Positions 1 through 64,000 of a stretch of 64,000 bases of DNA are shown in pieces. The notes under the pieces were generated by a model that worked only from the letters and a program-made list of their open reading frames with translations, did not search any database and had not been told where the DNA came from. The position numbers and the translations under genes are program-made. This stretch comes from an uncultured Sulfurovum sp. (GTDB lineage: Bacteria; Campylobacterota; Campylobacteria; Campylobacterales; Sulfurovaceae), in the NCBI GenBank assembly GCA_902727935.1, contig CACVAX010000043.1, forward strand, positions 1 to 64,000, written 5' to 3'. Numbering within the stretch: the stretch's first letter is position 1; every line of letters begins with the position of its first letter.

Positions 1-80
1 TCTCGATATTTTACATGATTCTTTTTTATATCTTCTAAATTAGCTTTCTCTGTTTCACTTATATTCTTTACTTTTTTCAT
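1..80 (-). CDS. 5' end of an unidentified gene running off the left edge
   Basis: An open frame starts with ATG at 80 and stays open to base 1, reading MKKVKNISETEKANLEDI and onward for about 26 residues. The charged helical N-terminus would suit the helix-turn-helix start of an IS630-type transposase, but too little is visible to name it. The upstream AAGAGA is only a weak ribosome binding site. It is divergent from the gene at 222. Confidence 0.35.
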   Translation of the reverse strand, partial: MKKVKNISETEKANLEDIKKNHVKYR

Positions 81-221
81 TCTCTTATTTTAGCTTGTTT
101 TGAATTTAATTTTGGGTAGGTACTTATATATCAATATACATAAAATTACAACTAAACCTATATTAGTTAATATCTTTTTCAAAAAAACAAGCTATTATCA
201 CCTAATTAACAAGGATCCGTC

Positions 222-2195
222 ATGTTAAAAACGATAATATTTTTAGGATTAATACTTATGAGTACCCAAGCCAATCAATTGAAAAATGAAGAATCACCCT
301 ACCTACTGCAACATGCTAATAACCCTGTAAACTGGTATCCATGGGGAGAGGAAATTTTAGAAAAAGCAAAGAGAGAGAACAAAATTATTTTTCTTTCTAT
401 TGGGTATAGTACCTGTCATTGGTGTCATGTTATGGAACATGAGTCATTTGAAAATGAAGAGATAGCAACCATACTCAACAGAGACTTTATAAACATAAAA
501 GTTGACCGTGAAGAGTACCCTAACATTGACAAGCATTACCAAAATGTCTACAAAGTGATGAACCAACGTGCTGGTGGTTGGCCTTTAACGGTGATTATGA
601 CACCAGAGGCTAAAGTCTTTTATACTGCTACCTATTTACCTCCAAAAGCAAAGTCTAAGTACAGAGGTTTAGATGAGATTTTACCAGACATGTATGACTT
701 GTACCATAACCGAAAAGAACTTGCTACTACCATGACATATAACATTGAGAGGATTACTAACAAGAACGCTCTTTTAGAAGAAAATGCTTCTGTGAAGCTT
801 GATGAAAACCTTTCTCATACTTTCATAGCTGAACTAACAAAAAACTATGATGCTAGATACAAAGGTATTGGTGTACAACCTAAATTTCCTAATGCCACAA
901 GTTTTGACACACTTTTAGACATCTCTCGACTCACCCTAAACTTTGATGCAAAAACAATGGCAGACGATGCCTTAACAGCCATGGCACAAGGTGGAATTAA
1001 CGACCAAATAGAAGGAGGATTCTACCGTTACTCAACCGATGAAGAGTGGCGAATACCTCATTTTGAAAAGATGCTCTATACCAATGCTGAACTCCTTGAA
1101 ACTTACGCCAATGCTTATAAAATGAGTGGTAATAAACTGTTCAAACAAACCATGGAAGAGACCATAGAAAATATCTATGCTCGTTTTGAAAAAGATAATT
1201 TATTCTACTCTGCGTCAGACGCAGATACCGATGACAAAGAAGGAAAATACTTTGTTTTTAAATATGAAGAAATACTTAAAGCATTGGAGAAAGAAGGTAT
1301 CTCTACCGAAGAAGCCAAAATAGCATTAGAGTATTTTGACATTACAGAAGAAGGTAACTTTGAAGATGAAACATCTAACCCACACATCACAAATGAACCA
1401 GCACCCCAAAACCTAAGTAAAATAAAAAAAATATTATTTAATATTAGACAAGAAAGAAGCTACCCTTTTGTAGACTATAAAGTTCAAACATCATGGAATG
1501 CACTATTTATTAACGGACTCTTTAAAGCTGGAGACCATGAAAAAGCATTAAAATCGTTAGAGGCACTGCTTGAAAAACTCTACCTCAAAGAGGAGCTTTA
1601 CCACCAAATGATTATGGGTAAAACCCCTAAAGTCAAAGGATATTTAGAAGATTATGCATTTTTAATCGCTGCTCTTATCGAAGCCTATCAAGTAAAATTT
1701 GAGCCTAAATATTTGGACTTGGCTAAAAAACTAAATGCCCAAAGCATCCAAAAATTTTACAAAGAAAAACAGTGGCATCTCTCAGATGACAACTTTAAAG
1801 CCATAGCCAATTTAGAGGATTCTCCTTACCGTTCAGCCATGGCTGTGAGCATTGAAAACATTGTAAAACTGGCTCATCTAACTGATGATTATGAAGCTTA
1901 TGAGATGGCTTCAAACATGCTAATACTTCATGCCAAAACCATTAACCAAGCACCAAATAGCACCCCATACGCTACCAATGTGGCACTCATGCTACAAAAG
2001 GGCGTGGTGATTATAAAAGCGAGTAAAGAAAACCTTATGGCTCATAAAAAAGAGATAGAGGAGCTCTATTACCCTTATGTCCTTAAAAAAGCTGTGAACG
2101 AAGATGATTATTCTGCTTGTACCATGCAGAAGTGTTTTTCTACTGATACTAAAATAGATAAAATTTTGGGGGATATTGAGGGGAGGAAGTTTTAG
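222..2195 (+). CDS. DUF255 thioredoxin-fold protein, YyaL/spermatogenesis-associated 20 family
   Basis: This 657-residue protein matches the YyaL family, which joins an N-terminal thioredoxin-like domain to an alpha/alpha-barrel resembling N-acylglucosamine 2-epimerase. Seen directly: N-P-V-N-W-Y-P-W near residues 34-41 and the redox motif STCHWCH (Cys65, Cys68), both family signatures. Residues 1-17 look like a signal peptide (hydrophobic, ending before NQLKNEES), so a periplasmic location is inferred; many family members lack one. The length is normal for the family. A short GAAGT/ACTTC hairpin at about 2205-2219 follows the stop. The biochemical role of the family is not settled; thiol redox or sugar epimerase-like chemistry is possible. 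Confidence 0.88.
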
Positions 2196-2416
2196 TAAAT
2201 AGCAGAAGTTTTATACTTCTTCTACTTTGCCCTACTATTCATCTTTTATAATCCGATTTAATTAAGGTTTTAATGACTTTATTGATACAGCCATATTATG
2301 AATTAACATGGGGTTAAAATATAATTTTAAATTATTTCTTGCTTCTGTAATGGTTGTAATGTATTTTGGGTCAGACCCTTTTATTTTTCAATTAACTCCA
2401 AAAAATTATTTTCTAA

Positions 2417-3347
2417 ACCCAAACTGCTAGTTAAAAAGAGAATAAAGAAGAAAGAGAGTAAAGTTCCATAAAAAAGCTTGGATGGTAAATTATGGAACAA
2501 AGAATGATAACAATATACTGCTTAATAGAAGAGTTTCTAAAAGGGACATTAGGAAAAGAAGAACATGCATTATCAGAGATAAGTGATAGTGAAGTATTGT
2601 TTTTAGGCTATTTAGCTGTATCTGATTTTAATGGTAATTATGCAAAAGCACATTATTATGGGATGGGAATGAAATGGGTGAATAAAATAGAGTATTCAAG
2701 ATTTACAAGAAGGATTAATCAGCTAGAAAGGGAGATAGAACACTTTTTTCTCTTTTTAAGTGAGTTATTTAAAAAGCTAAATGGCTCACAAATCTATTCA
2801 GTAGATTCATTTCCAGTAGAAATATGTCAAATTCAAAGAGAAAAAAGGTCAAAACTTTGGCGAGATGTTAGCCTTAAAGGGTATAACGCATCAAAGAAGA
2901 AATACTTTTATGGATTTAAAGTACATATGGTAGTAACAACCAATCAAGAACCCGTTTCCTGTTATATATCAGAAGGTTCAATGCATGATACAACAGCCTC
3001 TTATAAATTTCTTCCAACTCTTCCTACCAATTCTATTGTTATTGGAGATAAGGGCTATATATCGGGAAAGTTAGAAAGTTTTTTAGCTAAATTTGGTATT
3101 GAACTCTCTGCACTAAAACGTAAAAATATGGAGCTTGACCCTAATCAAAAAAGTAAACGAAAAATCAGAAAAGGAGTAGAAACAGCCTTTTCTGTTATTA
3201 CTGCTAAGTTTGGTAAAGTTATTAGAGCCACTTCTATTCGTGGCTTTTTAGTTAAGCTTAAATTGTTTATTTTGGCTTATAGTATTGATAGGTTTTTTAA
3301 ACTCTCTAAAAAACATCAAAAATTGGCTTTTAACTAGCAGTTTGGGT
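2417..3347 (+). mobile_element. Intact IS982-family insertion sequence
   Basis: The element is 931 bp and bounded by near-perfect inverted repeats: ACCCAAACTGCTAGTTAAAA at the left end (2417-2436) and its complement at the right end (3328-3347). A 7-bp direct duplication TTTCTAA flanks it at 2410-2416 and 3348-3354, within the 7-9 bp range known for IS982. It holds one transposase gene in the same orientation. Intact ends, an intact ORF and an exact target duplication suggest recent insertion. It sits in the 3' end of the PIN-toxin gene on the minus strand. Confidence 0.92.
2492..3337 (+). CDS. IS982-family transposase
   Basis: This 281-residue DDE transposase fills the insertion sequence. 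The N-terminal region (about 1-90) contains the LSEISDSEVLFLGYLAVSDF block typical of IS982. The catalytic core shows the first Asp in SVDSFPVEIC (about residue 110) and the second in VIGDKGYISGKL (about 188). The carboxylate Glu probably lies in the KGVETAFSVI block near 230. KKKYFYGFKVHMVV is another family-typical block. The length matches the family, with no frameshift seen. It ends 10 bp before the right end of the element, so its last codons overlap the terminal repeat. Confidence 0.9.
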   Translation: MEQRMITIYCLIEEFLKGTLGKEEHALSEISDSEVLFLGYLAVSDFNGNYAKAHYYGMGMKWVNKIEYSRFTRRINQLEREIEHFFLFLSELFKKLNGSQIYSVDSFPVEICQIQREKRSKLWRDVSLKGYNASKKKYFYGFKVHMVVTTNQEPVSCYISEGSMHDTTASYKFLPTLPTNSIVIGDKGYISGKLESFLAKFGIELSALKRKNMELDPNQKSKRKIRKGVETAFSVITAKFGKVIRATSIRGFLVKLKLFILAYSIDRFFKLSKKHQKLAFN

Positions 3348-3789
3348 TTTCTAATCGTATTCCAACTCTAAAACCTTGCTCTTTCGCTTTATAAAAAACA
3401 TCTAAAGTATCTTCTCTTCTAAGCAATCCATTTTTATAGTTTAAAATTAATAAACCAATAAATCCAAAAATATTAATACCTAAGTTAGTAGCTATCTTTC
3501 GTCCTTTTTTCTCATCTATAATTAATGATAGCTCCATCTCTTTAGCTAAAACAATGGCTTCACATTCTCCTGCATCTAAACTTTTAGAAAGAAGCTTATA
3601 GAGCTTGTTGTCATTTATCTCTTTCACTATAAAATAATCTTCAGCTAAAACAATTTGTTCATCTATTACTATCTCTTCATAAACCTTTTGAGGTATATAG
3701 ACTAAAGAGAAGATATTTTTTAAAACATCCAATCTACCAATATTTAAAAGTGTAATAATCGTCGTCGAATCACTAATAATCAGATTCAC
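3334..3789 (-). CDS. DUF3368 PIN-like toxin, C-terminus replaced by the IS insertion
   Basis: This 151-residue protein has the DUF3368 PIN-like pattern: an early Asp in IISDSTTIITL, then LDAGECEAIVLAKE, then LIIDEKKGRKIA with GINIFGFIGLL. These proteins are predicted metal-dependent RNases of toxin-antitoxin pairs. Its ATG overlaps the stop of the antitoxin gene at 3786, so the two are coupled. The last three codons (P-N-C) and the stop lie inside the right end of the IS982 element. Removing the element and one target duplication gives RLENNFLELIEK and a stop at 2381-2383. The insertion thus trimmed about eight residues and added three; the catalytic core is untouched. Confidence 0.85.
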   Translation of the reverse strand: MNLIISDSTTIITLLNIGRLDVLKNIFSLVYIPQKVYEEIVIDEQIVLAEDYFIVKEINDNKLYKLLSKSLDAGECEAIVLAKEMELSLIIDEKKGRKIATNLGINIFGFIGLLILNYKNGLLRREDTLDVFYKAKEQGFRVGIRLENPNC

Positions 3790-4112
3790 TTTAAAAAGCT
3801 CTCTATCCCTTTTAAATCTTCTTCTAGTTTATAATCTGTCACAGGTATATTATGTATTGACAAAAGCTTCATGGTTTTAGTTTTACTCAGTTTAAGAGAT
3901 TTTGAAAGTTGTGAAAGTGAAATATTCCCTCTTTCAAATGCCATTAAAACCAAACTCTCTAAAAAACCATGTCGTAATATATCATCTTCAAATGAAGTAG
4001 CCACTCCAAGAGGTTTACCTCGTTTTGTAATCATGACAAACTCATTATTTTCTAATGATTTAGTAAAAATAGCTGGGTTTACTTGTAAATCTCTTATGCC
4101 TACTGTTTGCAT
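3786..4112 (-). CDS. UPF0175-type antitoxin with Phd-like N-terminus
   Basis: This 108-residue protein precedes the PIN-type toxin and overlaps it by 4 nt, as antitoxins usually do. Residues 1-45 (GIRDLQVNPAIF...MITKRGKPLGVA) resemble a Phd/YefM DNA-binding antitoxin. The C-terminal half (AFERGNISLSQLSKSLKLSKTKTMKLLSIHNIPVTDY) matches the UPF0175 helix-turn-helix pattern. The probable role is to neutralise the toxin and repress its own promoter, by family knowledge. The ATG at 4112 follows an AAGGAGA ribosome binding site. Confidence 0.82.
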   Translation of the reverse strand: MQTVGIRDLQVNPAIFTKSLENNEFVMITKRGKPLGVATSFEDDILRHGFLESLVLMAFERGNISLSQLSKSLKLSKTKTMKLLSIHNIPVTDYKLEEDLKGIESFLK

Positions 4113-4322
4113 TATCTTCTCCTTGTACTATTAATTATAAGTATATAGTAGCATATTCTAAGTATGATAATCTTTTTTAAAATAATACTAAAATAGTATA
4201 ATGAATCAAAAAGCACGAAAAAAGATTTAATTAGATTTTATTTCTACATGGGCTTAGATTCCTTTATTTTTTGAAAAGAATAAAATTCTATCTATCAATC
4301 TAGGCACAAATTACTTTCAAGT

Positions 4323-4421
4323 TTTCCTAAAAACTCTATAGTTATTGGTGATAAAGGCTATATTTCACAAAAGTTAGAGCATTGTTTAGCTAAAGATGAG
4401 AGCTACCTCTATTTTGTTTAA
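4323..4421 (+). pseudogene. Remnant of a second IS982-type transposase
   Basis: A 32-codon open stretch translates to FPKNSIVIGDKGYISQKLEH followed by CLAKDE. This closely matches LPTNSIVIGDKGYISGKLES in the intact transposase, covering its second catalytic Asp region, then goes to a stop. There is no start, and no left or right end of the element is preserved. The 4113-4322 stretch before it is AT-rich and shows no gene. This is decayed debris from an older insertion of a related element. Confidence 0.8.
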
Positions 4422-4426
4422 AATAG

Positions 4427-5578
4427 CTATGTTTCCAACCTCTTCAACTTCTCAATAGCCTCATCCAACTCAACATCTTTTTTAGAAAAACAAAACCGTG
4501 CCAAATTAATGCCTTCGCTATCTTGATAAAAAGCTCTTGCAGGTACAGTAGCAATTCCTGTTTTTTCTAATAAAGTAAGTACTTTCTCTTTGTCATCAAC
4601 TCCTTCAAGTTTAGAAATATCTGCCAATACATAGTAAGCACCTTTTACATACTCAGCTTTTAACCCAGCATCATTAAGGGCTTTTATGAACTTGTCACGT
4701 TTCTCTTGGTGTTCTATGGCTACATTGGTATAGTAAGACTTTGGTAGTTCATTAAGCCCTTTTAAAATTCCATGTTGAAGTGGTGCAGGAGGACAAACAT
4801 AAACTAGGTCATTAAAGGCTGAAGCAGCATCAATAATTTCTACGTTGGTAATGGCATAGCCTAGTCGCCAACCTGTAATGGAGTAAATCTTTGAAAACCC
4901 AGAGATTACCACCGTTCGCTCTTTTAAACTCTCAAGGCTCAAGGCTGAAACGAACTCTAAACCATCATAAACAAAATGCTCATACATCTCATCTGAAAAT
5001 AAAAAGAGGTCATTGTCATTGATGATGGGTGAAAGCGTTTCTAACTCATTTTTAGAATATACCTTTCCACTAGGATTTGAAGGGTTACAGATAAGAATGG
5101 CTTTCGTCTCTTTGGAAATGGCATTTTTAAGTTCATTAAAATCTATGTCATAGAGTGGTGGAGTGGTTCGGATATATTTTATTTTACAACCAATAGATTT
5201 TAGCGTTGCAACATGGTAACCATAGTACGGCTCAAATAAAATAACCTCATCCCCTTCGTTGAGTAATGACATGGCAGTCGCGTAAAAAGCTCCTGTAGCT
5301 CCAAGACTTACCAACACATTCTCAGCTTTAACACCTTGGTCATAAAAATCATTTTGTTTTTGTGCAATGGCTTCTCTTAACTTGTAATTACCATAAGCTG
5401 AGGTATAGGTATTTTTCCCAGCATCTATGCCTTCTTTTCCACCTTCTACCACAGGTAAAGGAACTTCAAGGTCACAAAGCCCTTGAGCCATATTGAGTCC
5501 TTTTTTTTCATTACATAAAATGGACATTGCTCTTATTTCAGATTGTGCGATATTTTGTGCGCGATTACTTAGTTTCAT
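4427..5578 (-). CDS. Class I/II PLP-dependent aminotransferase
   Basis: This 383-residue fold-type I aminotransferase shows the expected landmarks: NPSNPSG with Asn165, the PLP-ring Asp196 in LFSDEMYE, and the Schiff-base Lys230 in SGFSKIYSITGWRLGY. RFCFSKK near the C-terminus supplies the substrate carboxylate-binding Arg. It is cytosolic and soluble. The sequence resembles the aspartate/methionine/kynurenine aminotransferase branch; the exact amino-acid substrate cannot be read from sequence. It stands about 70 nt downstream of fabD on the same strand. Confidence 0.88.
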   Translation of the reverse strand: MKLSNRAQNIAQSEIRAMSILCNEKKGLNMAQGLCDLEVPLPVVEGGKEGIDAGKNTYTSAYGNYKLREAIAQKQNDFYDQGVKAENVLVSLGATGAFYATAMSLLNEGDEVILFEPYYGYHVATLKSIGCKIKYIRTTPPLYDIDFNELKNAISKETKAILICNPSNPSGKVYSKNELETLSPIINDNDLFLFSDEMYEHFVYDGLEFVSALSLESLKERTVVISGFSKIYSITGWRLGYAITNVEIIDAASAFNDLVYVCPPAPLQHGILKGLNELPKSYYTNVAIEHQEKRDKFIKALNDAGLKAEYVKGAYYVLADISKLEGVDDKEKVLTLLEKTGIATVPARAFYQDSEGINLARFCFSKKDVELDEAIEKLKRLET

Positions 5579-5651
5579 GGGTACTCTTTTGATTTATTTT
5601 TTAAAGTGGGGAAATTTTATGAAGGTACGTTGAGAAACGTACCCTACGGTT

Positions 5652-6590
5652 CTATAGAGCTTTAATCGCTTCTATAGTTGCTTCAAGTGAAGCCATGTCT
5701 GACACATTAAAATGTGGTTTCTTTGTTGCTTTTCTATTAAGACCTTTAAGTACAGCACCATGACCAAACTCAATGTAACAATCTACTTCATCATCAAAAT
5801 TTGCCATAGACTGCTTATACTTAACTGGTTGCACAAGTTGTTGAGGAAGTAACGCAAGTGCTTCTTCTTTTGAACCGTAAGCATTTGCAGTAACATTTGA
5901 AATAACAGGAGCAATGAATGTATCTTTTATCATCTCATTTAACTTCACTGCAAGTGGAGCAACTGCTTCTTCTAATAGTGGACAATGTGAAGCCACAGAC
6001 ATGTCTAGTAACATGGCTCTTTTTGCTTTTGCTTCTTTTAAAATAGGTACTAAAACTTCTAGATCTTTTTTAATCCCAGCAATTACAATCTGACCATCAG
6101 AATTATAATTAACAGCCCACACTTTAAGTCCAGCTTCTCTTTGCTCTTCACAAATAGTTTCTATCACTTCGTCTGAAAGTCCTAAAGAAACCATCATCCC
6201 TACTTCTTGTTTTGAACAGGCATCAGCCATAAGTTTTCCACGTAAGTTTACTAACTCAACAGCATCAATGGCATCTAAAGCTCCAGCAGCTACCAATGCA
6301 GAAAACTCACCCAATGAATGTCCCATGGTAATGGTTGGTTTAATTGCTAGAGCATCGGTAAAAAGTTTATGGGCAATGGTAGCCACTAATAAAATAGCTG
6401 GTTGTGTAAACTCTGTTTGACCTAAGTTGTCATTTTCTTCAAAAAGAAGATTTTCAAAATCAATGCCTGTACGTTCACTTGCATCTGCTATCATCTGTTT
6501 AGCAACATCTGAATTTTCAAAAAAATCTTTTCCCATTCCCATTTTCTGAGAACCTTGTCCTGCAAATAAAAACGCACATTTAACTGACAT
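5652..6590 (-). CDS. fabD: Malonyl-CoA:acyl carrier protein transacylase
   Basis: FabD moves malonyl from CoA to ACP for fatty-acid chain extension. This 312-residue protein has the opening FLFAGQGSQKMGMGKDFF, the catalytic serine in GHSLGEFSALVAAGAL (Ser92), an Arg in the NLRGKLM block and the catalytic His in VASHCPLLEEAV (about 202). The length is standard. It lies downstream of a small conserved gene at 6636-7001 on the same strand, separated by 45 nt. Confidence 0.95.
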   Translation of the reverse strand: MSVKCAFLFAGQGSQKMGMGKDFFENSDVAKQMIADASERTGIDFENLLFEENDNLGQTEFTQPAILLVATIAHKLFTDALAIKPTITMGHSLGEFSALVAAGALDAIDAVELVNLRGKLMADACSKQEVGMMVSLGLSDEVIETICEEQREAGLKVWAVNYNSDGQIVIAGIKKDLEVLVPILKEAKAKRAMLLDMSVASHCPLLEEAVAPLAVKLNEMIKDTFIAPVISNVTANAYGSKEEALALLPQQLVQPVKYKQSMANFDDEVDCYIEFGHGAVLKGLNRKATKKPHFNVSDMASLEATIEAIKAL

Positions 6591-6635
6591 ACTAAACCCT
6601 TAAATTAAAATTTAGGTATTTTAGCCAAATGGTCA

Positions 6636-7001
6636 TTATTTCATAATGAATAGTGCATATTTAGCATCAGTAGCATTAAAACCGAAGCCTACCAACTCTT
6701 GGGGAGCATGTTCATCACTTACCGATAATTTTACTTGATACATCATTTTCTTCATATCCATAATAAGTAAATGTTTAACCAACTCACCTATTTCAAGTGC
6801 TTTTTCATCTTTATTAACGGTAAAAATCAACTCTTTGGAAATTTCATCGACATAAAATGAAGCTACAGAAGCTTCACCAGCATAAATAAGATTCTTTTTA
6901 TTTTGCTCATCTTCTGTCAGTAACATCCCTGCTACCGTATAGTTTACATTATTGTTGATACTCTCTCTAATATCCTCTATTAAATCAATGACTACTTTCA
7001 C
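6636..7001 (-). CDS. Small conserved protein of unknown function
   Basis: This 121-residue soluble alpha/beta protein has no motif I recognise. It starts MKVVIDLIEDIRESINNN and contains alternating hydrophobic strands such as KELIFTVNK and MYQVKLSVSD, so a compact cytosolic fold is likely. Its place between an L,D-transpeptidase gene and fabD, all on the minus strand with gaps of 12 and 45 nt, suggests co-transcription. An AAGGAG site lies just upstream of the ATG. Confidence 0.7.
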   Translation of the reverse strand: MKVVIDLIEDIRESINNNVNYTVAGMLLTEDEQNKKNLIYAGEASVASFYVDEISKELIFTVNKDEKALEIGELVKHLLIMDMKKMMYQVKLSVSDEHAPQELVGFGFNATDAKYALFIMK

Positions 7002-7013
7002 TTTGTCTCCTTT

Positions 7014-7673
7014 TTATCTACCTGTATAACTATAGAGAAGTGCTTTTTTTAACTTAGCAAAAACTTTCCATTTATCTTGAGGTCGTATGGCAAAACAGCC
7101 ATGGCTACGCCCTCCTCCATTCACATATTTAGCAGGGTGAATAATAACATCTCTTCCCCCTTTTCGCGTAGGGTAACCTACTTTTTTGTTTGACCACTGT
7201 AAACCTTGGACAGAAAGGTATCGATAACGCTTCTTTTTTGTTTTTCCTACTTTTGTTCCTACCTTAAAAAAGCCATAAGGTGTCATTTTAGAGTTTCGTT
7301 TGTTACTTGAACGTTTTACTTTTCCACCAATGCCCCCAGAACGTTTACCATGTGCAATTTTATATCTGTGAACCGAGCCTTTATAGAGGTTAATAATATA
7401 AAGTCGTTTCTGTTTTGCAGATTTAGTATAATCGGCAATGGCTAGATATTTAGAAGAGAGTTTCTTTTTTTTGCGATTTTTCTTGTAGTAGTCAAAAGCC
7501 TTTTTCAAAGCCTTTTTATTGATGTTTGTCTTTTTATAGACCTTTTTGTAAGTATGATTAAGTCGCCAATTGCTCACTGGTTTTGCCAATAGTTCACTGG
7601 ACAAATAACTTAATAGTAACAGTAATAATAATTTCTTCAAGTTTTCCCTTGTTTTAAAAAAATGTCGAATCAT
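7014..7673 (-). CDS. YkuD-type L,D-transpeptidase
   Basis: The 219-residue protein ends in a YkuD catalytic domain. It has the motif HPAKYVNGGGRSHGCFAIRP, in which Cys193 of SHGC is the nucleophile and the preceding His completes the centre. MTPYGFFKVGTKVG earlier is the usual substrate-groove strand. Residues about 12-30 form a hydrophobic export signal (KKLLLLLLLSYLSSELLAK). The region 40-80 is very Lys-rich. The family cross-links peptidoglycan or attaches proteins to it in the periplasm; the YafK-like branch can also cut. Which activity applies here cannot be read. Confidence 0.85.
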   Translation of the reverse strand: MIRHFFKTRENLKKLLLLLLLSYLSSELLAKPVSNWRLNHTYKKVYKKTNINKKALKKAFDYYKKNRKKKKLSSKYLAIADYTKSAKQKRLYIINLYKGSVHRYKIAHGKRSGGIGGKVKRSSNKRNSKMTPYGFFKVGTKVGKTKKKRYRYLSVQGLQWSNKKVGYPTRKGGRDVIIHPAKYVNGGGRSHGCFAIRPQDKWKVFAKLKKALLYSYTGR

Positions 7674-7730
7674 ATTTAATTAAAACTAAAAAAAACATTA
7701 AATGTGAGCAATTATTTTACACTTTAATGT

Positions 7731-7736
7731 TATAAT
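7731..7736 (+). promoter_or_regulatory. -10 box for the small membrane protein gene
   Basis: TATAAT lies 33 nt before the preferred ATG at 7769, with T-rich sequence upstream and no good -35 box, which is usual for Campylobacterota sigma70 promoters. Confidence 0.5.
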
Positions 7737-7768
7737 ATGATTAATAATATCAAACATTGGAATTTTTT

Positions 7769-8062
7769 ATGTACTTTAGAACTTTTTTCTTTTTACTCTT
7801 TATTGTCGCTAGTAGCGTCTTTTTTCTTGCATCATTACAAGCAGAACTAACACTCAATATTTGTGCTTCAATCTGTTATGATAAGTTCAGTATAAACTAC
7901 ATTCAACTAACTTCGATGCTCACAGCAGCCATTGCCCTTATATTGTTTTTAATTTCTAATTTTTATGCTCAAAAAATATTACTAAAAGAAAAAGAAAAAA
8001 TAGCAAGTGATAGGCTCAATATAGAACAAATCCACGCTGAATTAGAAGCCTTAAAACACTAG
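7769..8062 (+). CDS. Small two-helix membrane protein with coiled tail
   Basis: This 97-residue protein starts MYFRTFFFLLFIVASSVFFL. It has two predicted membrane helices (about 3-22 and 46-66) and a charged helical tail LLKEKEKIASDRLNIEQIHAEL likely to form a short coiled coil. Two cysteines lie between the helices. I chose ATG 7769; a TTG at 7757 would add four residues. No family is recognised. It ends overlapping the convergent hydrolase gene by 4 nt. Confidence 0.55.
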   Translation: MYFRTFFFLLFIVASSVFFLASLQAELTLNICASICYDKFSINYIQLTSMLTAAIALILFLISNFYAQKILLKEKEKIASDRLNIEQIHAELEALKH

Positions 8063-8826
8063 TCAAAAAAATGATTTAAAAAGTCAAAATACTCTTTTGA
8101 TTTAGAAATACTATTGTGTATTTGATTATGAATAACTTCTACTTGTACTTGCTTTTTTAGCATTGAGTTTGCCAAAGCATAACTGTGTTCATTAGGAATT
8201 ATTTCATCATCCTCTACCATTAAAATTAAAACTTTTAAATGCTTAGCCGTTGATAAGTTTTCAACACTGTCAAACTTGTCTTTTAAAATTAGGTCTATGG
8301 GGTACATGGGGTATTTAGACTGTGCAACACTACGCACACTATCATAAGGCGTTACCAGTGCGACTTTTTTGACTTCACGTTTAGACGCCACATAAGAAGC
8401 AACACCTGAACCCAAACTTCTTCCTAACAAATAAAGTTCTTTATGTTCTGGTTTTAAAGTATCGTAGATGACTAAAGCATCTTGATACAGTCCTACTTCT
8501 GTCGGTTCACCTGTACTGCCACCATAGCCTCGGTAATTGACCAAATAAACCGTAAAATCAGATAAGTTATCAGCTCTTCTTTTAGCTGTGGAAAGTACCG
8601 ATTCATTGTTCCCTCCAAAATAGAGAATGGCATTTTCTTTTCCTTCATTTAAAACAATAATACGAAGTGTTTCTCCTTCAGATTGAACAATTTTTTCTTG
8701 ATAATCATGTGCTACCTGCTTCGAAGGTGAATAGAGTAAATCTCTTTGTAAGGCATAGAGTAAAAATCCTCCCATAAGATACAACATCAAAAGAGGTTTA
8801 GCCATTGCCCACAAAATTTTCTTCAT
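8059..8826 (-). CDS. Alpha/beta hydrolase, BEM46/ABHD13-like
   Basis: The 255-residue protein has an N-terminal membrane anchor (residues 8-25) and an alpha/beta-hydrolase core. The oxyanion region is YLVNYRGYGGSTGEPTE, the nucleophile elbow is LLGRSLGSGVAS (Ser137), the acid lies in MVEDDEIIP and the His is near the C-terminus (HNQIHNSIS). This matches the BEM46-like family of membrane-anchored hydrolases, whose substrates are mostly unknown. It abuts the small membrane gene at 8827 with no gap, so the two are likely co-transcribed with recR. Confidence 0.8.
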   Translation of the reverse strand: MKKILWAMAKPLLMLYLMGGFLLYALQRDLLYSPSKQVAHDYQEKIVQSEGETLRIIVLNEGKENAILYFGGNNESVLSTAKRRADNLSDFTVYLVNYRGYGGSTGEPTEVGLYQDALVIYDTLKPEHKELYLLGRSLGSGVASYVASKREVKKVALVTPYDSVRSVAQSKYPMYPIDLILKDKFDSVENLSTAKHLKVLILMVEDDEIIPNEHSYALANSMLKKQVQVEVIHNQIHNSISKSKEYFDFLNHFFD

Positions 8827-9036
8827 CTAATTCTCACGTTTAATAAGCCATGAAAAGGTAAAACTAGCTGTGACAAATACACTAACAGCATAAACTGTCC
8901 AAATAATAGGAAATGAAATGGCTTTTAAGCCTTCTTCTCCTGCCACAACACTCACCATCCAAAGATTGGGTAAAATTACTATTGACAGTGTCAATATAAG
9001 TAAGGCTGCATTCATGGCTAAAACTATATTTTTCAT
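8827..9036 (-). CDS. Small two-helix membrane protein
   Basis: This 69-residue protein has two hydrophobic helices (about 5-25 and 40-62) joined by a short loop, ending SWLIKREN. No catalytic motif or known family is seen. The hydrolase gene follows immediately and recR lies 8 nt upstream on the same strand, so it is part of that cluster. Confidence 0.6.
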   Translation of the reverse strand: MKNIVLAMNAALLILTLSIVILPNLWMVSVVAGEEGLKAISFPIIWTVYAVSVFVTASFTFSWLIKREN

Positions 9037-9044
9037 CTATTCTC

Positions 9045-9614
9045 CTAAATTTTTACGCGAGATTCCATCGCTCTTGTGAGTGAAAGCACATCAATATTAT
9101 CCAACTCAACTCCTGTAGGAACACCTTGGGCAATCTTAGAGTAACGAATCTCTTTATTTTCCAATTTATCTTCTATATAAAGTATCATGGTATCTGTCGC
9201 CAAAGAGGGAGGAAATGCAAAAATAATCTCCTCTATGCCTTTAACGGCTCGGCGTAAGTGATACTCATCTAAGTCACTTAACTCGCTTACAATATAATAG
9301 ATACCTTTATATTGACCACTCTCTTCAATGCTAATAATATCTTTGGCAGACTGCACAATACAGAGTGTTGTGCTATCTCTGAACTCATCAGCACAAATAA
9401 AACAGAGTTCATCTTCACTCATATTATGACAGCGTTTACAGCGTCGAATACTCTTAACACCTTCTTCGATAGCATGGGCTAGTTTCATCCCCGAAAAACT
9501 ATCTTCCATCACAATATTATATGCCATACGAATGGCCGATTTTTTACCAATACTTGGCAATTCTTGAAAAGCTGATACCAAATTTTCAAAGGCTTCAATT
9601 TTGTATTTTTTCAT
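9045..9614 (-). CDS. recR: Recombination mediator RecR
   Basis: RecR works with RecO/RecF to load RecA at gaps. The 189-residue protein has the N-terminal helix-hairpin-helix LPSIGKKSAIRMAYNI, the C4 zinc finger (Cys59, Cys62, Cys71, Cys74 in CKRCHNMSEDELCFIC), and a Toprim domain beginning LCIVQSAKDIISIE with SLATDTMILYI further on. The C-terminal Walker-like GVPTGVELDNIDVLSLTRAM is typical. The length is slightly short, as is common in this phylum. Confidence 0.95.
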   Translation of the reverse strand: MKKYKIEAFENLVSAFQELPSIGKKSAIRMAYNIVMEDSFSGMKLAHAIEEGVKSIRRCKRCHNMSEDELCFICADEFRDSTTLCIVQSAKDIISIEESGQYKGIYYIVSELSDLDEYHLRRAVKGIEEIIFAFPPSLATDTMILYIEDKLENKEIRYSKIAQGVPTGVELDNIDVLSLTRAMESRVKI

Positions 9615-9616
9615 AC

Positions 9617-9907
9617 TTAAACAGTATAATCAGACACTTTAGACGCTGTGGCAACGGATTTAATAAATTTTACCACTTCAAGGTGTGCTGGATGGATGGC
9701 ATATTCTTCTAGTCCTGCTTGGTCTTCAAATGTTGAATATAAACTTAAATCCATAGCTCTGGTTTCTTCTGAAAAGTTAATGCCCACTTCCATGCTTTTA
9801 AGGCTGGGAATATGCTCTAAAAGTGCTTCAAGCATAACTTTTGTTTTTTCTAAATTTTCTTTTTTATTTTCATTTTTAAAGTCGAACATTACGATATGTT
9901 TCACCAT
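9617..9907 (-). CDS. Dabb-domain (stress-responsive alpha-beta barrel) protein
   Basis: The 96-residue protein starts MVKHIVMFDFKNE and has the Dabb pattern: first strand HIVMFDFK, helix with LLEHIPSLKSMEVGINF, then DLSLYSTFEDQAGLEEYAIHPAHLEVVKFI. These small proteins dimerise into a ferredoxin-like barrel; functions vary and are mostly unknown. It lies 2 nt upstream of recR on the same strand. A TATAAT box reads on the minus strand at 9944-9949. Confidence 0.85.
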   Translation of the reverse strand: MVKHIVMFDFKNENKKENLEKTKVMLEALLEHIPSLKSMEVGINFSEETRAMDLSLYSTFEDQAGLEEYAIHPAHLEVVKFIKSVATASKVSDYTV

Positions 9908-9943
9908 TAAGTAGCTCCCAAGTTATAATTATTTTTATTCGCG

Positions 9944-9949
9944 ATTATA
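9944..9949 (-). promoter_or_regulatory. -10 box for the Dabb-recR cluster
   Basis: The minus strand reads TATAAT here, 36 nt before the start at 9907, preceded by AT-rich sequence. Confidence 0.5.
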
Positions 9950-10005
9950 GCTAAACTATGTTAGAATTCGCCCAATATTTATATAACACTTATTTGGAGT
10001 AATTA

Positions 10006-11151
10006 ATGACAGAAATAGACTACTATGAAATTTTAGAAGTAAGCAGAAGCTGTAATGGTTCTGAACTCAAAAAATCATATCGTAAACTTGCCATGAAGTA
10101 TCATCCAGACCGTAACCCTGATGACCAAGAAGCTGAAGAAAAATTTAAAGCTCTTTCAGAAGCGTACGAGGTACTCAAAGATGAAAAAAAACGTTCTATC
10201 TATGACCAATATGGCAAAGCTGGATTAGATGGTCGTGGTATGGGTGGAGGCTTCGGTGGAGGTCAAAATATGGACGATATCATGGACATGTTTAACTCCA
10301 TGTTTGGAGGAGCAACAGGTGGCTTTGGTGGAAGGCAACAACGACGAGAATCCAATCAAAAATATAACCTCGATTTTGAAATGGAATTTCCTCTAAAATT
10401 TCATGAAGCCGTCTTTGGTTGTGACAAAGAAATTAACATCAAATACAAAGTTTCTTGTGATGACTGTGGTGGAACAGGTGCTGAAGATGGAAAACTAGAA
10501 ACTTGTGACTACTGTAATGGTCAAGGTCAAGTGGTGATGAAACAAGGTTTTATGTCCTTTGCACAACCTTGTCCAAAATGTCATGGCGAAGGTCAAAAAA
10601 TAGCTTCTTCTTGTGGTTCATGTTCAGGACGAGGTTACCATGAAGAGCCTGAAACCATTACCATTAACATTCCAGCAGGGGTTGACACTGGAAATCGTCT
10701 TAGAGCAGCAGGACATGGTAATCAGTCTAAAAGTGGTACACGTGGAGACCTTTACTTAACATTTAATGTTGAGCAAGATGAACACTTTGTACGTGATGGT
10801 AACAATGTTTATATTGAAGTACCTGTCTTCTTTACCCAAGCTGTTTTAGGACAAAGTATAACCATTCCTTGCCTTGATGGCGAATTAGAACTCGACTTAA
10901 AAGTGGGTACAAAAGACAAAGCACAATTCGCTTTTAGAGATGAAGGTATTGCTGATGTTCATGGTCATGGAAAAGGTCAACTTGTTGCCCAAGTAAAGAT
11001 TGTTTATCCTAAAAAACTGAATGATGAACAAAAAGAACTGCTTGTCAAACTACAAGAGACTTTTGGTGTTGAAAGTAAACCTCATACTTCTAAATTTGAC
11101 GCTACTTTTTCTAAAGTAACAGACTGGTTCAAAAGTAGAAAAGAGGATTAG
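10006..11151 (+). CDS. dnaJ: Chaperone DnaJ (Hsp40)
   Basis: DnaJ delivers unfolded clients to DnaK and stimulates its ATPase. The 381-residue protein has the full type I layout. A J domain (1-70) carries HPD at 33-35. A Gly/Phe-rich linker (about 75-110) follows. Four zinc-finger motifs are present ([32 protein letters not shown]), then two client-binding beta domains and the dimerisation tail. It stands alone between convergent and divergent neighbours; no CIRCE or HrcA operator was recognised upstream. Confidence 0.96.
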
Positions 11152-11162
11152 TAAAATACTAA

Positions 11163-11957
11163 TTATAACACTTTTTGATGTAAAATAATTTTATCTTCAG
11201 CAGCTTCAATATCTGCTGAACCTTTATGTTTATCATAAACGACAACGTATATTTCATCTTTAGGTTTTAAGTAATTTTTTTCACCAAATGGCGCATAAGC
11301 TGTTGCCCCAATAGAAATGAGTGCTTGGTTTGGATAATCACATATTTTTAACTGTTGGGCTATGTCTTCCAATGGACCAAAATCTTTCTGTTCATTAAGT
11401 TTTTCAATCAACCAATGTTCTAACTTTTTATAAAAATAACTATAGCCCAAAAGAGGGGCATCTACCCCATATTGATGAAGCTCTCCATCACGTTTTACAA
11501 AAGAACAAAGATTAAAGTTATCCATAACTCCCCCCTCTTCGAATTTATCTATGTTTATCCACTCTTTGGCAATACCTTTTGAATTAACTGACCACGATTT
11601 TTTTTCAGAAATCTTTTTTGCCCCCTCTTTCCGAATGGTACAATCATTAAATGCTGTAAATTTTTTTGCTATTAAACTTTGAACTTTAAATGCTTCATCA
11701 TACGCAATATCGAATAATATAGCCACTTCAGGTTCTACTTGTGCCTTGGCTTCATAATTGGGTAAGGTGAGTAAATCATGACTTATCGGATATACCCCTA
11801 AAAACCCTTGTGAATGAGGCAAATAAAAAGGAAAAATTCCTTTGGGTGCATGAGCCTCTTTGGTCACAACATTTTCAAAATCTTTCAATTCACCTGCTTG
11901 TTCTAAGTGATGTGCAAAGTTTCCTGCAACACCCAAGCCTATTATCTCTTTTAACAT
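11163..11957 (-). CDS. DUF5718-family protein
   Basis: This 264-residue protein begins MLKEIIGLGVAGNFAHHLEQ and carries KEAHAPKGIFPFYLP and VEPEVAILFDIAYD, which I recognise from the DUF5718 family found across proteobacteria. E-P-E-V-A resembles a metal site of fumarylacetoacetate hydrolase-like folds, so a distant hydrolase/isomerase fold is possible but unproven. No signal peptide. It converges on dnaJ with an 11-nt gap. Confidence 0.65.
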   Translation of the reverse strand: MLKEIIGLGVAGNFAHHLEQAGELKDFENVVTKEAHAPKGIFPFYLPHSQGFLGVYPISHDLLTLPNYEAKAQVEPEVAILFDIAYDEAFKVQSLIAKKFTAFNDCTIRKEGAKKISEKKSWSVNSKGIAKEWINIDKFEEGGVMDNFNLCSFVKRDGELHQYGVDAPLLGYSYFYKKLEHWLIEKLNEQKDFGPLEDIAQQLKICDYPNQALISIGATAYAPFGEKNYLKPKDEIYVVVYDKHKGSADIEAAEDKIILHQKVL

Positions 11958-12100
11958 ATTTATTATCTCCTCTTATCCATTCTATTTGTCAACATAATAT
12001 TAACAGATATAATTTAAATTATTATCAAAAGTTCATATTTTACTAAGAAAAGTTAAGATAAAATAAATTTTAACGCAAACTATAAAATAGGAGCTTCACC

Positions 12101-12739
12101 ATGATTAAAAAAAAGTCTCTTCTTGTTAACCTACTTACCTTCATGCTACTACTTTCACCATTACAAGCACTTGAAGTAAACATACTAGAAGGTCTTCCTT
12201 ATGTCGATATAAATGTAGATGGTAAGCCTGTACGTATTCAGCGAATCCAAGATACAAAACACAAAGTCACCAATTCATACTCAAAAACGTCAAGACCAGC
12301 TCCTCCCTTTTCAATTCAGCCTTTTCAACCCATAAAAGGTATTGAAACAGTGAGTGAATTAGATGTGATTGACTTTTTAAAAGATCAAGTTGCTGTCAAC
12401 AAAGGCGTACTCCTTGATGCACGCATGCCAAAATGGAACAAAGCAGGAACAATTCCAGGTTCAACGAATATTCCTTTTTCTATTTTGACCTCGAAGAAAA
12501 CGAACACTTATATTGAAAAAATATTTTCACTTTTGGGAGTAAAAAAAGAAAATAATGGTTGGGATTTTAGTAACGCACATAAGTTATTAATTTTTGATAA
12601 TGGGCCATGGTGTCAACAGGGTGTACGTGCCATGCAGAACCTCTTAAAGCTAGGCTACCCAAAATCTAAAATGCTATACTATAGAGGTGGGATTCAATAT
12701 TGGCAAATTTTAGGTTTAAGTACCATTAGTCCTAAATAA
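12101..12739 (+). CDS. Exported rhodanese-like protein, copy 1
   Basis: The 212-residue protein has a signal peptide (1-23, ending PLQA), a unique N-terminal block (VRIQRIQDTKHKVTNSYSKTSRPAPPF) and a C-terminal rhodanese domain. The persulfide-forming loop is FDNGPWCQQGVRA and the strand before it is GVLLDARMPKWNKAGTIPGS. Rhodaneses carry sulfane sulfur on the loop Cys. It is paralogous to the protein at 13930-14571, with a LysM protein between them. In this copy the proline-rich block reads APPFS, where the paralogue has CPPFC. Confidence 0.82.
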   Translation: MIKKKSLLVNLLTFMLLLSPLQALEVNILEGLPYVDINVDGKPVRIQRIQDTKHKVTNSYSKTSRPAPPFSIQPFQPIKGIETVSELDVIDFLKDQVAVNKGVLLDARMPKWNKAGTIPGSTNIPFSILTSKKTNTYIEKIFSLLGVKKENNGWDFSNAHKLLIFDNGPWCQQGVRAMQNLLKLGYPKSKMLYYRGGIQYWQILGLSTISPK

Positions 12740-12770
12740 ACCAACACATTCATAATATAAAGGAGAACAA

Positions 12771-13841
12771 ATGTTAAATAAAGACCAATATAATCAAGAA
12801 GAATATAATGACTATTATCGGCAAGAAACTGAGGGAGCAGAACTAAGTGCTGGTTCAAAAGAGAAAGAAGGTGGACTAATGAGTAAGCTCATTGTGTTAC
12901 TTATCATTTTAGCACTGGCAATCGCTGGATACTTTGGCTACAAAGCAATGAATGATTCTTCAACATCTAATGATATTGATACCTCTTTACAAGTATCAGC
13001 AGAGTCTTCTTTACCACAAAGTGTGCAAGAAGAGGTTCTAATAGAAGAACCTAACGATGCACAAAATGATACTTTAGTCTCGGAGGAAGAAACTAAAATT
13101 TCAGAAACTAAAGCTACAGAAACAGAAAAAATAGAAACGCCTTCAGAGACAAGCCAAGCAGAAGAAAAAATTGCTAAAGTTGTTGAGGTTCAAGAAGCCC
13201 AAGAAGCATCAACGCCTAGCCAAGAAGCTACAAATGTAAAGCGTTCTCTCACATCAGAAGTAGCAAAAGTAGTAGGTACACAAGGTGAAAAAATGTCTCC
13301 TGAAGAGATAGCTGTAGTTGTGGCTGCCGTAATGCAACAAATGAATCAACAAAAAGGTTCAACTACAGCTACGGAAGCAACTGCTGTTAAAAAAGATGTT
13401 GACTTAATGAATGAACTCTCAAGCTCTGAAGTTGACTCTGTATCAACAGACTTAGTCAAAGAGTTAGAAGGTGCTAATGTTAGTGAAAATACCCAAGTTA
13501 ATAATGATAACAAACAAATGGATGTTTACAACAAAGTGAATGTACAAAACAGTGCAGGTGCTGATACACTTAGCCAACTTTCTGATGAAATTAATGCTGT
13601 TATTGATGAAGGTGTAGGAGGAGATAAAGCTTCAAACTACACTAAGGCACTCAAAAATGAAGTCAGTGTTCGTAAGAATGAAATGAGAATTATTGTGGTA
13701 GGTAAAGGTGATACTTTAGGTAAAATAGCAAAAAGAGCTTATGGAAATGTAATGGAATACAAAAAAATCTATAGAGCAAATCCAGAGCTAACCAGACCAG
13801 ATCGTATTTATGTAGGACAGAAGCTACGTATTCCTAACTAA
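12771..13841 (+). CDS. Single-pass membrane protein with C-terminal LysM domain
   Basis: The 356-residue protein has a cytosolic tail (1-38), one membrane helix (about 39-58, LIVLLIILALAIAGYFGYKA), a long acidic, Glu/Ser/Thr-rich spacer (60-300) and a C-terminal LysM fold (about 308-355, VVGKGDTLGKIAKRAYGN...YVGQKLRIP). LysM binds peptidoglycan glycan strands, so the protein probably bridges inner membrane and wall. An AAGGAG site precedes the ATG. It is 31 nt after a rhodanese gene and resembles the two-LysM protein at 31702. Confidence 0.8.
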   Translation: MLNKDQYNQEEYNDYYRQETEGAELSAGSKEKEGGLMSKLIVLLIILALAIAGYFGYKAMNDSSTSNDIDTSLQVSAESSLPQSVQEEVLIEEPNDAQNDTLVSEEETKISETKATETEKIETPSETSQAEEKIAKVVEVQEAQEASTPSQEATNVKRSLTSEVAKVVGTQGEKMSPEEIAVVVAAVMQQMNQQKGSTTATEATAVKKDVDLMNELSSSEVDSVSTDLVKELEGANVSENTQVNNDNKQMDVYNKVNVQNSAGADTLSQLSDEINAVIDEGVGGDKASNYTKALKNEVSVRKNEMRIIVVGKGDTLGKIAKRAYGNVMEYKKIYRANPELTRPDRIYVGQKLRIPN

Positions 13842-13929
13842 GATAAGTCGTTCCTCTAAAAGGTTCACTTACTTCAGCTAAATGAATCTTTTTGAACATG
13901 CATTACTATTCAAAACAAAGGTTAATCCT

Positions 13930-14571
13930 ATGAACAAACTATTACTATTACCTCTACTCACTTCGTTTCTTTTGGCTGAAAATGCTGATGTAACGGTAAA
14001 AATTACCAAAGATATTTCACATATCTACACCACCGACTCTGGAAAAAAAGTCAAGGTCGAAAGAATTCAAGACACCAATAACAGACTCACCGATGACTAC
14101 ACCAAAACATCACGTCCTTGTCCTCCTTTTTGTATACAACCTACCAAAATTGATCCAGAAATTAATAACTTTGAAGAGTTAGAAATTTTACAATTTATGC
14201 AAAATCAAGTAAAAAATCATACGGGTGTTATTATTGATGCACGTCTTAAAAGCTGGTTTGAACTCGAAACCATTCCATCTTCAATTAACATTCCTTTTCC
14301 TATTATGCAAAATGCCAGCAAAGAAAAAGCAAAAAGAATTTTTAGCCTTCTTGGTATGACCATTGACCCTGATGGAACATGGAATTTTTCCAAAGTAAAA
14401 GAATTGGCTGTTTTTTGTAATGGTGTTTGGTGTGAACAGTCAGCACACTTTATGGCAGGTATCTTAAAGCACAATTATCCAAAAAGTAAATTAAACTATT
14501 ATCGCTCTGGGTTTCAAGGATGGAAACTTCTTGGTCTAACCACCGTTGTTCATAAAGAGATTAAAAAGTAG
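13930..14571 (+). CDS. Exported rhodanese-like protein, copy 2
   Basis: The 213-residue protein starts MNKLLLLPLLTSFLLAENAD, a clean signal peptide, with AAGG upstream; an earlier in-frame ATG at 13882 would only add a poor leader. It shares the RIQDTNNRLTDDYTKTSRPCPP block and a rhodanese domain with the protein at 12101. The active loop is FCNGVWCEQSAHF with two cysteines, and it has the extra CPPFC pair absent from copy 1. Periplasmic sulfur transfer or redox function is inferred. A palindrome at 14564-14587 closes the cluster. Confidence 0.82.
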   Translation: MNKLLLLPLLTSFLLAENADVTVKITKDISHIYTTDSGKKVKVERIQDTNNRLTDDYTKTSRPCPPFCIQPTKIDPEINNFEELEILQFMQNQVKNHTGVIIDARLKSWFELETIPSSINIPFPIMQNASKEKAKRIFSLLGMTIDPDGTWNFSKVKELAVFCNGVWCEQSAHFMAGILKHNYPKSKLNYYRSGFQGWKLLGLTTVVHKEIKK

Positions 14572-14587
14572 GAACGCTCCTACTTTT
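14564..14587. terminator. Bidirectional intrinsic terminator
   Basis: AAAAGTAGGA-ACGC-TCCTACTTTT forms a 10-bp stem with A/T tails on both sides, between two convergent genes. Confidence 0.85.
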
Positions 14588-14589
14588 AC

Positions 14590-15264
14590 TTATTGTACAT
14601 CAAAGTCAAAATAGTGATGTTTATAAGGTTCATTTTTTAACGTAAAATGCCACCACTCTTCAGCGTAAGCTTTAAATCCATGCTTTAACATTAGAGCGTT
14701 AAGTAACATTCTATTGGCTCTCTGTTTTGCTGTTATCTGTTGATACTTCAGCCAAGAACGTTCTCCAAAAAAATCAAAGGTACTGCCCATATCAAGTGCC
14801 TTTTGTGTTTCTAAGTCAATAATGCTTAAATCTACCGTACTTCCTCTACTATGTCCTGATTTTTTTGCAATGTAGCCTTCTCTAAACAAATCTTTCTTTT
14901 GAACGTTCGGATAATAAATGGCTTTCATTTTTGTATTTGATAACTCATGACCCCAACGTACAAAATGGTCAACAGCTTTTTGAGGTCGGTAAGCATCAAA
15001 TATTTTTAAGCCTAAGCCAAAGGCATTAAGCTCTTTTTGTACCTTGCTAAGCATAACAACAGCTTCATTACTTAAAATGGCTTTAGGTGCTAAATAGCCA
15101 CTAATGACTTCTCCCACAAAATTATCTTCTGAAAAATATTTTATCTCTAATAATATATTGGGAATTTGTTTATCTACATAAACAAACCCTTTAGGTATTT
15201 TAGCTTCAAGCAATATTATAAATAAGCTTAAGGGTAATAAGAAAAATAACTTATTTTTTAGCAT
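14590..15264 (-). CDS. VanX-type D-alanyl-D-alanine dipeptidase (M15D)
   Basis: The 224-residue exported protein (signal peptide 1-21) contains the M15D zinc site: SGHSRGSTVDLS supplies His and Asp ligands, and EEWWHFT supplies the catalytic Glu and third ligand. FDAYRPQKAVDHF carries the substrate Arg. VanX/DdpX enzymes split D-Ala-D-Ala in peptidoglycan turnover; here nutrient scavenging is likelier than vancomycin resistance, as no vanHA genes are near. It overlaps no gene but is 7 nt downstream of the SH3/SPOR gene. Confidence 0.87.
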   Translation of the reverse strand: MLKNKLFFLLPLSLFIILLEAKIPKGFVYVDKQIPNILLEIKYFSEDNFVGEVISGYLAPKAILSNEAVVMLSKVQKELNAFGLGLKIFDAYRPQKAVDHFVRWGHELSNTKMKAIYYPNVQKKDLFREGYIAKKSGHSRGSTVDLSIIDLETQKALDMGSTFDFFGERSWLKYQQITAKQRANRMLLNALMLKHGFKAYAEEWWHFTLKNEPYKHHYFDFDVQ

Positions 15265-15271
15265 CTTTCAA

Positions 15272-16273
15272 CTATTTAATATTGGTCTGAATATAAGCCA
15301 ATTCATTAATCTTAGCCCTAACTGTTACTAAAGCTTGTTTTGCCTCATCCACTGAATTAAAAGGACCAATAAACACACGACGAATAAGCTTATTATCTAA
15401 TTGTACTTTTTGAATACTGTAAGAGAAACCATTATCTGTAATACTTTCTAAATATTTTGGTGCGATAGCAGAGAAAAATGAACCTGACTTAATATAAAAT
15501 TTATTAGGCATAGGGCTTGTTGCTACCAAAGGTTCAGCATTAGTACTATTCAGTTCATCTACTTGACTAAGTGTTAAGTTTGTATCAACGACTTCTGGTT
15601 TAGGAAAAACAATATGCTTTAACTTTTTTAAGGCAGAAACCTTAAAAGTATTGCCACTTTGAACCAAACGAAGTTTTTGAATGTCTTTTCCTTTTTCATA
15701 GTCATCATCTCCTTGCACATGCCAACGTACCGTTGTTTGCACATCTATATAATTTGATTTACGCTTTAAAATTTTCATATAGGTTAAACGATAGTCTCGT
15801 TTAGGCCATTTTTTATACTCATTCACTTTAATAATTCTTAAATCACGTAAAGCGACATTTTGACTCCATAAATACTTCTGCATGGGAAAGGCGTAAAAGG
15901 ATTGTAATTTATCCATATAGTTCTCTTCATCTGCCATGTAAAAGTTAGATAAAAAGTTTTGAATATGTGCTTTAGAACCTTGCATCTTTTGGGTCATCTC
16001 TTTTAAATAATACGAATTTACCCAACCTTCTATATGCGAACCACCACGAGGAAGATTAATATAACACCACTCTGATTTATCAGGAAGTTCAGCACACTCT
16101 TTAATATCAATGCCTGTAGTATTAGCCCCTAGTCTGCCAATAACCTTAGAAACACTGGTAAAAGGTGTGTCACGAACATTGAGTGTTCCACCTTTTTTTA
16201 CATTTGTAATTTGATACTTTGCAGCATGTCCTAGTCCCATAAACACTAAGGTTATAATAATTATTTTTTTCAT
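15272..16273 (-). CDS. Periplasmic SH3b- and SPOR-domain protein
   Basis: Starting at MKKIIIITLVFMGLGHAAKY (a clear signal peptide), this 333-residue protein has a bacterial SH3 domain (about 20-90, GGTLNVRDTPFTSVSKVIGRL...EWCYINLP...GWVNSYYL), a middle NTF2-like block (100-220) and a C-terminal SPOR-like domain (about 260-333, KFYIKSGSF...RRVFIGPFNSVDEAKQAL). Both end domains bind cell-wall glycans. I prefer 16273 over the upstream ATG at 16288, which would place five residues before the signal. Wall remodelling or division is the likely context. Confidence 0.8.
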   Translation of the reverse strand: MKKIIIITLVFMGLGHAAKYQITNVKKGGTLNVRDTPFTSVSKVIGRLGANTTGIDIKECAELPDKSEWCYINLPRGGSHIEGWVNSYYLKEMTQKMQGSKAHIQNFLSNFYMADEENYMDKLQSFYAFPMQKYLWSQNVALRDLRIIKVNEYKKWPKRDYRLTYMKILKRKSNYIDVQTTVRWHVQGDDDYEKGKDIQKLRLVQSGNTFKVSALKKLKHIVFPKPEVVDTNLTLSQVDELNSTNAEPLVATSPMPNKFYIKSGSFFSAIAPKYLESITDNGFSYSIQKVQLDNKLIRRVFIGPFNSVDEAKQALVTVRAKINELAYIQTNIK

Positions 16274-16321
16274 GCCAAAATTATACAACTTATCTGTAAA
16301 AAATAATATTAAAGTAACTAA

Positions 16322-17581
16322 CTACTCATTAAATGCCAATAATATCTTATAAAGAGCATAAGCATCATCAGCCCCTGCTAACTCACGAATGGAGTGCATC
16401 GCATAGGTAGGAAGCCCAATATCAAGTGTATCAATACCCAATCTGGTAGCTGTAATAGGTCCAATGGTAGATCCACAACCCATATCTGAACGTGTGACAA
16501 ATTGCTGATAAGGTTCACCTACGCTTTGAGCCACATTCATAAACTTTGAAATGGTACTGGCATTAGACGCATAACGTTGATTTGCATTCACCTTAATCAC
16601 AACACCATTGTTAATTTTTGGGCTATGATTTTTGTCATGTTTGTCTGCATAATTTGGATGAAGTGCATGGGCATTATCAGCACTGACCATAATAGAAGTG
16701 CGTATCATGTTCATGTAGGCATCATAATTAGGATACATTCTTTTTAAGGTATTTTCTAAAAAACTCCCAGCTGCTCCAGAGCTTGAAGCTGATCCAACTT
16801 CTTCATGGTCACTTGCAATTAAGAGCATTGGTTTATCCTCACTAATAGAGCATATACTTAACAAGCCTACATAACATGACAATAAATTATCCAACCTTGC
16901 CGAAGCAATAAAATCATCTCTTAAACCTACAAATGATGCTTTTTGTGTACTGTAAAAACTAAGTTCTGAAGCATAAATTTCTTTGGCATCACGAATTTCA
17001 TTTTTTTCTAACTGCCATTTGATAAAAGCTTCAAAATCAAAATCTTCATTGCTTGAAAGCACAGGAGAAATGTCCGTCTGCATATTAATGCTTCGTTCTT
17101 CATTGGCTTTTCGGTCTAAATGTATGGCCAAAGAAGGAATAATCGCTATGGATTTTTGTACATCAATAAGTGTCTCTTGTATCTTATTTTGAGCATCTAA
17201 GTAAGCCACTTTACCAGCCAAAGACAAATCTCTATCAAACCAAGGATTAAGCAATAAGCCTCCATATGGCTCTACCCCAAACTTAACCACCCCATGCTCT
17301 TTTATAATAGGATTGGGTTTTAGTTTTAAATTTGGGGAATCAGTATGAGAACCCACCATAACATATGCTTTTTCTTTAGGGTAAGTAAAAGCAATTATAG
17401 AAGCATCGTTACGTGTTACAAAATATTTTTTACCTTCTTCTAAATGCCATGTTTCTTCTTCTTTTAGCTTTTTAAATCCTGCATTTTTCAACATCATACT
17501 CATATTGTTTGTGGCATGAAAAGGGGTGGGTGAAGCATCTAAAAAACCTAATAGACCTTCATTAAAATCATTTTTATTCAT
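16322..17581 (-). CDS. M18-family aspartyl aminopeptidase
   Basis: The 419-residue enzyme has the di-zinc M18 landmarks: GSHTDSPNLKLKPNP (His and Asp ligands), SARLDNLLS (bridging Asp region), ASDHEEVGSASSSGAAGSFLE (catalytic Glu pair), SADNAHALHPNY and the late TRSDMGCGSTIGP with the last His in YAMHSIRE. M18 peptidases remove acidic N-terminal residues in the cytosol. Length and order are standard. It is 10 nt upstream of the TlpA-like gene. Confidence 0.92.
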   Translation of the reverse strand: MNKNDFNEGLLGFLDASPTPFHATNNMSMMLKNAGFKKLKEEETWHLEEGKKYFVTRNDASIIAFTYPKEKAYVMVGSHTDSPNLKLKPNPIIKEHGVVKFGVEPYGGLLLNPWFDRDLSLAGKVAYLDAQNKIQETLIDVQKSIAIIPSLAIHLDRKANEERSINMQTDISPVLSSNEDFDFEAFIKWQLEKNEIRDAKEIYASELSFYSTQKASFVGLRDDFIASARLDNLLSCYVGLLSICSISEDKPMLLIASDHEEVGSASSSGAAGSFLENTLKRMYPNYDAYMNMIRTSIMVSADNAHALHPNYADKHDKNHSPKINNGVVIKVNANQRYASNASTISKFMNVAQSVGEPYQQFVTRSDMGCGSTIGPITATRLGIDTLDIGLPTYAMHSIRELAGADDAYALYKILLAFNE

Positions 17582-17591
17582 ATTTTCTCTT

Positions 17592-18110
17592 TTATTTTAT
17601 TAATTCTAAACGTGCTTTTAATCCAAGCGTTGTTATGTACCCTACTTCAGTAAACTTCAATTCACCTTTAGCATTGTAAATAAGTGTTGTGGGATAAACA
17701 TCTATGTCAAACTTTGCAGCCAAAGCACCTTTTCTGTCATTAACTACTTTGTAGTCTAAGTTCTGTTTTTTCATATAAGTAGAAAGCTCTTGATCCGTCC
17801 CTGAATTCACAGCGATACTTACAATAGTGTGTTCTTCTGACAAACTTTGAATATTAGAACTTTCTAACTTACACACGGGACACCAAAGACCCCAAAAGTA
17901 GACGATTAAAGGTTTATCTTTATAGTCCAAAAAATTTATGTTTTTATTGTCTATATCACGTAAAGAATAAGCATAAATATTTTCTTTGATTTCAGGTTGT
18001 CGAATAAAATTAATCACTTGAGAAATAATGAAAATCAAGACGATGGTCGTAAAGAGTTCTTTTAGGATTCGCTTAAATGTCCATTGCTCTTTGATAACAC
18101 TCATAACCAA
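17592..18110 (-). CDS. Membrane-anchored TlpA/ScsD-like thioredoxin
   Basis: The 172-residue protein has an N-terminal membrane anchor (about 17-34, ELFTTIVLIFIISQVINFI) and a thioredoxin domain facing the periplasm with the redox motif FWGLWCPVCKLES. DVYPTTLIYNAKGEL carries the cis-proline. TlpA-type proteins reduce cytochrome or copper-site cysteines. Its start region overlaps the 3' end of ruvX by about 10 nt, so the two are translationally coupled. An alternative start MSVIKEQW is two codons in. Confidence 0.85.
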   Translation of the reverse strand: MVMSVIKEQWTFKRILKELFTTIVLIFIISQVINFIRQPEIKENIYAYSLRDIDNKNINFLDYKDKPLIVYFWGLWCPVCKLESSNIQSLSEEHTIVSIAVNSGTDQELSTYMKKQNLDYKVVNDRKGALAAKFDIDVYPTTLIYNAKGELKFTEVGYITTLGLKARLELIK

Positions 18111-18484
18111 CGTTCCAATATAATTTTAGCAGCAATGGAGTCTATTTTACCATCTTTTTTATGCCGAAAAACCCCTTGTGTTAATTCTTTGGCCTCGATA
18201 GAAGAGCCTTGTTCATCTTGGTACTCTATGCGAATATTTTTAAGTTCAAGTAAGGCAACAAAGTGTTTTATACGTCGCTCCATCTCTTCTTGGGAAGACC
18301 CTCCTTTAGGAAGCCCTACGACCAAAGTTTCTATCTCCCATTCCCTTAAAAAGGCTTTGACCTCTCGGGCTGCTTGATTTCTGTTTTGTCGTAAAATGGC
18401 ATCTTTGGGAAAAACAACTTTTCCATCAAGACAAATTGCCACACCTATACGTTTTAGTCCTACATCTATACTGGCTATTTTCAT
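18101..18484 (-). CDS. ruvX: Putative pre-16S rRNA nuclease / Holliday junction resolvase-like RuvX
   Basis: The RNase H-fold YqgF/RuvX protein starts MKIASIDVGLKRIGVAI, with the first catalytic Asp in the first strand; a start nine codons earlier adds an atypical leader. VVGLPKGGSS and EYQDEQGSSIEA carry the second acid, and KIDSIAAKIILERWL the last. At about 127 residues it is of normal size. The family processes 16S rRNA 5' ends in E. coli. It overlaps the thioredoxin-like gene. Confidence 0.88.
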   Translation of the reverse strand: MKIASIDVGLKRIGVAICLDGKVVFPKDAILRQNRNQAAREVKAFLREWEIETLVVGLPKGGSSQEEMERRIKHFVALLELKNIRIEYQDEQGSSIEAKELTQGVFRHKKDGKIDSIAAKIILERWL

Positions 18485-18552
18485 AACAAAGCATACACTA
18501 ATAGTCCACAATTTTTTCTTATATTAGTCTATTAAATCGTAAAGGATTTTCC

Positions 18553-19446
18553 ATGAAAAAAGTTTTTCTATTCTCATCTTTACTCGTTTCTTCTTTACTG
18601 GCTGATAGTAGTTTAGGACAAAAAATTTCGGTTGCTTCAGCACAAGAAATTATTATTCAAAACCCTTCACAAGTACACATCTCTCCCAGCAGAGACAATG
18701 TGCAACTCAATACTCGTGTCTCTCCTAATAATGTGCGAAACTCTTTCAAACAAGATCATCACCGTTATGACAATCGTTATTCTAACTTTGACTATGATGG
18801 TCAAGGATATTATAACGATGATGGTTATTACTATGGCTACTATGATACAACGGGATATTTTTTTAACAACATCTTCTTTGCCTACAATCTAAACTATAGT
18901 TACAATGACCGATATTACCGACGTGGTCTCTTTAGACATGGACATGCTCATCATCGACATTATGTCCATCATAATTTTAACAATTGGAACAGAGTTCACT
19001 CTTACCGTAGTCCAAACGTGATTGTTCGTGGTCACTACTATGACCGTGCGTATCATCCTCGTAATAATTACCGTTCAAACTCTAATAGCAGACAAAACTA
19101 CAACAATCGTAATAACTATAATTCTCATCGTACTCCTGCTAGAATGAATGTTAATAGAATAAGCAGAGATAACCGTAGAGACCATGTAAGAAGTAGTCGA
19201 CCAAATAGCTCTGCTCATCATAATATCCAGCGTAACGATACTAGAATAAATACCCCAAGAACAAATACACGAAATAACATCCAAAATCATTCTAACAATA
19301 ATGACTATCGAAACAACAATAACTATCGCAATAACAACTTCAGAAATAATTCACAAAATCAAATGAGAAGCCGTCAAAGCAATAGAGGGGAAGCGAAAAT
19401 GAATACGCGAGGTTCATCTAACAGACACATGGGAAGATCTAAATAG
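18553..19446 (+). CDS. Secreted Asn/Arg/Tyr/His-rich low-complexity protein
   Basis: The 297-residue protein has a signal peptide (1-17) and a short ordered N-terminus with KISVASAQEIIIQNPSQVHI. A Tyr/Gly/Asp segment follows (75-120), then a His-rich segment (128-150, RHGHAHHRHYVHHNF) and a strongly Asn/Arg-rich tail to the end. The composition points to an unstructured surface or periplasmic protein; metal binding by the His cluster is possible. No family recognised. It is divergent from ruvX. Confidence 0.65.
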   Translation: MKKVFLFSSLLVSSLLADSSLGQKISVASAQEIIIQNPSQVHISPSRDNVQLNTRVSPNNVRNSFKQDHHRYDNRYSNFDYDGQGYYNDDGYYYGYYDTTGYFFNNIFFAYNLNYSYNDRYYRRGLFRHGHAHHRHYVHHNFNNWNRVHSYRSPNVIVRGHYYDRAYHPRNNYRSNSNSRQNYNNRNNYNSHRTPARMNVNRISRDNRRDHVRSSRPNSSAHHNIQRNDTRINTPRTNTRNNIQNHSNNNDYRNNNNYRNNNFRNNSQNQMRSRQSNRGEAKMNTRGSSNRHMGRSK

Positions 19447-19462
19447 ACTCTCTCGCATTATC

Positions 19463-20635
19463 TTACAATTTAGCCTTCAAATTATCTAAACGTTGATTTG
19501 AAGCTTCTATATCGTTTAAGCTAACGTCTCCATTTTTAATCATTTGTTTAACCATATTGACCAAAGAACTGGTTTTGATCATACTTTTTACAGAGAGTTG
19601 ATTTCCAAAAAGTAAAATGTCGTTACCTGCATTAATGGCTAATTTTAAGGTATTTTTTAGACCATACTTTTTATTAATCGCTCCCATTTGTAAGTCATCT
19701 GTAATGACCACACCATTAAAACCAAATTCACCTCGTAACTTACCATTAATAATTTTATTGGACAGAGTTGCTGGATATTTGGAATCCAATCTTTTATTAA
19801 ATACATGGGCAACCATAACCGTGTCTATGGTATGTGTTTGAGCCAATAATCGATACGGTTCTAATTCTATTTCTTGCCATAAATTGGTTACATCTACAAA
19901 ACCTTTATGCGTATCTCCTAAAGATGAACCATGTCCAGGAAAATGCTTAAGCGAAGTTAGTACGCCATTACTGTGCATAGCATCCATAAAAATAGAGGCA
20001 TATTTTACAACTTGTTTAGGGTCAGATCCAAAAGAACGTCCTAGTTTATAAATCACATGGTTTCTTTTATTAATGGCTAAATCCACATCGGGTGCTAAAT
20101 TATAATTGATACCTACCGAAGCTAGTTCTGCTCCCATGTTTTCATAATGATTTTTAACTTGTGTATCAGATAGCTTAATAACATCCGAAGCTTTTGGAAA
20201 TTTTCCATAAAAACCATATTTACTTTTGAGCCGTTGAACTTTACCCCCCTCTTGATCAACAGAAATAAGTAATTTTCCATCTTTAGAACAGGCTTGAAGC
20301 TCTTGAGTTAACTTGCTCAACTGATATTTTGTAGCAATGTTTTTAGCTTGTTTATGATTCACAGGATTCATATCAAACAAAATTACCCCTGCTAAATTAT
20401 ACTTGGCGATGTCTTGACAAATTTGAGAGTTTTGAGGAGCAGATGTCCCCATAAAGCCTACCATTAGCATCGAACCTATTTTTTCATCTAAGCTTCGAGG
20501 AGCTACTTCTAAAGCTTGATTAAAAGATTGTTCTTCCAAAATCAATGGATCTTGTGATTTTTTATCATCAACAGCATTAAGAGAACAGCCTCCTAAAACA
20601 AGCAGTGTTAAAAGCGTAAAATGTTTCATTTTCAT
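19463..20635 (-). CDS. nagZ: Lipoprotein beta-N-acetylhexosaminidase, GH3 family (NagZ-like)
   Basis: The 390-residue protein has a lipobox LLVLGGCSLN (Cys about 16) and a GH3 catalytic domain. LISVDQEGGKVQRL and the loop SLKHFPGHGSSLGDTHKGF are the NagZ signature, including its Asp-His dyad. NGVVITDDLQMGAI carries the nucleophile Asp. NagZ removes GlcNAc from muropeptides during wall recycling. A lipoprotein form implies action in the periplasm rather than cytosol, unlike E. coli NagZ. Confidence 0.88.
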   Translation of the reverse strand: MKMKHFTLLTLLVLGGCSLNAVDDKKSQDPLILEEQSFNQALEVAPRSLDEKIGSMLMVGFMGTSAPQNSQICQDIAKYNLAGVILFDMNPVNHKQAKNIATKYQLSKLTQELQACSKDGKLLISVDQEGGKVQRLKSKYGFYGKFPKASDVIKLSDTQVKNHYENMGAELASVGINYNLAPDVDLAINKRNHVIYKLGRSFGSDPKQVVKYASIFMDAMHSNGVLTSLKHFPGHGSSLGDTHKGFVDVTNLWQEIELEPYRLLAQTHTIDTVMVAHVFNKRLDSKYPATLSNKIINGKLRGEFGFNGVVITDDLQMGAINKKYGLKNTLKLAINAGNDILLFGNQLSVKSMIKTSSLVNMVKQMIKNGDVSLNDIEASNQRLDNLKAKL

Positions 20636-20950
20636 AAGTTATTCCTATATTAAATATAAATAAGTTTGATTAACCCTATCTATTTTTATCTCTTTTCGCT
20701 ATAATTCGCAAAATTTCTGCAAGAGTATATCAAACATCTCTTATTTTTAGGACATTTCTAAACATTGTCTCTAAACATGAATGAGCATTCAAGACATCCA
20801 CTTAAAACGTGTGATTATTTGGTATTAGCTGCAAAAATTGGGGTCGACGATCGCCATTTATGGACTAAAGCAATACTAATTGATTACTGTTTCTGTTTTA
20901 AATACGCACACACTTTTACCCTACAAAATTTACTACAAAGAAGTACACCT
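20636..20950 (+). promoter_or_regulatory. Long 5' region of the DEAD-box helicase gene
   Basis: A TATAAT box at 20700-20705 lies about 245 nt before the helicase ATG, leaving a leader of roughly 240 nt. An in-frame TTG at 20765 would encode 62 extra residues unlike any helicase N-terminus, so I treat the stretch as untranslated. Long leaders on RNA-helicase genes are often cold- or self-regulated; no named RNA motif was recognised. Confidence 0.45.
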
Positions 20951-22465
20951 ATGACATTTCAAGATTTTAATTTTAAAGATACCTTAAACCAAGCCATTGA
21001 TGATGCTGGATTTAAAGAACCAAGCCCTGTTCAAGCTGATGCAATTCCTCTTATATTAGAAGGTCATGACTTAATTGGTCAAGCACAAACAGGTACAGGA
21101 AAAACAGCTGCATTTGGTTTACCAGTGATTCAACAAATGCTTGGTAACAAAGGAGTTGAAGCCTTAGTTATCGTGCCAACACGTGAACTAGCAATGCAAG
21201 TTTCGGATGAACTTTTCCGTTTTGGTAAAACTGCTGGTCTTAAGACGGCTACTGTTTATGGTGGTACACCCTACAACAAACAAATTGAAAGAATTAACCA
21301 AGCCAATATCATTGTAGCTACGCCAGGTAGACTTCAAGACTTACTTCAGTCAAAAAGAGTAAGCATTAACCCTTCATTTGTTATTTTAGATGAAGCTGAT
21401 GAAATGCTTGACATGGGATTTTTAGATGAAATTAAAAATATTTTTACTTTCCTTCCAGAAGAGCGTCAAACACTTATGTTTTCAGCAACCATGCCTAAAC
21501 AAATTAAAATTCTTGCAGAAAAGATTCTTAAAACGCCAAAATCTGTAACCATTACCAAAAGTGAAAGAACCAACACTGACATTACACAAATGTTTTATGT
21601 GGTAGCTGACTATGAAAGAGATGATGCCCTTTTAAGACTTATTGACTATAAAAACCCTAAAAAATGTATTATTTTTTGTAGAATGAAAAAAGAGGTAGAC
21701 AGACTCTCTTCTTACATGACAGCACAAGGGTTTAAAGTAGCAGCACTTCATGGTGACATGGAGCAAAAGCAACGTGAGCATACCATTCGTTCATTTAAAC
21801 AAGGTCTAGTAGAAATCTTTATTGCTACAGATGTTGCTGCACGTGGTCTTGATGTGAATGATGTTTCGCATGTATTTAACTACCATATTCCTTTTGATTC
21901 TGAGTCTTATGTTCATAGAATTGGTCGTACAGGTCGTGCTGGAAATAAAGGGGAAGCAATCACTTTAGTTTCTCCTAATGAACTTAGAACCATTAAAAGA
22001 ATTGAAAAAGACGTTGGAACAGTAATGGTTTCAGAAGTTATCCCAACACGTCAAGAAGTTCAAACGCGTAAAGATGGTGACCTATTGGCAAAAATTGCTG
22101 ATACAAAGGTAACTACTTCTGGAAAAGAAATGGTTAAAACCCTTCAACATGACATTGACATTGTTACCATTGCACATCTTCTTGCTACCATTGTTCAACA
22201 AGAAGTAGATGTTAAAGGTAAAGACATCATTGGTCTTGGAAGCGAAGAAGTTAAAGCACTGATTGAAAGAGCTAAAAACTGGAAAGGTGGAGACAGAAAC
22301 AGTGGTGGACGTGGAAGAAACAGAAGCCGTAACCGTAGTGGTGGAGGTCGTGGAGGTGACAGAGGTGGAAACCGTGGTGGCGACCGTAGAGGTGGTGGAA
22401 ACAGAGATAGCCGTAGTGGTGGAGGAAACCGTGGAAGCCGTAATGGTGGAGGAAATAGAGATTAA
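20951..22465 (+). CDS. DEAD-box RNA helicase with RGG-rich tail
   Basis: This 504-residue ATP-dependent RNA helicase starts MTFQDFNFKDTLNQAI with the Q motif (FKEPSPVQADAIP). It has the full set of motifs: AQTGTGKTAAF (I), PTRELA (Ia), TPGR (Ib), DEAD (II), SATMP (III), CRMKKEVD (IV), ATDVAARGLDV (V) and HRIGRTGRAG (VI). A C-terminal tail (about 440-504) of Gly-Arg-Asn repeats binds RNA non-specifically. It resembles RhlE/DeaD helicases acting in ribosome assembly and mRNA decay. Confidence 0.93.
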   Translation: MTFQDFNFKDTLNQAIDDAGFKEPSPVQADAIPLILEGHDLIGQAQTGTGKTAAFGLPVIQQMLGNKGVEALVIVPTRELAMQVSDELFRFGKTAGLKTATVYGGTPYNKQIERINQANIIVATPGRLQDLLQSKRVSINPSFVILDEADEMLDMGFLDEIKNIFTFLPEERQTLMFSATMPKQIKILAEKILKTPKSVTITKSERTNTDITQMFYVVADYERDDALLRLIDYKNPKKCIIFCRMKKEVDRLSSYMTAQGFKVAALHGDMEQKQREHTIRSFKQGLVEIFIATDVAARGLDVNDVSHVFNYHIPFDSESYVHRIGRTGRAGNKGEAITLVSPNELRTIKRIEKDVGTVMVSEVIPTRQEVQTRKDGDLLAKIADTKVTTSGKEMVKTLQHDIDIVTIAHLLATIVQQEVDVKGKDIIGLGSEEVKALIERAKNWKGGDRNSGGRGRNRSRNRSGGGRGGDRGGNRGGDRRGGGNRDSRSGGGNRGSRNGGGNRD

Positions 22466-22472
22466 GTTCTAA

Positions 22473-22499
22473 AAAAGAGGTATTTAAAAGCCTCTTTTT
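22473..22499 (+). terminator. Intrinsic terminator after the helicase gene
   Basis: AGAGG-N10-CCTCT stem followed by TTTTT, a few nt after the stop codon at 22465. Confidence 0.85.
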
Positions 22500-22545
22500 C
22501 TAAGACTTAATGGCTATTTACACAATAAATACATGTTTTCTTGGT

Positions 22546-22551
22546 TATAAT
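22546..22551 (+). promoter_or_regulatory. -10 box for the thioredoxin-like gene pair
   Basis: TATAAT 36 nt before the ATG at 22587, with T-rich upstream sequence and no clear -35 box. Confidence 0.5.
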
Positions 22552-22586
22552 ATTCTATAAAAATTTTAATATTTTAAAGGACTTAA

Positions 22587-23120
22587 ATGAAGAAACTACT
22601 ATTGACACTGATATTTACTTTTACAACTATTTTACAAGCTGCAGAGACGCCTACTTTTGCATTAAAAACCATTGATGACAAAAACATTACAGTTAGTCAA
22701 ATAAAAATTTCTGACACGGAATCTGGTTTAAATTTTCATGAGTTTAAAGGAAAAGCTGTCATTCTTTCACTTTTTGGACATCGATGTCCACCATGTATTA
22801 AAGAAATTCCAGAATTTATAAAACTAACAAAGAAACATAAAGCCAGTAAAGATCTAGAAATTGTGGCAATTGAATCACAACGCTACTCTGTAAACAAACT
22901 AAAAGAGTTTGTTGATGACTATGATATGAACTACAATGTTATTGCAGGAATAGAACACAATGACTTCATTGATTACATAGCAAAAATGGCTGGATATGGT
23001 AGGGGTATACCACTTCCACTCTTAATTGCTATCAATAAAGATGGTGAAGTCGAGCAAGTACGTGCAGGACTTGTAAGAGAAGATGAACTGGCAATGTTAA
23101 TTGAGGACTTAAACGATTAA
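22587..23120 (+). CDS. Periplasmic thioredoxin-like (TlpA/ResA) protein
   Basis: The 177-residue protein has a signal peptide (1-18) and a TlpA-like fold with the redox motif FGHRCPPCIKEIP and a cis-Pro in GRGIPLPLLIAINKDGEV. It probably keeps exported cysteines reduced, for example during cytochrome c maturation. It is 31 nt upstream of a related lipoprotein and shares the IKEIP/IKEMP block, which suggests a tandem duplication. Confidence 0.85.
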   Translation: MKKLLLTLIFTFTTILQAAETPTFALKTIDDKNITVSQIKISDTESGLNFHEFKGKAVILSLFGHRCPPCIKEIPEFIKLTKKHKASKDLEIVAIESQRYSVNKLKEFVDDYDMNYNVIAGIEHNDFIDYIAKMAGYGRGIPLPLLIAINKDGEVEQVRAGLVREDELAMLIEDLND

Positions 23121-23151
23121 TAGCTTCCAGAATTAAAAAAAGGGAAACATA

Positions 23152-23868
23152 ATGAAAATAACAAAAATAGGCTTAACACAAATATCAATTTTAACCACAA
23201 CTTTGCTTTTAAATACAGCTTGTTTTGGGATATTTGGTGGAGAATCAGTAGCTCCAAAAAGGACTCAAGTAAGTCCTGTTATGCCTACTTCTACGCAATT
23301 AAAGCCTTCACTCGTCACCATAGCTCCAGAGTGTTCTGATGACCTTAATGCTCAAAGTTCTTGTAATAAAGGACTCATTAAAACACAAGAGCTAAAACCC
23401 AAAAAAGCCATCACTCAAACAGGTGGAGAAGTACATAAATTACGAAGTATTCAAGGACAAGCAATAACCATTATTGAACGTTCTAATGGCTATGTTTTTC
23501 CAGAATTAAAAAATAAAATTGTTATTTTAAGTATGTTTGGTAAAAACTGTTCTCACTGTATTAAAGAGATGCCACTTATGAATAAATTACGCCGACAATA
23601 TGGAAATAAATTAGAAATAGTTGCCCTACAAGTTGAAGGTAAAATGTCTCCCATGCAAGCCAATGCATTAATAAGAAGACATAAAATTACTTATCCTATT
23701 ATTTCAGGAGAAACAGCAACCAACTTACAATACCATGTGCAAAACACCTATGGATGGACAGGTATATTACCATTTCTTATGTTGATTAAAGATGGTGTTA
23801 CGGAAGCGAGTTATCGAGGAGAAGTAAGTTATAATGAAATAAACAGTGATATTCGTTCGCTTTTATAA
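23152..23868 (+). CDS. TlpA-like thioredoxin lipoprotein
   Basis: The 238-residue protein begins with a lipoprotein signal ending LLLNTACFG (Cys about 24). A proline-rich linker with two cysteines (PECSDDLNAQSSCNKG) follows, then a thioredoxin fold with FGKNCSHCIKEMP as active site and TGILPFLMLI as cis-Pro strand. It resembles the preceding gene but is membrane-anchored by lipid. Disulfide exchange in the periplasm is the likely role. Confidence 0.83.
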   Translation: MKITKIGLTQISILTTTLLLNTACFGIFGGESVAPKRTQVSPVMPTSTQLKPSLVTIAPECSDDLNAQSSCNKGLIKTQELKPKKAITQTGGEVHKLRSIQGQAITIIERSNGYVFPELKNKIVILSMFGKNCSHCIKEMPLMNKLRRQYGNKLEIVALQVEGKMSPMQANALIRRHKITYPIISGETATNLQYHVQNTYGWTGILPFLMLIKDGVTEASYRGEVSYNEINSDIRSLL

Positions 23869-23883
23869 TAACTTTTTACACCC

Positions 23884-23909
23884 GTTCTATTTGTTCAAAA
23901 AAATAGAAC
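23884..23909 (+). terminator. Hairpin after the thioredoxin pair
   Basis: GTTCTATTT and AAATAGAAC form a 9-bp stem with a T-rich stretch a few bases downstream. Confidence 0.6.
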
Positions 23910-23983
23910 CTCCTACTTTTTATTATCTTTTTCTTCTCTTTCATTAGCTATAATTATTTAAATTAAAATCAAGGAAATATATT

Positions 23984-24439
23984 TTGCTACCAGATGTTCT
24001 AACCAAAACAAATCAAACTAAAAAAGGTAAACAAGAAAAACACTTACGTTGGTGGGTTACCCTTATTCTTTCACTCGCACTGGCATTGGGTACTTGGAAT
24101 CCATTAGGTCACCATTTTATTCATTATGTTTCACAACAAGACGTTTTAGCTGGATTTACTCCTTTTGCCATTCTTATCATGGTTGGTCTTTGGATTTTAG
24201 CCATTAAATCCATTTTACAATCCATTGGTATTTTAGGAACAATTGCTACGGTTTTAATTATCTTAGCCTTTCTTTGGGGCTTAAACCAATATGGTTGGCT
24301 TGACTTCTCTGATGCAACACATATGGGATGGACAGGCACCCTCTCTGTGGGCTTTATTATTTGGATAGGAATTAACGCATCAATTATTTGGAAAACCATC
24401 ACAGGTGTTTACGCCACTGATATTGTAGAATCAGAATAA
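23984..24439 (+). CDS. Four-helix inner-membrane protein of unknown function
   Basis: The 151-residue protein starts at TTG 23984, 8 nt after AAGGAAAT, reading MLPDVLTKTNQ. It has four hydrophobic helices (about 24-40, 53-72, 77-97, 111-131) with WGLNQYGWLDFSDATHMGWTG between helices three and four. No family is recognised. A TATAAT lies at 23949-23954. It is 8 nt upstream of a second membrane protein, so they form an operon. Confidence 0.6.
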   Translation: MLPDVLTKTNQTKKGKQEKHLRWWVTLILSLALALGTWNPLGHHFIHYVSQQDVLAGFTPFAILIMVGLWILAIKSILQSIGILGTIATVLIILAFLWGLNQYGWLDFSDATHMGWTGTLSVGFIIWIGINASIIWKTITGVYATDIVESE

Positions 24440-24447
24440 AGTAAACA

Positions 24448-25704
24448 ATGAAACGACGATACAAAGCACTTATTGCCATTGTAATTCCTGTAATTATAAT
24501 GGCACTACTCTCCTACATACACCCCATCTCATACAATTATATTATGGGGTATATGGTTGCTGTTGTATTGGTCTTCAAATCATCCATTCTTTCTCTATGG
24601 TTTCTCTCCAAATTAAAGCTTTTACACTTTATTAAGGGCTTAACCATCTTTCAAGCCCTTCTTTTAGGCATAAAAAGATGGCTTATAGACAATGTTGTTT
24701 CGAAATGGCTAGATAAACATATTATAAGCCATTTCAAAAAACCTTTCCAAGAACTCTTTCAATACTACAAAGCACTTAGTTTTAAAACCAAAATTAAAAA
24801 CTTTGTGGTCATTGCCTTACCACTTGGGGTGGGGGTTTGGATTATGTATCTTACAGATATGTTAACCTCCTTAGCACTATTTGTTCAATTAAAAGTAATT
24901 GTTATTGGCTTCTTTAAAACACTTTGGGTCATTGTCTCCAAAGTTATTATTTGGCTTACCTCTTCATGGTTTGCACCCATATTTGAAGTCTTTGCACTCT
25001 CTTATCTACTCACATTACTTGAAAGGTTTTTAGGAGAAAACAATCCTATTAGTCGATTTTTTAATTATATTGGTAATAAATTAAATGATCTATTAGCCTT
25101 TATGGGCGTAGTAAATGAAAAGCACATTGAACCTATTTTCAATAAAAACATTTCAAGACACAGTGCAAGTTTTAGCAGTCGTATTTCAGAAATGATTCGT
25201 AACAAAAAAATCAAAGATGAATACCTCTATTTTGATAACTTTCAAAACATTATCTTAAAAGGTCATATTGATGCCTATCATTATTTTGATGGTATGGATT
25301 GTATGGAAAGTAAAAAAGAGCTTTACACAATTATTAATCAAAAGACAGATGACAATATCGATATTATTGCTTATGTTTCACGTAATGATAAAGGAGAATT
25401 ACTTGAAGAAAAAGTGCCTGATAACTTTTACCATGATATCTTTTTACTCAAAGGCATTGCCAGTCATCGAAACCATGGAGTAAGGATTCAAAATCATGAC
25501 AGCATAGACTACACCGACTTTTGGGTCTTAAATACGAGCAAATATCCTGTTTGGATTAAAAGTCATTGCCAAGGCATTAAGCATGAAGAGATTCAAGCTA
25601 ATTCAGTCAAGTTCATAAAAACAAAAAACCATATTAATCTTAATAATAATCTGTATTTCGAATACAATAACATTAGCATCTCACCAACAATTTTAAATAC
25701 TTAA
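24448..25704 (+). CDS. Multi-pass membrane protein with soluble C-terminal domain
   Basis: The 418-residue protein has about six hydrophobic segments between residues 5 and 205, with amphipathic helices such as HFKKPFQELFQYYKALSFKTK. A soluble domain follows (about 230-418) containing DYTDFWVLNTSKYPVWIKSHCQG. I recognise no family or catalytic motif. The domain is AT-rich like its neighbours. It follows the four-helix membrane gene by 8 nt. The 220 bases after it (25705-25925) hold no gene I can see. Confidence 0.6.
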   Translation: MKRRYKALIAIVIPVIIMALLSYIHPISYNYIMGYMVAVVLVFKSSILSLWFLSKLKLLHFIKGLTIFQALLLGIKRWLIDNVVSKWLDKHIISHFKKPFQELFQYYKALSFKTKIKNFVVIALPLGVGVWIMYLTDMLTSLALFVQLKVIVIGFFKTLWVIVSKVIIWLTSSWFAPIFEVFALSYLLTLLERFLGENNPISRFFNYIGNKLNDLLAFMGVVNEKHIEPIFNKNISRHSASFSSRISEMIRNKKIKDEYLYFDNFQNIILKGHIDAYHYFDGMDCMESKKELYTIINQKTDDNIDIIAYVSRNDKGELLEEKVPDNFYHDIFLLKGIASHRNHGVRIQNHDSIDYTDFWVLNTSKYPVWIKSHCQGIKHEEIQANSVKFIKTKNHINLNNNLYFEYNNISISPTILNT

Positions 25705-25925
25705 AAAGAGAAAATCTATAAAAAATTTAGCTTATTATTTAACTTTAATCTTCTTATACACTTAATGCTTACCTTTACTACTTTTAACTATTGATAATGG
25801 CTTCAAAGACAATGATTTTATGAGATTGATGACAGTTTAATACTATCAAACTTAGGTTATAAATATTTTCATTTTTAACATATTATGTAATGTTGTTACA
25901 AAATATACCATTAGATACACGCTCT

Positions 25926-26705
25926 TTAAACCAAACGTACCAAACCATTTTCTATAAATACCAAACCTTCTAATTCAGCTTCATAAACTCTATCTCCAAA
26001 CTGTGAGATGGCATCATCAAAAGTAGGTGATTTTTGACAAAAATAAAAAAAATCATCTTTGGGGACAACCTCATTTTGAGGAACAATACCATACTTATTT
26101 GCAAACTTTTCAATGTCATAGATTGGTTTGGCTAAGCCTTTTTCAAGTAAACCATTTGTTCCTTTGCTCTCATCTAAACGTTGAGGTATCACATAAATCT
26201 CCTTGCCCATTTTTAATGCAAACTCAACAGAACGCATAGAGCCAGAGTTTTCATCAGCTTCAGTTACAATCAACACCTCACCTAAAGCAACCACCAACTC
26301 ATTTCGCACCACAAATGACCAAGGTGCTGCTTTAGTCGTTACTCGAAACTGACTCATCACTAGCCCTTCTTTCTCAATCTTTTCAATAAGATGTCGGTTA
26401 ATCGATGGATAGCGAATATCCAATGAGTTTGCCACCACAGCAATGGTATTTTGAAATCCAGCAGCTTGATGGACTAAAGCATCCACCCCCATTGCTGCAC
26501 CCGACACCAAACAAATACCCCGTTTAGCTAAAGCTGAAGCCAAATTTTTAGTTTGATTTTGGGTATAAATAGAAGGTTTACGTGTGCCAACCATTGAAAT
26601 TTTTGGTCTCTCTAACAAAGAAGTATTCCCCAATGTATATAAAGCTTTTGGATATTTTTTCATACGCTCCAAAGCTTCTATATGTTCTTTATATTCATCA
26701 ATCAC
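25926..26705 (-). CDS. dprA: DNA-processing protein DprA
   Basis: DprA binds incoming single-stranded DNA and loads RecA during natural transformation. The 259-residue protein keeps the Rossmann-like core: GTRKPSIYTQNQTKNLASAL, GICLVSGAAMGVDALVHQAA, VTEADENSGSMRSVEFALKMG and VIPQRLDESKGTNGLL. A short winged-helix-like end follows (about 215-259). It lacks the N-terminal SAM-like domain of longer homologues, as is usual in this phylum. It abuts the phosphatase gene (shared base 26705). Confidence 0.88.
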   Translation of the reverse strand: MIDEYKEHIEALERMKKYPKALYTLGNTSLLERPKISMVGTRKPSIYTQNQTKNLASALAKRGICLVSGAAMGVDALVHQAAGFQNTIAVVANSLDIRYPSINRHLIEKIEKEGLVMSQFRVTTKAAPWSFVVRNELVVALGEVLIVTEADENSGSMRSVEFALKMGKEIYVIPQRLDESKGTNGLLEKGLAKPIYDIEKFANKYGIVPQNEVVPKDDFFYFCQKSPTFDDAISQFGDRVYEAELEGLVFIENGLVRLV

Positions 26706-27457
26706 TAACTCACCTTTTCATAATTTAAATCAGTTGAAGCATACACTTCTCCTGTTCCAACACAATACGCAGACAAAAGACCAAAACCTTTTTCTTGTTT
26801 CATATAGCAACCTGTGTCAATATTGACATAATGCTTATGAATAGTAGCAGCATATCGTTGAGGAGTATGCCCAAAAATATTAAAAATAGGTTCACTGTCT
26901 AGGGGTTGTATACGCCCCCACAATACAATATTGCTAAATTTTCTTATGTTCTCTTCCTCGGCACTCTCTTTTAAATTCCATACCGAAGCTATGGCTGAAT
27001 GTGAAACAACTACTTTTCGTCCAGAAGCATGTTTAACGTCTAAATCTAAATAAAGAGGTAGACGCTTCATCCACTCGATATCATCTTCAAACTGAAAGAT
27101 AAAATCTTTAATAAAAGGATGTGCAACCATTTTACCCTGAGAGATAGAAACCAGATCGTAGGAGATAAGGGTCTCTATCCCTCCACTTTTTAACCAAATA
27201 TTATCTTGTTGAATTGCTCTATTATTTTTAACAGCTTCAATAAACTCTGACCCATAATCTATCATCATCACTTCATGATTGCCTTTAACACAAGCGAGTT
27301 TATGCTCTCTTACAAACCGTACAACATGCGCACTTTGACTACCTCTATCAACCAAGTCACCCACAAAAATAAGCTGAGAATACCTTGGTGTTTTAGCCAC
27401 TAAATTTATAAGTGCATTGTATTCACCATGAACATCTCCCACAACACAATAGTTCAT
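26705..27457 (-). CDS. Calcineurin-like metallophosphoesterase (ApaH/PrpE-like)
   Basis: The 250-residue enzyme shows the phosphoesterase motifs GDVHGEYNALINL, GDLVDRGSQS and GNHEVM, with VVSHSAIASV and FGHTPQRYA supplying later His ligands. It resembles the Ser/Thr phosphatase/ApaH/PrpE group; candidate substrates are Ap4A or phosphoproteins. It is cytosolic and co-transcribed with dprA. Confidence 0.87.
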   Translation of the reverse strand: MNYCVVGDVHGEYNALINLVAKTPRYSQLIFVGDLVDRGSQSAHVVRFVREHKLACVKGNHEVMMIDYGSEFIEAVKNNRAIQQDNIWLKSGGIETLISYDLVSISQGKMVAHPFIKDFIFQFEDDIEWMKRLPLYLDLDVKHASGRKVVVSHSAIASVWNLKESAEEENIRKFSNIVLWGRIQPLDSEPIFNIFGHTPQRYAATIHKHYVNIDTGCYMKQEKGFGLLSAYCVGTGEVYASTDLNYEKVS

Positions 27458-27547
27458 CTCTATATCTTTCTTTAGTTAAATTAATCTAATATATTATAAC
27501 AAAATTAAATAAATAATATCCTAAAAAATTAAATAAATAATTTATGG

Positions 27548-27553
27548 TATAAT
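27548..27553 (+). promoter_or_regulatory. -10 box for the DUF2853 gene
   Basis: TATAAT about 31 nt before the ATG at 27584, followed by an AAGGA ribosome site. Confidence 0.55.
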
Positions 27554-27583
27554 AAATTTTAAAAATTAAGTTAAGGATTACAC

Positions 27584-27925
27584 ATGAGTAAACGTGATGA
27601 AAAAATTGCAGCAATGATTGCTGAAGCAAAAAAATTAAACTTACCTATCTCTGATGATTTAATTACAAAAGTAGCAATTGGCTTAGGTTCAGTACTGTAC
27701 AACAAAGATACAGCAACCGTAGCCTGTGGACAAACTACAGAACTTGAAATAGTGAAAAATAATTATTTAAAAAAGAAACTCGCTCTTAGCAATTCTGACA
27801 GTGAACTAGATGCTGCCATTAAAGAAATATGTGAACAACTAGGAAGTGCGAATAGAAACAAATACAGAGTTCACTTCTATGCTCTTTTAGCCATGAAATT
27901 TAATAAAACCGATATCTATGCATAA
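27584..27925 (+). CDS. DUF2853-family protein
   Basis: The 113-residue all-helical protein begins MSKRDEKIAAMIAEAKKLNL and ends with NRNKYRVHFYALLAMKFNK, the hallmark pattern of DUF2853 (small helical proteins of unknown role found in proteobacteria and Bacteroidetes). No signal peptide. A single-gene unit with its own promoter and a shared terminator at 27931-27950. Confidence 0.8.
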   Translation: MSKRDEKIAAMIAEAKKLNLPISDDLITKVAIGLGSVLYNKDTATVACGQTTELEIVKNNYLKKKLALSNSDSELDAAIKEICEQLGSANRNKYRVHFYALLAMKFNKTDIYA

Positions 27926-27930
27926 AATAT

Positions 27931-27950
27931 AAGGTCAAATAACTGACCTT
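27931..27950. terminator. Bidirectional terminator palindrome
   Basis: AAGGTCA-AATAAC-TGACCTT between convergent genes; T-runs are weak, so the call is moderate. Confidence 0.65.
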
Positions 27951-29304
27951 ACAACATACTGCCCCATAAAAAGTATGCTACCGAACTCAAAATAATAATT
28001 CCGATTACATTAACTTTAAATCCAATCCTTGCCATTTCAGCTATGGGAATCACACGTGAAGACATTACAATTGCATTGGGAGGGGTCGCAATAGGAAGCA
28101 TAAAGGCATATGATGCTGCAATCGTGGCTGTCATTAACAATAACGTCCCCTCACTAGGAGGCATATCCTTCGCAAACTCATAAAAAATTGGTATAGCAAT
28201 CGAAGTTAAGGCTGTATTTGAAGTAACTTCGGTGGAAAAAGCCACAAAAAAAGCAACCAATATAAACATCCAAAAAAGTGGCATACTAGAAATAAAAGAG
28301 AGTTTCGTCGCAATGTCTGCTGCTAACCCTGTTGTGGTAAATGCTGTAGCAATAGAGAAACCTGCTCCAAAAAGCATAATAATCTCATAGGGCATACTTC
28401 GTGTATCTTCCCAAGTTAAAAAGCCTATTTTCGGAAAAAACATTAATAATCCAAAACCTAAAAGTAACATCTTTTCATCAAAAGAGACATCTAATATTTG
28501 TTTTGAAAAAGTATTTCCAATCAAAACCAAAGCAAGTACTACGACTATGCCATAAAGACGTTTTTGAGTCATATCTAAAACTGCTACGCTATCCTCAGCT
28601 ATTTCCTCTACGGATTCATGCTCTAAACCCAATGAGAGTAACCAAGGAATAATTAGCAACATTAAAACAACAATGGGAAGCATCATATAAATCCACTCAC
28701 CAAAAGCCAATACAGGTAACTTATTCTCCTCTAAAAAACCTAATAAGATTAGATTGGGTGCTGTTCCAATGGGGGTAATAATTCCACCAATACTCGCTCC
28801 ATATGCCGTGGCTAATAAAAATCGAATTTTTAGTTTTAGGTTCGTACTCAAATAAAGTGCAATGGGCATCAGCATCAGCGTAATCGTAGTATTCGTTAAA
28901 ATTGAACTTAGCAGGGCTGAAGTTATTGCCAAAGCATAAATAATGCCTCTAACTGTTTTAGGAAAGAAACTTAATAACTTAGAAGAGAAATAAACATGAA
29001 GATTCACTTTTTCAATCGCCAATGCCAACATAAATCCACCCAAAAATAAAAATATAATAGACTTGGAGTAATTAGGTGTTACAGCAGAGAGTTCGAGTAC
29101 GCCAAAACTTGGAAAAAGAATAATAGGCAATAAGGAAACAACACCTAAGGGCAAAGACTCATTTGTCCACAATGTAACTAATAAAGCTACTAAACCTATA
29201 AGTAAAGATTGAGTTGAAGTAAAAAATGACCAGCTTAACAATATAAATATAGCCCCAATAACCAGAGCAATAATAATACCTTTAAAGTCATATAATATTG
29301 ACAT
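27949..29304 (-). CDS. SLC13/DASS-family sodium:dicarboxylate (anion) symporter
   Basis: The 451-residue carrier has about 11-12 membrane helices and the two repeated SNT-type substrate loops of the DASS family: ILTNTTITLMLMPIALYLS in the first half and STEVTSNTALTSIAIPIFYEF in the second. GGIITPIGTAPNLILLGF and PIATPPNAIVMSS are matching hairpins. It probably imports C4-dicarboxylates or sulfate with Na+. It is monocistronic. Confidence 0.88.
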   Translation of the reverse strand: MSILYDFKGIIIALVIGAIFILLSWSFFTSTQSLLIGLVALLVTLWTNESLPLGVVSLLPIILFPSFGVLELSAVTPNYSKSIIFLFLGGFMLALAIEKVNLHVYFSSKLLSFFPKTVRGIIYALAITSALLSSILTNTTITLMLMPIALYLSTNLKLKIRFLLATAYGASIGGIITPIGTAPNLILLGFLEENKLPVLAFGEWIYMMLPIVVLMLLIIPWLLSLGLEHESVEEIAEDSVAVLDMTQKRLYGIVVVLALVLIGNTFSKQILDVSFDEKMLLLGFGLLMFFPKIGFLTWEDTRSMPYEIIMLFGAGFSIATAFTTTGLAADIATKLSFISSMPLFWMFILVAFFVAFSTEVTSNTALTSIAIPIFYEFAKDMPPSEGTLLLMTATIAASYAFMLPIATPPNAIVMSSRVIPIAEMARIGFKVNVIGIIILSSVAYFLWGSML

Positions 29305-29447
29305 GTAAATCCCTTTTAATTAATAGTACTATACTAATTAAGATTTTTTCTTAGTTGTGCTTATATTTAAATGTTTGGGTAAAGGAGGCTACGTTGGTAG
29401 CTAACTGCACCCATCAATTTAAAGATGAGTGCAAATAAGAAAAAAGA

Positions 29448-30476
<1,029 letters not shown>

Positions 30477-30504
30477 TTATCCTTAGAAGTTAAAAAATTT
30501 CGCG

Positions 30505-30510
30505 ATTATA
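30505..30510 (-). promoter_or_regulatory. -10 box for ilvC
   Basis: The minus strand reads TATAAT 31 nt before the ilvC start. No leader peptide or T-box-like element was recognised. Confidence 0.5.
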
Positions 30511-30598
30511 GCGTAAGCTTCCTTATGGGTATTCAAGCATTATTTAATTCATCTTCTTGTGACTAAACTTAATGAATTTAGATAACTTTTAAGGCATT

Positions 30599-31567
30599 TT
30601 ATTCACAATACTTTTCCACTAATGCCAAAGCTTTCCTATCTGCACCACTTAAAGCCAAATCATGAATTTCATCAATGGTAAAATACTTTTCTTGATGCTT
30701 ATTTTTGACTAAAACTACCGAAGCGTCCAATGTAAAATGGGTGTAATGTTGTTTGAATGTTCCTATTTCTGTGCTATTTCTTGTCATCTTAAAATCTTCT
30801 TCTTGTTTAAATCCCCAAAGTCCAGAAAGAAGACGCTCTCTATTCTGAACTAAAGCATATTTATTTTCTTGATAATAAACCATTAAAGTTCGCTTTCGAA
30901 CAGGCTTCTTTTTTTTCTTCTTTTTCTCTGGATAAAGGAAAGGATTTTCTTTACCTCGGCAAAGTGAAACAAAAGGACAAACGTCACAAAGAGGGTTTTT
31001 ATGTGTACAAATAGATGAACCAATATCCATCATGCTTTGATTATAAATATATGCATTATTTTTGTCATAAAGTTCATAGGCTAGTTCCCATAACTCTTTA
31101 TCATTACAAGATGTTAGAGCAAAAAAACGGTACAAAATGCGTTTTACATTCGCATCAAGTATAGGAAGAGGTTCATTAAACGCAAAACACGCCACAGCAT
31201 GGGCTGTGGATTTTCCTATACCTGAAAGTTTTTCTAATGCTTCTGCATTGTTGGGCAATAATCCATTGGTCTCTACAGCCGTCTTATGTAAGTTTCTAGC
31301 ACGGGTGTAATACCCCAATCCTTCCCAAGCTTTTAAAACATCATCCACAGGAGCATTTGCAAGTTCCTTAAGAGTCGGAAATTTTTCTAAAAATGGAAAA
31401 TAAAAACGTTCAATCACTGTTTTAACTTGGGTTTGTTGTAACATAATTTCTGAAAGGTAGATTTTATAAGCGTTGTTTGTATTTCGCCAAGGAAGCGTTA
31501 CTCTTCCAAATTCTGCATACCAAACTAATATATTTTGGTGAATTTTATGATATTTATCCTTTTTCAT
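30599..31567 (-). CDS. mutY: A/G-specific adenine glycosylase MutY
   Basis: MutY removes A mispaired with 8-oxoG. The 322-residue protein has the opening FGRVTLPWR, the catalytic Glu in EIMLQQTQVKTVI, and the helix-hairpin-helix KLSGIGKSTAHAVACFAF with the catalytic Asp in PILDANVKRIL. The 4Fe-4S cluster site is seen in CTHKNPLCDVCPFVSLC. The C-terminal NUDIX-like 8-oxoG domain is present but short (about 225-322) after a run of lysines. Confidence 0.93.
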   Translation of the reverse strand: MKKDKYHKIHQNILVWYAEFGRVTLPWRNTNNAYKIYLSEIMLQQTQVKTVIERFYFPFLEKFPTLKELANAPVDDVLKAWEGLGYYTRARNLHKTAVETNGLLPNNAEALEKLSGIGKSTAHAVACFAFNEPLPILDANVKRILYRFFALTSCNDKELWELAYELYDKNNAYIYNQSMMDIGSSICTHKNPLCDVCPFVSLCRGKENPFLYPEKKKKKKKPVRKRTLMVYYQENKYALVQNRERLLSGLWGFKQEEDFKMTRNSTEIGTFKQHYTHFTLDASVVLVKNKHQEKYFTIDEIHDLALSGADRKALALVEKYCE

Positions 31568-31634
31568 GTTGCTATTTTAACAAAATCTCTGATAAAAATT
31601 GACTAATTTCTTGTATTCAGCTCTATTTTGTTGT

Positions 31635-31640
31635 TATAAT
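31635..31640 (+). promoter_or_regulatory. -10 box for the double-LysM gene
   Basis: TATAAT 62 nt before the ATG at 31702; AAGGAG sits directly before the start. Confidence 0.45.
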
Positions 31641-31701
31641 TCTAAAAAGGTTTAGAAAGATTTACAATGTTAAACAAAAAGAACAATAAGGAGAAGAACT
31701 T

Positions 31702-32784
31702 ATGGAAGTAGTAAAACGACTAGAAGGTTCTTCGGTAGATGAAGAGTTCGATTTCGAACTTGCAGAAAAAGAGATTGAACAAAAAAATACTTCAAAAAAA
31801 CCCAAGTTTTTTACCTTTATTATTTTGTTCCTCGTTGCAATAGCTGCTTACTTAGGTTTTAATCAATACCAAAAAAGCCAAGAAGCTTCACTTAAAATAG
31901 ATGAGTCTCTTATCGTTGTCAAAGAGATTGATACCTCGACAACAGCACATAACCCTCTTAGCAATAATGATAAGACTGAAGAACCTCCAAAAGAAGAACT
32001 GATTGTTAAGGCAGTTGAGCCCGAGCCTAAAGAGGAACCCACATCAGAAAAACAAACAGAGACACAAAAAGAAGAACCAACAGTTGAAAAACAAGCAGTA
32101 GATAACAGTACTCCAAAAGAGGTAGCCGTTTATACAGAAGTATTGGCTCAAAATATTATTCTGCCTCAATCTCCTCAACAAGAATCCCAAGAAGTAACAA
32201 CAGCTAAAAAAGAAACCGTCCCCAAAGCAGAAATACCCCAACAAGCCATTACTAAAGAAGCTACTTCTGAAAAAGCCATTCCTACTAAAACTCCTTCAGA
32301 AGATTCTCAATTTGATGTTAAAATCACCAAGGTTAAAGTGCTTGAACCTAAAAAAGAACCGATTAGCCCAAAACCTGTTCCCAAAAAAGTGAAGCCAAAA
32401 GCCTCTACTCCTGAAAAAATTGTTGCTCAAATAATCACAAGAAAGAGACGCTTAGTGACCATTAAAAAAGGAGACACCTTAAACTTAATTGCCCAAAGGT
32501 ATTATGGAAGTTCGATGGACTTCAAAAGAATTATTCGTGCTAACAAAAGTTTAAAGAGTTCAAAAAGTAGTCTTAGAGTTGGACAAAAAATCGTAGTACC
32601 TTATCTACCTAAGCAAAAAAGACAAAGAGTTGTTACGATTAAAAAGGGTTATACTTTAGCTAAGATTTCTAAACAATTTTATGGATCAACAGATGGTATT
32701 CAAAAAATAGTTAATGCAAATCGAAACATCAAAAATAAAAACTCTACCTTACGCATAGGACAAAAGGTCTATGTTCCAAAATAG
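31702..32784 (+). CDS. Single-pass membrane protein with two LysM domains
   Basis: The 360-residue protein has a cytosolic N-terminus, one membrane helix (about 34-53), a long Glu/Lys/Pro-rich periplasmic linker (60-245) and two LysM repeats (about 250-298 and 308-357). Each LysM reads as VTIKKGDTLNLIAQRYYGSS or a close variant ending in RVGQKIVVP or RIGQKVYVP. It should tether the inner membrane to peptidoglycan. It resembles the one-LysM protein at 12771. A hairpin at 32796-32824 follows. Confidence 0.8.
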   Translation: MEVVKRLEGSSVDEEFDFELAEKEIEQKNTSKKPKFFTFIILFLVAIAAYLGFNQYQKSQEASLKIDESLIVVKEIDTSTTAHNPLSNNDKTEEPPKEELIVKAVEPEPKEEPTSEKQTETQKEEPTVEKQAVDNSTPKEVAVYTEVLAQNIILPQSPQQESQEVTTAKKETVPKAEIPQQAITKEATSEKAIPTKTPSEDSQFDVKITKVKVLEPKKEPISPKPVPKKVKPKASTPEKIVAQIITRKRRLVTIKKGDTLNLIAQRYYGSSMDFKRIIRANKSLKSSKSSLRVGQKIVVPYLPKQKRQRVVTIKKGYTLAKISKQFYGSTDGIQKIVNANRNIKNKNSTLRIGQKVYVPK

Positions 32785-32795
32785 AAAAAAGTATA

Positions 32796-32824
32796 TTTTG
32801 TAAGCTTTAAGTAGCTTACAAAAA
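32796..32824. terminator. Bidirectional terminator
   Basis: TTTTGTAAGC-loop-GCTTACAAAA, a 10-bp stem with T/A ends, between convergent genes. Confidence 0.85.
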
Positions 32825-32826
32825 TA

Positions 32827-33873
32827 CTAACGTTTAGAAACTCTTTTACACTCTGCCACAAAATGCTTAGCATTCTCCACAGGTACATCTGGAAGAATTC
32901 CATGACCTAAATTAAAAATGTGTCGTTTTGTTCCCATAACTTCTTGAATAGCCTCTACACAAGCTGTGGTCGCTTCTTGGCTGTAAAGTCTACAGGGTTC
33001 CATATTTCCTTGAAGTACATATTTGTCTCCAAGATGCTCTTTTGCCATTGCCATTGGCGTTCCCCAATCCACACCAAATACATCAAAGTTTCCATAAACT
33101 TGCCCACGTTCAATAAATGATGCCACCCCTTTAGGGAACATAATAATTGGGGTATCTGGATACTTAGCTTTTAAATGATCACAAACCTCTACCATGTATT
33201 TCCATGAAAATTCATCATATTTACCAGGTTCAATCGCAGCTGCCCATGAATCAAAGATTTGTACTACATCAATTCCAGCTTCAATTTGCTTTTCCATGTA
33301 GTATTTTACAACTTCAGTTACTTCTCTTAAGATATTATGCAAAAACTCTGGATTTGAATACATAAGTTTTTTACAAAGATTATACGTCTTAGTTCCTTGA
33401 CCCTCTATCATGTAAGTAGCCAATGTCCAAGGAGCACCTGTAAATCCAATAAGTGCTATCTCATCACCACGTTCATCAAGTTGTTTTCTAAGCAGTTTAA
33501 TGGTGTCATAAACATACGTTAATTTATTAGCAGCTTCTTCACCACCAATAAGTCTGTCTAAATCTGCTTGACAAGTTAATGGATCATGAAACTTTGGTCC
33601 AAAACCTTTAATGAACTCTAAATCCATTCCCATTTCATCTGGAATCACCAAAATATCTGAAAATAAAATAGCAGCATCCACTCCGACAATATCTAAGGGT
33701 TGAATGGTTACTTCAGCAGCTTTTTTGGGATCATGACACAGGTTCAAAAAATTCCCAGCTTCAGCTCTTACTTTCATGTATTCAGGTAAATATCGTCCTG
33801 CTTGTCTCATCATCCATACGGGTGTGTATGGGGTCTCTTTACCTAAACAGGCATCTACAAAAATCTTACTCAT
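32827..33873 (-). CDS. hemE: Uroporphyrinogen decarboxylase
   Basis: HemE removes four acetate carboxyls from uroporphyrinogen III on the way to heme. The 348-residue enzyme begins with the substrate-binding signature [16 protein letters not shown] and contains [15 protein letters not shown] (the essential Asp), [18 protein letters not shown] and [15 protein letters not shown]. The length is typical. Its start shares a base with the stop of the upstream UPF0114 gene, so they are coupled. Confidence 0.96.
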
Positions 33874-34451
33874 TATTTACCTACTTTCCCTAAAAAATAT
33901 AATCCTACAGCCAACGCCGTAATAGACAATGCAAAATATAACATCTCCAATGGCGTTGTAAAGTTTGTGTGCAATACCCTTTGAAAAAAGTTTACTACCA
34001 AAACCATTACAATAACTTTTGCAATCTTATCTTTGAGTTGATCTAAAGAGTGAATGGCTAAAATTTGACTTCCATTACTCCCTGATGCTTCATCTATTTC
34101 CGAAATAAACAACTCATAAATACCAAAAGCAAAAATAAACATAACAACAGCTATCAAATAAAGGTCAACAGCCCCAATAATTCCAGCCACAACATCTTCA
34201 TGGAAGTTTTCAGGATGAGCATGAGTTACTACTGTGTTAAATGTATATACTGCTACATTCCAAATATCCATTGAAGCCACAATAAAAAGTACAAAAGCGC
34301 CAAGTAATGAAAAAACTACTGCAAAAATAACAACAAATCTACTTCGCCAAATAGCACCTTCAAATAATGTTTCAATTAAACTGTTATTGGCTCTATCTAT
34401 TTTAAGTCGTTCTTCCATATCATGGTTTTTATCACAATCCTTTTCTGCCAT
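33873..34451 (-). CDS. UPF0114/YqhA-family membrane protein
   Basis: The 192-residue protein has four membrane helices (about 37-60, 93-117, 138-158, 168-186), an N-terminal charged tail and [20 protein letters not shown] with ISEID, the YqhA/UPF0114 signature. The function of the family is unknown. It is the middle gene of asd-UPF0114-hemE with 1-nt spacings on both sides. Confidence 0.85.
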
Positions 34452-34452
34452 T

Positions 34453-35484
34453 CTAAGCCTCCAACTTTATCCACTTTTGAGCAATACGCACAGCATTGGT
34501 TGCTGCACCGACTCTTACTTGGTCAGCCACACCCCAAAGATGAAGTACATTATTTTCGTGAAGATCTTTTCGAATACGCCCCACATAAGTTTCATCAGTA
34601 TCGGTTGCTGTCATTGGCATTGGGTATTGATTATTTTCAAGGTCATCAACAAGTGTAACATTTTCAAAAGTAGCCAATACTTCACGTACCTTTTCAACAG
34701 AAACATCTACCTCATCTGCAAAACGAATGGTAATTGACTCCGAGTGAGAACGCAGTACAGGAACACGCACACAAGTGGCACTTACAGCAAAATCTGAATG
34801 CATTATTTTGTTCGTCTCTAATACCATTTTCATCTCTTCTTTGGTATAACCATTGGGTTGAGGTGTATCAATATGAGGAATAACATTTAACGCAATTTGA
34901 TGGGCAAATGCTTCTACTTTTGTATCTTCCAGTTTAAAGGCAAAAAAATCTTGCATTTGCTGAACTAACTCTTCCATACCAGCTTTACCAGCCCCTGAGG
35001 TTGCTTGATAAGTTGATACGTCTACTCGCTTAATACCATAAAGGTCATGCAGTGGCTTAAGCAGTTGTACCATTTGAATTGTAGAACAGTTAGGATTTGC
35101 AATAATCCCTGTCTCTTCCCAAAGTTCAATGTCTTCTGGATTCACTTCTGGCACTACCAATGGTACATCCTCCATCATTCTAAAGTGAGAAGTATTATCA
35201 ATAACTACAGCACCAGACTCTACAGCATATTTGGCATATTTCGCCGAAATACTACCCCCAGCTGAAAAGAAAGCAATGTCTATATCTCTTCCTTGAAATA
35301 CCTCTTCGGTTAACTCTTCAATACGATACTCATCACCCATAAATTCAATAATTTGACCAGCAGAGTTTGCACTGGCTAAAGGTAAAAGCTCTCCTACAGG
35401 AAACTTAACTTCTTCTAAGACCCTAAAAAGCTCTTCACCAACGGCACCACTTGCTCCCACAACAGCTACATTATACTGTTTCAC
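34453..35484 (-). CDS. asd: Aspartate-semialdehyde dehydrogenase
   Basis: Asd makes aspartate semialdehyde for lysine, diaminopimelate, threonine and methionine. The 343-residue enzyme has the NADP site VVGASGAVGEELFRVL, FFSAGGSISAKYA, the catalytic Cys in IANPNCSTIQMVQLL, the ATSGAGKAGMEEL substrate region and the catalytic His in VPVLRSHSESITI. It leads the operon with UPF0114 and hemE. Confidence 0.96.
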   Translation of the reverse strand: MKQYNVAVVGASGAVGEELFRVLEEVKFPVGELLPLASANSAGQIIEFMGDEYRIEELTEEVFQGRDIDIAFFSAGGSISAKYAKYAVESGAVVIDNTSHFRMMEDVPLVVPEVNPEDIELWEETGIIANPNCSTIQMVQLLKPLHDLYGIKRVDVSTYQATSGAGKAGMEELVQQMQDFFAFKLEDTKVEAFAHQIALNVIPHIDTPQPNGYTKEEMKMVLETNKIMHSDFAVSATCVRVPVLRSHSESITIRFADEVDVSVEKVREVLATFENVTLVDDLENNQYPMPMTATDTDETYVGRIRKDLHENNVLHLWGVADQVRVGAATNAVRIAQKWIKLEA

Positions 35485-35655
35485 ATCTGTCCTTTTTCAA
35501 TTAAAGTATAATCAAACATTTTAATTTTTATTCTTTGATGTTATTTTAACCAAATGGGTGTGAGTCTATGCTTTTAAAATTTTATTTTTGAAATTTTAAG
35601 GAGGAGTTGGCTTTTTTAGTAGCGTGAGTCTAAACTGACCCAGCTAAAAAACTGA

Positions 35656-36048
35656 TTAAGCACATTCAAAAGTGTTTGGTATACCTGCAACCTTTACCAG
35701 CTTAAGATTCTTTTCACAAAAACGTTCAGAGATAGGTAAGCTCTCTTTTGTTAGAGAAGGTTTTAACAATTCCTCTAAACTATTTTCTAACTCGTATTCT
35801 GCAGCTTCCTCATTTGTCATGACATATTTAGTAAAAATAATGGTTTCAATGTTATCAAGAATCACGGTTGCATATTTATCTTCAACACTGGGTTTTTGTT
35901 GAGGTTCTGCTTTTACTTTAGGTGCTGATAATCCTGAAAGGTCAACAAAACAATGTGTACCTGTACATTTCACTTTATTCCCTGCTGATACATTAAATGA
36001 TAACAATGACATCGATAATAAAGTTGTGATTAGGAGTTTTCTTTTCAT
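35656..36048 (-). CDS. Small exported protein with cysteine motifs, unknown function
   Basis: Starting at MKRKLLITTLLSMSLLSFNV (signal peptide, cleavage after VSAG), the protein is 130 residues. It has CTGTHCFVDLSG after the signal and a C-terminal Cys pair (RFCEK...FECA), so two disulfides are possible. YATVILDNIETIIFTKYVM and an acidic helix fill the middle. The upstream ATG at 36087 is less suitable because it precedes the signal peptide. No family recognised. The 36088-36303 stretch upstream is AT-rich without a gene. Confidence 0.6.
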   Translation of the reverse strand: MKRKLLITTLLSMSLLSFNVSAGNKVKCTGTHCFVDLSGLSAPKVKAEPQQKPSVEDKYATVILDNIETIIFTKYVMTNEEAAEYELENSLEELLKPSLTKESLPISERFCEKNLKLVKVAGIPNTFECA

Positions 36049-36303
36049 GTGAGTTTCTTTCCTTGGAGTGCTGATTTTTTCTATCATTATTATGACGTAT
36101 ATTAAAAAATATTACAATTATTTTTTAATAAAAAAATCAAATGTGAGGAAAAAATTGCTTATTTAATAATAATAATTTTTATTCCTCATAATAATCAACA
36201 AAAGTTCTCAAGAGCTATTATACAACTGTTTAGAAGTGTTTTTATTCCTCAAAAAGTGTTTTATAAACTCACTATTTAGATTTTTAAAGAAATAGCATTA
36301 TTT

Positions 36304-38796
36304 TTACTCACTATTATCATCTAAGATTTCCTCATTAACAATATCTGGCTCTTCTGCTGCTTCTTTTGGACATTTTGCCATGCTAACTACAATGTCTTTT
36401 TTCTCAACATTCACCACTTTTACCCCAGAAGTATTACGCCCTGCTTTTCTAATGGTCTGCATGTCAACACGTATCATTTTACCTACCGAAGTAAGACACA
36501 TCATGTCTTTGTCCTCTTCCACCATGACCACATCAACCACATCACCTGTTTTAACAGAGAGTTTCATAGAAATAACCCCTTTACCTGCACGGCTTTGCTC
36601 TCGGTACTCTGAAGCAGTGGTACGTTTACCAATACCCTTTTCACTCAACATTAATAACTCATGTTCTTCATCTTCAATGGTGGTTGCACCACATACAAAG
36701 TCATCTTCTATTTTAAACTTAATCGCAGCAACACCTCGTGCAACGCGTCCAATTTCTCTGGCATCGTCAACTTTAAAACGTATACATTGACCTTTTTTAG
36801 TCGCCACAAACAGCCACTTTGTTTCAGGCATAACTATCTTAGCTGTGACAATTTCATCATCATCGTCTAGGTTTATGGCTCTTACACCATTGGTTCTAAT
36901 GTTAGAGTACTCTTTTAAATTGGTACGCTTAACAATCCCTTTTTTTGTAAAAAATGCCAAACCTTTGTCTTCTTCAAAATCAACTGTTGGGATGATTGAC
37001 ATGATTTTTTCATCTGCTTTAAGATTAATAAGATTCAGTACAGCCCTCCCCTTAGCTGTTCTTGAACCCTCAGGAATTCGGTAAACTTTTAACCAATAAA
37101 GCTGTCCCATATCAGTAACAAACATCAAAGTATCATGGGTAGCAGAGATAAAAAACTGCTCTATAAAGTCATCATCATGCGTGGTAACAGCTATCTTACC
37201 TTTGCCTCCACGTTTTTGTTGCTCATATTGTTTCACAGGAACACGTTTAATGTATCCTCTATGCGTAATGGTCACAACCATTGGCTCATTTGGAATTAAA
37301 TCTTCAATGTCAATGTCATCATAATCATCAATAATTTCCGTACGTCTTTCAGCTTTAAAATTGTCACCAATCTCTTTAAGCTCATCAACAATAATACCAT
37401 TAAGAATATCTTCACTCTTTAAAATAGACTCTAAGTAAGCAATTAATGCATAAAGCTCTTTTAATTCATTTTCAATTTTTTCAACTTCAAGACCCGTAAG
37501 CCTTCTAAGTTTCATCTCTAAAATAGCATGAGACTGAATCTCTGAAAGAGAGAAACTTTGTATTAACGCAAGTTTAGCTGTCTCTGTGTCTTCACTCTCT
37601 CTAATAATACGAATAACTTCGTCAATATTATCAACAGCAATTTTTAGACCTTCTAAAATGTGTGCTCTTGCTTTTGCTTTTTCAAGATCAAAAATGGTTC
37701 TTCTAATAATAACAGTTTTTCTATGACGTAAAAATAAATCAAGCATCTCACGCAGTTTAAATATTTTTGGTTCTTTGTTCGCAATGGCTAACATAATGAT
37801 TCCAAAAGTATTTTGCATACTTGTCTGCTTAAAGAGGTTGTTTAACACAATGTCCGACATCGCATCACGTTTAAGCTCAATAACAATTCTCATACCTTCA
37901 CGGTCAGACTCATCACGAATTTCTGAAATACCTTCAATCTGCTTGTCACGCACTAAGTGTGCAATGTTTTCAATCAGACGAGCTTTATTAACTTGGTAAG
38001 GAAGTTCATCTACCACAATAACTTCTTTACTTTTTTTCTCTTCTATGTGGGTCTTCGCACGTACCTTAATACGTCCTCTACCAGTGGTGTAAGCATCTGT
38101 AATCCCTTTTTTACCAAAGATAATACCACCTGTTGGAAAATCTGGACCTTTAACAATGCTCAATAACTCCTCATCAGCACAAGAAGGATTATCTAAGATA
38201 TGTAAAAGAGCTTCAATAAGTTCATCCATTCTATGAGGAGGAATGTTTGTTGCCATACCAACGGCAATACCTGACGAGCCATTTAACAATAAATTTGGCA
38301 CACGTGAAGGTAAAACATCAGGTTCTGACATAGAGTCATCATAGTTGGGTGTAAAGTCTACGGTGTCTTTGTCTAAGTCACGCAGTAACTCTTCAGCAAG
38401 TTTCGTCATACGTGCTTCGGTATATCTCATCGCAGCAGCATTATCACCATCAACAGAACCAAAGTTACCTTGACCATCTACTAGAGGTGCTCTAAGTGAA
38501 AAATCTTGTGCCATACGAACCAAAGCATCATAAACAGAGTTGTCACCATGTGGATGATACTTACCAATAACATCTCCAACAATTCTTGCCGATTTTTTAT
38601 AAGCAGCTCTATGAGACAGGCTTAATTCATTCATTGCATAAAGTATTCTTCGATGTACAGGTTTTAAACCATCACGTGCATCAGGTAAAGCACGTCCTAC
38701 AATAACAGACATAGAATAATCAAGGTAAGAACCCTTCATACTCTCTTCAATTTTCACGGTTTGTATGTCTAAATTTTTGTCAAGCTGATCACTCAT
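36304..38796 (-). CDS. gyrA: DNA gyrase subunit A
   Basis: The 830-residue breakage-reunion subunit has the start region [21 protein letters not shown], the [24 protein letters not shown], the catalytic Tyr in [10 protein letters not shown], and the C-terminal beta-pinwheel with the GyrA box QQKRGGKGK. In the QRDR the positions matching E. coli Ser83 and Asp87 read D-N-S-V-Y-D, i.e. Ser is replaced by Asn-Ser context as in this phylum; I make no resistance claim. An acidic tail ends the protein. A minus-strand TATAAT lies at 38844-38849. Confidence 0.96.
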
Positions 38797-38843
38797 AAAC
38801 TTCCTTCGTATACTATATTATATATGTTATAAAATTAGTGGAT

Positions 38844-38849
38844 ATTATA
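38844..38849 (-). promoter_or_regulatory. -10 box for gyrA
   Basis: The minus strand reads TATAAT about 48 nt before the gyrA start. Confidence 0.45.
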
Positions 38850-38944
38850 GCCAAAAGCTCTTAAATATATTATTTTTTATTAGACAAAATCTATTAACAT
38901 AATTATGCTATTATTCCATCTAAATTTTTGTCTAGGATACAACA

Positions 38945-39796
38945 ATGAAAAAATACTCTCTTTTACTCTTTTTTTTAACGAGCCTAAGTTTTGCTAAAAT
39001 TGAGGTTGCTGTTAGCCTTGCTCCTCAAAAAGTTTTTGTTGAAAAAATAGGAGCTGAACATGTCAATGTAACTGTCATTGTAGAAAAAGGTTCTTCTCCT
39101 CATGACTACCAACCCAAACCTTCACAAATGAGAGATATTTCTAAAGCAATGGTCTATTTTGCAATGGGTGTAGAATTTGAAAACATATGGCTCTATAAAT
39201 TTCAAAATCAAAATAAAAACCTGCTCTTTATAGACAGTACCAAAGGGATGCAGAAGTATCAAGTCAAAGGAAATTATGTCTGTACTGCTGGGCATACCCA
39301 TACTCAAGAACAACTTGACCCACATGTTTGGGTTGACCCCATTAATGTAAAAATTATTGCTAAAAATATTTATGAAACCCTTGTAAGCTTAGATGAAAAA
39401 AATAAAGCTACCTATTTAAAAAATTATAAAGCCTATCTACTAGAATTAGATGCTCTTGATACAGAAATTCGAGCCATATTAAAAGAGACACCTAAAAAGT
39501 CAACCTTTATGGTTTTTCATCCTTCTTGGGGATATTTTGCCAAACGTTATGACCTCACACAATTACCTGTTGAGATAGATGGGAAAGAGCCAAAAATGAA
39601 AGCACTCGTAGGCATTATAGAACAAGCTAAAAAAGAAAAAGTTCATGCCATTTTTACCCAACCAGAGTTTTCAGATAAAGCCAGTCGAAACATTGCAAAC
39701 AATTTAAAAATCGAAGTCATTAAAGCTTCTCCTTTGGCTGAAAACTGGGCAGAAAATCTTAAAATGTTAGCCAAAGCCATTGCCCAAAAGAAGTAG
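38945..39796 (+). CDS. znuA: Zinc ABC transporter substrate-binding protein (ZnuA-like)
   Basis: The 283-residue cluster A-I binding protein has a signal peptide (1-17) and metal ligands in SSPHDYQPKPSQM (first His), DPHVWVDPINV (second His), VFHPSWGYFAKRY (third His) and a late acidic ligand near TQPEFSDKASR. The His-loop between first and second ligands is short (CTAGHTHTQEQ). Zn2+ or Mn2+ capture in the periplasm is expected. It is 5 nt from the ATPase gene. No Zur or Fur box was recognised. Confidence 0.88.
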   Translation: MKKYSLLLFFLTSLSFAKIEVAVSLAPQKVFVEKIGAEHVNVTVIVEKGSSPHDYQPKPSQMRDISKAMVYFAMGVEFENIWLYKFQNQNKNLLFIDSTKGMQKYQVKGNYVCTAGHTHTQEQLDPHVWVDPINVKIIAKNIYETLVSLDEKNKATYLKNYKAYLLELDALDTEIRAILKETPKKSTFMVFHPSWGYFAKRYDLTQLPVEIDGKEPKMKALVGIIEQAKKEKVHAIFTQPEFSDKASRNIANNLKIEVIKASPLAENWAENLKMLAKAIAQKK

Positions 39797-39801
39797 TCCT
39801 T

Positions 39802-40536
39802 ATGTCTATAATTGAAATAAAAAATCTTTCGTTTTCTTATGATAAACAAGTTATTTTAGAGAACATCAACCTTTCTGTTAAAGAGAATGATTTTCTCGCC
39901 ATCATTGGTCCCAACGGTGGAGGAAAATCTACTTTACTCAAACTTATTTTAGGTATCAACGCTGTAAAAAATGGAAGTATTCTAACTTTTGGAGAACTTC
40001 CGAAAAAAAACTTAGCCCATGTTGGGTATGTTCCTCAAAACACCAATGTCAATACAGATTTTCCAATTAAAGTAATTGAAGTCGTACTCATGGGTCATAT
40101 TGGTACAAAACGTCCTCTCTTTGGTTATGCTAATGAGGAAAAAATGTGTGCCATGGGTGCATTAGCCCAAGTAGGCATGGAAAAGTTTGCCAATGAGAAA
40201 ATTGGTTCACTCTCAGGAGGACAACGTCAACGAGTTATGATTGCACGTGCTTTATGTGCACATCCAAAAATTTTGATTTTAGATGAACCGACTGCGAGTG
40301 TTGATATTGAGGGGCAAAAACAGATTTATAAACTACTTGAATCACTCAACTCTTATATTACCATGATTGTGGTCAGTCATGATATTTCTGTCATTGTGCA
40401 ATATGCTAACAAGGTCGTACATATAAACAAAACCCTCTCCTCTCATGATGTCTCAACACTAAACCCTAAAGAAGATAACACTTCAACACACTTTTGTGAA
40501 GTTGAACTTTTCAATAAATTAAACGAAAATAAATAA
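39802..40536 (+). CDS. znuC: Zinc ABC transporter ATPase (ZnuC-like)
   Basis: The 244-residue ATPase shows Walker A GPNGGGKSTLLKLI, the Q-loop VGYVPQNTNV, signature LSGGQRQRVMIARAL, Walker B ILILDEPTASVD and the H-loop VVSHDISV. It powers metal import with the permease that follows after 16 nt. Confidence 0.92.
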   Translation: MSIIEIKNLSFSYDKQVILENINLSVKENDFLAIIGPNGGGKSTLLKLILGINAVKNGSILTFGELPKKNLAHVGYVPQNTNVNTDFPIKVIEVVLMGHIGTKRPLFGYANEEKMCAMGALAQVGMEKFANEKIGSLSGGQRQRVMIARALCAHPKILILDEPTASVDIEGQKQIYKLLESLNSYITMIVVSHDISVIVQYANKVVHINKTLSSHDVSTLNPKEDNTSTHFCEVELFNKLNENK

Positions 40537-40552
40537 ACCAAGGAACACCTCA

Positions 40553-41356
40553 ATGTTAGAAGCACTCTCCTATGACTTCATTCAAAATGCCCTCATCGCT
40601 GGACTATTAGTTTCCATGGCTTCTGGAATTATTGGCTCACTTATTGTCGTAAACAGAATGGTCTTTCTAGCAGGAGGTATTGCCCATACAGCCTATGGTG
40701 GAATAGGTGTGGCTGTCTATTTTTCTTTGCCCATTTTTCTAGGAGCTTCTATTTTTGCCGTTTTGGCTGCACTGCTTATTGCGTCCATTACCTTAAAACA
40801 CCGTGAGCGTATGGATACTTTCATTGGTCTTATGTGGGCTGTGGGTATGGCTGTGGGGGTTGTACTCATCGACATTACCCCTGGTTATCAAGCAGATTTC
40901 ATGTCTTATCTTTTTGGTTCTATCTTAGCTGTTTCACAATCAGACTTATGGTTTATGGGTGGGTTATTGGCTGTTATTATTATTATTATAATTTTTTGGT
41001 ATAGAGATATTTTAGCTGTTTCTTACGATAGTGAATATGCAAACCTAAGAGGCATAAATGTACCTTTTTTCTATACGCTCATCTTAATACTTTCAGCACT
41101 CACGGTGGTGGTTGCCATCAAAGTTGTGGGGCTTATTTTAGTCATTGCCCTACTTACTATTCCTGTTTATATTGCTGAAAGACTCTCCAATACACTTTTT
41201 TCTATGATGATTTTATCAGGTATTTTTTCATCTGTGTTCACCATCATGGGTTTATGGTTCTCTTATGAGTATGATATCTCTTCAGGTGCTTCCATCATTT
41301 TAATTTCGGCTGGTTCTTTATTTTTGTTTTTAGGAGTTCAAAGAGTATTAAAGTAA
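40553..41356 (+). CDS. znuB: Zinc ABC transporter permease (ZnuB-like)
   Basis: The 267-residue ABC-3 permease has eight or so membrane helices and the conserved stretch RMVFLAGGIAHTAYGGIGVAVY near residues 38-59, which is diagnostic of ZnuB/MntB proteins. It is the last gene of the zinc cluster. Its end overlaps the convergent ATPase gene by 9 nt. Confidence 0.92.
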   Translation: MLEALSYDFIQNALIAGLLVSMASGIIGSLIVVNRMVFLAGGIAHTAYGGIGVAVYFSLPIFLGASIFAVLAALLIASITLKHRERMDTFIGLMWAVGMAVGVVLIDITPGYQADFMSYLFGSILAVSQSDLWFMGGLLAVIIIIIIFWYRDILAVSYDSEYANLRGINVPFFYTLILILSALTVVVAIKVVGLILVIALLTIPVYIAERLSNTLFSMMILSGIFSSVFTIMGLWFSYEYDISSGASIILISAGSLFLFLGVQRVLK

Positions 41357-42559
41357 AAAAGCCAACGGAACAGCAAAAAGCTTTTCCGAAAAGCCCACAA
41401 TGTCTTCACCACTGTAAAAAACTATGCCTAAAATATCACGGCTACTGCGTTCTTGAAAATCTATAATATGTTTAAAATCTTCTTTTTTAACACTCTTAGA
41501 AGATTTTACCTCAATGGCTAAAATTTTTTCACCTTTTTTCACAATGAAATCTATCTCTTTTTTATCTGAAGTACGATAATAAAAAAACTCCATTACACTT
41601 TCTGAATAGTTAATATGTTTAAGCAATTCAGCAAAGACAAATGTTTCATACACATCACCTTTGTATCGTGATGATTCCAACTCATCTGCCGAACCAATAT
41701 TTAAAACATGACTGTTTATTCCTGAATCTGTTAAGTAAACCTTGGGAGACTTTATAAAACTCTTTCCAATATTTTCAAAATAGGGACGAAGCAGATGAAT
41801 TTGATACACTTTTTCTAAAAGAGAAAGATAATTATCTACCGTAACATTGGTCAATTTAGCATCATTAGCTATGTCTGATTTATTAAGGATATTAGCAGAC
41901 CTTGGAGCTAAAATATTAAAAAATCGTATAAAGTTATCTATGTCTCGTAATTCACCAATAGCACGTACATCGCGTTCAATATAGGTACTAATATAAGAAT
42001 TAATCCACATAAATCTATCTTTGTGACGAGGCATCTGTGTCGCTAGTGGGTAAGAACCTTCTAAAATGTACTGCGATACTTTTGAAGCATTCTTTTTATT
42101 ATAATCAAGCAATTCTGTCGGTATTGAAAAAAGTATGTCTACAATATTTGAATGGGGATCCTTGTTTCTCTCTTTTGCCGTAAAGGGATACATGGTAAGC
42201 TCAATAAGTCTACCTGCCAAAGAGTCATTGGCTTTATTCAGGTTTAAAACATTCGCTGAACCTGTTAATAAGAATTGACCATTTATTCTTTTTTTATCAA
42301 CAAAAAGTTTAATAGGTGTAAGCAGTTGAGGTACTTTTTGGATTTCATCAATGGTTACAGGCTTAATAACACGATCGACATAGCCTTGTGGATCATTAAT
42401 CGCAGCATCAAGCTGTGTAATATCATCCATCACGAGATATTTTCTATCAAGAGTTGAAACCAATGTACTTTTTCCTATCTGTCTCGCTCCTGCTATAAGA
42501 ACAACAGGTGAAATTTTTAGGGCATCTTTAATTTGGTTTTCAATGGTTCTCTTTAACAT
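41348..42559 (-). CDS. AAA ATPase with DUF4143 domain
   Basis: The 403-residue protein has Walker A GARQIGKSTLVSTL (about 24-37), Walker B-like PVTIDEIQKVPQLLTPI, sensor LTGSANVLNL and a C-terminal DUF4143 domain containing a PD-(D/E)xK-like core (KEIDFIVKKGEKILAIEVKSSK). Such proteins are common accessory genes in bacteria with an unclear role, often suspected in defence or mobile-element contexts. It is monocistronic and convergent with znuB. Confidence 0.85.
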   Translation of the reverse strand: MLKRTIENQIKDALKISPVVLIAGARQIGKSTLVSTLDRKYLVMDDITQLDAAINDPQGYVDRVIKPVTIDEIQKVPQLLTPIKLFVDKKRINGQFLLTGSANVLNLNKANDSLAGRLIELTMYPFTAKERNKDPHSNIVDILFSIPTELLDYNKKNASKVSQYILEGSYPLATQMPRHKDRFMWINSYISTYIERDVRAIGELRDIDNFIRFFNILAPRSANILNKSDIANDAKLTNVTVDNYLSLLEKVYQIHLLRPYFENIGKSFIKSPKVYLTDSGINSHVLNIGSADELESSRYKGDVYETFVFAELLKHINYSESVMEFFYYRTSDKKEIDFIVKKGEKILAIEVKSSKSVKKEDFKHIIDFQERSSRDILGIVFYSGEDIVGFSEKLFAVPLAFLL

Positions 42560-42634
42560 ATTAGCTCTTTACTATAAAAATATTACATAGTATACTATAC
42601 AAATTTAAAATAGTAAAGCATCAAAACCGAAATA

Positions 42635-43729
42635 CTAAGTAAACGGAGAGCTTCCAAAATCAGTATCTCTGTTGTCTATCTCTTGTTCTCTCAACTTGTC
42701 ATCTCTACGCTTCTTTTTCATCTTCATTTTTGCAAGTTGTCGCATGTCTTCAGTGGTATCACTCTCGTCCATAATTTCAACACCAAGTAAGGTTTCAACA
42801 CAATCTTCAAGTGTCAAAATTCCTTCTGTTTGATCATAAGAGTCTTTGACAATAAACATATGTTGTTTCTTCTTAATAAACATATCAAGTGCAATGGTTA
42901 CAGGAAGGTTTTCATAGATAACATGAATCCTATCTTGAATACTATTTAGCGTAACCATATCATCTTTTAGTGATTGTTGGAAGATCTTTTTGGTTAAAAC
43001 AATTCCTGTTACATCTTCAATGCTCTCATTGAAAACAGGTATACGTGAAAACTTAAAGATATCAGGTTGTGTTTCCATAATTTCTTTGATGGTCATTGTC
43101 CCCTCTAAAGCAAAAACAACCGAGCGTGGTGTTAAAATTTGATGTACCATCTTACCATCTAATTTTAATACATTTCCAATAAAATCCGATTCTTTTTGAT
43201 CAATAACACCCTCTCCTTCAGAGATAAGCATGCTTTCTAAAAGTTCATCTTTAGTAGTGGTTGTTCCTTCTTCACTCCCTTTAGAAATTCTGTTAGTTAC
43301 TAACAAAGTAGTCAAAATAATAGGATAAGTAAGCCAAACAAAAAATTGAATAATCTTAGCTGCCGTTGGGGCTAAAGACTTCCAGTAAATAGCCCCAATG
43401 GTTTTAGGAATAATTTCTGAAAAAAACAAAATGGCAAACGTTAATACAATGGAAACATACACCACAGCACCGTGACCAAAAAGTTCAGAAGCTTCAGCAC
43501 CCACAGCTGCTGCACCTAAAGTATTTGCAATGGTATTTAAAATTAAAATAGAAGCAATGGATTTGTTAATGTTTTCTTTATGCCAACGTAAAAGCTTTCC
43601 TGTTTTAGGACGCTCTTTTTCAAGAACAGATACATAAGACATTTGAACAGATAGCAAAACAGACTCAAGAATAGAACATAGGAAGGAAACACCTACCGAT
43701 AAAAAGAAGAAGAGTACAAGATAACTCAT
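42635..43729 (-). CDS. CNNM/CorC-type transporter protein (DUF21 plus CBS pair)
   Basis: The 364-residue protein has an N-terminal DUF21 domain with four membrane helices (about 1-140) and a CBS pair (about 180-310; LTPRSVVFALEGTMTI and EDVTGIVLTKKIF). It ends in a charged tail rather than the usual CorC_HlyC domain. The family exports Mg2+ or controls Mg2+ homeostasis. It is 22 nt downstream of mgtE, so both Mg2+ genes form one unit. Confidence 0.85.
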   Translation of the reverse strand: MSYLVLFFFLSVGVSFLCSILESVLLSVQMSYVSVLEKERPKTGKLLRWHKENINKSIASILILNTIANTLGAAAVGAEASELFGHGAVVYVSIVLTFAILFFSEIIPKTIGAIYWKSLAPTAAKIIQFFVWLTYPIILTTLLVTNRISKGSEEGTTTTKDELLESMLISEGEGVIDQKESDFIGNVLKLDGKMVHQILTPRSVVFALEGTMTIKEIMETQPDIFKFSRIPVFNESIEDVTGIVLTKKIFQQSLKDDMVTLNSIQDRIHVIYENLPVTIALDMFIKKKQHMFIVKDSYDQTEGILTLEDCVETLLGVEIMDESDTTEDMRQLAKMKMKKKRRDDKLREQEIDNRDTDFGSSPFT

Positions 43730-43751
43730 TTAGTGTAATAAACCTTTAAAA

Positions 43752-45077
43752 TTATAAAATAATGGTCGCAAGACCTAAAAAACTGAAAAAACCCACCACA
43801 TCGGTCACGGTTGTCAAAATAACAGTACTGCCAATGGCTGGATCAACGTTCATCTTTTCCAAAAATAGAGGAATGGTTGCACCAAAAAAACCAGCTAAAA
43901 GTAAGTTTATTAGCATGGAAAGTGCAATCACATATCCCAAATTGTTTACATCAAACCAAAATGATGCAATAACTCCGATGATTATAGCGAATAATAATCC
44001 ATTTAATAATGAAATACTCACTTCTTTAAAAATAATTCTCTTGGCATCACCAGAGGAAATATCTCCTAATGTTAATTGCCGTACCACGACGGTTAAAGTT
44101 TGCGTTCCAGCATTCCCTCCCATAGAAGCTACGATGGGCATTAAAATAGCCAATGCTACTATTTGGTCAAGAATGTCTGAAAAAAATCCAATAATAACTG
44201 AAGCAAGAATGGCTGTTAATAAATTGATACCTAACCAAGAGGCACGTTGTTTTCCAGCCTTTAAAATCTCTTCATCTTCTTCAACATCATCTTTTAGACC
44301 TGCTAGGTTATACATCTGTTCGGTTGCTTGTTCAGAAATAATATCATGAATATCATCCGAGGTAATACGTCCTATTAATTTCCCATCTTTTGTTACAACA
44401 GGCATCACAAAAAGGTCATACTCTTTAAAGGCATTCACCACTTCTTTGATGTTATCAGTATCAACAGCCACAATGGGTTCAAAACTCTCTTCTGACTCCT
44501 CAATATTTTGGGAAAAAGTCGTTGAAAAATCAAAAGTCAAGAGGTCATCTAAGTCTATACTGTAAAGTAGAATCGAGTTTTTAGCTGTGATAAAAAGATT
44601 ATGTACATTTTCTAATTCATGAGACTTTTTTAATTTAGAAAAGCGTTTAATAACCTCATCGACTCTTTCATCTTCCGTAGCTTTAAAGACTTCTACTTGC
44701 ATGTAAGAACCAGCTTCATTTTCAGCATAAGACTCCAAAAGCGTAATCTCTTTTTGGTCACGCTTATCAAGGTTGTCAAAAACTTCCGAGGCAATTGCTT
44801 CATCATGCTCTTTAAGCTCTTGCATAAAGTCAACTTGGTCATCACTCTCTAGTTCTTTAACGGCTTCAGTTAAATCTTCTACATGAAGTGACTCCACCAT
44901 GTTGTCAAAATATCGGTCAGGTAATTCAAGGGCAACGTCCCCTAAAATATCTTTAGGAATTAATTGAATGGCTTCAGAGAATTTCTCTTTATCATACTGT
45001 TTTAAGATATTTACAATTTCAGAAAAATGAACTTCATCATTTTTATGTAATTCTAAATACGTTTCTATTTCATCCAT
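43752..45077 (-). CDS. mgtE: Magnesium transporter MgtE
   Basis: The 441-residue channel has the cytosolic N domain (1-125), a CBS pair (about 130-255, FVMPVVTKDGKLIGRITSDDIHDII), a connecting helix and five membrane helices (about 280-440). The pore-lining region is PIVASMGGNAGTQTLTVVVRQL and the Mg site lies near GSTVILTTVTDVVGF. The domain layout and length are standard. A minus-strand TATAAT at 45121-45126 is its likely promoter. Confidence 0.94.
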   Translation of the reverse strand: MDEIETYLELHKNDEVHFSEIVNILKQYDKEKFSEAIQLIPKDILGDVALELPDRYFDNMVESLHVEDLTEAVKELESDDQVDFMQELKEHDEAIASEVFDNLDKRDQKEITLLESYAENEAGSYMQVEVFKATEDERVDEVIKRFSKLKKSHELENVHNLFITAKNSILLYSIDLDDLLTFDFSTTFSQNIEESEESFEPIVAVDTDNIKEVVNAFKEYDLFVMPVVTKDGKLIGRITSDDIHDIISEQATEQMYNLAGLKDDVEEDEEILKAGKQRASWLGINLLTAILASVIIGFFSDILDQIVALAILMPIVASMGGNAGTQTLTVVVRQLTLGDISSGDAKRIIFKEVSISLLNGLLFAIIIGVIASFWFDVNNLGYVIALSMLINLLLAGFFGATIPLFLEKMNVDPAIGSTVILTTVTDVVGFFSFLGLATIIL

Positions 45078-45120
45078 ACTGTCACATCCTTTACTAAAAA
45101 TTAAATTAAATTTTTGTCAA

Positions 45121-45126
45121 ATTATA
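45121..45126 (-). promoter_or_regulatory. -10 box for mgtE
   Basis: The minus strand reads TATAAT 43 nt before the mgtE start. No M-box riboswitch was recognised. Confidence 0.45.
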
Positions 45127-45166
45127 GCAAAGAAAATCTCTAAAAGTCTCTATTTTACACGCTTTT

Positions 45167-45520
45167 TTAACGTGTATAAATGGTTTCAGGAAGCGAAGAT
45201 ATACGACAAGTTGAATATTCTGACACACTTTTAGAAGCCCAGTGTATTGGTTTTTTACGCAGATTCATTATGGCAACAACAATCAACACCTTATCAATCG
45301 ACTGATACATAATGGCATAAGGAAAACTTCTTAATAAACACTTCCGTGTCTTGTGGGTGTTTTTAGGATAACTAGCAGGGTAAGCTTGAATAAGTTCCAA
45401 CATTTTTTTTATCTCTTCAATAAATCGATGTCCTTGATTTTCTTGTTGATACTCTAAAGCTTCATAAATATCATCCAGTTCATTTTGGGCAAGTGCTAAA
45501 AATTTAACTTCTTTCATCAA
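45167..45520 (-). CDS. RelE/ParE-family toxin
   Basis: This 117-residue protein has the ParE pattern: KEVKFLALAQNELDDIYEAL, then a helix with FIEEIKKMLELIQAYP, a basic KTRKCLLRSFPYAIMYQ strand, and IVVAIMNLRKKPIHW. It is directly downstream of its antitoxin, with stop and start adjacent. ParE toxins poison gyrase and RelE toxins cut mRNA; the branch cannot be told. The stop codon region is followed by extra residues compared with shorter homologues. Confidence 0.82.
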   Translation of the reverse strand: MMKEVKFLALAQNELDDIYEALEYQQENQGHRFIEEIKKMLELIQAYPASYPKNTHKTRKCLLRSFPYAIMYQSIDKVLIVVAIMNLRKKPIHWASKSVSEYSTCRISSLPETIYTR

Positions 45521-45727
45521 CTAACACTTATACTTTGCAAAAGTTGTTTCTTCGTCAATGCTAGGAAGGTTCCCTTTGTTATAAGTGATCAAACGCTCTT
45601 CTACTTCATCGTTCCAAACTTTTTCCACTCCTTTGTTCACAGGGTAAACCGAAGCCAAAAGTGCATCTATAAGTTGTAATTTTTCACTAGATTCAAGTGC
45701 TAAGGCTTCTAATAATATCTTATCCAT
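45521..45727 (-). CDS. Addiction-module antitoxin (TIGR02574-like)
   Basis: Starting at MDKILLEALALESSEKLQLIDALLASV, the 68-residue protein has the helix pattern of the addiction module component family, which pairs with ParE/RelE-type toxins. The start at 45742 would add five residues, but MDKI is the usual opening. It is immediately upstream of the toxin. It lies between mgtE and the CRISPR array. Confidence 0.78.
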   Translation of the reverse strand: MDKILLEALALESSEKLQLIDALLASVYPVNKGVEKVWNDEVEERLITYNKGNLPSIDEETTFAKYKC

Positions 45728-45828
45728 ATTCACCATCACCATCCTTTTAATCTTTTTGAAATTATAACATGTTCTCTTCAGCTTATTCTTGATGAATGAA
45801 ATACAATAAAGTAAAGGTCTTAATTATT

Positions 45829-47682
45829 AATAATTTTCTTTTCCCCAACTCATAGGTTGGGGTATACAACTTACAATAAAGTAAGTGTCCATTCAGGACT
45901 TTAGTCTTGAAATAACTCCCCAACTCATAGGTTGGGGTATAAATGGTAGCATTAACATCACCTGAGTATGAAAGTCTTGAAATAACTCCCCAACTCATAG
46001 GTTGGGGTATCTAACAGCAATAACAATAAAAACAATGAATTTAGTCTTGAAATAACTCCCCAACTCATAGGTTGGGGTATGCAAGACAGGCAATTAGAAG
46101 TACAACAACAATCCCATGTCTTGAAATAACTCCCCAACTCATAGGTTGGGGTATCAGATAGGTACATACACCTTAAAGAAGTAAAAGAGTCTTGAAATAA
46201 CTCCCCAACTCATAGGTTGGGGTATCAAAACATCCATACATTTAGGGCTTATTTTCATGCTCTGTCTTGAAATAACTCCCCAACTCATAGGTTGGGGTAT
46301 CCAGACAATCAATATAGAAGTGACTTAATAGTCCGTCTTGAAATAACTCCCCAACTCATAGGTTGGGGTATCACTTTAAAAGAGTCTCTTTTATTATTCG
46401 CAAATAGTGGTCTTGAAATAACTCCCCAACTCATAGGTTGGGGTATGGAGTAGTGGATATAGACATTGTAGACGGGTTCTTGTCTTGAAATAACTCCCCA
46501 ACTCATAGGTTGGGGTATATGTATCTAGGTTCGAATTTAAAAAGTGTTATAGACGGTCTTGAAATAACTCCCCAACTCATAGGTTGGGGTATTATTAGAC
46601 AATCCAAAAGATAACAGAGAGTTAAGTCTTGAAATAACTCCCCAACTCATAGGTTGGGGTATGTCTTGAAAGAGACATTATATAAAGAAGATCACAAGGC
46701 GTCTTGAAATAACTCCCCAACTCATAGGTTGGGGTATGTATCTTCATATGAATAAGTCTATGTTGAATATATTGTCTTGAAATAACTCCCCAACTCATAG
46801 GTTGGGGTATGAAGCAGACCACTATGGCTTCTATTTTAAAACTGCGTCTTGAAATAACTCCCCAACTCATAGGTTGGGGTATGTCTTGAAAGAGACATTA
46901 TATAAAGAAGATCACAAGGCGTCTTGAAATAACTCCCCAACTCATAGGTTGGGGTATGTAATGGCAAAGTCATAAACGCCAACACCAAGTCGTCTTGAAA
47001 TAACTCCCCAACTCATAGGTTGGGGTATATAGATGGGAAGCAAATGGTAGTGGAGCAAGAGCGTTGTCTTGAAATAACTCCCCAACTCATAGGTTGGGGT
47101 ATAAAAGGAAAAGCTTGGGTTAAGGATTCATAAAGTGTCGTCTTGAAATAACTCCCCAACTCATAGGTTGGGGTATCGTTAACTACTGAGTTAGACATCT
47201 GGAGCATTAAAGGTCTTGAAATAACTCCCCAACTCATAGGTTGGGGTATACTTATGGTAACAGTTACAAGTTTATCAGCATATGGTCTTGAAATAACTCC
47301 CCAACTCATAGGTTGGGGTATTACTGTCGCTAGGGCAATATGTAAGTGCAATGGCGTCTTGAAATAACTCCCCAACTCATAGGTTGGGGTATTTATATAA
47401 AAGGAAGGGGTTTGGGAAACCAACTTCGTCTTGAAATAACTCCCCAACTCATAGGTTGGGGTATGCTATGGACAAAGTAATTGTAAGAACACCATTTGAC
47501 GTCTTGAAATAACTCCCCAACTCATAGGTTGGGGTATCAAAGCAATGAATAGTAGTGAAACAGGGGAAGATTGTCTTGAAATAACTCCCCAACTCATAGG
47601 TTGGGGTATATATATTCAGGATAGGGTACTCCGTCATTTCTCTCGGTCTTGAAATAACTCCCCAACTCATAGGTTGGGGTAT
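45829..47682 (-). CRISPR. CRISPR array, 26 repeats of 37 nt, 25 spacers
   Basis: The plus-strand repeat starts GTCTTGAAATAACTCCCC and ends GGTTGGGGTAT. Its core CCCCAAC-TCATAG-GTTGGGG is a 7-bp stem. Twenty-five copies look identical; the copy at 45829-45865 keeps only its last 23 bases and is the degenerate trailer end. Spacers are 33-38 nt. Because cas genes lie on the minus strand and the degenerate copy is at the left, the array should be read on the minus strand from a leader at 47683-48170. The mature crRNA 5' tag would then be TTCAAGAC. One spacer occurs twice (46663-46700 and 46883-46920). Short frames in this region are repeat artefacts. Confidence 0.98.
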
Positions 47683-48170
47683 GGTAGTAATTTAGGGCTT
47701 TGCTTGGTGGTTAAGCTTTAAAAGTAAAAAAAACAATGAAAACTTAAATACCAGTAAAACCCTAAAAACTGGGGTAAAAGAACAATTTTAGACTAAAAAA
47801 GCGTAAAAAGTTTGCAAACCTATACTCATTTATGTGTCGGTTTGTAGTAAAACTATAGCCTAAAAGCCATGAAACCCCCATGAAACAATGGTTTTAGTTT
47901 TAAAAAAAGTTCGCAAACCTATGCTAGTAAAAATAAGTAAGGGTAGGTTTCCTAATTTTAAGTGAACTTTCAGTTTCGGAATGCCCGAAAAACAATGCTT
48001 TGAAACTTAAGAAAAACTAAAAGTTCGCAAACCTCTTTAAAATTTGAAAAAAAATGAGGTTTGCGAACTTTTTGAACTCATAACAAAAGATTATAAGTCC
48101 GAGAAATAGGCATTTGGTGTTTTTAAAAAGTTCGCAAATCGTTTTGGGACGAAAATGAAGCTAAAACAGT
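47683..48170 (-). promoter_or_regulatory. CRISPR leader with iterated motif
   Basis: This 488-nt gene-free stretch between cas2 and the first repeat is AT-rich. On the minus strand it holds four copies of a motif close to AGGTTTGCGAACTTTTT (plus-strand positions near 47809-47823, 47908-47922, 48022-48035 and 48129-48140), spaced 99, 114 and 107 nt apart. One opposite copy at 48056-48073 makes a long inverted repeat with the third. These may be binding sites or a repeated structural unit for leader function or array transcription. Confidence 0.7.
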
Positions 48171-48455
48171 TTAAAAAAAGTAAACAGCACTCTCTTCAAA
48201 AGGAGGTGGTTCGTCTCCTAAACTCCATGACTTTTCCACACAACTTTGACACACATGGTAAAAACGCAATGAATCATATTTGCCATCTAACTCTTTTAAA
48301 AGCTCTTGCTCCAACGCTTTGAGTTGGGCTTTAGACTTTACTTGAACTTCAAAAACAGAGTAATTCACCCTTTTTCCAAAAGCTTCGAGTACCTCCCCTA
48401 CTTTTCGTCGTCGTTTGTTGTCCGATATATCATAAGCCACCACATAATATGCCAT
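48171..48455 (-). CDS. cas2: CRISPR-associated protein Cas2
   Basis: Cas2 dimer bridges two Cas1 dimers in the spacer integration complex. The 94-residue protein begins MAYYVVAYDISDNKRRRKVG with the conserved Asp after the first strand, then NYSVFEVQVKSKAQL and SLRFYHVCQSC. Its ATG overlaps the RT-Cas1 stop as TAATG, so synthesis is coupled. It is the last cas gene before the leader. Confidence 0.96.
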   Translation of the reverse strand: MAYYVVAYDISDNKRRRKVGEVLEAFGKRVNYSVFEVQVKSKAQLKALEQELLKELDGKYDSLRFYHVCQSCVEKSWSLGDEPPPFEESAVYFF

Positions 48456-50692
48456 TAGTATTTTCCTATAAAAGGTTTGTATTTCTCTTCACCACGTACA
48501 TGACGAGCCAAAAGGTAAGCTTGGTCTTGCAAAATGGTTTCCACTTTTTTAGAAGCTTTTTTATGTTGCGTGTAAACCCCCAAACGCTCTTTGACATTCT
48601 GCACAATAAGATGACAAGAGGCTTTGCTTAATTCACCTTTGCTATTTATCTTTAGAGGTTCATTTTTGTTTATCATGGAGACAATTGCACGGTCCACCAC
48701 AAAAGCTCTAAACTCTTCTATGAAGTCGTACACCAACGTGGGTTTTCCCTCTTGAAGCGAATGCAAAAAAGAGATATGCAATGCCAAACCAGCTTTGAGT
48801 AAAGCGTTTTGAACCCGTGCATAGAGTATGGCATAACCATAATTTAAAGAAGCATTCACCAAGTCGGTTGCCCCTTTGTTTTCTCTGCCTTTAAAGTCAC
48901 TTTTTTCTTGCAAAATCACCACCAAAGACTGCCAATAAAGCGAACTAATCTCACCCTCATACCCCATGAGTTGAGCAACACTTTTGGCTGTTTTAAGATT
49001 TGTTTTCATGCGTTGTTCCATGTTTTCAATATTTTTTTCAACATCATCATGATAACGGTCAAGATACTTTAAATAATTGAGTTGATTTTTTGCCTTACCT
49101 GTTATGAACTTTTTAGCCAATGCCAAACTCTTTTTCTTCTCTATGAGTTCAAGTTGCATCAACGCCATTTTAGGATAAGTGTTTTTAAAAGAGAGCAACG
49201 AAGCAAACGGTGTGTCATGCCCATCCACAAAATCTATGGCAATGCCCTCTTTGGCACAAAGATAAACCATATTTGAACTAATAGAGATGGCTTTTCCTGC
49301 AATGATAATCTGTTCACATTGTCGCTTGGGCATTTTTGCCACCACTTTACCTTTGAGCTTCACCGTAATGCTGTTTTTACTCATACCAAGATACGCCCCA
49401 AACTGACTCACATACAACACCGATGAAGCTGCAAAACTTTTAGCATATTTTTGTTTGTTCTGTTTGAGTTTTGTAGGCTCTTGAGTGTAAGACTTAGTCG
49501 CCAAATACTTTTCAAACCCTTTAGAAACAATCCGTTCAATGCTCTCTCTATGCTCAGTTAATGAGACCTCTTTTAAAAGATAAAGCGTTTCAAATGGCTC
49601 TTTAAACGCTTTTTTATTTTTAAGCTTCCCCTCTTTCCTCTGCAAAAAAACATATTGTGCCGAAGCCTCTATGAGTGCGTTATAAAGCACCGTAAACTGT
49701 GTAGAGTTTGGCTCAATAATCTTAAGATAATACCAAGAAAGCCCCTCCAAAAAGAAGTTTACCTTTGTCACAAAATCTTTAGGTTTTTTTGTTTCACGTG
49801 CTATTTCAAAAAGTTTAGAAACTTTCTTTTGCAGTCTAGCATTATCTATCTTTACTTCTTTGTTTTTAAAAAATGCTCCTAAAAAAGTAAACCCCTGCTC
49901 AAAAACATTGGCACGATAACTTTTGTCTTCTCCTGTTTTTAATGAGAGTGTTTTTAAAAAGAGATTCAACGCTTTAACTGGCTCTTTAATCAGCTCTTTG
50001 TTCTTAAAAAAAAGCACAAAATCATCAGCATAACGTACAAACTCCACCCCCTTACGCTCTAAAAACCTGTCCATTTCAGTGAGGTAAATGTTGCTTAAAA
50101 GAGGTGAGAGTATGTCCCCTTGATGTACCCCCTCACCATGTTCCACATAATTTGCTTGTTTGAAGCCACCATTTTGTAAATACAAAGAGATAAGCCGTAC
50201 TATTTTTTTATCGGCTATCTCTTTATCTAAAATATTGAGTAAAGTGTCATGATTAATGGTCTCAAAATAGTTATCTATGTCGGTTTTATAAACCCAAAAA
50301 TAGCCACGGTTAATGTAGTCTCTACAACGCCCAATGGCTTTCAGCGTACTTTTGTCACGCCTATACCCATAACTTTTATTGCTCATAAGCTTGTCAAAAT
50401 GAGGCTCTATCACATTCACCAACGCCCGTTGCACCACCTTGTCTCTAACCGAAGCCAAAGCAATGGGACGTTTTTCGGTTTTGTTTTTAGCAATGGCTAT
50501 TTTTTCAATAGGCTGTGGAGCATAAACACTCCCCATAAGTTCAACATAAAGCTGGTCTATCTCCTTTTTAGCCTGTTTTTTAAAAGCATCAAGCGACTCT
50601 TTGTCCAACCCACTACCCTTAGATTTAATAAAATCCAAAGCCTCATGCAGTGCTTTTTTTGAAAAGATTTTTTGGTAGGGTTGGGTTAGCAT
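48455..50692 (-). CDS. cas1: Reverse transcriptase-Cas1 fusion
   Basis: The 745-residue fusion links a group II intron-like reverse transcriptase (about 1-330) to Cas1 (about 415-745). The RT shows KTDIDNYFETINHDTLL (Asp138, Asp140), GVHQGDILSPLLSNIYL and the catalytic RYADDFVLF (YADD 221-224). Cas1 shows Glu579 in GYEGEISSLYW, His644 in SFLHS and Asp656/Glu659 in VYDFIEEFR. Both active sites look intact. There is no N-terminal Cas6 domain, unlike some relatives. Such fusions in type III systems can take spacers from RNA (established in Marinomonas). It is 0-1 nt from both neighbours. Confidence 0.96.
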   Translation of the reverse strand: MLTQPYQKIFSKKALHEALDFIKSKGSGLDKESLDAFKKQAKKEIDQLYVELMGSVYAPQPIEKIAIAKNKTEKRPIALASVRDKVVQRALVNVIEPHFDKLMSNKSYGYRRDKSTLKAIGRCRDYINRGYFWVYKTDIDNYFETINHDTLLNILDKEIADKKIVRLISLYLQNGGFKQANYVEHGEGVHQGDILSPLLSNIYLTEMDRFLERKGVEFVRYADDFVLFFKNKELIKEPVKALNLFLKTLSLKTGEDKSYRANVFEQGFTFLGAFFKNKEVKIDNARLQKKVSKLFEIARETKKPKDFVTKVNFFLEGLSWYYLKIIEPNSTQFTVLYNALIEASAQYVFLQRKEGKLKNKKAFKEPFETLYLLKEVSLTEHRESIERIVSKGFEKYLATKSYTQEPTKLKQNKQKYAKSFAASSVLYVSQFGAYLGMSKNSITVKLKGKVVAKMPKRQCEQIIIAGKAISISSNMVYLCAKEGIAIDFVDGHDTPFASLLSFKNTYPKMALMQLELIEKKKSLALAKKFITGKAKNQLNYLKYLDRYHDDVEKNIENMEQRMKTNLKTAKSVAQLMGYEGEISSLYWQSLVVILQEKSDFKGRENKGATDLVNASLNYGYAILYARVQNALLKAGLALHISFLHSLQEGKPTLVYDFIEEFRAFVVDRAIVSMINKNEPLKINSKGELSKASCHLIVQNVKERLGVYTQHKKASKKVETILQDQAYLLARHVRGEEKYKPFIGKY

Positions 50693-51742
50693 TTAGGTTA
50701 ATGTATCCAAATGCTTCATAATTCTATTATGAAATTTACTTTCACCATCCTTACTCTCTACAATCTTTCTAACCTTTTCTATGTCTTCTATAATACCTTC
50801 GTATTCTTTAATTTTTTTCACCATATTGTTATCTTTTTTCTTGAACGACTCTAACTCTTTAATTAGAATTTCAAATTCACTAAGCCCCATATTCTCTTTC
50901 TTTTTTTCTTCTTCTTTACGCTTAGCTCTATTTTCTTTTTCTCTTTTTTCTGCTTCTTTTTCTTTTTCTCTTTTTTCCTCTTCAGTCAATAGAAATTCAA
51001 GTTGTCCATATCCAACATTTGTTTTTGCCCCTATTCCAAACTCTTCTAAAAGCGTTATAAATAATGCTTCCTTTTCTTGGGCAGTCGCAAATTGACTATC
51101 TTTTAAATCAAAACTAAACTCAAAAGTAACTTCAGGAGAAACTTTAATGAATTTTAAAGGTGTTGGTTCTTCACAAGGTTTATCTTTATGAGGGGTTATA
51201 TAATCTTTACTCAATAAAGACTTATTATTTTCTATGCCTACAACTCTAGCTTCATAAAATATATCCCGGTTATAAATACTTTTCATTTTTGATTTTTCAT
51301 GCTCTTGACTATCAGAGTCGACTCCCTCAAATATATCTTTTGCAAATGCTTCAACATCTAAGTCAGGTTGATTCATTAAATCTCTTATGTATTCATGTTT
51401 CTCTTCTTTGTATTTATCCTTTTGGTTTCCAAACTCCAAACCAAAACATGAACGGAGCATACCCTTAACAGAACTTCCCTGAATAAGTGGTAGTCCCGTT
51501 GTATGGTCAAAATAAAACCCAATCTTAACATCTTCATTATTGCTTAAACCATGACTATATCCACTACCAATAAGTAAACCTGGATAAAGTGTTTGTAGTT
51601 TAAAACTTTCTTTAGCATTCATACTTTCATCAACTGCACTGATTTTTAAAACTTCAGCTACAGTATGTGCAATTTGTTCATCACAATCACCGAGTTTATA
51701 CATTTCCTTATAAAAAAGCCAACCTATATTTGCGTTTGACAT
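50693..51742 (-). CDS. cmr6: Type III-B RAMP protein Cmr6 with coiled-coil tail
   Basis: The RAMP core (about 1-250) has YPGLLIGSGYSHG, LPLIQGSSVKGMLRSCF and the Gly-rich loop FGIGAKTNVGYGQLEF. Residues about 252-349 are an added, highly charged helical tail (EKREKEKEAEKREKENRAKR...) predicted to form a coiled coil, not part of standard Cmr6. ATG 51742 is preferred over GTG 51745 because AGGAG lies 5 nt upstream. Cmr6 caps the Cmr backbone and binds crRNA 3' parts. Confidence 0.9.
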   Translation of the reverse strand: MSNANIGWLFYKEMYKLGDCDEQIAHTVAEVLKISAVDESMNAKESFKLQTLYPGLLIGSGYSHGLSNNEDVKIGFYFDHTTGLPLIQGSSVKGMLRSCFGLEFGNQKDKYKEEKHEYIRDLMNQPDLDVEAFAKDIFEGVDSDSQEHEKSKMKSIYNRDIFYEARVVGIENNKSLLSKDYITPHKDKPCEEPTPLKFIKVSPEVTFEFSFDLKDSQFATAQEKEALFITLLEEFGIGAKTNVGYGQLEFLLTEEEKREKEKEAEKREKENRAKRKEEEKKKENMGLSEFEILIKELESFKKKDNNMVKKIKEYEGIIEDIEKVRKIVESKDGESKFHNRIMKHLDTLT

Positions 51743-51750
51743 CACAACTC

Positions 51751-52092
51751 CTAAACCAATTTATAGGTACGAATGGAAAGCTTTAATGCAATAGCTGCAT
51801 TTTCAACTTTAGCTCTTATTGCTTTGTCCACTTTATTATCAACTACTATGGTCTGACCAATGATTTTTTCAATTGCATAAACAACTTTCTCTCGTTCTTC
51901 CTCAGCACTTGAATTTGCATTAGTATAAAAAAGTACTGTTGCTAGAAGTCCAGACTGTCGTATACTTGCTCCAAATGAAGCAATATATCCATTAAATTGT
52001 TTAGCAACCTCTCCTTTGTCATTAACAATATCTAAAGCTTCTATTGCCTCTATTGCTTTGGGAATATAATCTTCTATACTTCTCTTTGACAT
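51751..52092 (-). CDS. cmr5: Type III-B small subunit Cmr5
   Basis: The 113-residue helical protein begins MSKRSIEDYIPKAIEAIEAL. A longer frame to 52143 exists but overlaps cmr4; the ATG at 52092 follows a strong AAGGAG with correct spacing and lies 1 nt after the cmr4 stop. Cmr5 lines the minor filament along target RNA. FNGYIASFGASIRQSGLLATVLFY is the family-like core. Confidence 0.9.
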   Translation of the reverse strand: MSKRSIEDYIPKAIEAIEALDIVNDKGEVAKQFNGYIASFGASIRQSGLLATVLFYTNANSSAEEEREKVVYAIEKIIGQTIVVDNKVDKAIRAKVENAAIALKLSIRTYKLV

Positions 52093-52093
52093 C

Positions 52094-52951
52094 TTATAAC
52101 TCCTTAAACTTACAAACACCATACCCAATAGAAGCGTTTGCACCTATATGTATCGTATCGTTATCCATTAAGTAAGTAGCAAACTTTTCAAAAGCCTTTT
52201 CTAATCTATCTTTATCATCAAAATTTAAATAAGTCGGTTCAGAAATAACCGTAAAAAACTTACTTTTGCGTGGAAGAACCTCTTCATAAAAAAGATTCTT
52301 AGACTCACCATTTTCAAGTTGATTTCGTGCGATAATAGGCAAATTCTTTAAAAGTTCTGCATACTTCTTATTTGGAACAAGGGCTACTGGTGAACCTACA
52401 ATGCCTTCAAGTACCGATAGGTCATACGATTCATTAGAAGTAGCTTGAAAATCTTCTATAACAGGACTCTCCTTAGAAACCAACAATGCATCATCACTGT
52501 AATTTGCTAATGCTGTAAGAGCTTCTTTATCTTCAAGTGTTAAGCCAAAAGTATCTGCAAAATCAACTAAAAGTTCAATACTCTTAGGAGAAACACAATG
52601 ATAATAAGGGTTCAAATCTGACCTCATCGGTATTGAAAGAAGGTGTGCATCTATAAAGCGTACTTTTCCAGACTGTTCATCATCACCAAAAATATGTGCT
52701 ACCTGATTATATCTTGACTGCTCCTCCTCGGTATACTTTTCATCTTTGTCTTTATCTCTCTTAATTGGACATTCCAATTTATGCATAATATATTCTCTCA
52801 AAGCCCCCTTTAACGAAGAACTATGAATCGTTGGGTACTCTGTAATAGCATCTCTTTGTATCTGTTTGTCAATCACACCAAAGTTTGCATCTCCACTCCC
52901 TACGTGAAGTGATGTTTTGTTTTCAATAAGATAGAGTCTATTTTTATACAT
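52094..52951 (-). CDS. cmr4: Type III-B backbone RAMP Cmr4
   Basis: Cmr4 repeats along the crRNA and cuts target RNA at 6-nt steps. The 285-residue protein opens MYKNRLYLIENKTSLHVGSG. The ATG at 52951 has AAGGA upstream, so it is better than a TTG at 52966. The region after it carries DKQIQRDAITEYPTIHSSSL with KGALREYIM and an Asp near 27-31 (VIDKQIQRD), where the catalytic Asp of Cmr4 usually lies. NDTIHIGANASIGYGVCKF ends the RAMP. It overlaps the cmr3 end by 8 nt. Confidence 0.92.
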   Translation of the reverse strand: MYKNRLYLIENKTSLHVGSGDANFGVIDKQIQRDAITEYPTIHSSSLKGALREYIMHKLECPIKRDKDKDEKYTEEEQSRYNQVAHIFGDDEQSGKVRFIDAHLLSIPMRSDLNPYYHCVSPKSIELLVDFADTFGLTLEDKEALTALANYSDDALLVSKESPVIEDFQATSNESYDLSVLEGIVGSPVALVPNKKYAELLKNLPIIARNQLENGESKNLFYEEVLPRKSKFFTVISEPTYLNFDDKDRLEKAFEKFATYLMDNDTIHIGANASIGYGVCKFKEL

Positions 52952-54005
52952 GTTTTTTTCCTTCAATTTTAAAATAATGATTTATACCTACGGTTCGTAA
53001 ATGTTCTTGATTTAATGCCTTATCTAAGCGTTGTAAATCTTCTGTATAGAGTACCGAACCCCGTTCTAAAAGATAATACCGTTTTGACTTTTTACCATGT
53101 CGTGCATTGGTAAGTTGTCTAAAAGATGTTCTTTTTCCCCAAATAAAACTACATGCTTCATAGGCTTCTTGACTTATTACTGTTTCTGAAACCAATACCA
53201 TACGAGAAAGCTCTTTAACTTCATGCACTTCTTTAAAAAGTAGCTCAAAACCTTCTAGCTCTTCTTTTAATGTTAAAGCAAAAGACGACTGGTCTGCTCC
53301 CAATGAAACAATGACACTGCTATTCCATTTCAAAGGCTCTGAAAACGTTGCAAAAAATGCAAAATGAGCTGACTTTTGTGGAAAGTAACTCTTTTTTCGG
53401 AAAAAGCCATCTTCATCGCTCTCACTATCTTTAGATTTTTTAATGCCTACTGTTTCAATCTCTTTAAAAAAGTCTTCAAAGTTTTTCAACTTTTTGTTTT
53501 GTGAAATAAATTCAAAACATTCATGCTTCTTAGCGTCATAATCTTGAAAAACCAAGGCTTGTTTACGTCCTGAACCAAAAGAGACCAAAGCATTTTCTTG
53601 TGCTTTAAGCTCTAAGCCATAATCCTTAGCATTCGCTGTAAAACAACTTTTACCATCTTTAATAAAAATAGGAGACAAAAAAACTATGCTTCCAAGGTCA
53701 ACAGAGTTTTCATACGAAAAAGCTCCTGTTCCTGCCAAGTTTTTAGCATCTTCATGGTTTTGGCTAAACTTCCCTCTTCCACTACTGTCTACCCATTCAC
53801 CTTTTCGGTGCATGGTAAGATTTCCATTTTGAATTAACATGGTTTTTCGTAACATTCCCAAAAGAGCTGTTTGCTGTGGAAACTGTGTTGAGGTTGCAGA
53901 GTACCGTGATGACTCTTTACGTGTTTCATCAGCCCCAAAGGTAAACTCACCTCCAAAGAAAAAAGGCTCTAAGGGTTTCAGTGTTATTAAATATGTATGA
54001 CTCAT
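52944..54005 (-). CDS. cmr3: Type III-B RAMP Cmr3
   Basis: Cmr3 binds the crRNA 5' tag and contacts Cmr2. The 353-residue protein has EPFFFGGEFTFGADETRKES, FPQQTALLGMLRKTMLIQNG and a late LRTVGINHYFKIEGKKHV. Two RAMP folds are expected. It overlaps the cmr2 stop by 4 nt (ATGA), indicating coupled translation. Confidence 0.9.
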   Translation of the reverse strand: MSHTYLITLKPLEPFFFGGEFTFGADETRKESSRYSATSTQFPQQTALLGMLRKTMLIQNGNLTMHRKGEWVDSSGRGKFSQNHEDAKNLAGTGAFSYENSVDLGSIVFLSPIFIKDGKSCFTANAKDYGLELKAQENALVSFGSGRKQALVFQDYDAKKHECFEFISQNKKLKNFEDFFKEIETVGIKKSKDSESDEDGFFRKKSYFPQKSAHFAFFATFSEPLKWNSSVIVSLGADQSSFALTLKEELEGFELLFKEVHEVKELSRMVLVSETVISQEAYEACSFIWGKRTSFRQLTNARHGKKSKRYYLLERGSVLYTEDLQRLDKALNQEHLRTVGINHYFKIEGKKHV

Positions 54006-55357
54006 CTATCACCTCTCAATACTTTTATGGTTGACAACATTGAAAAAAGCTTCTCCTGCTCTTTTTCTTCTAATCCAAGGCTCAGCATAAGCTCTCTAAT
54101 CTCTTTTAATCCTTGTTCAAATGTATCTTTATGAATATCTTCATTAAATATATTATCAAACGTACTTTCAAGGCGTTCACTTTCAATAGACTTAAAAAGC
54201 ATTTGATGACTTTGGAGCTTATGGTGTACAGCGTGAGGTAACTCAACCTCTTCTTTCAGTACACTCTTAATAAGTGTTAAAAACTTCTCATAAGAATCTT
54301 CATCTTTCCCAACACAAAAGTCAAACGACTGTCCACTATGTTTTTGCGTAGAAACAGCAACAGCATTTTTACCTTCATGGTTTTTAGCAACACCAAAAAG
54401 TGCGTCTCTTGCACGTTCTAAAGCTTCATAAAGAGGATATTTATAATAGGTCAAACTTACCCCAAAACTCAATGTACTTTCATCTGTTTTAAGTGCCTTT
54501 TTATAGTCTTTACTTAAGGTATCAAGTAAATCAAAAACCGTTTCTCCTTTATTTAAAAGAGGTGCAAAAATAATCAAATCATCCCCACCAATAAAAATAG
54601 GCAATGCTCCATAATGTTCAATAGAAGCTACAGCTTTCTTATCAAATTCAAATAAGTTTTTAGAGACTTTTGTCACATCACCTTGTGATTTTATGTATTC
54701 CCCTAAATTGTCACCATCTGCGTAAATAATAGCAATGTATTTGTAAGCATTACTTGCATCAACATCATCCCCTAACTCCTGAGCAGCAATAGCATCAATG
54801 GCTTCAAATGAAGGCTTTTTCCCAAATGAAGCTTTTGCTAAATCTGAACCTAAAATAATATCTCTATTTAAAAAGAGTCTCAAATAGTCTTCGTCAGTAT
54901 CCAATATTGGTGTATGCAATTCTATACTGTCCATAATTTTTGAAATGTCTAAGATAGGGTGCTTAAACTTCTCGTTGCTTTCAAAAAGATAGGTTTGTAG
55001 GTACTGTCTAAAAAATGCTTTTACTTTATCTGAATCTTTTTTAATACTCTTAGCCACCATCATAGCTATAGCATCTTTCTCTTCTTCTAAAATAGTTTCA
55101 ACTTCTTCCAATGTTAAAGTATCACTCTGCAAAATAAAACGGTCATGAAACATCCCTACTCCGTTGTCTTGCTCTTCAAGTAATGCATCATCAACAAAAG
55201 GAATAATAAATTTAGCATCACTACGTTCTTTAATTTTCTTAATACTTTTTTTCATAAAAGATGAAAACAGATAACTTGCCATCCACACCTCTGATGTTTT
55301 ACGACCCAAAGAAAGTGTATCTACAATTGGTCCTATGGTTAGGGCTATGTATTTCAT
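54002..55357 (-). CDS. cmr2: Type III-B large subunit Cmr2/Cas10, small HD-less form with intact GGDD
   Basis: At 451 residues this Cas10 is much shorter than the usual 700-900. It begins directly with KYIALTIGPIVDTLSLGRKT, so there is no N-terminal HD nuclease domain. The palm domains keep IIYADGDNLGE (Asp214, Asp216) and the cyclase motif FIGGDDLIIF (GGDD 257-260). A four-helix domain D4 (about 370-445) follows. The intact GGDD predicts nucleotide second messenger synthesis on target RNA binding. With CorA and NrN next door, the product may be SAM-AMP (inference from the Bacteroides fragilis system). Confidence 0.93.
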   Translation of the reverse strand: MKYIALTIGPIVDTLSLGRKTSEVWMASYLFSSFMKKSIKKIKERSDAKFIIPFVDDALLEEQDNGVGMFHDRFILQSDTLTLEEVETILEEEKDAIAMMVAKSIKKDSDKVKAFFRQYLQTYLFESNEKFKHPILDISKIMDSIELHTPILDTDEDYLRLFLNRDIILGSDLAKASFGKKPSFEAIDAIAAQELGDDVDASNAYKYIAIIYADGDNLGEYIKSQGDVTKVSKNLFEFDKKAVASIEHYGALPIFIGGDDLIIFAPLLNKGETVFDLLDTLSKDYKKALKTDESTLSFGVSLTYYKYPLYEALERARDALFGVAKNHEGKNAVAVSTQKHSGQSFDFCVGKDEDSYEKFLTLIKSVLKEEVELPHAVHHKLQSHQMLFKSIESERLESTFDNIFNEDIHKDTFEQGLKEIRELMLSLGLEEKEQEKLFSMLSTIKVLRGDR

Positions 55358-56574
55358 GATATTCCTTTTGAATTTTGTTCTACTTTTTGCATAGAATTAA
55401 AAATACGTTGAAGCGTTTTAAATATTTCGTTGTTTTGTTGAAATTTACTATCTATATGTGTAGCTACATTTTGTTTTGAGACAAACTCAAGATATTTACT
55501 TATATCAAATGTTTCGGGTGTTGATATATCAAAATCATCAGATGAACCATTAGAAATGGTAAAAGTTTTATTCAAAATATCTTTAGAGATTTCAACACCC
55601 CAAAAATAAACAATGTACTCATCGTCTTCCAAAACAGGTTTAAAGATAATTGGCGAAGGAAAACGAGCAATATTTTTAGATTTTTTACTAATAGTTGTAT
55701 TATCATAACTCATCCAATCAGACTCTAAAGATAAACCTAAAAGATCTCTATACAAGAAAGGTTTTTTAGTTGAAGCTAATATATCAGAATTTGGATATTT
55801 TTCTTGCTGATTTTTCAACTCATCTTTAAAAAAAAACTCTTTTATTTTTTTCTTTTCCCAAGTCATATTGTCTTGCGTATTGTTTACATATAACCAAAGA
55901 AAAGATTTACCATAAAATACGGGGCTATTATGCTTATCATACTCATTAATACCACTTTTTAACATCTTATAAAAATAATAAATACTATTATATACAGCTT
56001 CTAGTTGTTTACTTCCAACTTTAAAAGAGTAGCAGTTCTCTGGATAGTTAGTTATAACCTCTTCTTTATTGGAAAAACTACCAAAGCCTTTAGACGTTCC
56101 TCCTCCAAAATTGGTTTGAAAAATAAAATCAGAAAAGTTACTTTCAAGAATTACTTTTAAATCTTTATTAAAAGTATTCACAGTAACTATATGTTCAAAG
56201 TTTCTATGAAATATTTGCTGAATCGTACCCCCACCCATATTCCCCATAAATAATCTCTCATCAGGCAATCCGTTAAGGTCTACTTTATCATCACTGACTT
56301 TTTTCTTGACAATCCTAACCTTATAATCCAAAGCTTTCTTCCCTTCAAAATCTTTCTCTGTCATCGCTTTTTCATTAGGTTTACTAGGCTCTTTGTAACC
56401 TATTAAATACTTTTTATATTGTTCAAACTCATTATTAAAAACATGTTTTATCAAAAACCTATCAAACTTAGGTTTCAATTCAGTAGCCCGAAGCGTTGCA
56501 CCACTTTGTTCACTTTGAAAGTGAATAATGGGGGTGTGTTGCTTGAGGCTAAACGTAGCTTTAAATTTACTCAT
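55354..56574 (-). CDS. cmr1: Type III-B RAMP Cmr1
   Basis: The 406-residue protein starts MSKFKATFSLKQHTPIIHFQ with SGATLRATELKPKFDRFL, the usual Cmr1 opening. FQTNFGGGTSKGFGSFS is its Gly-rich RAMP loop. Cmr1 sits at the crRNA 3' end of the complex. It overlaps both the NrN-CorA and cmr2 genes by 4 nt. Confidence 0.88.
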   Translation of the reverse strand: MSKFKATFSLKQHTPIIHFQSEQSGATLRATELKPKFDRFLIKHVFNNEFEQYKKYLIGYKEPSKPNEKAMTEKDFEGKKALDYKVRIVKKKVSDDKVDLNGLPDERLFMGNMGGGTIQQIFHRNFEHIVTVNTFNKDLKVILESNFSDFIFQTNFGGGTSKGFGSFSNKEEVITNYPENCYSFKVGSKQLEAVYNSIYYFYKMLKSGINEYDKHNSPVFYGKSFLWLYVNNTQDNMTWEKKKIKEFFFKDELKNQQEKYPNSDILASTKKPFLYRDLLGLSLESDWMSYDNTTISKKSKNIARFPSPIIFKPVLEDDEYIVYFWGVEISKDILNKTFTISNGSSDDFDISTPETFDISKYLEFVSKQNVATHIDSKFQQNNEIFKTLQRIFNSMQKVEQNSKGIS

Positions 56575-58802
56575 TTTTTTCCTTTATCTGTTTTCTTTTT
56601 CTCATTTATAAAAAAATTAACAATAAATGGTGAAACTACCGTCAGAAGAATGACACTTGCTAACCATCCTGTACTTTCCACATTTAAACTCTCTTTACCA
56701 AAAACGTTCATACCAAAAAAGCCGGCTACCAAAGTAGGTGGAATAAGATAAGTTCCTAACTTGCTAAGCTTTGTCATCTCTTTTTTCTCTTCACGCTCCT
56801 GCTCTAAAAAAGCATAACCATTGAGTGTACCTATCTCCTCCCTTAGATCTTCAACATCACGTTTAATGTTTAAAATATCAATGGCTTTATCATAAAGTTC
56901 TATACCTTGATCTTGAGCTGTTACCTCTTTAAAATAGAGCTTGTTAACAAACCGTAAATAGTTTTTATAGAGTACTGATATATTTTCACTTGATGGATTC
57001 TCTCCACCTTTAACATCTGATATAGCTGTGATTTCATCAGAAAAACGTAACAGTGTTGCCCGTTGGGCTAAGAGAAGCGATACCATTTGAAAATACATTG
57101 TTTTCATATGAGGTAAAGGTAAGTCGTCTCGTGTAAAACCACTGTTTTGACTTAAGCAAACAAATGAATAACGTGTAATCCCAAAAAATGTTCCATACTT
57201 ATTCCAACGTTTGTAAGTTGCTTTTTCTATCAACTCTTTATGCATTGATGTATCTTGCACCGTAATATCATTACCATCCACAAAAACATATTTGTACCAG
57301 TTGTCGTTCTCTATGTTTTCTTTGGTACAGGTTACGAAAGCATCATTACCATACCAAGAAAGCACAAACATCCTATCATCTATGATAGGTTGTAAAAAGT
57401 ATTTGTCCTCATTTGATGTGTCGGTGCTAAAACTATCACCCAAAATTTCTATGATGTATTTTGCAAGCTTAATCTCTTTATATAAATCACAAAAACGCTC
57501 TTCAATCCCGTTGACCGTAATGGACTCTGGCAAAAAAGACTTTTTAGTATCTTCTGTACTAAAATTAGCTCCCAAAAACTGAGGATAAACCCTACGTCCA
57601 TAATCATTGATTTTTAAAATATCTTCTATTTGATAATAATCATAATTCTCCACTTCAAAAGAAAGAATTCCCACACCCGTATCAAAGAGTCTAAGGTTGA
57701 CCCCTTCAAGTTTCAAAACATAAGGTTCTTTACCTTTTACTTTAAGTTCAAAAGTTGCCTCATTGTTGAGTTTTTTCTCAAAATAGTAAGAAGTAGCTCC
57801 CTCGTCAAATACTTTTGCTGTATTAAACAATGTATCTTTCACAAAATCATGAAAATAGACTATTTCATTATAGTCTAGGTTATTTTTAACTTCAAAAGGT
57901 TCATATTTCCACTTATTCTTTTCTAAACTATTTTTAAATGACTCATCTATCTTTACACGTTTATCAAAACTATGTTTTTTATAAAATTCATGTCGATCCT
58001 CAAAGCTTTCAACTATCTTATCAAACCGAAACGGAAACATAAAATTATGATAACTAATAATGTTTTTTTGTTTCACCTCTACTATCTCCTTAACTAAAAT
58101 ATTCGGTGTTACCAAACCTACATAGGCAGTGTCAAATCCAAAATAGCCACGACTGTGATAGGCTTCTTTGTTTTCTATCTGTTTTTTATACTTCTCTTTT
58201 AAAAACGCTATGTCACCATAGTAGGTAAAACTCTTTTGAGAGTAAACCAATAAAGGACGCTTTTCATAGTTGTCTACAATGGGTGAAAAAGCATCTAACG
58301 TTGTTTCTATAATAGAGATACCATTTTTTTCAACCACAGCTTCACTCTCTTTTTGAGCTTGAAGTTCATCTTTTGCTGTTATCCCTTGGATGGTTCTCTC
58401 TTGTTGTCGTATGCTTTTTATCTCTTCAGCTGTTGCACCCAAACACTTCATCGCTTCTATGTGTCCTACATCATTCGCAGAGATAAGTTTGTGTTCTCTA
58501 GTAGGTTTTAATTCTAAGCATTCTAAAACTTGAAAAAGACTCGACGCTTTATCTACTTGTTCATTATGATGGTCAATGGCATGATAGTTTTTAGGAATAG
58601 CTATATCTTCTATGAGTTCTACACCATAAATGGTTTTGTCTTGATGCTCTTTTAAAACTTCGGTATAAGAGGAGAGTTTTGCACCCCATGAGAGTTCATG
58701 GTCTATAACCGTAAAACCTTTTTCTTCTAATAGCTTTTTAATTGTTAACATCTCAAGGTCATGACCCCCAAGAAGGAAAAGGGTATTTTCTTTTTTTATC
58801 AT
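56571..58802 (-). CDS. NrN (DHH phosphoesterase)-CorA fusion, putative SAM-AMP effector
   Basis: The 743-residue protein joins two known type III-B accessory modules. Residues about 1-240 are DHH-like: LFLLGGHDLEML (His14-Asp15), VIDHELSWG, the signature HAIDHHNEQ (DHH 77-79), SANDVGHIEA and a DHHA1-like end (AYHSRGYFGFD). Residues about 270-743 are CorA-like: LFDTGVGILSFEVENYDYYQ, RRVYPQFLGANF, long helices, and membrane helices at the end with the GMN motif (697-699, FFGMNVFG). In Bacteroides fragilis, CorA is opened by SAM-AMP and NrN destroys SAM-AMP (established). Here the off-switch and the pore are one chain. It is the first gene of the cas operon. Confidence 0.88.
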   Translation of the reverse strand: MIKKENTLFLLGGHDLEMLTIKKLLEEKGFTVIDHELSWGAKLSSYTEVLKEHQDKTIYGVELIEDIAIPKNYHAIDHHNEQVDKASSLFQVLECLELKPTREHKLISANDVGHIEAMKCLGATAEEIKSIRQQERTIQGITAKDELQAQKESEAVVEKNGISIIETTLDAFSPIVDNYEKRPLLVYSQKSFTYYGDIAFLKEKYKKQIENKEAYHSRGYFGFDTAYVGLVTPNILVKEIVEVKQKNIISYHNFMFPFRFDKIVESFEDRHEFYKKHSFDKRVKIDESFKNSLEKNKWKYEPFEVKNNLDYNEIVYFHDFVKDTLFNTAKVFDEGATSYYFEKKLNNEATFELKVKGKEPYVLKLEGVNLRLFDTGVGILSFEVENYDYYQIEDILKINDYGRRVYPQFLGANFSTEDTKKSFLPESITVNGIEERFCDLYKEIKLAKYIIEILGDSFSTDTSNEDKYFLQPIIDDRMFVLSWYGNDAFVTCTKENIENDNWYKYVFVDGNDITVQDTSMHKELIEKATYKRWNKYGTFFGITRYSFVCLSQNSGFTRDDLPLPHMKTMYFQMVSLLLAQRATLLRFSDEITAISDVKGGENPSSENISVLYKNYLRFVNKLYFKEVTAQDQGIELYDKAIDILNIKRDVEDLREEIGTLNGYAFLEQEREEKKEMTKLSKLGTYLIPPTLVAGFFGMNVFGKESLNVESTGWLASVILLTVVSPFIVNFFINEKKKTDKGKK

Positions 58803-58970
58803 CTCTTTTATTCTTTCCTATTAAATTAACTACTTAGCCATTTTAACCTCCAAAAGTTAAATCATTTTGAAAAAATTACAATTAAAATTAAAAATTAAAA
58901 ATATATTAATATTATTAACATATAAAAAATAAATTCAATAGTTCAAAACAATAAAACACTTAATATCTTT
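58803..58970. promoter_or_regulatory. Divergent control region between the cas operon and the micro-ORF array
   Basis: About 170 nt of very AT-rich DNA with no gene separates the minus-strand cas operon start from the first phage-type promoter on the plus strand. It should hold the sigma70 promoter of the cas operon; no single -10 box stands out. AATTAAAATTAAAAATTAAAAAT is a local run of tandem near-repeats at 58878-58901. Confidence 0.5.
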
Positions 58971-58973
58971 TTT

Positions 58974-58997
58974 CCCAACTGGTGACTAAAGAAGAAA
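58974..58997 (+). promoter_or_regulatory. Phage-type promoter P1 (predicted target of the resident RNA polymerase)
   Basis: CCCAACTGGTGACTAAAG with +1 G predicted at 58991, followed by AAGAAA. ACTAAAG matches T3 (CACTAAAG) and GGTGAC...AGAAG resembles SP6. Identical in layout to P2-P4. It precedes the 77-codon ORF. Confidence 0.7.
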
Positions 58998-59001
58998 AAA
59001 T

Positions 59002-59039
59002 GTCTGAGATGACCCACGGATACTCAAAATGAAGAGTCC
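59002..59039 (+). ncRNA. Two-hairpin RNA element E1
   Basis: Stem 1 GTC-TGAGAT-GAC (59002-59013) and stem 2 ACTC-8 nt-GAGT (59022-59037) with flanking GG/CC. It starts about 11 nt after the predicted +1 of P1. Stem 1 differs from the GCC/GGC of other copies but still pairs. Confidence 0.7.
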
Positions 59040-59063
59040 ATACCATTTAACCAAAGGAAGAAC

Positions 59064-59297
59064 ATGCACATAACCTACCATGCTGCAGAGCGTTTTTTAC
59101 AACGTGTCTTTCGGTTCACCATTTATAGTAAAACGCAGATTCGCAATGCCATGCAACTGCTTGACCGTGATTTGTCTAAGCTACAAACACGGAACAAGCG
59201 TCATGTGATTTTGCCCTCGTTTCCTAACTTTTATGGGGTGTTCCTTGAAAACACGCTTGTAACCGTCATACCAAAACGTACTAACGCAACACTGTAG
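59064..59297 (+). CDS. 77-residue basic protein, first gene of the array
   Basis: The protein starts MHITYHAAERFLQRVFRFTI and ends LENTLVTVIPKRTNATL. The early H-A-x-x-R-F-x-x-R pattern followed by two strands resembles DUF4258-like and related small RNase/toxin-fold proteins; this is a weak resemblance. It has net positive charge. AGGAAGAAC upstream is its ribosome site. It lies behind P1 and E1, is read towards the polymerase gene, and is somewhat richer in GC than its neighbours. Confidence 0.6.
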   Translation: MHITYHAAERFLQRVFRFTIYSKTQIRNAMQLLDRDLSKLQTRNKRHVILPSFPNFYGVFLENTLVTVIPKRTNATL

Positions 59298-59318
59298 TGA
59301 CTTTATGTTTGCCATTTT

Positions 59319-59342
59319 CCCAAGTGGTGACTAAAGAAGAAA
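59319..59342 (+). promoter_or_regulatory. Phage-type promoter P2
   Basis: CCCAAGTGGTGACTAAAG, one change from the other copies (C to G at -12), predicted +1 G at 59336, then AAGAAA. Confidence 0.7.
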
Positions 59343-59349
59343 AATGCTT

Positions 59350-59388
59350 GGCTGTGATGCCTATTAACGTACTTGAAATGAAAAGTGC
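59350..59388 (+). ncRNA. Two-hairpin RNA element E2
   Basis: Stem 1 GGC-TGTGAT-GCC (59350-59361) has both sides swapped relative to the common GCC/GGC, and stem 2 GTACTT-8 nt-AAGTGC (59369-59388) replaces ACTC/GAGT by ACTT/AAGT. Both are compensatory changes. Confidence 0.7.
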
Positions 59389-59416
59389 TAAAAATTTATT
59401 ATCGAAAGGATGTTTT

Positions 59417-59443
59417 ATGGGTATTTGTATCTGTTTCCCTTAA
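59417..59443 (+). CDS. Micro-ORF, 8 codons (MGICICFP)
   Basis: ATG at 59417 lies 6 nt after GAAAGGA, the same distance as in the other array ORFs. A second reading from ATG 59410 gives a 23-residue hydrophobic peptide (MFYGYLYLFPLILVLTTQSA plus IAV) ending at 59481, but its ribosome site would be too close. Confidence 0.35.
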   Translation: MGICICFP

Positions 59444-59472
59444 TTCTAGTGCTAACAACACAAAGTGCTATT

Positions 59473-59504
59473 GCCGTATAGGCTAAGGTTACTCGAAAGA
59501 GTCC
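59473..59504 (+). ncRNA. Two-hairpin RNA element E3, promoterless
   Basis: Stem 1 GCC-GTATA-GGC (59473-59483), stem 2 ACTC-GAAA-GAGT (59491-59502) with a shorter GNRA-type loop and flanking GG/CC. No phage-type promoter precedes it, so it should be part of the P2 transcript. Confidence 0.65.
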
Positions 59505-59533
59505 AAATGTTTTATAAGATATGAAGGATATTT

Positions 59534-59572
59534 ATGAGCTTTCCACCAAGAACGCTACCATGGATTTTTTAA
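59534..59572 (+). CDS. Micro-ORF, 12 codons (MSFPPRTLPWIF)
   Basis: ATG at 59534 follows GAAGGATATTT. The peptide is rich in Pro and aromatic residues. The stop lies 7 nt before P3. Confidence 0.4.
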   Translation: MSFPPRTLPWIF

Positions 59573-59579
59573 ACAATTT

Positions 59580-59603
59580 CCCAACTGGTGACTAAAGAAA
59601 GAA
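59580..59603 (+). promoter_or_regulatory. Phage-type promoter P3
   Basis: CCCAACTGGTGACTAAAG with predicted +1 G at 59597, followed by AAAGAA. The whole P3-E4-leader block (59578-59676) is nearly identical to the P4 block (59768-59867). Confidence 0.72.
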
Positions 59604-59609
59604 AAGATT

Positions 59610-59645
59610 GCCTGTGATGGCTTAAAGATACTCGAACCCAAGAGT
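59610..59645 (+). ncRNA. Two-hairpin RNA element E4
   Basis: Stem 1 GCC-TGTGAT-GGC (59610-59621), stem 2 ACTC-GAACCCAA-GAGT (59630-59645). Followed by AACAACTATTTAAAC and AAGGAG. Confidence 0.7.
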
Positions 59646-59673
59646 CTAACAACTATTTAAACAAGGAGAACCA

Positions 59674-59754
59674 ATGATTCCTATTCCCTTATGTGTCCAA
59701 CTGATTGTGGCTGTAAGTGCGATTGTGGCTGGTAAGAAACTTCTCAAAGACTAA
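59674..59754 (+). CDS. Small hydrophobic peptide, 26 codons
   Basis: The peptide starts MIPIPLCVQLIVAVSAIVAG and ends KKLLKD: one short membrane-spanning stretch with a basic end, a layout seen in type I toxins and small membrane effectors. AAGGAGAACCA stands directly before the ATG. PLC-x-L-I is shared with the 16-codon ORF behind P4, so the two may be relatives. Confidence 0.55.
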   Translation: MIPIPLCVQLIVAVSAIVAGKKLLKD

Positions 59755-59769
59755 GGTCTAAGAGATTTT

Positions 59770-59793
59770 CCCAACTGGTGACTAAAGAAAGAA
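59770..59793 (+). promoter_or_regulatory. Phage-type promoter P4
   Basis: CCCAACTGGTGACTAAAG with predicted +1 G at 59787. It is preceded by TTTT, as are P2 and, in part, P1 and P3. Confidence 0.72.
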
Positions 59794-59799
59794 AAGATT

Positions 59800-59835
59800 G
59801 CCTGTGATGGCTTAGAGATACTCGAACCCAAGAGT
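59800..59835 (+). ncRNA. Two-hairpin RNA element E5
   Basis: Stem 1 GCC-TGTGAT-GGC (59800-59811), stem 2 ACTC-GAACCCAA-GAGT (59820-59835); nearly identical to E4. Confidence 0.7.
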
Positions 59836-59864
59836 CCAACAACTATTTTAACCAAGGAGAACCA

Positions 59865-59915
59865 ATGGCTAACCCACTATGTGAGCTTATCTGTATTATC
59901 TTAAACGAAAAGTAA
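59865..59915 (+). CDS. Micro-ORF, 16 codons (MANPLCELICIILNEK)
   Basis: ATG 59865 follows AAGGAGAACCA, the best ribosome site type in the array. Hydrophobic with two Cys; it shares PLC-x-L-I with the 26-codon peptide. Confidence 0.45.
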   Translation: MANPLCELICIILNEK

Positions 59916-59933
59916 TGCAACCCTAATGCTACT

Positions 59934-59971
59934 GCCTGAAATGGCTTATGGATACTCAAAACAAAGAGTCC
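59934..59971 (+). ncRNA. Two-hairpin RNA element E6, promoterless
   Basis: Stem 1 GCC-TGAAAT-GGC (59934-59945), stem 2 ACTC-AAAACAAA-GAGT (59954-59969) with flanking GG and CC. Expected in the P4 transcript. Confidence 0.68.
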
Positions 59972-59998
59972 AACCCTATTTTAAACAAAGGAAAAACA

Positions 59999-60064
59999 AT
60001 GATACTACCAAACTACGAACTACCAGAACTAACTTTTTTACCACCACTTGAATGGTTGTACTAA
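59999..60064 (+). CDS. Micro-ORF, 21 codons
   Basis: Reads MILPNYELPELTFLPPLEWL and a final Tyr, acidic with four Pro and a hydrophobic end. AAAGGAAAAACA precedes the ATG. No relative known. Confidence 0.45.
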   Translation: MILPNYELPELTFLPPLEWLY

Positions 60065-60087
60065 GGAAGGTTTGAACAAAGCTGAAT

Positions 60088-60146
60088 GCCTGTGATGGCT
60101 AACAAGAACACCCAAACCAAGGTGTCTCTTTTTTTCATTTTATTTT
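60088..60146 (+). terminator. Last two-hairpin element E7 merged with a terminator
   Basis: Stem 1 GCC-TGTGAT-GGC (60088-60099), stem 2 ACACC-CAAACCAA-GGTGT (60108-60125), another compensatory variant (ACTC/GAGT replaced by ACACC/GGTGT). It is followed by CTCTTTTTTT and more T-rich sequence up to the polymerase stop codon. No ORF follows, so this copy probably ends the array transcript. Confidence 0.7.
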
Positions 60147-63100
60147 CTAAGCAAAAAAGTAGTCTGATTTTAAAATCTCTTCCAAATCAAACCCCTCTTT
60201 GTCTACATAAGGAATCTTTTTTAATTTTATTTTAAAAACATCTTCAAAAAAGAGTGTTAATTCACTTAATAACGCTTTTTTATGCAGTTCTATAAATGCT
60301 TCTTTTAAACTAGTAGAGAGAATGCCCACCTCATTGGCATGGGTAGCAAATGAATCATGCACGGTTACCATGTCGCATATCCCTTTTTCATTTAAAGCAT
60401 TGACCGTCATCATAAGGTGAGAAGCATCCAAAGAGTGAATGTAGTTTGGGGCAATCCCTTTGCTATGTCCTGCTTTGTCCATTTTGTTGTTGTAGACTTT
60501 AAAGGTTACATCACGTGTTCCTTGTTCGGTAGAAACTTTAATCTTGTCTGAGAGAAACTCGACTTGTTTTACTTCTAAACCAAGAGGTGTTTTCCAAAAA
60601 ATGGCTTTCTCTTTTTTGACAATCTCTGTGGCATACCTTTTAATCCATTTTTTATATTTTTCAGGCGATAAGGAGACCGATGAGAGTGCTTTTTCTAAGA
60701 GCTTTGTAATCTCACGTGACACCAGCATTCTATTAGCTTCATCCAAATGAGACAAAACACCTTTTGACTCTATCTTTTCCAACAATGCTTTGGCTTTCCC
60801 CTCGGTACTGGAACCATAAGACTCCGTCATTACAGGACCTTTGACAAACGAACGGTTTATTAATCCTTCTTCTAAAAAAGCTTCATAAAGTGAAGAAGCT
60901 ACCAATGAGTTTTTTTCCTCTTCTTTCATGGCTTTCTCTTTTTTTAGCACTATTCTACTGTTTTTCAAGTCACGATTTGCTCGATTACTTAACGCCATAA
61001 TACGTTCAGAAAAAGAGTACTTGACCTCTTCTAAATCCTCTTCGGTTACCTCTTTTCGTATTTTTTGTTCTTCTTTTTTAAGTATTTTTTTAATACTTTC
61101 TAACTCTTTTTGCGTGTAGTCTAACTTCCACTGCATTTTTTTCATGAGTAAGGTTGTAAAATGGCTATTGTTCTTGCACTCCTCAACATTCACCTCTTCC
61201 AACGTCTCTACTACTTCTCCTAAATGATACTCAGGAGCAAAAACTTCTTCTGTGCTAGTACTATAAAAAAGCCCCTTTTCTTCTACATAGTTTCCTTTTT
61301 GAGTTAAAAAAAGCTCTTTCTCTTTTTTCATAAGCTTCTGTAGTTCCATGGCAACTTCAGCATAAAAGTCACTCATTTTTAACTTGTCTTCTTCATCATA
61401 AGAGGGTAAAACATTGACCATTTTTGCTCCCTCTTTGTCTCTAAGTAGGGCTGTAATGTGCTGAAAGCCATTGTTAGAACCGTCTATGGCAACGGGTATA
61501 CCTGTGGTAAAAGTATCAGGGTTTTCCACATAACGGGCGTATTCAAAACACCATGCCAAAAATTTAAAAGGGTCTCCTGCTGTTTGCCAAAACATCTCTT
61601 TTTTGTAATCTTTAGCCGAAGCCATAATGTGTTCATGATGCTCTTCTACCCATGCTACACGTTTTTCAAAAACTTCTTTATCTACCTCTCCATAACAGTT
61701 TGCTCCATGCACAAGAAACCACTTTTTACCCTCTTGATTTAAAGGCTTTTCCTTGGCAAAAAGAAGTAAAGATTTGGCTAAATCTCCTGCTTGTGGGTGT
61801 AAAAGTGTCTGTTGTGGGTAGATACGCCCTCTAAAGTCCATACGCCATACAAAATAAAACTGCTTATATTTTTGCATCTCTTGGGCTATCTTGACAATGC
61901 TGTTAAACCCATCTTTGTATTTGGCAATCTCATAATAGATTTCACTGTCGAGTTTAAACTGCTCTTTGTTTTCACTCTTTTCAAATGCTTTTATGGCTTT
62001 GTCAATTCGGGCTTTGTCTGCTTTGCTTAACGCTTTGTCATAGAGTTTTATAAATTTAGTTTTTTTAAAATGCTCATATACCAACGCTTTAGAAGCATCT
62101 TCTAAACCACTTCCCAACAACTCACGTAAAATCCGATAATAGGGAAAGTCTACATGATTTTTCTTTTTAAGATTACTAATTTGTCCATGATAACTTTGAA
62201 GTACCTCTAACATCTTCTCATTAATTTTAAAGGCTGTTTTTTGTACATGATTCAGTGCATCTAGTACTGTTTGGGGAATCTCTTTTCCTTTTAGAGCTTC
62301 TTTGTCTTTTTTACTCGAAGCCTTAATGCACGTCAAATCAAAATGCCTCTGTTCTGGTTCATCTTCTAAAAACCCTCCTCCGTAAAGACCTTTCCACTCT
62401 CTTGGTTCAACCACCATGGGTTTGTAGGTCATGGAAGCCCCTAACACAATCTGCTTGTCAGCTTTGGCTTTAAGTATTTTTAGAAAGTCTCGGTTGAGTT
62501 TAAAATAGTTAAAATTGGTCTCATCATTGGGTTTGGTGTATTCACTCAGCATCTCTACAGTACAAGCAAACTCTAGCATCTTTTGACCTACTTGCAGTTC
62601 AAGTTCATGCGACCAAAGAGGATTAGAGAGGGCTTCTATGTTCTCAAAATCGCTCTGCTCATACGCACGAAATGCTTTTTTGAGTTCTTCGTTTTGTAAA
62701 CCCAGTTCATCACGTAAAAATCGCCATGCCACACGCTGATGCAAGGCTTCGCCTATCTCTGCTCCAAAGGTCTGTTTGGAGTTGGCAGAGTTCTCTTCAT
62801 CGGCATTGTCTTTTTCTTGTAAAGAGAGCAGATGTACGGTTAGCATATTGACCATCTCATTGCTTCCCAATGTCCAAAGTGCCAACGCTATACGATGTGA
62901 ACTCTCTGTAAAAAATTCCTTTTTCTTCTTGGACAAAAACCCATAAAAATCTCCCCCAATACTAAGCTCTTTCCTCAAAAGGTCAAGCATATTTTGTATG
63001 TTTTGCTCCAATGTTTTTACATTCATCTGGCTAAAAGCTTGTTTACTTTTTATGACCTCTTCTAAACCTTCTGCAAACTTTGTTTTGTCTAACAACATAA

Positions 63101-63389
63101 GCGTTAGAGATTTGGCTACAGCATCATGAATGTTTTTATACTCCACACCCAATAGCCTTGCGTATCTGTCATTATCTTCTCGAATAGTTTTACTCACAAC
63201 TTCTTGTAAAAACTGCTCCATAAACCCATCGACCTGTGCTATGAGACGCTTAACATAGCTTAGTAATCCACTGGCTTTAGCAAAACTTTGCACGTGGGTA
63301 TCTTTTTTAGAAGAGAGTTGTTCTATGCGTTCTTTAAGCAGTCCATACGAAGAGGCTTGTAACTCTTTTTGTTCAGCTATTAAATCCAT
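60147..63389 (-). CDS. T7-type single-subunit DNA-directed RNA polymerase
   Basis: The 1080-residue protein (from ATG 63389) matches T7 RNA polymerase throughout its C-terminal two thirds: MDFRGRIYP, KWFLVHGANCYG, LAWCFEYA. Motif A is VAIDGSNNGFQHITALLRD (Asp636, T7 Asp537). Motif B is NRSFVKGPVMTESYGS (Arg846, Lys850, Tyr858; T7 627, 631, 639). Motif C is VTVHDSFATHA (Asp1012, T7 Asp812), and the foot is ILKSDYFFA (T7 ILESDFAFA). All catalytic residues are kept. T7 has 883 residues; a Lys/Glu-rich insert of about 120 residues lies between motifs A and B. The ATG shares TAATG with the upstream nuclease gene; a GTG at 63401 is an alternative start. No other phage structural gene is near. Confidence 0.95.
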   Translation of the reverse strand: MDLIAEQKELQASSYGLLKERIEQLSSKKDTHVQSFAKASGLLSYVKRLIAQVDGFMEQFLQEVVSKTIREDNDRYARLLGVEYKNIHDAVAKSLTLMLLDKTKFAEGLEEVIKSKQAFSQMNVKTLEQNIQNMLDLLRKELSIGGDFYGFLSKKKKEFFTESSHRIALALWTLGSNEMVNMLTVHLLSLQEKDNADEENSANSKQTFGAEIGEALHQRVAWRFLRDELGLQNEELKKAFRAYEQSDFENIEALSNPLWSHELELQVGQKMLEFACTVEMLSEYTKPNDETNFNYFKLNRDFLKILKAKADKQIVLGASMTYKPMVVEPREWKGLYGGGFLEDEPEQRHFDLTCIKASSKKDKEALKGKEIPQTVLDALNHVQKTAFKINEKMLEVLQSYHGQISNLKKKNHVDFPYYRILRELLGSGLEDASKALVYEHFKKTKFIKLYDKALSKADKARIDKAIKAFEKSENKEQFKLDSEIYYEIAKYKDGFNSIVKIAQEMQKYKQFYFVWRMDFRGRIYPQQTLLHPQAGDLAKSLLLFAKEKPLNQEGKKWFLVHGANCYGEVDKEVFEKRVAWVEEHHEHIMASAKDYKKEMFWQTAGDPFKFLAWCFEYARYVENPDTFTTGIPVAIDGSNNGFQHITALLRDKEGAKMVNVLPSYDEEDKLKMSDFYAEVAMELQKLMKKEKELFLTQKGNYVEEKGLFYSTSTEEVFAPEYHLGEVVETLEEVNVEECKNNSHFTTLLMKKMQWKLDYTQKELESIKKILKKEEQKIRKEVTEEDLEEVKYSFSERIMALSNRANRDLKNSRIVLKKEKAMKEEEKNSLVASSLYEAFLEEGLINRSFVKGPVMTESYGSSTEGKAKALLEKIESKGVLSHLDEANRMLVSREITKLLEKALSSVSLSPEKYKKWIKRYATEIVKKEKAIFWKTPLGLEVKQVEFLSDKIKVSTEQGTRDVTFKVYNNKMDKAGHSKGIAPNYIHSLDASHLMMTVNALNEKGICDMVTVHDSFATHANEVGILSTSLKEAFIELHKKALLSELTLFFEDVFKIKLKKIPYVDKEGFDLEEILKSDYFFA

Positions 63390-64000
63390 TAGTTCCCCCA
63401 CTTATTACTTAATGCTTGAATACTTTTTTTATTTTCTTCTCTAAAATACTCTTCTTTTAAGGCTACCGAAAAAGCCTGTTCTATTTTACTTCTAAAGGCA
63501 TTTCTACTAAAGTCAAAACTGTTGTAGATAGCCACTTTTTTTGTCTTGGCACGGTAAATGAGTGATGCCCCAAAGTTACGTTTACTCTGTTTTAAATGGG
63601 GTGTTTTGTCCCGTTCTACATTTAAAATAAGGCTTGAAGCCGTCTCACCAAAGTAGTCCATAATCGAATCACTCTTATAGATAGTCCCCAAAGGGTCGTG
63701 CGAATCACCTATTTTACACTCTATAAAGCCTATTTTGTTGTTTTTAATGGTCAAAATGTCAAATTCATTCACGACTTGAATGTTTTTAGTGTTTACTTGA
63801 TGTTCATCAAAACGTATTTTTGCCCCTACTTTTATGTCGTCAAAGTCAAACTTTTTAACCTGTAAGTAGACAAAAGACTCAAAAAGAAAGCCAAAACGTA
63901 CAAAACCTTCTTGTCCGTTCATTACATAGTCTTGGTTCACTATCTCCAGTTTTCTTAAGGCTTCCATGACCTTAGGGTAGTTTTTTCTTAATGCTTTTGT
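63389..64000 (-). CDS. DUF1887/Card1-like nuclease, C-terminal part, open at the window edge
   Basis: The frame stays open through the right edge (codons for TKALRKNYPKV precede the internal Met at 63967), so only the C-terminal part is visible. It carries a PD-(D/E)xK nuclease core: Glu30 in FGFLFESFVYL, Asp70 in VVNEFDILTIKNNK and Glu83-Lys85 in GFIECKIGD (counted from 63967). Spacing and flanking blocks resemble the nuclease half of DUF1887 proteins such as Card1/Can2, whose N-terminal CARF domain binds cyclic tetra-adenylate. The CARF half would lie outside the window. It is translationally coupled to the polymerase gene. Confidence 0.6.
   Translation of the reverse strand, partial: TKALRKNYPKVMEALRKLEIVNQDYVMNGQEGFVRFGFLFESFVYLQVKKFDFDDIKVGAKIRFDEHQVNTKNIQVVNEFDILTIKNNKIGFIECKIGDSHDPLGTIYKSDSIMDYFGETASSLILNVERDKTPHLKQSKRNFGASLIYRAKTKKVAIYNSFDFSRNAFRSKIEQAFSVALKEEYFREENKKSIQALSNKWGN

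What the first reader, a model, noticed from the sequence alone, without database searches (positions are those of the whole stretch)
58970..63389. Resident T7-type RNA polymerase next to an array of phage-type promoters: an apparent self-contained orthogonal transcription circuit in a type III CRISPR locus
The sequence shows a complete T7-like polymerase with all catalytic residues. In the adjacent 1.2 kb there are four copies of an 18-nt element whose downstream half (ACTAAAG, then purines) is the hallmark of T3/T7-class promoters. Nothing else in the window carries this element. No phage head, tail or DNA replication gene is seen, and the neighbours are CRISPR genes. By inference the polymerase reads the array. 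The function could be an amplified defence output, or expression of decoy RNAs. Alternatively the promoters could be bait that an infecting T7-like phage polymerase also fires.
Basis: partly seen in the sequence, partly recalled or inferred. Interest (0 to 1): 0.95.

Follow-up and report, generated by a model that had tools for sequence, protein, structure and literature searches.

The report
CRISPR locus with private RNA polymerase
In some Campylobacterota a type III CRISPR immune locus carries its own T7-type RNA polymerase and, beside it, a row of matching promoters that drive tiny conserved genes, which looks like a private, phage-derived expression circuit built into a bacterial immune system.

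Summary
Window 60147-63401(-) encodes a complete T7-type RNA polymerase (RNAP). Four promoter-like elements lie beside it and nowhere else in the assembled genome. RNAPs of this clade were found in 9 genomes. In 8 of 9, type III CRISPR genes lie on the same contig; in 8 of 8 where the neighbouring DNA is assembled, such an array adjoins. Five of six ORF families, tested by codon comparison, are under purifying selection. Two deep-branching RNAPs have arrays with another promoter core (CATATAG type, not CTAAAG), as expected if each enzyme reads its own array. The promoter has no exact match in the viral-contig collection. Best reading: a domesticated phage polymerase expresses a micropeptide set as an arm of type III immunity. 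Transcription of the array is strongly supported; the peptides' action and the trigger are inferred. My paper searches found no description.

The parts
60147..63401 (-). T7-type single-subunit RNA polymerase, 1084 aa (GTG at 63401 or ATG at 63389)
   Evidence: PF00940 E 3.1e-81; phrog_414; Foldseek T7 RNAP E 2.1e-35; catalytic residues
63389..64000 (-). Card1-like CARF/PD-(D/E)XK nuclease, 395 aa in full (to contig position 64576), upstream of and overlapping the RNAP gene
   Evidence: PF09002; PADLOC CARF4--CARF_PDDEXK E 8.6e-44
58970..58999 (+). promoter element 1, predicted +1 at 58991
   Evidence: direct repeat family D3
59315..59344 (+). promoter element 2, predicted +1 at 59336
59576..59605 (+). 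promoter element 3, predicted +1 at 59597
59766..59795 (+). promoter element 4, predicted +1 at 59787
58991..59063 (+). leader of unit 1: hairpin 1 (GTC/GAC stem), hairpin 2 (ACTC/GAGT), ribosome-binding site; leaders of this kind precede the other five micro-ORFs too
   Evidence: leader alignment A5, covariation
59064..59297 (+). micro-ORF a, 77 aa (MHITYHAAERFLQRV...VTVIPKR...), predicted beta-alpha-alpha-beta-beta-beta fold
   Evidence: 9 members compared, pN/pS 0.33; AF2 pLDDT 88.9
59417..59443 (+). micro-ORF d, 8 aa MGICICFP
   Evidence: relatives in G128 and G068
59534..59572 (+). micro-ORF f, 12 aa MSFPPRTLPWIF (no promoter of its own)
   Evidence: similar by eye to MIFPPRNLPLF in G468; selection not tested
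59674..59754 (+). micro-ORF b, 26 aa, hydrophobic by eye (MIPIPLCVQLIVAVSAIVAGKKLLKD)
   Evidence: pN/pS 0.42 over 5 members
59865..59915 (+). micro-ORF c, 16 aa MANPLCELICIILNEK
   Evidence: pN/pS 0.32 over 4 members
59999..60064 (+). micro-ORF e, 21 aa with LPPLxWL motif (no promoter of its own)
   Evidence: 7 members, pN/pS 0.44
60088..60136 (+). array end: hairpin 1 plus terminator-like hairpin and T run
   Evidence: fold, (z -1.0 against shuffles, so the fold energy alone is not significant)
56571..58802 (-). DHH (NrN-type)-CorA fusion, type III membrane effector
   Evidence: PADLOC DHH_CorA E 2.1e-61 and CorA E 3.5e-135
55354..56574 (-). Cmr1
   Evidence: PADLOC
54002..55357 (-). Cas10/Cmr2 with GGDD in the translation
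   Evidence: PF22335 E 4e-27; PADLOC Cas10b
52944..54005 (-). Cmr3
   Evidence: PF09700
52094..52966 (-). Cmr4
50693..51745 (-). Cmr6
48455..50692 (-). reverse transcriptase-Cas1 fusion
   Evidence: PF00078 and PF01867
45878..47683 (.). CRISPR array, 25 repeat copies; a second array with the same repeat (7 copies, the last degenerate) lies beyond the window at contig 65096-65582

Best explanation
A phage-type RNA polymerase has been domesticated as an ancillary gene of a type III-B CRISPR locus. Its gene overlaps that of a Card1-like CARF nuclease, so the two are probably one operon. It recognises the promoters of the adjacent array, on the opposite strand, and transcribes that array up to a terminator just short of its own gene. 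The RNAs carry conserved two-hairpin leaders and are translated into a set of micropeptides plus a 77-aa protein. These act during infection as an effector or abortive-infection arm of the CRISPR system. Because the enzyme is independent of the host polymerase, it keeps working if a phage shuts off host transcription. Shown by sequence: polymerase, array, conserved micro-ORFs, linkage to type III genes, divergence of promoter together with polymerase. Inferred: that the enzyme reads the array (very likely), that the peptides are antiviral or toxic effectors (likely), and that expression of the operon or the CRISPR second messenger sets the timing (open).
For: Linkage: of 9 genomes with an RNAP of this clade (window, G130, G128, G025, G013, G509, G419, G068, G468), 8 have Card1-like, CorA/DHH or Cmr genes on the same contig (by HMM; for G128 by reading). 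The ninth (G468) has a 4.9-kb contig with RNAP and array only, but pieces of a Cas10 73-78% identical to the window's elsewhere and a second array beside a Card1-DHH gene. Array: present beside the RNAP in 8 of 8 with assembled neighbouring DNA (G509's contig ends inside the RNAP gene; G419's array is partial). Co-occurrence: the 77-aa protein is in 7 of 175 family genomes and the RNAP in 7 of 175; 6 are the same, and in the two exceptions (G001, G509) the relevant contig ends there. Divergence together: CTAAAG core in six arrays, CCCTTCACTAAAG in G419, CATATAG-type in the deep-branching G068 and G468. Selection: pN/pS 0.11-0.44 in the five families tested, most differences at codon position 3. 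Clade: 8 CRISPR-locus RNAPs against 12 sampled phage RNAPs, 100/100. Specificity: 4 sites in the assembly, all in the array.
Against: No biochemical or expression data. No peptide has a recognised function: no credible Pfam match for the 77-aa protein (best DUF4771, E 0.035), and its Foldseek matches are not significant (best E 0.18, a CadC DNA-binding domain; ParE2 0.55, HigB 0.95, RelE 1.8). Diverged relatives of the 77-aa protein occur in other settings in 8 of the 11 genomes with a match, of 348 searched, so that protein is not specific to this system. Of 27 family genomes with a Cas10 match, 23 have no RNAP match, so the module is dispensable for type III function. Conversely the Cas10 search found none in 3 of the 7 family RNAP genomes (G013, G419, G509), whose RNAP contigs all break off nearby. 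The G419 polymerase frame is interrupted in its assembly. Crown-group RNAPs with different letters at T7 756/758 (D/T or K/E) share one promoter core, so residue-by-residue pairing is not shown. The G468 promoter variants were picked by eye, and no promoter core was recognised in its second array (L119). G068 has 2 promoters for 6 ORFs. No evidence ties RNAP activity to the CRISPR messenger. G068 and G468 are not resolved as sisters (63/37).
Confidence: 0.6

Rival explanations
1. The resident RNAP reads the array, but the peptides are regulators or immunity factors (for example modulators that hold CorA or Card1 in check) rather than toxic effectors.
For: Array and RNAP lie between or beside the Card1-like and CorA genes in the loci whose assembly covers them. 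Peptides are conserved, which fits binding to conserved partners. The 77-aa fold class is uncertain.
Against: Two type III loci without the RNAP carry Card1-like and CorA genes, by reading, directly next to each other with no room for an array between them (L104, L105), so no obligatory regulator is missing there. Micro-ORF b is hydrophobic, as small membrane-active toxins are (inference).
Confidence: 0.2
2. The active products are the structured RNAs, and the micro-ORFs only serve translation-coupled processing, ribosome capture or arrest.
For: Leaders have two covarying hairpins (covariation score 0.274, shuffled mean 0.143, 0 of 500 shuffles reach it). Some ORFs are only 8-12 codons. PP- and FP-stop endings could stall ribosomes (recalled, not tested).
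Against: Substitutions are most frequent at third codon positions and pN/pS is 0.11-0.44, so amino-acid sequence is selected. No Rfam match.
Confidence: 0.1
3. Promoters are bait: an infecting T7-like phage polymerase fires them.
For: Promoters resemble the T7/T3 class; T7-type phages are common (2592 phage records match the RNAP).
Against: The array comes with its own RNAP wherever the assembly allows the test, and promoter core diverges with it at the deepest splits. CCCAASTRGTGACTAAAGA has 0 exact matches in viral contigs (no mismatches allowed). No repeated 14-mer of this kind in the phage-type region of G444 (first 12 kb of L058).
Confidence: 0.05
4. The RNAP and array are a remnant or satellite of a T7-like phage that happened to insert in a CRISPR locus.
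For: The RNAP is of phage type.
Against: Same type III neighbours and overlapping gene set in genomes of three families and with RNAPs only 29-33% identical, although the gene order differs in G068. Open frames and catalytic residues kept in 7 of 7 complete copies. No phage structural gene seen nearby by reading. No relative of micro-ORF a found in phages, plasmids or viral contigs.
Confidence: 0.05

Closest known systems
T7/T3 transcription system (phage RNAP plus its class of promoters)
   Same: Single-subunit RNAP fold, catalytic residues, C-terminal end FFA, promoter with TAAA/TATA before a +1 G followed by purines; a dedicated promoter set
   Different: Encoded in a bacterial CRISPR locus, about 200 aa longer than T7 RNAP (inserts at 80-101, 107-177, 435-470, 712-812), promoter letters at -7 to -11 differ from T7 and T3 (recalled), payload is an array of micro-ORFs, no phage genes seen
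Type III-B CRISPR with CorA-NrN (SAM-AMP signalling; Chi et al. 2023, PMC10600005, three passages and abstract start seen)
   Same: DHH-CorA fusion as reported there for A. butzleri and related species, Cmr complex, Cas10 with GGDD
   Different: That paper has 0 occurrences of 'RNA polymerase'; here an RNAP-array module is added, and a Card1-like CARF nuclease as well
Card1/Can2 CARF nucleases
   Same: Neighbouring gene, PADLOC CARF4--CARF_PDDEXK
   Different: Its gene overlaps or directly precedes an RNAP gene here
RelE/ParE and colicin-type small toxins (fold class)
   Same: Predicted order of strands and helices of the 77-aa protein (recalled comparison)
   Different: Foldseek matches not significant; catalytic residues not tested

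Membership tests
T7-type single-subunit RNA polymerase | family HMM and fold | tested here: met
T7-type single-subunit RNA polymerase | catalytic D537, K631, Y639, D812 (T7 numbering; roles recalled) | tested here: met
   7 of 7 CRISPR-locus RNAPs compared
T7-type single-subunit RNA polymerase | transcribes from its own promoters | not testable with these tools
   only divergence of promoter and polymerase together
T7/T3-class promoter | AT-rich -4 to -1 before a +1 G, purine-rich start (recalled) | tested here: met
   CTAAAGA in the window's four sites
T7/T3-class promoter | T7 or T3 specificity letters at -7 to -11 (recalled) | tested here: not met
   window letters differ, so it is not a T7 or T3 promoter itself
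Type III-B CRISPR-Cas | Cas10/Cmr2, Cmr1, Cmr3, Cmr4, Cmr6 with CRISPR arrays | tested here: met
Known type III ancillary effector families | RNAP matched by a known defence model | tested here: not met
   0 PADLOC families for the RNAP
Prophage | phage structural or DNA replication genes beside the RNAP | tested here: not met
   by reading of ORFs in window, own contig and five other loci; PHROGs run on three proteins only
RelE-like or related RNase fold (77-aa protein) | significant structural match | tested here: inconclusive
   AF2 pLDDT 88.9; Foldseek ParE2 E 0.55, HigB 0.95, RelE 1.8, colicin D 4.9
Small membrane-active toxins (micro-ORF b) | growth arrest or membrane damage on expression | not testable with these tools
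   hydrophobic sequence only, by eye

The most novel reading that the evidence does not exclude
Type III CRISPR immunity has acquired a private gene-expression machine: a captured phage RNA polymerase that, during infection, floods the cell with a cocktail of micropeptides from its own promoter array, and can do so after the phage has shut off host transcription. To my knowledge it would be the first CRISPR output that is a dedicated transcription circuit and not only a messenger-activated enzyme.
Probability: 0.45. Interest if true: 0.96.

Novelty: categorically new. Interest (0 to 1): 0.92.

Why it matters
The type III outputs I know of (recalled) are proteins switched on by a nucleotide messenger. 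A resident orthogonal polymerase with its own promoter-micropeptide array is a different kind of output. It would be a natural precedent for the T7 expression circuits used in the laboratory, and a source of new polymerase-promoter pairs. No annotated relative of the 77-aa protein was found; the shorter ORFs are too short for such searches. The conserved module makes the function of the micro-ORFs directly testable in laboratory E. coli.

Tried and rejected
Single-protein scan of viral contigs found no relative; with an alignment, 16 phage RNAPs at 26-39% in the best segment. In one search, 15 of 175 family genomes match the promoter pattern with up to 2 mismatches: four have 3 or 4 copies (G000, G013, G025, G001); the 11 single copies were taken as chance and not examined further, except that G509's stretch was fetched (L102) and not analysed. 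RNAPs in G444 and in the Rhizobiales contig L027 lie among phage-type genes by reading and serve as outgroups; G656 was not examined. Prophage, bait and decoy-RNA readings were set back as above. Self-targeting: 24 + 5 spacers have no 16-base match in window 50001-64000. Rfam: none. Fold of the 77-aa protein: no significant match. In one search the one-clade test was set up wrongly (G419 left in the tree but outside the group, p 2.7e-07); the tree was rebuilt without that fragment (100/100).

Choices by hand: the micro-ORFs were picked by eye from the longer list, which also shows other ORFs behind ribosome-binding-like motifs. The families for one search were grouped by eye, and diverged members were left out (b-like ORFs of G068, G468 and G013 587, with G025 and G001 counted apart; c-like of G068, G468 and L119; d-like of G468; e-like of G068, G468 and L119; all of f). 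The leader alignment holds all 28 leaders of seven loci; the 13 leaders of G068 and G468 and those of L119 were not aligned. Only 3 RNAP-less type III loci were looked at as controls (L103-L105), of 23 RNAP-less genomes with a Cas10 match. Papers: Shah 2019 and Shmakov 2018 (type III neighbourhood surveys, recalled) are not held, so prior mention there cannot be excluded.


Full report
CHECK OF THE OBSERVATION. The ORF at 60147-63401(-) is a T7-type RNA polymerase by family HMM (PF00940 E 3.1e-81; phrog_414 E 2.4e-157) and by predicted fold (mean pLDDT 81; Foldseek best match T7 RNAP elongation complex, E 2.1e-35). The residues that align with T7 D537, K631, Y639 and D812 are all present (D640, K854, Y862, D1016). 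Four 30-nt direct repeats lie at 58970, 59315, 59576 and 59766, all on +. With up to 3 mismatches the 20-nt pattern occurs four times in the 2.4-Mb assembly, all here, so it is not chance (7 matches to the core in the window, shuffles mean 0.77, 0 of 100 as many).

The elements head cassettes: promoter, predicted +1 G and purine run, hairpin 1 (stem GCC/GGC, GTC/GAC or GGC/GCC around a TGAGAT-like loop), hairpin 2 (ACTC/GAGT), ribosome-binding site, short ORF. I pick six such ORFs in the window: 77 aa; MGICICFP; MSFPPRTLPWIF; MIPIPLCVQLIVAVSAIVAGKKLLKD; MANPLCELICIILNEK; and MILPNYELPELTFLPPLEWLY. Four of the six have a promoter of their own. Elsewhere the promoters per picked ORF are 3 of 4 (G130, G128, G025), 4 of 6 (G013), 2 of 6 (G068), 4 of 7 (G468) and 1 of 2 (G419, partial); G001 shows 3 promoters and 2 ORFs before its contig ends. 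After the last ORF, hairpin 1 recurs and is followed by a hairpin and a run of T just before the end of the convergent RNAP gene (fold energies are about one standard deviation better than shuffles). The two hairpins covary over 28 leaders from 7 loci: 85.2% of cells paired against 77.3% in shuffles, covariation score 0.274 against 0.143, 0 of 500 shuffles as high. Related sequences inflate such scores, so this is support and not proof.

GENOMIC SETTING. The RNAP gene overlaps an upstream 395-aa Card1-like gene (PADLOC CARF4--CARF_PDDEXK E 8.6e-44). On the far side of the array lie a DHH-CorA fusion, Cmr1, Cas10 (GGDD present in the translation), Cmr3, Cmr4, Cmr6 and an RT-Cas1 fusion. CRISPR arrays with one repeat lie on both flanks (25 copies in the window, 7 beyond it). 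In the window, G130 and G025 the module sits between Card1 and CorA. In G013 an AAA-ATPase/PDDEXK gene stands in the Card1 place, in G128 the contig begins at the RNAP behind a transposase-like fragment, and in G068 the order is RNAP, array, Card1-DHH, CorA. In two RNAP-less type III loci of the same family the corresponding Card1-like and CorA genes, identified by reading, are 17 and 13 nt apart (L104, L105). A third such locus (L103) ends inside CorA.

RELATIVES. RNAPs of this clade were found in 9 genomes: 6 of 149 relatives have a match; 7 of 175 family genomes; 5 of 398 order genomes, one of them G444 of phage type; 3 of 397 phylum genomes, two of them G444 and G656, which score like phage types. 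A scan of genome contigs returned 8 loci: seven of this clade under named Campylobacterota records (three Sulfurovum), and one Rhizobiales locus with phage-type neighbours by reading. One Sulfurovum record matches a genome of the window's own genus (G025), so the window is probably from a Sulfurovum-like bacterium (inference). On-contig type III genes: window, G130, G128 (by reading), G025, G013 (DHH-CorA fragment), G068, G509 (Card1-like only) and G419 (Card1-like only), which is 8 of 9. G468's RNAP contig holds only RNAP and array, but the genome has Cas10 pieces 73-78% identical to the window's and a second array next to a Card1-DHH gene. The array is beside the RNAP in 8 of 8 testable cases. 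G001 has array, CorA and Cmr1, but its contig ends before any RNAP. In the Cas10 search, 27 of 175 family genomes match; 4 of these have the RNAP and 23 do not, while 3 of the 7 RNAP genomes (G013, G419, G509) show no Cas10 match, their RNAP contigs being cut short.

SAME PARTS, SAME FAMILIES. The 77-aa proteins of six other loci are 57-75% identical to the window's, including 58% in G068, whose RNAP is only 32-33% identical. In the family it occurs in 7 of 175 genomes and the RNAP in 7 of 175. Six are the same genomes; G001 (array only) and G509 (RNAP only) each end at a contig edge. In an order-wide sample, 11 of 348 have it: three with RNAP, and eight as diverged genes in other settings with no RNAP on the fetched stretch of 3.7 to 15.4 kb. 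It was not found in 50,697 phage records, 72,556 plasmid records or viral contigs at the sensitivity used. pN/pS is 0.33 (a), 0.42 (b), 0.32 (c), 0.11 (d; three members only) and 0.44 (e), with most substitutions at the third codon position. So these ORFs are translated and selected as peptides; f was not tested.

POLYMERASE AND PROMOTER DIVERGE TOGETHER. Six arrays (window, G130, G128, G025, G013, G001) share GTGACTAAAG or, in two G001 copies, GTGGCTAAAG. G419 has CCCTTCACTAAAG. The deep-branching G068 and G468 have TTGACATATAG and variants around TGGACATATAG (the G468 sites were picked by eye). The residues that align with T7 R756 and Q758 also differ: D/T or K/E in the crown group, Q/Q in G068, S/Q in G468. 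Since D/T and K/E enzymes share one core, single-residue pairing is not shown. All 8 near-complete CRISPR-locus RNAPs stand on one side of a 100/100 branch against 12 sampled phage RNAPs. Listed phage matches are 26-32% identical over 12-69% of the query (30 of 2592 records shown); viral contigs 26-39% in the best segment. This is what is expected if each enzyme reads its own array. It is not a biochemical proof.

HOW IT PROBABLY WORKS. Shown: a complete polymerase, an array with promoters found only there, conserved micro-ORFs, and linkage to type III genes. Inferred: the enzyme transcribes the array. It is expressed with Card1, so its timing is tied to the CRISPR operon. The peptides are effectors, with b (hydrophobic, 26 aa) and a (RelE-like topology, not significant) as the best candidates for harm to the cell. 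The advantage would be transcription that a phage cannot stop by disabling host RNAP. The trigger is the weakest step. The polymerase has four inserts relative to T7 RNAP (80-101, 107-177, 435-470, 712-812). G068, at 892 aa, lacks much of the last one (alignment A1), so it is not needed in all members. No messenger-binding domain was recognised by Pfam or PADLOC.

WHAT IS KNOWN. Searches of open papers for T7-like, phage-type, phage-like or single-subunit RNAP together with CRISPR or bacterial-chromosome terms gave nothing on such a system (and 105 for Sulfurovum with type III CRISPR; listings only). 'RNA polymerase' has 0 occurrences in the main texts of PMC11229360, PMC12669027 and PMC10600005, which I searched by term and did not read in full. 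PMC10600005 reports fused nrn-corA in A. butzleri and related species (passage), which fits the CorA gene here. Two older surveys are not held.

VERDICT. Real, recurrent, and to my knowledge undescribed. Confidence that the resident RNAP reads the array: about 0.9. Confidence in the defence-effector reading as a whole: 0.60.

Noticed in passing
L019:13038-14852 (G068) and L119:692-2107 (G468): Card1-like nuclease fused to the DHH domain that elsewhere is fused to CorA (PADLOC): the phosphodiesterase has swapped partners.
   Followed up: partly
L130, L131, L132, L133, L134, L135, L136, L137: Diverged relatives of the 77-aa protein stand in other settings in other Campylobacterota, twice next to a PcfJ-like gene (L130, L131) and once near a 592-aa protein whose start resembles CARF proteins by eye (L134; no Pfam match).
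   Followed up: partly
L015:13887-15616 and L016:12648-15155: The RT-Cas1 frame is split into at least two ORFs in both G130 and G128, by frameshift or assembly error.
   Followed up: no
window 46626-46740 and 46846-46960: A 115-nt stretch with CRISPR repeat and spacer is duplicated exactly within the array.
   Followed up: no
L018:5167-6717: In G013 the gene upstream of the RNAP is an AAA-ATPase/PDDEXK_9 protein in place of the Card1-like nuclease.
   Followed up: no
window 2492-3337: Transposase-like ORF by reading.
   Followed up: no
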